From a virus: a stretch of DNA of 23,431 nucleotides. The stretch is from positions 1 to 23,431 of the IMG/VR virus record IMGVR_UViG_3300022725_000341; one strand, written 5' to 3'. Below the pieces are notes generated by a model. That model was not told where the DNA came from. It saw only the letters and a list, made by a program, of their open reading frames with translations, and ran no database searches. Position 1 is the stretch's first letter. The number at the start of each line of letters is the position of its first letter. Made by a program: the position numbers and the translations under genes. Of the stretch, positions 1 through 23,431 are shown one piece after another.

Positions 1-1164
1 TCAGGGCCGCAGGATGCGGCCTTTCTTTTTGATCCGTTCGAGTTCGGTTTCATTGGTGCGGATGAAAGATGTCAGGAAGTTTCCACCGCCGCTTCCGGTT
101 GTCTTTATCGCGGCCTTATAGAGCTGTTCGCCACTCGAGAAGAAAACGAGTGTCTGACTGCTGTCCCGGATGATTGTCCCCTGGTCTACGAGATCCGGCA
201 ATACGCGATAGTCGAGGATGCCGATCTCCGGGTGGTTTCGGGCCTGCTTTGCGACGGTGTCCTTCGAGAGCCAGACGACTCGCTGCCGGGCGCTGATTGC
301 GCCCATCGAAGCGTCCGACATGGCGGCAACGGGGTAATTGCCGCGTGGGGTGTTGAGCCAAGTTTGAAACCGGGAATCGTTCAGATGGCTTCGGATGACG
401 CCACCGGCGAGGTCTTGAGACCCCGCCGTGGCTTTCTGGCCGAGGGCTCGCAGAGCTGTTTCCTGGCGTGCTTTACCGGGATTCGTCGCCCAGGCTGGCG
501 AGACGCCTTCCGGGATCAATTCGGTCTCACCGGTTCGCTTGTTCTCCCACTCGACGAGTTCGACGTCGGGATCTTGCGATACCCCGCCCCGGCGGCCGGC
601 TTCGCGCTGAGTGATCTGACGGAGGTGGCACTTACACCCCCAGCCATTCGGTGGGTAGTGAATGTCCCAGAAAGGATGATCGACCGGAAGAATCGTTCCC
701 TGGATCTTCACATGCTCCTGGCGGTGAACTTCGGATGGGCCGAGGAGGTAAAGGAAGTAAGGGAGGGCTCGTTTTGTCCGCTGTGCGCGCTCATATTGGC
801 CGGCGGCGCGGGCGCTGCGCATGTTGGCCCGGTAGATTGTCTTGAGCCTTCTGGGACTACCCAGCTGCGCTGGAAGGGCTTCTCCGGTCTTGGGATCGAC
901 CACGTCTTTCACGCCCCACCACCCTTTCTTTCGAAGTTCGGGCTCCAGTTGATCTTGGAACTCGCGGAAAGTCCGACCGTTTGCAATGGCGTCATCAATG
1001 GATTCTCGAATCGAGACAAGGACGTCGAGCTGCATCGCCTTAGCTACGGTAAAAGACGTGGCGTGCTCGGATTGCCAGACGTCACGAAAGTCGAAGCCTA
1101 CCTTGTAGCCCTTTGCACGGAAGTATTCAAGGGCTTCCTGGGGGACTGGACCGGGATCGGGCAT
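1..1164 (-). CDS. F: Mu gpF-type minor head (head morphogenesis) protein with C-terminal nuclease-like domain
   Basis: This 387-residue protein is a phage head morphogenesis protein of the Mu gpF / SPP1 gp7 group, which sits at the portal vertex and helps assemble the prohead. The gp7-type core covers roughly residues 30-185 and ends in the typical cluster HPFWDIHYPPNGWGCKCH (about 163-180). Residues about 255-387 form a second domain. Its pattern of HPEIG, DYRVLPDLVDQG, LVFFSSG, LYKAAIK and SFIRT matches the phage-encoded barnase/EndoU/colicin/RelE-like nuclease domains (PBECR) often attached to gpF proteins; this is from memory of the family. The ATG overlaps the portal stop by one base (TGATG on the minus strand), so the two are translationally coupled. 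Codon use is less C-biased than in the tail genes. The gene is complete; its Mu-order neighbours (protease, scaffold) would lie to the left, outside the window. Confidence 0.88.
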   Translation of the reverse strand: MPDPGPVPQEALEYFRAKGYKVGFDFRDVWQSEHATSFTVAKAMQLDVLVSIRESIDDAIANGRTFREFQDQLEPELRKKGWWGVKDVVDPKTGEALPAQLGSPRRLKTIYRANMRSARAAGQYERAQRTKRALPYFLYLLGPSEVHRQEHVKIQGTILPVDHPFWDIHYPPNGWGCKCHLRQITQREAGRRGGVSQDPDVELVEWENKRTGETELIPEGVSPAWATNPGKARQETALRALGQKATAGSQDLAGGVIRSHLNDSRFQTWLNTPRGNYPVAAMSDASMGAISARQRVVWLSKDTVAKQARNHPEIGILDYRVLPDLVDQGTIIRDSSQTLVFFSSGEQLYKAAIKTTGSGGGNFLTSFIRTNETELERIKKKGRILRP

Positions 1165-2720
1165 CAGGCTTCGTCTTTCGCGTCTCCGAGGCCACGTGCT
1201 TTGAAGGCGGCGCGGGCGAGGCTCTCAATCACATCATTCGGGTCCATCTCATCGGCGAGGTCGGGTAGCTTTGATAGGACTTCCTCGTAGCTGTCGGCCT
1301 CGCGGATCATAGTCATAACAGGATTCATGACAGGCCCCATTTTTCTCTCCCATTCGTCAAGTTCGTCGCCGGCAATTTCGTCGAGTTCGTCTTCCGGGAA
1401 GATCTCCGGGGGGCGGGTCTCGCGGTTGGGCTCGGGAGTTCTCGCCTGGTCTGGACTGGCGGGCGTGAGCGAAGCGGCGGGCATGAGGACTTCCTCGTCG
1501 TCTTCCGGGGCGGGCGCGCCTAGCTTGTTTCTTACCCAGGACTGGCTGATTTGCAGCCCTTGGGGCACAAGGGCGGAAAGCGCGGTGGCGAGCTTGTCGA
1601 TGTCGACGCTGTCCTCGATGGGGAAGTAGACTTTCGGATAGCGCGCCTGGGGACCGAAGTTGAGGGTTACCCACGGCTCGATCAGCTCGCGGTTTATGGT
1701 GTTCTCGAGCTTTTTGGCGTCATCGATCTTGATGTCCTGGCGGACTTCGTCGTGAACTTTGGCCTGGCTGTAGCTCGATCCGCTGTCGGTCGTCATGGTC
1801 TGCCCCAGGACGGCCTTCGAGATCTGGCTGTCGAGCCAGTCGGCGATGTCGCGGAAGGGGTTGCTCTTCTGGCTGCCGCCTCCGCCGGTCTCGACGAACT
1901 CGACCTTCATGGAATCCGGGATGACGGCGGCCGCGTCGTAGCCGAGATTGACGACGGCGCGGCGGAGGGTGTCGATGTCGCCTTTCTTCGCGCCCGCCTT
2001 GTATTTGCCGACGCGAAGGGGCATGCCAAAGACCTCGATGAAGCGCATCATGTCTTTGATCGTATAGACCTTGCACATGTAGCTTACGGCAGCCAGGCGG
2101 GCGAGGCCGGAAGAAATCTTTAAACCCGATTTAAGGCGGGGGTAATGGACGATGAACTTGTAGGACGGGAGTTCGATGCCGGTGAGGGTGTCCGCTTCGT
2201 CGAGGAGCTTGAGCTTTTCGCCGTCGAGGATGTCGAAACGGAAGAAACGTTGATCGCGGAACTTGTAGTCGCTTGGCATCCATTGCTTCCCGGAGCGGTC
2301 CCACATGATTTCGACGGCCGAGTAGCCTTTACCGAGCGCGTCGAGGAGGTCCGCAACCAGGTCGCCGAACTCGGGGGCCTCTACGATGTCCTGGACGCCT
2401 TCGGCGATCTTGTTGGCGGTGGCGTCCTTTTTATCGGCGGATCTTACCTGGGGCTCGATGCCGGAAACGGCGAGCTTGCGCGTGCGTAGGACGGAGCCGT
2501 AGTGAGGCTCCCTTTCCTCCATGTCGTCGGCGAGGGTCAGGAACTCGTGGGCGTCGCCCTCGCGGGCGTTGCGAAGCATGCGGGCGAGCGAATCGGGCGT
2601 CAGCTGGTCGGCGGCCGTGTCGGTCCAGATCGGCCGGATATAGTCGACCGGGGCGGCAATCTCCTCCCGGAGGGTGCTTTCTTCGATGGGTCGGCCGTAT
2701 GCGTCGTAAAGTTTATCCAT
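1164..2720 (-). CDS. Mu gp29-type portal protein (DUF935 family)
   Basis: This 518-residue protein is a portal protein of the Mu gp29 / DUF935 family. It would form the ring through which DNA enters and leaves the head and to which terminase docks. Supporting signals are the N-terminal EFLTLADDMEEREPHYGSV region (about 59-77), the GKGYSAVEIMWD segment (about 130-141), and the conserved QTMTTDSGSSYSQAKVHDEV block in the middle of the protein. The C-terminal 100 residues are rich in Pro, Glu and Asp, as is common in this family. It lies 2 bp downstream of the terminase fragment and is coupled to gpF by a one-base overlap, preserving the Mu order terminase-portal-gpF. The gene looks intact. Its native promoter is probably lost with the terminase N-terminus, so any transcription would have to come from the IS. 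Confidence 0.92.
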   Translation of the reverse strand: MDKLYDAYGRPIEESTLREEIAAPVDYIRPIWTDTAADQLTPDSLARMLRNAREGDAHEFLTLADDMEEREPHYGSVLRTRKLAVSGIEPQVRSADKKDATANKIAEGVQDIVEAPEFGDLVADLLDALGKGYSAVEIMWDRSGKQWMPSDYKFRDQRFFRFDILDGEKLKLLDEADTLTGIELPSYKFIVHYPRLKSGLKISSGLARLAAVSYMCKVYTIKDMMRFIEVFGMPLRVGKYKAGAKKGDIDTLRRAVVNLGYDAAAVIPDSMKVEFVETGGGGSQKSNPFRDIADWLDSQISKAVLGQTMTTDSGSSYSQAKVHDEVRQDIKIDDAKKLENTINRELIEPWVTLNFGPQARYPKVYFPIEDSVDIDKLATALSALVPQGLQISQSWVRNKLGAPAPEDDEEVLMPAASLTPASPDQARTPEPNRETRPPEIFPEDELDEIAGDELDEWERKMGPVMNPVMTMIREADSYEEVLSKLPDLADEMDPNDVIESLARAAFKARGLGDAKDEA

Positions 2721-2722
2721 AA

Positions 2723-3554
2723 TCAGAATCCTGAGGCGGTTTTCCAGTTGATCCGTTCGTCTTCGTCTTCGTCATCCTCGACGCCGGGATAGTAGGCATA
2801 CTCGACGCGGTCTTCCTTCGTGGCACTGACCGCGAGCATACAGGCGATGGCGGAGTCGCCGTGCCGGTTCTTGCCGTCCGTCCCCTTCGCCCTGGCGTCG
2901 TCGGGCACTTTGGCGACGCCCTTGTTTATCTTCACCATACGGAAGTCCGTGGTGACGTCGGCGTGCTTCGGGAGGTCGATGTCGTCGTCCTCGATGAAGG
3001 CCTTCATGCGCGGGGCATTCTCGCGATACCACTTCTCGCTTAGCATGACTTGCTCGATCCGCTCTTCGCCGTAGTGCTGCTGAGCGACCTCGGCGAGGTA
3101 TTGGCCATTGCCCCGGGCGTCGAGCTTGCCAAATGAGAAGCGTGGCAGCCGGTCGGCGACGTAGAAGAGGATCTGCTTCTGCTGTTCGAAGGGGATGTTC
3201 CGCATCTCCAGGATAAAGGGCGTGGTGTAGCGGAGATCGGCCGTCTCCTGAAGCGGCCAGAGGCAGGACACGTCGCCGGAGCGGGCGAAGTCCTGGCCAA
3301 AGAAAGATGGGAGGAGCGGATTGAGGCTTTCGAGCTGCGGGAGAAGGTGGTCCTCGCAGAAGGCTTCGACTTCGCTGACACGCAGATGCTCGTTTTGCAT
3401 GGCGAAGTCGGCCGGCTGTTCGTAGCGGATAACGGGGATGCTCTGGACCTGGCGTTTTTCGATGAGCGCCCGCGAGAGCCACATGCCGGTGCCACCGCTG
3501 GGGATGACGTCGAGTTCCTCGCTCGCTCCGTCGCCGTAGAATCGATAAAGCGCA
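2723..3554 (-). pseudogene. Mu gp28-type large terminase, C-terminal nuclease half only, truncated by the IS
   Basis: The reading frame gives the C-terminal half of a Mu gp28-like large terminase, the motor that packages DNA. The first internal ATG is at 3484 (MWLSRALIEKR), but terminase-like sequence (ALYRFYGDGASEELDVIPS) continues in frame up to the IS edge near 3554, so the real start is missing. The RNase H-fold nuclease domain is present, with likely metal-binding acids in FFGQDFARSGD, KLDARGNGQYLAE and RHGDSAIA. The whole N-terminal ATPase domain (Walker A and B) is absent and does not appear on the other side of the IS, where a capsid gene begins instead. The remaining part shows no frameshift, so the break is probably recent. 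The product could not translocate DNA. Confidence 0.88.
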
Positions 3555-3568
3555 CATTCCTGAGGTCG
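3555..3568. repeat. Left terminal inverted repeat of the IS (14 bp)
   Basis: CATTCCTGAGGTCG is the exact complement of the sequence at 5491-5504. It lies where terminase homology stops. Confidence 0.85.
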
Positions 3569-3595
3569 ATTCTTCTTTTCCCGGTATTTTATGGG

Positions 3596-3606
3596 ACGGT
3601 TTTTAG
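3596..3606. repeat. Subterminal inverted repeat of the IS, left copy
   Basis: ACGGTTTTTAG at 3596-3606 is the exact complement of CTAAAAACCGT at 5373-5383. Each copy borders the transposase gene: the left one includes its TAA stop, and the right one lies about 19 bp upstream of its ATG. It may be an internal transposase-binding site; that role is inferred. Confidence 0.5.
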
Positions 3607-5354
3607 TTTCGATAGGTTTTTACAGGTGTGGTGAAGATGGATTCGGGCAGGCCCATTGCGCCGATGTAGTCTTTCTGGTGGTGTAGCAAGGGTCTGGAAA
3701 GCCGCCGGTTCCGTCCCGCGTTCCAGACGTACACGCTGATGTGCTGGAAGTAGTGGAAGACCATCATGGTAGTGGGCGCGGCGGTCTGCTTGTTGTCCCA
3801 GCCGAGGATGGTCGAGCCGCGTCCGCGCAGGTGTCTGCGGATCACCAACTGGATGAGGTTCCAGACCATCAGGCTGAGCAGGAGGATGAAGCCGAGGGCT
3901 TCGATGCGTTCGGCTTTTTTGAGGAAGGTGTCGTTGACGATGAGCGGGTCCTTGAGGAAGCGGAAGTTGTTCTCGATGCCGTATTGCTCCTTGTAGGCGC
4001 GCAGGATCTCCGTGCCGGTGTGGGCGTTTTCCCCTTCGTCCGGAAGGTTGCTGACGAGCACGAAGCACCCGGAGCGTTCCTTGAGTGCCTCGATCCGCTC
4101 CCGGTCCGGGACCAGGGTGGCTTCGATGCGATAGCGCGTGGCTTTGACCTTGCGGGGGCGGCCTTTCGGAGGGCGGCCCCTGGCGTAGACCGGTTCGGCG
4201 ACCACGCGGGTGTCGAGGCCGTGGTGTTTCAGGCCCGCCTTCGCGGCCAGGCCGCCGGCGTGCCGCCGGGCGTCGGCCTCGCAGGCGAAGCCGGTCTTCG
4301 CGAGTTCTTTCTCCAGTTTGCGGAAGGCCTCCCGGTCGGCGGCGAGTTGTTTGTCGAGCTTCTTGAGCCGGCGTTTGTCGTGGGCGCTGCTGTGGACGAC
4401 GACGGCGCGGTATTCGCTCCCGTAAAGCGTGACGGCGGTCTCGTGCAGTTTGTAACGGGTGCCGGGACGCTTTTGCGAGGGATCCGGGTCCGGCGCGAGC
4501 GTGCCGGCTTCCGTCCAGTCGCCGGCCTCGAAGGCGGCTTCGACGGCGCGCCCCTCTTCGCCGTAGACGGCGGGCAGGCGGGAGACGAAGTGCTGGCCGG
4601 TCTCGTCGATCGCTCCGAGGTTCGCTTCGGTGACCATGGCCGAGTCGGCGATGTAGACGTGGGCCTTCGGATCGAGCCCGTGTTTGCGGATCAGCCCGGC
4701 CACGCGGGTCAGCTCGGCGTTGTTCGCGGTCTTGTCGGAGGTGTTGCCGCTCAGAACCCCTCCGAGCAGCGGCACGCCGCCTTCCACGCACAGCGAACTC
4801 ATCATGAACTGTTTGAGATCCGGGCGGCGGTCTTTGCTGTGCCCGTGGGTGACGGCGACGACGTTCTCTCTTTCTTCGGCGTAGGCTTCGTAGGCGCCGT
4901 GCACGCTGACGCTCGTGGTGTCGTAATGCAGGTGCCGCCCGTCCAGCCCGAACCTGCCGCAGGCCTCCCACGCGATCTGCGAGAACAGCCGCGAGGCTCC
5001 GTAGGCGTGGATGTTGTCCAGGACCTTGCCGACGTTGTTGTCGTTGAAGTCGGAAGCTTTCAGATCCGTGCCGAAGAGCAGCTCCATATCTTGGCCGACA
5101 AAGTGCTCGTGCAGTTTGTAGAGCGGACTGCGCCCGCTCAGCGTGTCCATCACCATGCCCGCGACCACTTGACCGCTGCCGATGTTCTCGGGCGAATCGA
5201 TCAACGCGTCCACCGTGCGCGTCACGCCCAGCTGTTGGCAGAAGTTCGCGACGATCGGCAGCGCCGCAACCTTGTGGTCGGCGAAGTCGGAGGGCAGATC
5301 CAGTCCGCCGGATGCGGCGGAACGGGCGGAGGTTTTCGGAGGTCTGTGTGGCAT
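3603..5354 (-). CDS. IS1634-family DDE transposase
   Basis: This 583-residue transposase carries out cut-and-paste movement of the IS. The N-terminal part (about 25-115) resembles the DUF4277 region typical of the IS1634 group. The catalytic acids are best placed at D145 (HYDTTSVS), D237 (YIADSAM) and E461. The last falls in YKEQYGIENNFRFLK, which fits the Y-x2-R-x3-E-x6-K signature except that Gln replaces Arg. A Lys/Glu-rich helical insertion covers about 325-355. Length is normal for the family and no motif is broken, so the enzyme may be active. The ATG at 5354 has only a weak GGCGGG upstream. The gene reads toward the terminase fragment and portal on the same strand, with no obvious terminator between, so read-through could transcribe them. 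Confidence 0.93.
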   Translation of the reverse strand: MPHRPPKTSARSAASGGLDLPSDFADHKVAALPIVANFCQQLGVTRTVDALIDSPENIGSGQVVAGMVMDTLSGRSPLYKLHEHFVGQDMELLFGTDLKASDFNDNNVGKVLDNIHAYGASRLFSQIAWEACGRFGLDGRHLHYDTTSVSVHGAYEAYAEERENVVAVTHGHSKDRRPDLKQFMMSSLCVEGGVPLLGGVLSGNTSDKTANNAELTRVAGLIRKHGLDPKAHVYIADSAMVTEANLGAIDETGQHFVSRLPAVYGEEGRAVEAAFEAGDWTEAGTLAPDPDPSQKRPGTRYKLHETAVTLYGSEYRAVVVHSSAHDKRRLKKLDKQLAADREAFRKLEKELAKTGFACEADARRHAGGLAAKAGLKHHGLDTRVVAEPVYARGRPPKGRPRKVKATRYRIEATLVPDRERIEALKERSGCFVLVSNLPDEGENAHTGTEILRAYKEQYGIENNFRFLKDPLIVNDTFLKKAERIEALGFILLLSLMVWNLIQLVIRRHLRGRGSTILGWDNKQTAAPTTMMVFHYFQHISVYVWNAGRNRRLSRPLLHHQKDYIGAMGLPESIFTTPVKTYRN

Positions 5355-5372
5355 CCCGCCAGAGTTGATAAC

Positions 5373-5383
5373 CTAAAAACCGT
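5373..5383. repeat. Subterminal inverted repeat of the IS, right copy
   Basis: CTAAAAACCGT pairs with the copy at 3596-3606. It lies in the roughly 150-bp AT-rich leader of the transposase gene (5355-5504). The leader also contains a short hairpin-capable stretch near 5418-5436 (CCCG ... CGGG around a T-rich loop). I see no convincing promoter pair in the leader. Confidence 0.5.
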
Positions 5384-5490
5384 TGTACAAGCCTAAAATG
5401 CAATTTTCCCGCATTTTTTTCGGGGATTTTGCTTTCCGTTGATTTACAACGCTTTGCGGACTCGAAGAAAATTGAGGTTTTTTGCCTGAA

Positions 5491-5504
5491 CGACCTCAGG
5501 AATG
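5491..5504. repeat. Right terminal inverted repeat of the IS (14 bp)
   Basis: CGACCTCAGGAATG is the exact complement of 3555-3568. Its last three bases form an ATG in frame with the downstream capsid fragment, so the IS edge itself could supply a start codon for the truncated capsid protein. Confidence 0.85.
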
Positions 5505-6245
5505 CGGGTCAAGGCCCTCGAAGCCTCCAAATACACCATCGTCAACGACGACTGGGAGGCCACCGTCGAAGTCGACCGCAACGACATCGAGGACGACAAC
5601 CTCGGCATCTACGGCCCGCAGGCCCGCATGGCCGGCGAGAGCGCCCGCGACCTGCCCGACGACATCGTCTTCGACCTCGTCAACGACGGCTTCGCCAACG
5701 AGTGCTACGACGGCCAATACTTCTTCGACACCGACCACCCCGTCCGCGACCCCGCCACCGGCGAGGACGCCAGCGTGTCGAACAAGCTCACCGCCCCCCT
5801 CTCCGCCGCCACCCTCGCCGACGCCCAGGCCAGCCTCGGCGCGGCCCTCACCGCCATCCGCAGCTTCAAGGACGACGAGGGCCGCCCGCTCGACGTCAAG
5901 CCGAACATCCTCCTCGTCCCGCCGGCGCTCGAAGACACGGCCAACACCCTGATGACGGTCGACCGCCTCGAAGACGGCAAGCCCAACCCCTACAAGGGCC
6001 GGCTCGAAGTCGTCGTCTCCGGTCGCCTCACCAGTGCCACCGCCTGGTTCGTCCTCGACACCCGGCAGGCCGTGCGCCCCTTCATCTACCAGGAGCGCAA
6101 GCGGCCCGCCTTCGTCAGCCAGACCGACCTCGCCTCCGACGACGTCTTCAACCGCCGCCTCTTCAAGTTCGGCGCCGAGGCCCGCGGCGCCGGCGGCTAC
6201 GGCTTCTGGCAGCTCGCCGTCGGTTCCACCGGAGCCGGCTCATAA
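5505..6245 (+). pseudogene. Mu gpT-type major capsid protein, C-terminal part only, truncated by the IS
   Basis: About 246 residues of a Mu gpT-like major head subunit, which builds the capsid shell. The segment starting RVKALEASKYTIVNDDWEATV and continuing through VEVDRNDIEDDNLGIYGPQA matches the characteristic central gpT motif (LEAHxYTI ... V.R.DIEDD..GIY). The C-terminus ends in FGFW-type aromatic sequence before a TAA. The N-terminal third, roughly 100 residues in relatives, is missing. The frame is closed upstream by a TGA at 5487-5489 inside the IS. An in-frame ATG at 5502-5504, made by the IS repeat, could permit a truncated product. A strong terminator follows, as often seen after capsid genes. 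Codon use is heavily C-ending, unlike the terminase, portal and gpF genes left of the IS. Confidence 0.87.
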
Positions 6246-6286
6246 GCCATTCCCCGCGCACATGGTAATGCGCTACTCGTGATCAT

Positions 6287-6325
6287 AGGGCCGGTCCCCG
6301 AGGCCGGGGACCGGCCCTCTTTTTC
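6287..6325 (+). terminator. Rho-independent terminator after the capsid gene
   Basis: A perfect 13-bp stem (AGGGCCGGTCCCC at 6287-6299, GGGGACCGGCCCT at 6306-6318) with a 6-base loop is followed by CTTTTTC. It lies 42 bp after the capsid stop and would end high-level capsid transcription, separating it from the genes that follow. Confidence 0.88.
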
Positions 6326-6333
6326 TCCCCACG

Positions 6334-6375
6334 TATCCCGAATCCCGTATCTCGAATCCCGCAACCCGCATCCCG
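6334..6375 (+). repeat. Six tandem 7-bp repeats forming the leader of the next gene
   Basis: Six consecutive units read TATCCCG, AATCCCG, TATCTCG, AATCCCG, CAACCCG and CATCCCG. They end three bases before the ATG at 6379. No Shine-Dalgarno sequence is present. Confidence 0.85.
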
Positions 6376-6378
6376 AAT

Positions 6379-6918
6379 ATGAAAGCACTCCGCATCCGCA
6401 CCCGCACCGACGAGTTCCGCCGCGCCGGCCGGGCCTTCGCCAAGACCCCCGTCCACGTCCCTCTCGACGACCTCTCCGAAGAGCAGGTCGCCGCGCTCAA
6501 GGCCGAGTCCCGCCTCCTCGTCGAGGAAGTCGAGGTCGAAGCCCAAGCCCCCGAGAACCGGGAAGGCGACCAGGGTGGCGACGAACCCTCCGGCGAGGGC
6601 GAAGCCCAGGCCCTCATCGAGCGCACCGAAACCTCCACTCTCATGGGGGCCGTCGTGGTCGTCACCGCCCAGCTGAACAACGGCTACATCCTCGTCGAGC
6701 ACTCCGTCTGCCCCGACGCCGACCGCTACGACCCCCGCGTCGGCCACGCAATCGCCATGCGCCGCGTCCTCAACCGCATCAAGGCGCTGGAATCCATGAT
6801 GTGCGTCCTGATCCTTATCCTCGCCGCGGCCGCGATCTTCTACCTCGCCTTCCACCTCGGCTACGCCGCCGGCCACTGGGATGCCACCCGCGAGACATTC
6901 GAGGAGGGCGATGAGTAG
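6379..6918 (+). CDS. Fusion protein: Mu gp35/HI1506-like N-terminus, Gp49-like domain, C-terminal membrane segment
   Basis: This 179-residue protein appears to be a three-part fusion. Residues 1-50 (RIRTRTDEFRRAGRAF ... LRAES-like LKAESRLLVEEVEV) resemble the short Mu gp35/HI1506 proteins that follow the capsid gene in Mu-like phages. Residues about 86-138 (TLMGAVVVVTAQLNNGYI, CPDADRYDPRVGHAIA, LNRIKALE) resemble the phage Gp49/Gp66 family, which normally exists as a separate small protein. Residues about 139-162 form one hydrophobic helix (MMCVLILILAAAAIFYLAFHL), followed by a short acidic tail. A charged Glu-rich linker joins the first two parts. The two family assignments are from memory of motif shape. 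Membrane anchoring of a head-region protein is unexpected. The ATG follows the tandem-repeat leader, with no ribosome binding site. Confidence 0.7.
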   Translation: MKALRIRTRTDEFRRAGRAFAKTPVHVPLDDLSEEQVAALKAESRLLVEEVEVEAQAPENREGDQGGDEPSGEGEAQALIERTETSTLMGAVVVVTAQLNNGYILVEHSVCPDADRYDPRVGHAIAMRRVLNRIKALESMMCVLILILAAAAIFYLAFHLGYAAGHWDATRETFEEGDE

Positions 6919-6938
6919 CCGAATTCGTGAGAATTCGG
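6919..6938. terminator. Perfect hairpin between convergent genes (possible bidirectional terminator)
   Basis: CCGAATTC (6919-6926) and GAATTCGG (6931-6938) form an 8-bp stem closed by GTGA, a GNRA-type loop on the plus strand. It sits exactly between the stop at 6918 and the hicB stop at 6947. There is no T-tract, so its role as a terminator is uncertain. Confidence 0.45.
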
Positions 6939-6946
6939 ACCCGCCT

Positions 6947-7309
6947 TCAGTCCAGCGCCAGCACGCTCTCGATGCGCGCCCGCTCGCTCTCGGTAAAGGG
7001 GCCCCCGCGCTCGATCTTGCTGGCCAGCGTGCTGGGCCGCATGCCCGCCTCGCGCGCCAGGCTGCGGATCTTCACGATGGGCTTGAGCCGCCGCAGGCGC
7101 GCCGCCGTGGTGTCGGGGTCGGGGGTGGGTTCGCCGTGCGCTTGCATGGATTCCACCACGCCCGCCAGCGCGTCGCGCACTTCGCGGATGGCTTCTTCCG
7201 GAGTGTCGCCGTGCGCGGCCACGTAGGCGAAGGCGGGCGCCCGCGCGATAAAGCAGGCGTCTTCCGCACTGTAGGTCACGTTGATCTGGTAGAGGTCGAT
7301 GTTTTTCAT
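6947..7309 (-). CDS. hicB: HicB-type antitoxin with C-terminal DNA-binding domain
   Basis: This 120-residue antitoxin would bind and neutralise HicA and repress its own operon. Residues about 3-62 form the HicB partial-RNase H-like fold (YQINVTYSAEDACFIARAP ... GDTPEEAIREVRDALAG). Residues about 78-118 form a helix-turn-helix region (KIRSLAREAGMRPSTLASKI). The start at 7309 is chosen because it begins the recognisable domain, has AAAGGA upstream inside hicA, and overlaps the hicA stop by four bases (ATGA). A much longer upstream extension in this frame is only the shadow of hicA. The gene runs against the phage genes, as expected for a self-regulated cargo cassette. Confidence 0.92.
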   Translation of the reverse strand: MKNIDLYQINVTYSAEDACFIARAPAFAYVAAHGDTPEEAIREVRDALAGVVESMQAHGEPTPDPDTTAARLRRLKPIVKIRSLAREAGMRPSTLASKIERGGPFTESERARIESVLALD

Positions 7310-7557
7310 GATTTTCCTTTGATTGATTTGTGGAGTTCGCGGAACTGCCGGATCTGGTATTCCTTGGCGGTGCCGTTCTTCGTCGACTGTATCGGGAAGG
7401 GCTGGGCCAGCTTCGGATGCCGCATGATCATGTGGCTCCCCTTCGTGCGGTCGTGGGTGAAGCCGCAGGCCTCCAGAGCTTTCACGAAATCGGCGAAACG
7501 CACGTTCTGCGTTTCCCCGGTCAGGATGCGGGCGAGGAGTTTTTCTTTCCGGCTCAT
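7306..7557 (-). CDS. hicA: HicA-type mRNA interferase toxin
   Basis: This 83-residue protein is a HicA toxin with a double-stranded-RNA-binding-like fold that cleaves mRNA during translation when not bound by HicB. The motif GFTHDRTKGSHMIMRHP (about 32-48) contains the usual catalytic histidine, H42, in the G-S-H context. The length is slightly above the common 60-80 residues because of an N-terminal helix. It overlaps hicB by ATGA. In type II systems of this kind the toxin gene often comes first, as here. Two matching operator palindromes lie just upstream. The cassette is probably a prophage-borne stabilisation or anti-phage module; that use is inferred from its position. Confidence 0.93.
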   Translation of the reverse strand: MSRKEKLLARILTGETQNVRFADFVKALEACGFTHDRTKGSHMIMRHPKLAQPFPIQSTKNGTAKEYQIRQFRELHKSIKGKS

Positions 7558-7570
7558 CTATCGGTAAGCT

Positions 7571-7588
7571 TGCGTAAAAAAATACGCA
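7571..7588 (-). promoter_or_regulatory. hicAB operator 1 (18-bp palindrome)
   Basis: TGCGTA at 7571-7576 and TACGCA at 7583-7588 are inverted around six A residues, 14 bp upstream of the hicA ATG. A TTGACG hexamer on the minus strand (7589-7594) abuts it and could be a -35 box, in which case the operator fills the spacer. The -10 box is not clear. Confidence 0.72.
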
Positions 7589-7599
7589 CGTCAAGCCAA

Positions 7600-7617
7600 T
7601 GCGTAAATTATTACGCA
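7600..7617 (-). promoter_or_regulatory. hicAB operator 2 (18-bp palindrome)
   Basis: TGCGTAA (7600-7606) and TTACGCA (7611-7617) flank a 4-base centre. The site has the same length and outer half-sites as operator 1 and is spaced 29 bp from it, consistent with cooperative binding of HicB multimers. Confidence 0.75.
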
Positions 7618-7639
7618 AAAACAATGGCGCTCTCACCCC

Positions 7640-7667
7640 CTTAACCCGCGTTTAAACATCGGTTAAG
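7640..7667. promoter_or_regulatory. Nested concentric palindrome upstream of the gpG-type gene
   Basis: Outer arms CTTAACC (7640-7646) and GGTTAAG (7661-7667) share a symmetry axis with an inner perfect palindrome GTTTAAAC (7650-7657). It ends 9 bp before the ATG at 7677. Such symmetry suggests a dimeric or tetrameric DNA-binding protein. It differs in sequence from the hicAB operators. Confidence 0.55.
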
Positions 7668-7676
7668 CTCCCCCCC

Positions 7677-8114
7677 ATGGCATCCATCCGCGTCCAGGCA
7701 AAAGGCTTCACCGCCAGCCAGAAGCAGCTCCTCCAGATGGGCGGCCCCGACTTCACCGCCGAGCTACTGGAGAGCGTCGGCGCGCTCGTGGAGAGCCAGA
7801 CCCGCCGCCGCATCCAGGAAGAGAAGGAATCACCCGAGGGCGAAGCCTGGGAAGCCTGGTCCGAGCGCTACGCCGCCACCCGCCACGGCGGCAACAGCCT
7901 CCTCCAGGGCGAGGGCGATCTCCTCGACTCCATCCAATACCTCGCCGGCGACGACGAAGTCGAGGTCGGCTCCAACCTCGTCTACGCCGCCACCCACCAA
8001 TACGGCGATCCCGGGCGCGGCATCCCCGCCCGCCCATACCTCGGCCTGAGCGACGAGGACGAGCAGGAAATCGACGAGCTCATCCGGGATTTCGCGGGCG
8101 ATTTGACCCGCTGA
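7677..8114 (+). CDS. Phage virion morphogenesis protein (Mu gpG / P2 gpS-like tail completion)
   Basis: This 145-residue protein belongs to the phage virion morphogenesis family (Mu gpG, P2 gpS), which acts in tail completion or head-tail joining. Typical features are SQTRRRIQEEKESPEGEAW (about 40-58), the GDLLDSIQYLAGDDEVEVGSNLVYAATHQYG core (about 81-111) and the PARPYLGLSDEDEQEI segment (about 118-133). The ATG follows a run of seven C residues with no ribosome binding site. In Mu this gene lies next to gpF; here it lies after the capsid gene and the hicAB cassette. The reading frame is complete. Confidence 0.88.
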   Translation: MASIRVQAKGFTASQKQLLQMGGPDFTAELLESVGALVESQTRRRIQEEKESPEGEAWEAWSERYAATRHGGNSLLQGEGDLLDSIQYLAGDDEVEVGSNLVYAATHQYGDPGRGIPARPYLGLSDEDEQEIDELIRDFAGDLTR

Positions 8115-8116
8115 GT

Positions 8117-8133
8117 CTGCGGTAATCCCGCAG
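8117..8133 (+). other. Short hairpin after the gpG-type gene
   Basis: CTGCGG (8117-8122) and CCGCAG (8128-8133) pair around TAATC, three bases after the stop codon. No T-tract follows, so I do not call it a terminator. It may protect the 3' end of the message. Confidence 0.35.
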
Positions 8134-8173
8134 CCTTAAGCCCCTTCCGTAAATGCGCTAAGCTGTGGGTAGC

Positions 8174-8722
8174 ATGCGCATCGTGGATTTCAGGCAGGCC
8201 GTCGCCGACGCCATCAAAACCAAGCTCCCGGATCTCCGGGAGTGCCGCCCCTACGGCGGCCGCTTCGATCTCGGCGAGCTGGCCGCCGTCTCCGCGCGGG
8301 CCCCCGCCGTCTTCGTCGCCGTCCTCCGCTCCTCCGGCAACGCCGCCTACGGCGACGGCCGCCGCCAGATCCCGCTCAACATGGCCGCCTACGTAGTCAC
8401 CGCCGACAGCCGCGACGCCGACCGCGACGAGACCGCCCTCAACCTCTGCGAGATCCTTCAGGGCTGGATTCCCCACAACCGTTTCGGCACCGCCCAATGC
8501 GCCGACCCCGGGGAAGTCCGCTGGGCCAACCTCTACTCCGGCCGCGCGCGCGGCAAGGGCGTCGCCCTCATGGCCGTCACCTGGCGGCAGGATCTCGTCG
8601 TCGGCGAGCCCGACGACCAGACCGAAGATCCCCCCGTGCCCGATACCGTCTGGCTCGGCTGCGCGCCCCGGATCGGCCTCGGCAACGAACCCCACTACGA
8701 GGAGGTCACCGCCCATGAGTGA
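8174..8722 (+). CDS. Phage Gp37-type protein (DUF1834-like)
   Basis: This 182-residue protein has the size, position and general pattern of the Mu gp37/DUF1834-like proteins that precede the tail sheath gene and probably take part in head-tail joining. Visible features are an N-terminal helix (IVDFRQAVADAIKTKLPDL), an internal beta-rich part with PAVFVAVLRSSGNAAYGDG and PLNMAAYVVTADSRDADRDE (about 46-82), and TALNLCEILQGWIP. The C-terminal 40 residues are Pro- and Asp-rich. I chose the ATG at 8174; a GTG nine bases upstream is in frame but has no supporting site. It overlaps gpV by eight bases, with the gpV ribosome binding site (GGAGG at 8701-8705) inside this gene. Confidence 0.68.
   Translation: MRIVDFRQAVADAIKTKLPDLRECRPYGGRFDLGELAAVSARAPAVFVAVLRSSGNAAYGDGRRQIPLNMAAYVVTADSRDADRDETALNLCEILQGWIPHNRFGTAQCADPGEVRWANLYSGRARGKGVALMAVTWRQDLVVGEPDDQTEDPPVPDTVWLGCAPRIGLGNEPHYEEVTAHE
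8701..8705 (+). promoter_or_regulatory. Ribosome binding site of gpV
   Basis: GGAGG lies nine bases before the ATG at 8715, inside the preceding gene. It is one of only a few clear Shine-Dalgarno sites in the operon. Confidence 0.7.
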
Positions 8723-9398
8723 GCTCGAAGACCTCTCCCGCGAGCAGTTCGCCCGCCGCCTCGCCAACCTCGTCCGCATCGGCACCGTCGAGCACGCCGA
8801 CTACGCCGCCGCCCGCGCCCGCGTGCGCATCGGCACCCTCGTCACCGACTGGCTGCCGTGGATGGTCGAGCGCGCCGGCCCCGACCGCGACTGGGCCGCC
8901 CCCGAGGTCGGCGAGCAGGTCGTCGTCCTCTCGCCCTCCGGCGATTCCGCCCTCGGCGTCATCGCCGGCCGCATCTATCGCGACGCCCATCCCGCCAACG
9001 GCGACCGCGAGACCCTCCGCCGCGTCACCTTCGCCGACGGCACCGTCTGCGAGTATGACCGCGCCGCCCACCGCCTGCACGTCAACGTCCCCCAGGGCGG
9101 CGCCCAGGTCCGCGTCGATTCCGGCTCCCGCGTCGACGTCCAGGCCGCCTCCGAGGTCACCCTCACCGCCGGCGCGAAGATCACCCTCGCCGCGCCCCTC
9201 ATCGCCCTCAACGGCGACGTCACCCAGGACGCCGCCTCCGGCCCCGCCAACTCCGTCCACCTCCGCGCCTCGCACGTTACCATCGAAGGCCCCGTCACCC
9301 AGACCGGCGGCGACATGACCAGCGACGGCGTCTCGGCCCAGCATCACACCCACGGCGGCGTCGAGCCCGGCGGCGGCAACACCGGCGAGCCCAACTGA
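8715..9398 (+). CDS. V: Baseplate assembly / central spike protein (P2 gpV-like)
   Basis: This 227-residue protein is a P2 gpV-type baseplate spike that forms the membrane-piercing needle at the tail tip. The N-terminal OB-fold-like domain covers about 18-90 (VEHADYAAARARVRIGTLVTDWLPWM, VGEQVVVLSPSGD). Repetitive beta-helix sequence follows (VRVDSGSRVDVQAASEVTLTAG). The tip has HHTHGG, whose H211-x-H213 pair is the iron-binding motif of gpV trimers, in the usual HTHGGVxPG context. The start is fixed by GGAGG nine bases upstream and an eight-base overlap with the preceding gene. In P2 this gene stands directly before W and J; here it stands before the sheath gene, about 7 kb from W. Confidence 0.93.
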   Translation: MSELEDLSREQFARRLANLVRIGTVEHADYAAARARVRIGTLVTDWLPWMVERAGPDRDWAAPEVGEQVVVLSPSGDSALGVIAGRIYRDAHPANGDRETLRRVTFADGTVCEYDRAAHRLHVNVPQGGAQVRVDSGSRVDVQAASEVTLTAGAKITLAAPLIALNGDVTQDAASGPANSVHLRASHVTIEGPVTQTGGDMTSDGVSAQHHTHGGVEPGGGNTGEPN

Positions 9399-9419
9399 CC
9401 ACCGCAACGAAAATCAACC

Positions 9420-9459
9420 CGAAGCCCCACTCGTGCGGGCGTAGAGAAACGAAGCCCCA
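9420..9459 (+). repeat. 10-bp direct repeat in the leader of the next gene
   Basis: CGAAGCCCCA occurs at 9420-9429 and again at 9450-9459, exactly 30 bp apart. The second copy runs into the ATG at 9459. No ribosome binding site is present. Confidence 0.6.
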
Positions 9460-9692
9460 TGGCCGAAGCCAACCAATATCGCGTAGTCAAAACCCTGCGG
9501 CACCGGGGCGCACGTTATGCCCCCGACGCCGTAATCACACTCGAAAAACGTCAGGCCGATCTGCCCCTGCGTCAGGGAAAGATCGTCCTGTCCTCCGAAG
9601 CTCGAAGAGCGAAGGGGGGCCCGATTCAACCCGCCGCCCCGCGCAAGCGCGGCCGCAAAACCTCCAAAAAACAAACCACGCCCGGCAACTGA
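9459..9692 (+). CDS. Small basic phage protein of unknown function
   Basis: This 77-residue protein begins with YRVVKTLRHRGARYAPDAVITLEKRQADLPLRQGKIVL (about 7-44). The pattern resembles small phage proteins of DUF7210 type that often sit just upstream of the tail sheath gene, although the match is only to the general layout: y-v-x-pL-h-G-x-y-x-P-x-x-x-i-x-L. The C-terminal 30 residues are rich in Lys, Arg and Pro (PRKRGRKTSKKQ) and probably disordered and nucleic-acid-like in charge. Function is not known. Mu gp38 and similar small proteins occupy this position. The C-biased codon use supports it as a real gene. Confidence 0.72.
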   Translation: MAEANQYRVVKTLRHRGARYAPDAVITLEKRQADLPLRQGKIVLSSEARRAKGGPIQPAAPRKRGRKTSKKQTTPGN

Positions 9693-9729
9693 AGACCGGC
9701 CAACCGAAAACCGGAAAACCAACCTAATC

Positions 9730-11118
9730 ATGTCAGACCTCATCCACGGCATCGAAGTTCTCGAAATCGACAGCGGCATCCGCCCGATTTCGACCATCCG
9801 CACCTCCGTCATCGGCCTCGTCGGCACCGCCGCCCGAGGCCCCGTCAACACGCCCACGCTCGTCACCGGCCGCCGCGACGCCCTTGAGAAATTCGGCACC
9901 GGGGGCACCATCGCCCGCGCCTTCGAGGCCATCTACGCCCAGGCCGGCGCGATGGTCGTCGTCGTCAACGTGCTCGACCCCGGCACCGCCGGCCACGTCA
10001 CCGAGGTCGGCGTCGAGGACCTCGGCTCCGGCCACCAGGTGGGCGACGTCATCGCCCTGGCCAACCAGCACCTCACCGCCTTCACCGGCCTCGCCCAGGA
10101 CCCCTTAGGCGCCGCCACCGCCCTCGTCGAAGGCACCGACTACACCGTCGATCCCGACGCCGGCACCATCACCCTACTCAAAGACATCGGCGACGACGCC
10201 CTCGCCGCAACCTACACCGCCGCCGACTTCTCCGGCGTCACCGGCCAGGAAGTCGCCGGAGAGCTGCTGCCGCAGACCGGCGTCTACGGCCTGATCGCCT
10301 CCGAGAGCGTCACCGGCTTCGTGCCCAAGATCCTCGTCGCCCCCGGCTTCGCCCACTTCGAGTCGGATCTCTCGGCCGCGACCGCCATCGTCCCCGCCCT
10401 CGTCACCGTGGCCGACCGCCTCCGCGCCGTCACCTTCATCGACGGGCCGAACACCGACAAGGCCGAGGCCATCACCGCCGCCGGCCTCGTCGCCGGCGAC
10501 CGCGCCCGCGTCGGCCTCGTCGATCCCTCCGTCGATACCGACGACGGCGCCCGCGCCTCCTCCGCCTACGCCGCCGGCGTCCAGGCCATGGTCGACAACG
10601 AAAAGGGCTTCTGGTGGTCGCTCTCCAACCAGACGATCAACGGCATCCTCGGCACCGGCCGGCCCGTCGACTTCGCCCTCGGCGATCCCGCCAGCGAGGC
10701 CGAGGCGCTGAATGCCCAGCACATCATCACCATCGTCAACAAGGGCGGCTTCCGCATCTGGGGCAACCGCTCCCTCGAGACCGTCGATCCCAAGTGGAAG
10801 TTCCTCTGCGTCCGCCGCACCGCCGACATGATCAACGAAAGCCTCCTCCGCGCCCACCTCTGGGCCGTCGACCGGCCCATCACCAAGACCTACGTCGACG
10901 AGGTCATCGCCGGCGTCAAAGCCTACCTCCGCCACCTCGTCGCCCAGGGCGGCATCCTCGGCGGCGACGTCTGGGCCGATCCCGAGCTCAACACCCCCGA
11001 GAGCATCGCCAACGGCCACGTCTGGTTCGACTTCGATTTCACGCCCGTTTACCCGGCCGAGAAGATCACCTTCCGCTCCCGCCTCGTGAACGACTACGTC
11101 GAAACCATCTTCGAATAA
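9730..11118 (+). CDS. FI: Contractile tail sheath protein (P2 FI-like)
   Basis: This 462-residue protein is the tail sheath that contracts during DNA injection. The N-terminus (DLIHGIEVLEIDSGIRPISTIRTSVIGLVGTA) is the P2 FI signature. It is followed by a surface domain in which TALVEGTDYTVDPDAGTITL (about 137-156) is a typical inserted beta-domain. The C-terminal conserved domain includes GFRIWGNRSLETVDPKWKFLCVRR and the segment with DVWADPELNTPESIANGHVWFDFDFTPVYPAEKITF. Length is normal for this group, which is slightly larger than P2 FI because of the insert. There is no ribosome binding site; the leader is a repetitive AACCGG/AAAACC stretch (9693-9729). Confidence 0.96.
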   Translation: MSDLIHGIEVLEIDSGIRPISTIRTSVIGLVGTAARGPVNTPTLVTGRRDALEKFGTGGTIARAFEAIYAQAGAMVVVVNVLDPGTAGHVTEVGVEDLGSGHQVGDVIALANQHLTAFTGLAQDPLGAATALVEGTDYTVDPDAGTITLLKDIGDDALAATYTAADFSGVTGQEVAGELLPQTGVYGLIASESVTGFVPKILVAPGFAHFESDLSAATAIVPALVTVADRLRAVTFIDGPNTDKAEAITAAGLVAGDRARVGLVDPSVDTDDGARASSAYAAGVQAMVDNEKGFWWSLSNQTINGILGTGRPVDFALGDPASEAEALNAQHIITIVNKGGFRIWGNRSLETVDPKWKFLCVRRTADMINESLLRAHLWAVDRPITKTYVDEVIAGVKAYLRHLVAQGGILGGDVWADPELNTPESIANGHVWFDFDFTPVYPAEKITFRSRLVNDYVETIFE

Positions 11119-11135
11119 GCGCGAACCAACGACCC

Positions 11136-11161
11136 ACCACTCAACCACTCAACCACTCAAC
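11136..11161 (+). repeat. Tandem 8-bp repeats forming the tail-tube gene leader
   Basis: Three full copies of ACCACTCA and part of a fourth occupy 11136-11161, ending three bases before the ATG at 11165. No Shine-Dalgarno sequence is present. Confidence 0.85.
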
Positions 11162-11164
11162 AAA

Positions 11165-11659
11165 ATGATCCCCGCCATCCTCAAAAACATGAGCCTCGCC
11201 CTCGAAGGCGTCGGCTACCTCGGCAAGGTCGACGAACTCGTCCCGCCCAAACTCGTCCTCAAAGTCGAAGAGCACCGCGCCGGCGGCATGGACGCCCCCC
11301 TCGAACTCGACATGGGCATGGAAGCCATGGTCGCCGAGTTCTCCACCTCCGGCCTCGAATCCGGCATCCTCGCCAAATTCGGCGCCCGCACCGACCGCCT
11401 CACCTTCCGGGGCGCGTATCAGGATAACGACGACAACGTCGTCCCCGTCAAAATCCAGATGTCCGGCCGCTTCAAAGAAAACGACATGGGCACCTGGACC
11501 GCCGGCGAGAAAGCCGCCGACAAGGCCGTCCTCGCCGTCGACTACGTCGAAGTCGTCGTCGACGGCCGCCAGCTCGTCGAGATCGACGTCGAGAACATGA
11601 TCCGCCGCATCGACGGCGTCGACCAGCTCGAACGCCAACGCGCCGCCATCGAGATCTAG
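11165..11659 (+). CDS. FII: Major tail tube protein (P2 FII-like)
   Basis: This 164-residue protein forms the inner tail tube inside the sheath. It matches the P2 FII family: IPAILKNMSLALEGVGYLGKVDEL at the N-terminus, AGGMDAPLELDMGMEAMVAEF in the middle, the beta-strand block with FRGAYQDNDDNVVPVKIQM, and a C-terminal VDYVEVVVDGRQLVEIDVENMI. The length is as expected for FII. It directly follows the sheath gene as in P2, with an intergenic leader made of tandem 8-bp repeats. The frame is intact. Confidence 0.95.
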   Translation: MIPAILKNMSLALEGVGYLGKVDELVPPKLVLKVEEHRAGGMDAPLELDMGMEAMVAEFSTSGLESGILAKFGARTDRLTFRGAYQDNDDNVVPVKIQMSGRFKENDMGTWTAGEKAADKAVLAVDYVEVVVDGRQLVEIDVENMIRRIDGVDQLERQRAAIEI

Positions 11660-11711
11660 CCGCCCCTTGTCCGATCACCCGCAACCCGCCCCCCGAAAGG
11701 AGCGCCCCGGC

Positions 11712-12011
11712 TTGGAGTCCTTACTCACGGCCCCCGAGCTGGCGGCGCTCCTCAAGGTGGCCGACCGCTGGACCGAGATCGACGAAGAGGAGCAGGCCCT
11801 CGCCGACACCCTCCACGACCTCCACCGCCGCCATCCCCGCCTCGTCCGCCTCCACTCCCCATACCGCCCCGAAGAGCGCGCCGGCATCGTCCTCCACGCC
11901 ATGGCCACCCCGCGCGGCCGCGAACTCGCCCACGCCTACGAAATAGGCCTCAACCAACCGAACTCCCATGGAATCCAAAAAAGTAACCCTCAAAAAACCC
12001 GTCAAACGTGA
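11712..12011 (+). CDS. Small protein of unknown function between tube and chaperone genes
   Basis: This 99-residue protein is not a family I recognise. It is mostly helical and charged, with a possible amphipathic segment LLTAPELAALLKVADRWTEI and a Glu-rich stretch near residue 25. I place the start at the TTG at 11712 because AAAGGAG (11696-11702) lies nine bases upstream; another TTG at 11667 would add 15 residues but has no such site. The last 44 bases overlap the E gene. Codon use is strongly C-ending in this frame, which supports real coding. Its place in the operon suggests a tail-assembly role; this is inferred only from position. Confidence 0.6.
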   Translation: MESLLTAPELAALLKVADRWTEIDEEEQALADTLHDLHRRHPRLVRLHSPYRPEERAGIVLHAMATPRGRELAHAYEIGLNQPNSHGIQKSNPQKTRQT

Positions 12012-12243
12012 GGGCGAATCGCCCGTCACCGAACTGTCCTTCCGCGAGCCCACCGGCAAAGACCTGAAGGTCCTCGACAAGACCAAAGGCCACATCGCCG
12101 GGACCATCGCGCTCGCCGCCCGCGTCTGCGAGCAGGGCCTCTCGCCCGAGGATTTCGACGCCATGCCCGCCTCCGACCTCATGCCCGTCATGGAATGCCT
12201 GGGGGAGTGGATCGCCCCGGAGACCACGCTCTCCGGGGAATGA
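11968..12243 (+). CDS. E: Tail assembly chaperone (P2 gpE-like)
   Basis: This 91-residue protein is a phage tail assembly chaperone of the P2 E / Phage_TAC_7 type, which coats the tape measure before tube polymerisation. Key features are TELSFREPTGKDLKVLDKTKG (about 21-41), matching the family's L.eP...dl..ld pattern, then the helical segment AARVCEQGLSPEDFDAMPASDLM (about 50-72). Its length equals that of P2 gpE. It starts inside the preceding gene with no ribosome binding site and ends in ATGA, overlapping the start of E'. The slippery site used in P2 for the -1 shift is not obvious here, though GGGGAA precedes the stop. Confidence 0.87.
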   Translation: MESKKVTLKKPVKREGESPVTELSFREPTGKDLKVLDKTKGHIAGTIALAARVCEQGLSPEDFDAMPASDLMPVMECLGEWIAPETTLSGE

Positions 12244-12356
12244 TCGGCGACGTCGCGATCACCTTCTTCACCTCCATCGACTACCTCGAAAACCTGCCCC
12301 TCTCCGAGCTTCGCGCCTGGCATGAGGAGGCCCGCCGCCGAGCCCCCAAGCAATAG
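12240..12356 (+). CDS. Short P2 GpE'-like tail chaperone extension as a separate ORF
   Basis: This 38-residue open reading frame, MIGDVAITFFTSIDYLENLP followed by LSELRAWHEEARRRAPKQ, matches the P2_GpE (PF06528) pattern of a short DVA-x-x-F start and an L-x-EL-x-x-W-x-x-x-A helix. In P2 this segment is the E' part, joined to E by a -1 ribosomal frameshift. Here it has its own ATG, which overlaps the E stop by ATGA, and it lies in the -1 frame of E. It may therefore be made by coupled reinitiation, by frameshifting at GGGGAA (12235-12240), or both. It lies between E and the tape measure gene, as expected. Confidence 0.8.
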   Translation: MIGDVAITFFTSIDYLENLPLSELRAWHEEARRRAPKQ

Positions 12357-12369
12357 CCGTAGAGCCGCT

Positions 12370-12393
12370 CACTCCCACTCTCACTCTCACTCC
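12370..12393 (+). repeat. Tandem 6-bp repeats in the tape-measure leader
   Basis: Four consecutive units CACTCC, CACTCT, CACTCT and CACTCC occupy 12370-12393, ending seven bases before the ATG at 12401. The same hexamer forms the leader of gene D at 15098-15133. Confidence 0.85.
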
Positions 12394-12400
12394 GCAAGGC

Positions 12401-14413
12401 ATGGCCGAATTCGCCGCATCCATCGTCATCTCCGCGGTCGACCGCCTCACCCGGCCGGCCCGGCGGATCGCCGCCTCGGTGGATCGGGTGACGCGGGCCA
12501 ACAAGCGCCTCGACGACGGCATGGCACAAGGCAACCGCCGCCTCGACGAACGCCGCCGCCACCTCGAAAACGTCCGCCGCTCCACCGAGCGCCTCGGCAA
12601 GGCCCGGGAGCGCGCGCAAAGGGTCATGCTCGGCGCGGGCGGCGCGGCCGTCGCCGGCTTCGGCATCCGGCGCGCCGGCCAGGCCCTCCTCCGCCCCCTC
12701 CTCGGCTCCCTCGGCGAGGCCAGCCAGCGCAGGGACTTCGAGACCAGCCTCGGCGTCCTCCTCGGCGGCGCCACCGAGGCGCGCAAACGCATGGAGGAGC
12801 TCACGCGCTTCGGGGCGACCACCCCCTTCGAGCTTCCCGGCATCGTCCGCGCCTCCATCACGCTCGAGACGCTCACCCAGGGCGCCTTCTCCACCGGCGA
12901 GGGCCTCCGTCTGGTCGGCGACGTCGCGGCCGGGGTGAATCAACCCATCGAGGAACTCTCCATGTGGTTCGGCCGCCTCTACGACGGTATTCGATCCGGC
13001 CGCCCCGTCGGCGAAGCCATGATGCGCTTCCAGGAACTCGGCATCATCAGCGGCGAGACCCGCAACCGCATCGAGGAGATGCAGAAGGCCGGCGCGGACG
13101 GCGATAAAATCTGGGCCGTCGCCACCAAAGCCTTCGGCCGCTTCTCCGGCATGATGGACCAGCGCAGCCGCGAACTCTCCGGCCTATGGTCGAACCTCGT
13201 CGACCAGTGGAGCAACCTCCGCGCCGCCATCGGCAAGCCCCTTATCCCCGTCGTCAAGCCCCTCATTAGCGGCCTCACCAAAGTCCTCGGCATCGTCACC
13301 TCCCTTCTCGAACGCTTCCCCTGGCTCGCCGGCATCATCGGCGCCGCCACCGGCGCGCTGGCCGTCATGACCATCGGCGTCGGCGCGCTCGTCACCGCCG
13401 GCGGCGTCCTCGTCGGTTCCCTCGCGGCCGTCTCCTTCGGCATGGAGTGGCTCTCCGTCAAGACGCGCCTGGCCAACTCCCGCATGCTCGCCTTCCACGG
13501 AACCAACCTCATGACAAGCAAGGGCCTGCTCATCACCGCCGGGGCGGCCAAGGCCCGCTTCCTCGCCGCCACCAAGTGGGCCTGGGCGCTCGCGGGCGGT
13601 GCGATCCCCGGCATCATCGGAGCCGTCAAAGCCCTCGGCGCGGCCATCCTCGCCATACCCGGCATCGGCCCGATTGTCGCCGCCGTCGCCGTCATTGCGG
13701 CCGCCATCTATACCTTCTGGAATCCCATCAAGGCATTCTTCGTCGGGTGGATGGAAGGCTTCCTCGAGGCCCTCGCTCCCGTCTGGGATGCCTTCCGGCC
13801 CTTCATCGATTTCGCCCAATGGCTGGGGCCGAAGGTCATGTCCATCATCGGCATGGGGCCGCCCGAGCTGGAGAAGATGTCGGGCGCTGCCGCCAAAGTC
13901 GGCCGCGTCATGGGCACCGTCTTCGGCACCGTGGTCCGCACCTTGACCGCTCCCTTCCGGCTCCTGGTCGCCATCGGCGAAACCGTCGGGGATCTCGTCT
14001 CCCTTTTCACCGGCCTCATCAAACCCGTCGAGGTCCTCGCCAACCTCTGGGATCGCATCAAAGGCTTCTTCGGCTTCGGCGGCGGCAAAGACAAGCGCTC
14101 CCCGTCCGCCGCCGCCGAGCGCGCCACCTCGCCCGCCCGCCGCGCCCGCCGCGTCGTCGCCGCCGGCACCCTCGCCGCCGCGCCCGCCTTCGCCTCCCCC
14201 GCCGATACCGGCGCCGTCACCTCGCCCGACCCAATAGTCCGCTCCGTCCGGGGCGGCGACGTCATGAACGTCACCGCCCCCGTCACCGTCAACGTGCCCC
14301 CCGGCGTCGACTCCCGCGAAGTCGGCCGCGAAGTCGAGCGCGCCGTCCGGCGCGCCATGCGCGAGGCCGATACCCGCCGCCGCGCCGAGAAAAGGAGGAA
14401 CCTCTATGGCTAG
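12401..14413 (+). CDS. T: Tail tape measure protein (P2 gpT-like)
   Basis: This 670-residue protein sets tail length. The N-terminus (VISAVDRLTRPARRIAASVDRVTRANKRLD) and the conserved block from FETSLGVLLGGATEARKRME to FGATTPFELPGIV are typical of Mu/P2-type tape measures. Residues about 20-70 are a charged coiled coil. Several hydrophobic helices follow, near 305-345 and 395-440 (for example AAILAIPGIGPIVAAVAVI). The C-terminal part is Ala/Arg/Pro-rich, with a final charged helix (REVGREVERAVRRAMREADT). Length is within the family range, implying a fairly short tail. It overlaps U by eight bases and carries the U ribosome binding site AGGAGG (14393-14398). Confidence 0.93.
   Translation: MAEFAASIVISAVDRLTRPARRIAASVDRVTRANKRLDDGMAQGNRRLDERRRHLENVRRSTERLGKARERAQRVMLGAGGAAVAGFGIRRAGQALLRPLLGSLGEASQRRDFETSLGVLLGGATEARKRMEELTRFGATTPFELPGIVRASITLETLTQGAFSTGEGLRLVGDVAAGVNQPIEELSMWFGRLYDGIRSGRPVGEAMMRFQELGIISGETRNRIEEMQKAGADGDKIWAVATKAFGRFSGMMDQRSRELSGLWSNLVDQWSNLRAAIGKPLIPVVKPLISGLTKVLGIVTSLLERFPWLAGIIGAATGALAVMTIGVGALVTAGGVLVGSLAAVSFGMEWLSVKTRLANSRMLAFHGTNLMTSKGLLITAGAAKARFLAATKWAWALAGGAIPGIIGAVKALGAAILAIPGIGPIVAAVAVIAAAIYTFWNPIKAFFVGWMEGFLEALAPVWDAFRPFIDFAQWLGPKVMSIIGMGPPELEKMSGAAAKVGRVMGTVFGTVVRTLTAPFRLLVAIGETVGDLVSLFTGLIKPVEVLANLWDRIKGFFGFGGGKDKRSPSAAAERATSPARRARRVVAAGTLAAAPAFASPADTGAVTSPDPIVRSVRGGDVMNVTAPVTVNVPPGVDSREVGREVERAVRRAMREADTRRRAEKRRNLYG
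14393..14398 (+). promoter_or_regulatory. Ribosome binding site of gpU
   Basis: AGGAGG lies seven bases before the ATG at 14406, within the tape measure gene. It decides the start. Confidence 0.78.
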
Positions 14414-14828
14414 CGACATCATGCTCGCCCTCCGCGACGGGGCCGACGTCTACACCTTCGGCCTCGATACCGCCGCCTATCAATCCATGCGCCGGGCTAC
14501 CAAATGGCGCTGGGCCGCCCAGCCCCGCGCCGGCCGCCGCCCCGCCATGCAGTTCACCGGCAAGGGCGAAGACCGCATCACCCTCGAAGGCGCCATTTAC
14601 CCCCACTTTAAAGGCGGGTTAAACCAGCTTCCACGCATGCGCGAAGAGGCCGACAAAGGCCGCCCCTTCCTCCTCGCCGACAGCCTCGGCCGCGTCGACT
14701 ACGGCTACTGGTGCATCGAGTCCGTCGAGGACGTGCAGGACCACTTCATGCGCGGCGGCCTGCCCCGCAAGATCGTCTTCACCCTCACCCTCGTCGCCTA
14801 CGGCGAAGACACCTACCGCATCCCATGA
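14406..14828 (+). CDS. U: Tail completion / tube terminator protein (P2 gpU-like)
   Basis: This 140-residue protein is a P2 gpU-like tail protein, which caps the tube and sheath once the right length is reached. Supporting signals are TAAYQSMRRATKWRWAAQPR (about 21-40), GKGEDRITLEGAIYPHFKGG (about 52-71) and LADSLGRVDYGYWCIESVED (about 90-109). The start is fixed by AGGAGG seven bases upstream inside the tape measure gene. It ends with ATGA, which starts the next gene. Gene order T-U-X-D agrees with P2 relatives. Confidence 0.93.
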   Translation: MASDIMLALRDGADVYTFGLDTAAYQSMRRATKWRWAAQPRAGRRPAMQFTGKGEDRITLEGAIYPHFKGGLNQLPRMREEADKGRPFLLADSLGRVDYGYWCIESVEDVQDHFMRGGLPRKIVFTLTLVAYGEDTYRIP

Positions 14829-15049
14829 CCGACGCCACCTACCGCACCAAAGGCGGCGAAGTCCTCGACGCCATCTGCCACCGCCACTACGGCCGCATCG
14901 AAGGCAACATCGAGCAAGTCCTCGAAACCAACCCCGGCCTCGCCGGCCGCGGCGCCATCCTCCCGCGCGGCATCCGCATCACGCTCCCCGCCGTCCCCGG
15001 CCGCGACTCCACCCCCGCCATCCTTCCCACCATCCGCCTCTGGGACTGA
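14825..15049 (+). CDS. X: Tail protein X (P2 gpX-like, LysM-type)
   Basis: This 74-residue protein matches the P2 gpX tail protein family, which has a LysM-like fold and belongs to the baseplate or tail tip. The pattern YRTKGGEVLDAICHRHYGRI followed by VLETNPGLAGRGAILPRGI and RITLP is characteristic (GD-x-LD-x-I-x-x-x-x-YG ... VLEANPGLA ... LP.G..I.LP). The ATG overlaps the U stop by four bases. The length agrees with the family. Confidence 0.93.
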   Translation: MTDATYRTKGGEVLDAICHRHYGRIEGNIEQVLETNPGLAGRGAILPRGIRITLPAVPGRDSTPAILPTIRLWD

Positions 15050-15097
15050 ATTACGTTCCCACCCACTTCCCCGTCGCGCCGAAGAGCGAAGGCGGAT

Positions 15098-15133
15098 CAC
15101 TCTCACTTTCACTCTCAGTCTCACTCTCACTCT
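15098..15133 (+). repeat. Six tandem 6-bp repeats in the gene D leader
   Basis: Six consecutive hexamers with consensus CACTCT (two carry one substitution, CACTTT and CAGTCT) occupy 15098-15133. They end two bases before the GTG at 15136. No ribosome binding site is present. Confidence 0.88.
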
Positions 15134-15135
15134 CC

Positions 15136-16182
15136 GTGACTCCCTTCTACCGCATACTGGCCGACGCCAAAGACGACCGCGACCACGCCGCCGAGATCAC
15201 CGAGCGCATCCGCGACCGCCTCGTCTCGCTCACCCTGACCGACGAGTCCGGCCTAAAGAGCGATGCCCTCGAGCTGATCCTCGACGACCGCGACCACGCC
15301 ATCGCCACCCCCCGCAAAGGCGTCGAGCTGCGCTGTTTCCTCGGCTACCGAGAGACCGGCGTCCATCCCATGGGCCTCTACGTCGTCGACGAGGTCGACT
15401 TCACCGGCCCGCCCGCCCGCATGGCCATCCGCGCCAAAGCCGTCGCCCTCGAAGAGTCGGAGACCGTCTCCGGCCTCACCGACGCCCTCAAAGAAGAGCG
15501 CACCCGCTCCTGGCACGGCTTCACCATAGGCGACATCCTCGCTACCATCGCCGAGGCCGCCGGCTACTACCCCAAGATCGACGCCGCCCTCGCCCAAGTC
15601 GAGATCCCCCACATCGACCAAACCGCCGAGAGCGACATGAACTTCCTCTCCCGCCTCGCCGTCGATTACGACGCCCTCTTCAAGCCCGCCGGGTCGGCCC
15701 TCCTGTTCCTCCCCCGCGCCGCCACCGTCGACGGCGTGCCCCGCGTCCTCATCCGGGGCCCGTTCTCCCAGGCCGCCAGCAACGACACCGCCCACGAATG
15801 GAGCCTCAACCTCCCCGAGCGCGAACGCTACGCCCGCGTCATGGCCACCTACCACGACCACGACGCCGGCGAACTCGTCGAAGTCGTCACCGGCGGCGAA
15901 GGCCCCATCAAGATCCTCGAAGACCCCCGGCCCGACGAGCGCCAGGCCATCCGCGCCGCCGTCGCCGAGCTGCAACGCATCCGCCGGCGCAAAGGCAGCG
16001 GCTCCGTCACCGTATCCGGCAATCCACTACTCATGGCAGAGGGCGTCGTCCGCTTCGAAGGCTTCCGCCCCGACTTCGCCGGCGACTGGCTCGTCGAGAA
16101 AGCCGTCCACACCGTCGACGAGCAGGGCTACGCCACCACCATAGACTTCCGCGTCAAAGGAGAGGAGGGCGACGATGCCTGA
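15136..16182 (+). CDS. D: Baseplate hub / late control protein (P2 gpD-like)
   Basis: This 348-residue protein is a P2 gpD-type hub that joins the tube to the central spike. The N-terminus has ITERIRDRLVSLTLTDESGL and DALELILDDRD (about 16-51), then the GVELRCFLGYRETGVHPMGLYVVDEVDF strand pattern. The conserved middle carries ESDMNFLSRLAVDYDALFKPAG (about 162-183). The C-terminus is LVEKAVHTVDEQGYATTIDF. It starts with GTG two bases after a six-unit repeat leader, an unusual start context. It overlaps W by eight bases and holds the W ribosome binding site (GGAGAGGAGG, 16159-16168). Confidence 0.93.
   Translation: MTPFYRILADAKDDRDHAAEITERIRDRLVSLTLTDESGLKSDALELILDDRDHAIATPRKGVELRCFLGYRETGVHPMGLYVVDEVDFTGPPARMAIRAKAVALEESETVSGLTDALKEERTRSWHGFTIGDILATIAEAAGYYPKIDAALAQVEIPHIDQTAESDMNFLSRLAVDYDALFKPAGSALLFLPRAATVDGVPRVLIRGPFSQAASNDTAHEWSLNLPERERYARVMATYHDHDAGELVEVVTGGEGPIKILEDPRPDERQAIRAAVAELQRIRRRKGSGSVTVSGNPLLMAEGVVRFEGFRPDFAGDWLVEKAVHTVDEQGYATTIDFRVKGEEGDDA
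16159..16168 (+). promoter_or_regulatory. Ribosome binding site of gpW
   Basis: GGAGAGGAGG lies just before the ATG at 16175, within the end of gene D. Confidence 0.72.
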
Positions 16183-16528
16183 TTCCATGACAGGCATGGA
16201 CCGCGATACCGGCGAGCCCCTCGGCGGCGTCGCCCACCTGCGCCAGTCCATCGCCGACATCCTCACCACCCCCGTCGGCTCCCGCGTGCTCCGCCGCGAA
16301 TACGGCGCCCGCCTCTACGACCTCGTCGACCGCCCCATGAACGAAGAGACCCGCGTCCTCATCGTCTCCGCCGCCGCCCAGGCCCTCGACCGCTGGGAGC
16401 CCCGCCTCCGCTCCGTGCGCATCACCGTCACGGCGGCGGAGTCTCAGCATGGGAAGCTCGAGCTGACTGTGGCAGGATACTACCGCCACAACGGCGAAGA
16501 AATTCTCCTCGACGGCATCGTAATCTGA
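16175..16528 (+). CDS. W: Baseplate wedge protein (P2 gpW / T4 gp25-like)
   Basis: This 117-residue protein belongs to the GPW/gp25 family, a baseplate wedge component that primes sheath assembly. The motif LRQSIADILTTPVGSRVLRREYGARLYDLVDRPMN (about 23-57) is diagnostic, including the EYG triad. A typical beta-rich end, KLELTVAGYYRHNGEEILLD, follows. It is slightly longer at the N-terminus than minimal members. It starts inside gene D with GGAGAGGAGG upstream and is followed after two bases by J, as in P2. Confidence 0.95.
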   Translation: MPDSMTGMDRDTGEPLGGVAHLRQSIADILTTPVGSRVLRREYGARLYDLVDRPMNEETRVLIVSAAAQALDRWEPRLRSVRITVTAAESQHGKLELTVAGYYRHNGEEILLDGIVI

Positions 16529-16530
16529 AA

Positions 16531-17427
16531 ATGGCCAATCCCTTCAGCGCAATCGACCTCTCCCAGCTCCCCGCGCCCGACGTGGTGGAGCCGCTCGACG
16601 TCGAGGCCATCGTCGCCGAGATCCTCGACGAATACACCGAGACCAACCCCGAATTCAGCGCCCGGGTCGAGAGCGAGCCCGTCCTCAAGCTCGTCGAGCT
16701 CATCGCCTACCGCGAGTTCCTCCTTCGCCAGCGCGTCAACGACGCCGCCCGCGCCGTCATGCTCGCTTACTCCGGCGGGGCCGACCTCGAAAACCTCGCC
16801 GCGCTCTTCGGCCTCCAGCGCAAGCTCGTCGACCCCGGAGATCCCCAGGCCATCCCGCCCGTCGAGCCCACCTACGAGTCCGACGCCGACTTCCGCAAGC
16901 GCACCCAGCTCGCCCTCGAAGGCTTCTCCGTCGCCGGCCCCGCCGGGGCCTACATCTTCCACGGCCTCGCCGTCGACCTCGTCAAAGACATCTCCGTCAC
17001 CTCCCCCGTCCCCGGCGACGTCCTCGTCTCCGTCCTCTCCACCCAGGGCGACGGCACCCCCGATCAGGCGCTCCTCGATGCCGTCTTCGCCGCGCTCAAT
17101 GCCGACGACGTTCGCCCCCTCACCGACCACCTCACCGTCCAGGCCCCCACGATCAAGACCTACGCCGTCCAGGCCGAAATCGTCACCCTCGAAGGCCCCG
17201 ACAGCGCCGAAGTCATCGCCGCCGCCGAAGAGGCCGTCGCCGCCTACGTCGAAGGCCAGCACCGCCTCGGCCGCGACATTACCCTCTCCGGCCTCTACGC
17301 CGCCCTCCACCAGGGAGGCACCTACAAGGTCAACCTCACGCAGCCCGCCGCCGAGATCCTCAACTCCGAGCACGAAGCCGCCTACTGCACCGGCATCACC
17401 CTAACCCACGGAGGCACCGATGAGTAG
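16531..17427 (+). CDS. J: Baseplate protein J (P2 gpJ-like)
   Basis: This 298-residue protein is a P2 gpJ-type baseplate wedge protein. The N-terminus (FSAIDLSQLPAPDVVEPLDV, then EILDEYTETNPEF) and the block LKLVELIAYREFLLRQRVNDAARAVMLAYSGGADLENLAALFG (about 51-93) are typical. So is FRKRTQLALEGFSVAGPAGAY. The C-terminal RDITLSGLYAALHQGGTYKV block completes the match. Length is as expected. Its ATG comes two bases after the W stop. It overlaps I by eight bases, with GGAGG at 17410-17414 serving I. Confidence 0.95.
   Translation: MANPFSAIDLSQLPAPDVVEPLDVEAIVAEILDEYTETNPEFSARVESEPVLKLVELIAYREFLLRQRVNDAARAVMLAYSGGADLENLAALFGLQRKLVDPGDPQAIPPVEPTYESDADFRKRTQLALEGFSVAGPAGAYIFHGLAVDLVKDISVTSPVPGDVLVSVLSTQGDGTPDQALLDAVFAALNADDVRPLTDHLTVQAPTIKTYAVQAEIVTLEGPDSAEVIAAAEEAVAAYVEGQHRLGRDITLSGLYAALHQGGTYKVNLTQPAAEILNSEHEAAYCTGITLTHGGTDE
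17410..17414 (+). promoter_or_regulatory. Ribosome binding site of gpI
   Basis: GGAGG lies five bases before the ATG at 17420, within the end of gene J. Confidence 0.72.
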
Positions 17428-18565
17428 CCAGACGCTCCTCCCCCCCAACGCCTCCAAGTTCGAGCGCTCCCTCGAGTCGGCCGCCGCCGATTCGCTCGAC
17501 CTCAAAGTGCCCGTGCGCGACCTCTGGTCCCCCTGGAATTGTCCCCCCGCCGTCATCGCCTGGCTCGGCTGGTCCCTCTCCGTCGACAACTGGGACGCCG
17601 ACTGGACCATCGAGCAAAAGCGCCGGGCCGTCGCCGACTCCGTCGAAGTCCACCGCCGCAAAGGCACCGTCGGCGCCGTCAAGCGCGCCCTCGCCGTCCT
17701 CGGCCACGAAGTCGAGGTCGACGAGGACACCGGCCAGGTCTACACCTTCGCCGTCCGGCTTCGCACCTCCATCGAGCAGGGCATGGAGGCCGCCACGCTC
17801 GACAAGGCCGAGCGCCTGGCACTCGGCGCGAAGAACGTGCGCTCCCACCTGGCATCGGTAGGCAGTGCCACCGACATCCCGCACCCCGCCCGCGTCGCCT
17901 CCGCCTCGCTCTCCGGAGAGATCACCAAAGTGTGGCCTGAGATCGTCGATGAGGTTTTGCCCTTGCCATCCCTCTACTACCTCACGGCCGAGCAGAGTGT
18001 CGAGACGACTGATTGCTGGCCTTATACCGCGATCTACGATCAGGACGAAGTTGCCGCCGCCTACGCTGTCGCCGCGACCGCCGGATTCACCCCTGTCCTC
18101 TCCGCCGCATACACGGCAACCGTCGCCTCGATCCGGATTGAATGCACCGAATCCTGCGACGATGACATCCGCGTCCGCATCAACGGCCAGACTGTATCCG
18201 ACACCCGCTGGAACGTCGGCTGGTATCACGGCACCGAATACCTCGGACCCGGCGGAAACCCGAACTGGTCTACGGAGGGTTTCCGCGTTGTAGAGTTGGA
18301 GCCGACGCCGGAGACCGAGCACCTATTCGTCTCGGGAGCACTCGTCCAAATCGACACGTTCAACGGGTGGTTTAGCATGAACGGCTCCCCTTGGACGGCT
18401 GTCGTCACATGGTCGGACGGTATCACCCGCGAGTTCACAGGAGGCTCGACGATTGCCCAGCCCGCTCCGGTCTCCGAGCCAAACCCGCTCCCCCCGGATT
18501 ACTTCAGCACCGGCCCCCATTTCGACCATTACGCCGAAAACGGCTCTTTCATAATCGCCCTTTAA
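17420..18565 (+). CDS. I: Tail protein I (P2 gpI-like) with a long acquired C-terminal beta-rich domain
   Basis: The first 170 residues match P2 gpI, which links the baseplate to the fibres: SKFERSLESAAADSLDLKVP, RDLWSPWNCPPAVIAWLGWS (about 33-52) and HRRKGTVGAVKRALAVLG (about 78-95). P2 gpI ends near residue 176. This protein runs to 381, with about 210 extra residues that are rich in Thr, Trp and Gly and look like one or two beta-sandwich domains (IRIECTESCDDDIRVRING, then WYHGTEYLGPGG). Codon use changes at about 17930, becoming less C-biased, so the extension was probably acquired. It may contribute to host binding; this is inferred. The start is supported by GGAGG. Confidence 0.88.
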   Translation: MSSQTLLPPNASKFERSLESAAADSLDLKVPVRDLWSPWNCPPAVIAWLGWSLSVDNWDADWTIEQKRRAVADSVEVHRRKGTVGAVKRALAVLGHEVEVDEDTGQVYTFAVRLRTSIEQGMEAATLDKAERLALGAKNVRSHLASVGSATDIPHPARVASASLSGEITKVWPEIVDEVLPLPSLYYLTAEQSVETTDCWPYTAIYDQDEVAAAYAVAATAGFTPVLSAAYTATVASIRIECTESCDDDIRVRINGQTVSDTRWNVGWYHGTEYLGPGGNPNWSTEGFRVVELEPTPETEHLFVSGALVQIDTFNGWFSMNGSPWTAVVTWSDGITREFTGGSTIAQPAPVSEPNPLPPDYFSTGPHFDHYAENGSFIIAL

Positions 18566-18568
18566 ATC

Positions 18569-19849
18569 ATGCCAAACGAATTCTACTCAGTCGTCACCAA
18601 CATCGGCAAAGCCAAGATCGCCCAAGCCCTGGCAAACGACGAGACCCTCGGCCTCAAGTCCATCGCCGTCGGCGACGGCAACGGCAACCCCGTCACCCCG
18701 ACCGCCGAAATGCTCGTGCGCGAAGTCTATCGCGGCGACCTCAGCTCCCTGAGCGTCGATCCGGCCAACCCCAACTACATGGTCGCCGAGGTCATCATCC
18801 CGACCAGCGAGGGCGGGTGGACCGTCCGCGAAGTCGGGCTCTTCGATAGCGACGGCAACCTGATCGCCGTCGCCAACTACGCCGAGAGCTACAAGCCCAT
18901 CGTAAGCGAGGGCTCCGGCCGCGACATGCTCATTCGCCTAATCATCCAGGTCGAGGACGGCGAGACCGAGGCCCTCGAGCTCAACATCGATCCCTCCATC
19001 ATCCTCGCCTCCCGCCAGTGGGTCGAGCTCAACTTCACCATCGCCGCACAGATACCCGGAGGCAACACCGGCCAGATCCTCCGCAAGGCCAGCAACGCCG
19101 ACGGCGACACCGAGTGGTATGATCCGCTCTCCGGGCTCAACGTCCTCGTGGAGACCGTCGAAGAGTCCCAGTCCCTCGCCGCCGCTCAGGACGTGATCGT
19201 CCTGGCGACGGCCACCACCGCCAGCACCGCCTACTATATCGACGGCGTCCGCCTCCACCCCGACGAGTATACCATCGATTCCGATACCCAAATCACCCTC
19301 GCCGCAGCCGCCGCCGGCGGCGAGAAATTCCTCGCCGTCCAGAACGAGCCCGCCGCCGGCCTCGACTTCCTCCAAAAGGCCCAGAACCTCGCCGACATCC
19401 CCAACAAGCCCGTCGCCCGCCAAAACCTCGGCGTGCCCACGACCGCCGAGACCCTCGCCGCCATGCTCGACCTCCTCTACCCGGTAGGCGAGATCGTCGT
19501 CACCATGCGTAGCGGTTCCCCGGACACATGGGGAGGCGCGTGGACGGGCTTCGGCACCTGGGAGCAGACCGCGAAAGGACGGACCTTGGTAGGACTCGAT
19601 TCGACCGACGCCGATTTCAACGTCCTCGGCAAGCAGGGCGGGGCGAAGAAGCACCTGCTGACCATCGACGAGATGCCCAGGCATAACCACACCACCACCG
19701 CAGGTCGCGCCAATTCAGGCGGTTCGGACGTCCCGGTCCAAGACGGAGAGAGTTCTGCGCCCGCCGAGATCGAATACACCGGCGGCGACGTGCCCCACAA
19801 CAATCTCCAGCCCTACCTCGTCGTGAACATCTGGAAGCGCACCGCCTAA
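18569..19849 (+). CDS. H: Tail fibre protein with P2 gpH-like N-terminus and collar/tip domain
   Basis: This 426-residue protein is a tail fibre. Residues 1-150 form the tail-collar (DUF3751-like) baseplate-attachment domain, seen in FYSVVTNIGKAKIAQALAND, GGWTVREVGLFDSDGNLIAV and YKPIVSEGSGRDMLIRLIIQ. The middle contains GNTGQILRKASNADGDTEWYDP-type sequence, a beta-domain (YYIDGVRLHPDEYTIDSDT) and NLADIPNKPVARQNLGV. The C-terminal tip has YPVGEIVVTMRSGSPDTWGG, GKGG-type repeats and EMPRHNHTT, a layout seen in phage fibre tips with metal-binding histidines. The ATG follows the I stop by three bases. Confidence 0.9.
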   Translation: MPNEFYSVVTNIGKAKIAQALANDETLGLKSIAVGDGNGNPVTPTAEMLVREVYRGDLSSLSVDPANPNYMVAEVIIPTSEGGWTVREVGLFDSDGNLIAVANYAESYKPIVSEGSGRDMLIRLIIQVEDGETEALELNIDPSIILASRQWVELNFTIAAQIPGGNTGQILRKASNADGDTEWYDPLSGLNVLVETVEESQSLAAAQDVIVLATATTASTAYYIDGVRLHPDEYTIDSDTQITLAAAAAGGEKFLAVQNEPAAGLDFLQKAQNLADIPNKPVARQNLGVPTTAETLAAMLDLLYPVGEIVVTMRSGSPDTWGGAWTGFGTWEQTAKGRTLVGLDSTDADFNVLGKQGGAKKHLLTIDEMPRHNHTTTAGRANSGGSDVPVQDGESSAPAEIEYTGGDVPHNNLQPYLVVNIWKRTA

Positions 19850-19850
19850 C

Positions 19851-21344
19851 ATGTCCATCGCCCTCAAAGTCACCACGGCCGGAGCCGCCGCCATCGCCAA
19901 CGCCGCGACCAGCGGGCAGTCCGTCGCCGTCCAGCGCATCGCCTTCGGCACCGACGGCACCCCGCACACCGTCGCATCGGGCGCTCTCGGCTCGCAGGTC
20001 GGCTCCTTCCTCGTCGAGTCCATCACGAAGAGTGGAAACACCGTCACCTTCGCCCTCACCATCCCCAAAAGCTGGGGCGGCCACACCCTCCGCGAAGTCG
20101 CCCTGCTGACCTCGACGGGTCTTCTCCTCGCCGTCGGCAACCTCGCCGATTTTTACAAGCCCGCCCCCGGCGGGGCCAACGCCTTCGCCGTCGAGTTCAC
20201 CGCAAGCCTCACCGTCTCCGATCCCTCCACCATCGCAACAGAAGTCGAGGGCGTCGTCGTCGGGGCCAACTCCGATCTCGTCGCCGTATCCGCTGCCCGC
20301 GATGAGGCCGTCGCCGCTAGGACGGCTGCGGAAGATGCTCAGACGAGCGCCGAGTATGCGTTCCATAATTTCGATACCCGCTATCTAGGTGCTAAATCCG
20401 TGTTCCCGGACTCCGACAACGATGGCGATCCATTAATCGAAGGTGCCTTGTTCTGGCAGACGTCTGCCAAAAAATACTACGTTTGGACTGGGAGTTCTTG
20501 GTCCGCCATTGCAGTGAGGGAAGGCTCAATCGTACTGCTTGATGTCAGTTATTCGAACATTGCCAATAATACGGTCGAGGTAATTGGACCAGCGAGGGCG
20601 GCGACGACAGACGATAAGCTGATTTACCTGCCAGCCGGTGCCGTTGCACCAGCGGATAATCCGCAGTGGACGGATGACCCTAACGCCCTGAAGGAAACTA
20701 TCCGGGATTGGGTGAGGCATGAGGCGCTCCCCCCCGTCTCCTTGGATTGGGTGTTATTGAATTGGCAACAGAAGACGGCGGTTGGCAGCGCAGCAATCGC
20801 TTATGCGAATAACATAAACTCCCTTTTTCCAAAATCGGGGACCACCCCCAATTCATTTGCGCGGATTTATTTCAACAACAATAACTGGCCACTAGGGCCA
20901 AACGGTAATGGGGCCTTTATTAACTGGACGTGCCGAAATACCCTTTTCGCCAACATCCATCGGCGCACCGAAAACAGCGAGGGAAATTTAGGCATTTTTC
21001 TGGGGAAAACGACTAATTCTGCCGACGGCCTATCGCCGTTTGTAGGCATTGGCATTTACTGCGAGGGCGGGGACCTATTCGCAGTCCTAGATGATGATGG
21101 CCCCCCGCTGCAAAAGGTCGATTTGGGTGTCTCAATTCCAAAAAATAAATCCAAAACCGTGGTCCTCGATGCTGTTAACGGTAATGTCCGTGTGTATGTG
21201 GACAGTGCGCTCAACGCGACTCTGACCGGCGGTCCAACAAATCCGAGTGCAGTTGGTTCGCTGTCGATTGAGATCGAAAACGGGTCCGACGCAATCGATG
21301 AGCATTTTTGGCTGCGGGCCCAATCATATCATTTTCACTCATAG
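19851..21344 (+). CDS. Second tail fibre protein with an AT-richer receptor-binding half
   Basis: This 497-residue protein begins with another fibre attachment domain (residues 1-145; WGGHTLREVALLTSTGLLLAVGNL parallels the first fibre). A short Ala-rich coiled coil (RDEAVAARTAAEDAQTSAEY) leads into FDTRYLGAKSVFPDSDNDGD and GALFWQTSAKKYYVWTGSSW (about 173-215), a common fibre shaft joint. The remaining roughly 280 residues are beta-rich with many Asn and look like a lectin- or jelly-roll-like receptor-binding domain; I do not recognise a named family. From about 20310 onward the DNA is clearly AT-richer than the rest of the tail operon, marking a recombination joint. It begins two bases after the first fibre's stop. 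Confidence 0.83.
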   Translation: MSIALKVTTAGAAAIANAATSGQSVAVQRIAFGTDGTPHTVASGALGSQVGSFLVESITKSGNTVTFALTIPKSWGGHTLREVALLTSTGLLLAVGNLADFYKPAPGGANAFAVEFTASLTVSDPSTIATEVEGVVVGANSDLVAVSAARDEAVAARTAAEDAQTSAEYAFHNFDTRYLGAKSVFPDSDNDGDPLIEGALFWQTSAKKYYVWTGSSWSAIAVREGSIVLLDVSYSNIANNTVEVIGPARAATTDDKLIYLPAGAVAPADNPQWTDDPNALKETIRDWVRHEALPPVSLDWVLLNWQQKTAVGSAAIAYANNINSLFPKSGTTPNSFARIYFNNNNWPLGPNGNGAFINWTCRNTLFANIHRRTENSEGNLGIFLGKTTNSADGLSPFVGIGIYCEGGDLFAVLDDDGPPLQKVDLGVSIPKNKSKTVVLDAVNGNVRVYVDSALNATLTGGPTNPSAVGSLSIEIENGSDAIDEHFWLRAQSYHFHS

Positions 21345-21348
21345 CTAA

Positions 21349-21813
21349 ATGAACCGAATACCAGCAACTCCCGACCACATTGGAGCAGTATTAGGCGGTA
21401 CCGCAACAATTGCGGATGGCACCCTACTGCTCGACGGAAACCCGTTGACTGAATCTCAGCAGTCCGCTATCGCACCGCTGCTAGATAATGGAGTGCCCGA
21501 TACGGTCGACGCAGATGCCGTGCGCTTCGAAACTTCGCGGCGGATAAACGCCTTGATACCACGGCACGAGCGCGAACTCATGCAGGCCAACGCCATCGCC
21601 GCGCTGGCTGCGGAAATTAACTCGCTCCGCTCTGCATGGGGCGATTCCAGCGTCCCCCCGCCCACCGCCGAGTTTATCGAAGCTCTCGGAGACCTATCAT
21701 CAGTTGTCCAGGTCGCCGCGATTAAGGCCGCCGAAGCAGCAGTGCTGTCGGGCGCCCTGCCTGCCGACTACGGCGCACTCGTCGCCCGCTTCGACGCAGA
21801 GATGGCACAATGA
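21349..21813 (+). CDS. Hypothetical protein following the tail fibre (possible fibre assembly or accessory protein)
   Basis: This 154-residue protein is not recognised. The N-terminal third (GGTATIADGTLLLDGNPLT) is a small beta-rich unit. The rest is helical, with FETSRRINALIPRHERELMQ (about 63-82), AIAALAAEINSLRSAWGD and an Ala-rich end. Genes right after phage fibres often encode chaperones or small accessory proteins, so that is a plausible role from position only. The first half shares the AT-richer composition of the fibre gene before it, and the second half returns to the usual C-biased codons. The ATG follows the fibre stop by four bases. Confidence 0.65.
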   Translation: MNRIPATPDHIGAVLGGTATIADGTLLLDGNPLTESQQSAIAPLLDNGVPDTVDADAVRFETSRRINALIPRHERELMQANAIAALAAEINSLRSAWGDSSVPPPTAEFIEALGDLSSVVQVAAIKAAEAAVLSGALPADYGALVARFDAEMAQ

Positions 21814-21847
21814 TTCTCCCCATCTCATCTATAACTCACGCTCCAAC

Positions 21848-22736
21848 ATGAAACAACACACCCACATCCTGCTCCCCGCAGGCCTCGCCCTGCTCGCCGG
21901 CCTCCTCGCAGGCTGCGCCTCCACCGGAGGCTCCTCCGAAGGACCCTCCTTCACCCGCGCCGACATCATCACCGCCGCCGAAATCACCGCCGGCATCGTC
22001 ATCGACGAAAAATCCAACGTCGACGAAGCCCTCGAAGTCGTCGCCGACGCCCGCGCCCTCATCGGCGAAGGCAAGCAAGTCACCGTCGAAGGCCTCGCCG
22101 ACTACATCGTCACCCGCGCCGTCCAAAGCCAGGGCTACTCGCCGGGCCAAGTCTCCGCCATGAAGTCCTTCGTCCGCCGATATACGTCGAACATGACCCT
22201 CGAACTCGACCGCATCGGCATCGATCCCCAAGCCCTCGTCACCGTCCATGAAGTCCTCGACGCCATCGAGCGCGTCGCCCTCGAGGTCCAACGCTTCGGC
22301 ACCCCGAAGCCGAGAACCTACGCAGACGGCACCCCCGCGGACCGGCCCGCCACCCTGGGCGACGACGAATCCACCTTCCTCGCAAAATTCTTCGCCTTCC
22401 TCACCCTGCATTGGATCTTGTCCTGGGGCGGCGATGAAGACGAAGACACCACGGCCGCCGCCACCGCCGCGCCATACCGCCTCGCAGCCGCGCCCGCCCC
22501 GCATGACGACACCGACTGGCTCGGCTTCCCCAAGTCCGACACGCGCTCGACGTGGAAAAAATTCGTCGACTACCAGTTCCCCCCCGGCCCCGACCAGTCC
22601 CTCTACGGCTCCGGCCGCCGCGCCCCGGCCCGAGCCAATCCCCGAGCCCATGCGCAAGCTCCGCGCCCTCATGCTCGCCACCGATCCCGCCACCGGCGCA
22701 GTCGACCACCAAACCTACCTCTACCACGCCCCATGA
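21848..22736 (+). pseudogene. Lipoprotein gene with an apparent frameshift near its 3' end
   Basis: The ATG at 21848 gives a lipoprotein signal peptide (ILLPAGLALLAGLLAGC) with a clear lipobox, LLAGC, and the cysteine at about residue 23. The mature part is helical, with a possible membrane-associated segment FLAKFFAFLTLHWILSW at about 180-196. I do not know the family. The frame stays natural to about 22608 (FVDYQFPPGPDQSLYG), then becomes Arg/Pro-rich and out of character. The +1 frame carries sensible sequence from about 22625 (PRPEPIPEPMRKLRALML) and stops at 22736, overlapping the protease ATG by ATGA. I infer a one-base insertion (or two-base loss) between about 22608 and 22630. Without that correction, the sequence reads as one lipoprotein-protease fusion to 23431. 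Confidence 0.65.
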
Positions 22737-23431
22737 TCGCCCCCTCCGACAGAGTTCTCGACTGCCGCATCGTCCACGACCCCCGAAGCGCCGCCTACCG
22801 CATGGGCTCCGCCGCCCCCGGCGGCCCCCAGCGCTCCCGCCGCTGGCCCTGCGCCTACCGCCTCGACCAGGGCCGCGAAGGGGCCTGCGTCGGCTTCTCC
22901 GGCGCGCACCGCATCGGCGCCGCCCCCATGGAGCAACGCGTCAACGCCGCTCTCGCCCGCAGCTACTACAAAGGCGCGCAGCTCCACGACCAATGGCCCG
23001 GCGAGCAATATGAAGGCTCCTCCGTCCTCGGCCTCATGCGCTACTGGAAAAAGCAAGGCCTCATCGCCGAATACCGCTGGTGCTTCACCTTCCGCGAAAT
23101 CACCCAGGCCCTCTCCGCCCACGGCCCCCTCTGCATCGGCGCCCCCTGGCCCCGCGCCTGCAACTTCCCCTCCGGCGACGGCGGTATCGAATACCGCGGC
23201 ACCGCCGACGGCGGACACGCCGTCATCTTCGACCAGATCGACTTCGAGCGCCAACGCATCTGGCTCCTCAACTCCTGGGGCCGCGACTGGGGCCGCGACG
23301 GCCGCGCCTGGCTCACCTTCGCCGACGTGCGCAAGATGATCGAAGCCCGCGCCTCCTTCGCCCTCCCCAGCGAACTGCCCATCCCCCAACAAGACCCCCA
23401 GCCCAAGCGCTGGTGGCAATTCTGGAAATGA
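22733..23431 (+). CDS. Papain-like (C1-type) cysteine protease
   Basis: This 232-residue protein is a papain-fold cysteine protease. The motif DQGREGACVGFSGAH (about 45-59) supplies the oxyanion-hole Q46 and nucleophile C52. GGHAVIFDQI supplies H162, and LLNSWGRDWGRDGRAWL supplies N180, so the catalytic set is complete. There is no signal peptide or propeptide of the classical kind, so it would act in the cytoplasm or inside the virion unless lysis releases it. Related C1-type proteins occur in other phage genomes with unknown targets. The start at 22733 is chosen because it overlaps the lipoprotein's +1-frame stop by ATGA. The C-terminus (KRWWQFWK) is short, basic and aromatic. Confidence 0.85.
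   Translation: MIAPSDRVLDCRIVHDPRSAAYRMGSAAPGGPQRSRRWPCAYRLDQGREGACVGFSGAHRIGAAPMEQRVNAALARSYYKGAQLHDQWPGEQYEGSSVLGLMRYWKKQGLIAEYRWCFTFREITQALSAHGPLCIGAPWPRACNFPSGDGGIEYRGTADGGHAVIFDQIDFERQRIWLLNSWGRDWGRDGRAWLTFADVRKMIEARASFALPSELPIPQQDPQPKRWWQFWK

Follow-up and report, generated by a model that had tools for sequence, protein, structure and literature searches.

Why do short tandem repeats stand directly ahead of start codons in the late region of a phage, and do they take over the work of Shine-Dalgarno (SD) sites? The question is raised by IMG/VR virus record IMGVR_UViG_3300022725_000341, the whole 23,431 bases of which were analysed and are referred to here as the window. A first-pass annotation had proposed that pyrimidine-rich repeats precede late genes instead of SD sites, that they serve translation initiation or act as slippage-prone tuners of expression, and that no named mechanism explains them. 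We assess each of these proposals below, using shuffled sequences, predicted RNA folding, related phages and other array-bearing genomes.

The phage record

The window combines Mu-like head genes (Portal_Mu, Phage_Mu_F, gpT, gp37 and Phage_tail_S) with P2-like tail genes (sheath, tube, a gpE-type chaperone, tape measure, U, X, D, W, J, I and fibres). It is a single record, for which no close relative was found in collections. The best relatives of its sheath protein are at most 57% identical, and no near relative of that protein was found in the genome collection. Searches with the transposase, peptidase, lipoprotein and HicB proteins did not point to a host. A verrucomicrobial host is a guess at most; the verrucomicrobial phage P8625 is SD-poor and has A/C-rich leaders, yet it lacks arrays.

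Several other features of the record were observed. A DUF4277/DDE transposase gene (3603-5403), with plasmid relatives that carry the annotation IS1634 family, is flanked by a truncated terminase gene on one side (2723-3557, minus strand) and by the gpT gene on the other (plus strand); the start of this gpT gene corresponds to a point inside the gpT profile. Compared with the remainder, the left head module is inverted, which is what an IS-linked rearrangement, or a misassembly, would leave. Within the late region, a HicA toxin-like gene and a short HicB-like partner with weak plasmid matches lie on the minus strand (6947-7557). The Mu/P2-type late region is closed by the gene for a 232-aa protein (22733-23431), the phage relatives of which, chiefly in actinobacterial phages, are annotated as peptidase or cysteine protease.

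Tandem arrays precede four late genes

The arrays, the genes behind them and the SD sites discussed below are as follows.

6335-6375, plus strand: 7-bp array (ATCCCGN)n, about 6 copies, about 78% matches, partly decayed; leader of the FluMu_N/gp49-like gene
6379-6918, plus strand: gene with FluMu_N and Phage_gp49_66 domains, SD-less start
8698-8706, plus strand: SD site of gene V (GAGGAGG region); V overlaps the upstream gene
11136-11161, plus strand: 8-bp array (ACCACTCA)n, 3.2 copies, 100% matches, G-free; leader of the tail tube gene
11165-11659, plus strand: tail tube protein (Phage_tube), SD-less start
12370-12392, plus strand: 6-bp array (CACTCY)n, about 4 copies, 89% matches; leader of the tape measure gene
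12401-14413, plus strand: tape measure protein, SD-less start; TMP_3 match under the curated cut-off
14391-14399, plus strand: SD site of gene U (AAGGAGG region); U overlaps the upstream gene
15097-15134, plus strand: 6-bp array (CACTCY)n, 6.3 copies, 87% matches; leader of gpD, inside an 86-nt spacer
15136-16182, plus strand: baseplate hub protein gpD, GTG start, SD-less
16159-16169, plus strand: SD site of gene W (GGAGAGGAGG region); W overlaps the upstream gene
17410-17415, plus strand: SD site of gene I (GGAGG region); I overlaps the upstream gene

Every leader was given a lag score, which was compared with the scores of 300 dinucleotide shuffles of the same leader. Those of 6379, 11165, 12401 and 15136 each exceeded all 300 of their own shuffles (p ≤ 1/301), which bears out the four tandem arrays first reported. 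Tandem Repeats Finder placed them at 6335-6378 (7 bp), 11136-11161 (8 bp, perfect), 12368-12392 and 15097-15134 (both 6 bp). The lag score puts their ends 3, 3, 8 and 1 nt short of the respective starts, so the initial description of arrays ending two to seven bases away was about right. The additional ‘repetitive leaders’ ascribed to 9459 (p = 0.88) and 9730 (p = 0.12) were not significant against dinucleotide shuffles.

Arrays are present in four of the nine curated late-region spacers (615 bp), and none appeared in 300 rounds of shuffled spacers. Taken together, the leader and spacer shuffles rule out chance or a low-complexity artefact, and the copies lie head to tail in non-coding DNA, as in the known intergenic short tandem repeats (5-11 nt, mainly heptamer). 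Elsewhere in the window we see three arrays of equal score, with 6- or 12-bp units, all inside reading frames. A single automatic pipeline reported array leaders for 4 of 24 window ORFs, the first array being assigned to the wrong ORF, vs 9 of 1360 ORFs in 82 other records; about 60 sheath-related loci yielded no array leader. The window arrays are thus genuine, and unusual for phages of this type. A comparison of the curated window spacers (4 of 9) with automatic spacers (5 of 501) is biased because the automatic rule recovers just 1 of 8 in the window, and it is not relied on here. As the window spacers are short, the closeness of the arrays to the start codons is partly forced: placing each array at random within its own spacer gave a combined p of 0.075-0.08 for start proximity.

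Ahead of the 7-bp array, a GC-rich hairpin (6285-6322) followed by a T run (to 6325) can be read from the sequence. As these lie about 10 nt upstream, the leader of 6379 is directly behind a terminator-like site.

Shine-Dalgarno sites are not the counterpart of the arrays

A clear SD site is found at 4 of the 20 plus-strand starts, namely V, U, W and I. All four start inside upstream genes, just as had been stated, giving SD sites at 4 of 7 overlapping vs 0 of 13 non-overlapping starts (p = 0.007). The X, peptidase and tail chaperone genes overlap upstream genes yet have no SD site, and J and the fibre genes, which start 1-4 nt past a stop codon, have neither an SD site nor an array. The same double absence is seen at 9 of the 13 non-overlapping window starts, which indicates that the arrays are one kind of SD-less leader and not the counterpart of the SD site. 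The proposed two-way split, with repeats ‘instead of’ SD sites, therefore does not hold, and in other genomes arrays coexist with SD sites.

Related phages lack arrays at the same junctions

The gpX-gpD spacer is 86 nt long in the window (15050-15135), vs a median of -4 nt and a maximum of 9 nt across 17 relatives, and the 15097-15134 array occupies its final 39 nt. The gpX and gpD genes overlap or nearly touch in 17/17 relatives. A gap of 86 nt would break translational coupling between them. For the sheath-tube junction, the median spacer over 35 loci is 12 nt. Seven of the nine sheath-tube spacers of 36-62 nt contain an SD-like GGAG/GGGAG, and in L019, where sheath identity is highest, 4 nt separate the sheath stop from the tube start. 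The window arrays are absent at the same junctions in relatives, and they belong to spacers that are expanded in this phage.

Array leaders are predicted to be unfolded

Minimum free energies (MFE) were computed over positions -40 to +25 around starts. The array leaders gave values of 0.0 to -6.1 kcal/mol vs a background mean of -18.1, placing them at the 98-100th percentile and among the weakest-folding starts of the window. The four SD starts, at -12.2 to -17.4, resemble the background. Array-free SD-less starts mostly fall between 0 and -9.3, the exceptions being 8174, 9459, gpF and hicA. Overall, SD starts are predicted to be more folded than SD-less starts (p = 0.015, or p = 0.03 after dropping the array leaders), and array leaders to be less folded than other SD-less starts (p = 0.007).

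Shuffling the letters of each leader left those of 6379, 11165 and 15136 equally unfolded, while the native order of the 12401 leader folds somewhat more weakly than its shuffles. As three of the four stay unfolded, composition, and mainly the lack of G, explains the predicted unfolded state, and repetition does not. The proposal that the repeats serve translation initiation thus stands in part: SD-less starts that are less folded than both the SD starts and the background fit SD-independent initiation by unfolded leaders, but repetition itself is not needed for the unfolding.

A strand rule in other array-bearing genomes

Spacers with multiple arrays were found in three further phages (G309, L157 and L066) and in cellular genomes. 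Phage G309, a 24.7-kb record with no gpT and no sheath match, has about ten arrays of 7-9 bp in its spacers; its starts include an exact 8-mer match to the window unit as well as CACTAATT/CACTCATT arrays. It was recognised through one of its parts, L210, found by a search for the window 8-bp unit before ATG. The gpT relative L157 has 7-bp arrays in several spacers, alongside SD sites. In L066, CACTTT/CACTCT hexamer arrays occur at four places, 14, 27 and 138 nt from starts where this was measured. On the reverse strand of L066 (975-1060, 4391-4616 and 6802-6874), three spacers with hexamer arrays share a TTATATCGCTTACACT stretch ahead of the array; this stretch may be a phage promoter, or a module that was copied.

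When the arrays in co-directional spacers of the window, G309 and L157 were sorted by strand type, the ratio of start-side to stop-side positions was 14:0 for C-type and 0:6 for G-type arrays (p = 2.6e-5). The window contributes 4:0 C-type and zero G-type arrays, so that it covers the start-side half alone of a rule that puts C-rich mRNA before starts and G-rich mRNA after stops. These counts come from curated spacers in which some G309 and L157 starts were picked by eye (for example 19698 in G309), and the test was therefore repeated on cells with an automatic start rule. In 1.25 Mb of cellular genomes the C-type ratio was 9:4 and the G-type ratio 3:13 (p = 0.0095). Heptamers make up 23 of the 30 cellular arrays, one of which is a run of N and has no type, and an SD site is present at 3 of the 9 start-side C-type arrays. 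The cellular spacers hold 29 arrays in 375, vs 0 after shuffling; this is not a general rate, because some genomes were chosen after a first sample showed arrays, a choice that affects the strand test less than the frequency.

In G309, the start proximity of the arrays goes beyond the geometric null (p = 0.001). Two reverse-strand spacers of this phage (2712-2937 and 12795-13124, in L211/L212) have G-type arrays behind the stop, and the start that follows is preceded by complementary C-type arrays. Predicted long hairpins formed by the paired arrays have MFE values of -66.6 vs -31.0 when shuffled, and -127.0 vs -80.7. As stop-side and start-side arrays can pair over distance in this way, arrays are not always an open leader; the window has no G-type arrays with which to form such hairpins.

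The feature is patchy among genomes. No array was found by the spacer pipeline in seven Cytophagales/Rhodothermales plasmid stretches (350 kb), which indicates that SD-poor translation alone does not bring arrays. Within one phylum, a search of 297 whole genomes found no CACTCY array followed by ATG. When viral contigs were scanned for CACTCT or ATCCCGA arrays, most hits were unrelated simple repeats, and the automatic strand test on these loci gave an uninformative 3:4/1:0.

Closest described repeats

The window arrays belong to a class that is already described, the start-proximal intergenic short tandem repeats. The absence of a named mechanism was thus overstated, as MacGregor 2015 (PMC4679880) and Rehm 2015 (PMC4692102) describe arrays of the same kind, with putative functions. 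TAACTGA repeats are known from Cand. Maribeggiatoa (BOGUAY) and from some Cyanobacteria and Bacteroidetes; 169 repeat sets occur in the Beggiatoaceae genome, mostly several nt upstream of start codons, in a single orientation towards the start and with an SD site in about 10% of repeat-bearing regions (PMC4679880). S1, cold-shock or Csr-type binding, or irrelevance, was proposed for them (PMC4679880). Like those arrays, each window array lies over the ribosome-binding region of an SD-less start, with gaps of 1-8 nt. The MacGregor system, however, uses one conserved heptamer genome-wide, whereas the window phage has 6-, 7- and 8-bp units of different sequence (CACTCY, ATCCCGN and ACCACTCA), none of them the TAACTGA unit.

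The second group comprises GGGAATC and GGGGA(C/T)T heptamers in intergenic tandem arrays of Xanthomonas and Nostoc. Their G-rich strand is antisense up to 50 bp upstream of ORFs and sense after stops, and the arrays often form convergent pairs; such heptamers are over-represented in many genomes, and slippage was proposed as their origin (PMC4692102). The window arrays are likewise intergenic and tandem, with the C-rich strand as the mRNA strand upstream of ORFs, and the 7-bp unit, read as GAATCCC, is one base off the GATTCCC of Xanthomonas (PMC4692102). The Rehm repeats differ in having G-tracts, one of three or more per unit and most often four units, which link them to G-quadruplexes. In the window the 7-bp array has C-triplets in most but not all of its units, and the 8-bp and nearly all 6-bp units are without such tracts.

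Two further systems share SD-less starts with the window. SD-independent initiation accompanies a local minimum of mRNA structure, as confirmed with reporters (Scharff et al. 2011, PMC3121790). The window resembles this in having SD-less starts at a structure minimum and SD starts without one, although here the folding is a prediction and, unlike in the window, no repeats are involved in the leaders of that study. Bacteroidetes initiate in an SD-poor manner, with a Kozak-like A at -3, leaders tuned by structure and a retained anti-SD (Baez et al. 2019, PMC6847099). Their SD-less leaders are comparable, but they have A-rich motifs at fixed positions where the window has C-rich arrays.

Discussion

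We favour the reading, with a probability of roughly 0.6, that these are spacer arrays born by slippage and filtered by strand for G-poor, unfolded mRNA, serving as passive open leaders in an SD-poor phage. The arrays would have arisen by stepwise duplication, through replication slippage, in the few non-coding stretches of a compact genome. They would then be tolerated under a rule of strand and position, seen in part in the counts above, by which G-poor arrays of the C/A/U type lie on the start side and G-type arrays after stops. The likely reason is that upstream of a start codon, and most of all where the SD site is missing, mRNA can afford neither folding nor false SD motifs. An unfolded leader would passively leave the start codon accessible to the 30S subunit, so that the G-poor composition would matter while the repetition would be mainly a trace of spacer origin. 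Some observations stand against this reading: the array positions in the window, taken by themselves, do not depart significantly from the geometric null (p ~ 0.08), hexamer arrays of L066 lie 27 and 138 nt from the start, and the G309 arrays can pair into predicted long hairpins.

A possible but considerably less probable account is specific recognition, in which S1, a cold-shock-type protein or another RNA-binding protein reads the pyrimidine-rich unit and recruits ribosomes, in line with the published proposal for TAACTGA arrays (PMC4679880). The arrays sit where an SD site would lie. The pentamer CACTC is common to three of the four, which would not be expected from composition alone, and TCACT occurs nine times on the plus strand of the window, always in leaders and eight times in arrays. 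Outside the arrays, however, CACTC shows no clear enrichment in leaders (2 of 12), most SD-less starts are array-free, and the units vary in length and sequence from one leader to the next. The arrays at starts of the unrelated phage G309 also favour recognition, but its exact 8-mer match is not independent evidence, because G309 was found by searching for that unit. The remaining roles, in tuning, in transcription or through quadruplexes, are less likely than either a passive open leader or specific recognition. If the arrays were slippage-prone tuners, changes in copy number would alter the spacing or strength of translation and vary tail gene expression; 7-nt-step indels among closely related Cyanothece strains (PMC4679880), array length variation among Xanthomonas strains (PMC4692102) and the perfect 8-mer array at 11136-11161 are consistent with this. 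With few copies (3-6), several of them decayed, and with structural tail genes downstream, which are not typical contingency genes, the suggestion of a slippage-driven tuner is not supported and seems improbable, and the authors of the heptamer study themselves deemed phase variation unlikely (PMC4692102).

A role in transcription, with the arrays as Rho-utilisation stretches or as promoter or attenuator parts between gene blocks, is if anything slightly less probable than tuning. Rho binds RNA that is rich in C, poor in G and has YC steps at regular intervals, a description that would suit the arrays. The 7-bp array directly behind the terminator-like hairpin and the three L066 hexamer arrays that follow a shared stretch would also suit such a role, but no conserved element is seen ahead of the window arrays. 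A structure in the DNA itself, of the kind suggested for GGGAATC heptamers (G-quadruplex on the non-coding and i-motif on the coding strand), is very improbable here: it would suit the 7-bp array, with its C-triplets and its nearness to the Xanthomonas unit (PMC4692102), but the 8-bp and nearly all 6-bp units cannot form either structure, because they lack C and G triplets, and yet they are placed in the same way.

A broader proposition, that start-proximal arrays of 6-9-nt units form a general, cross-phylum class of SD-independent leader, shared by phages and hosts and with CACTC-like units recognised by the initiation machinery, is doubtful. These leaders do open a simple question, namely whether repetition adds anything to composition. 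In a few bacteria, simple repeats close to starts are known in the form of a single heptamer per genome; phages have them too, and there units of 6, 7 and 8 bp are mixed. Because the strand rule holds without quadruplex-forming G-tracts, mRNA accessibility at the start codon is indicated as the filter.
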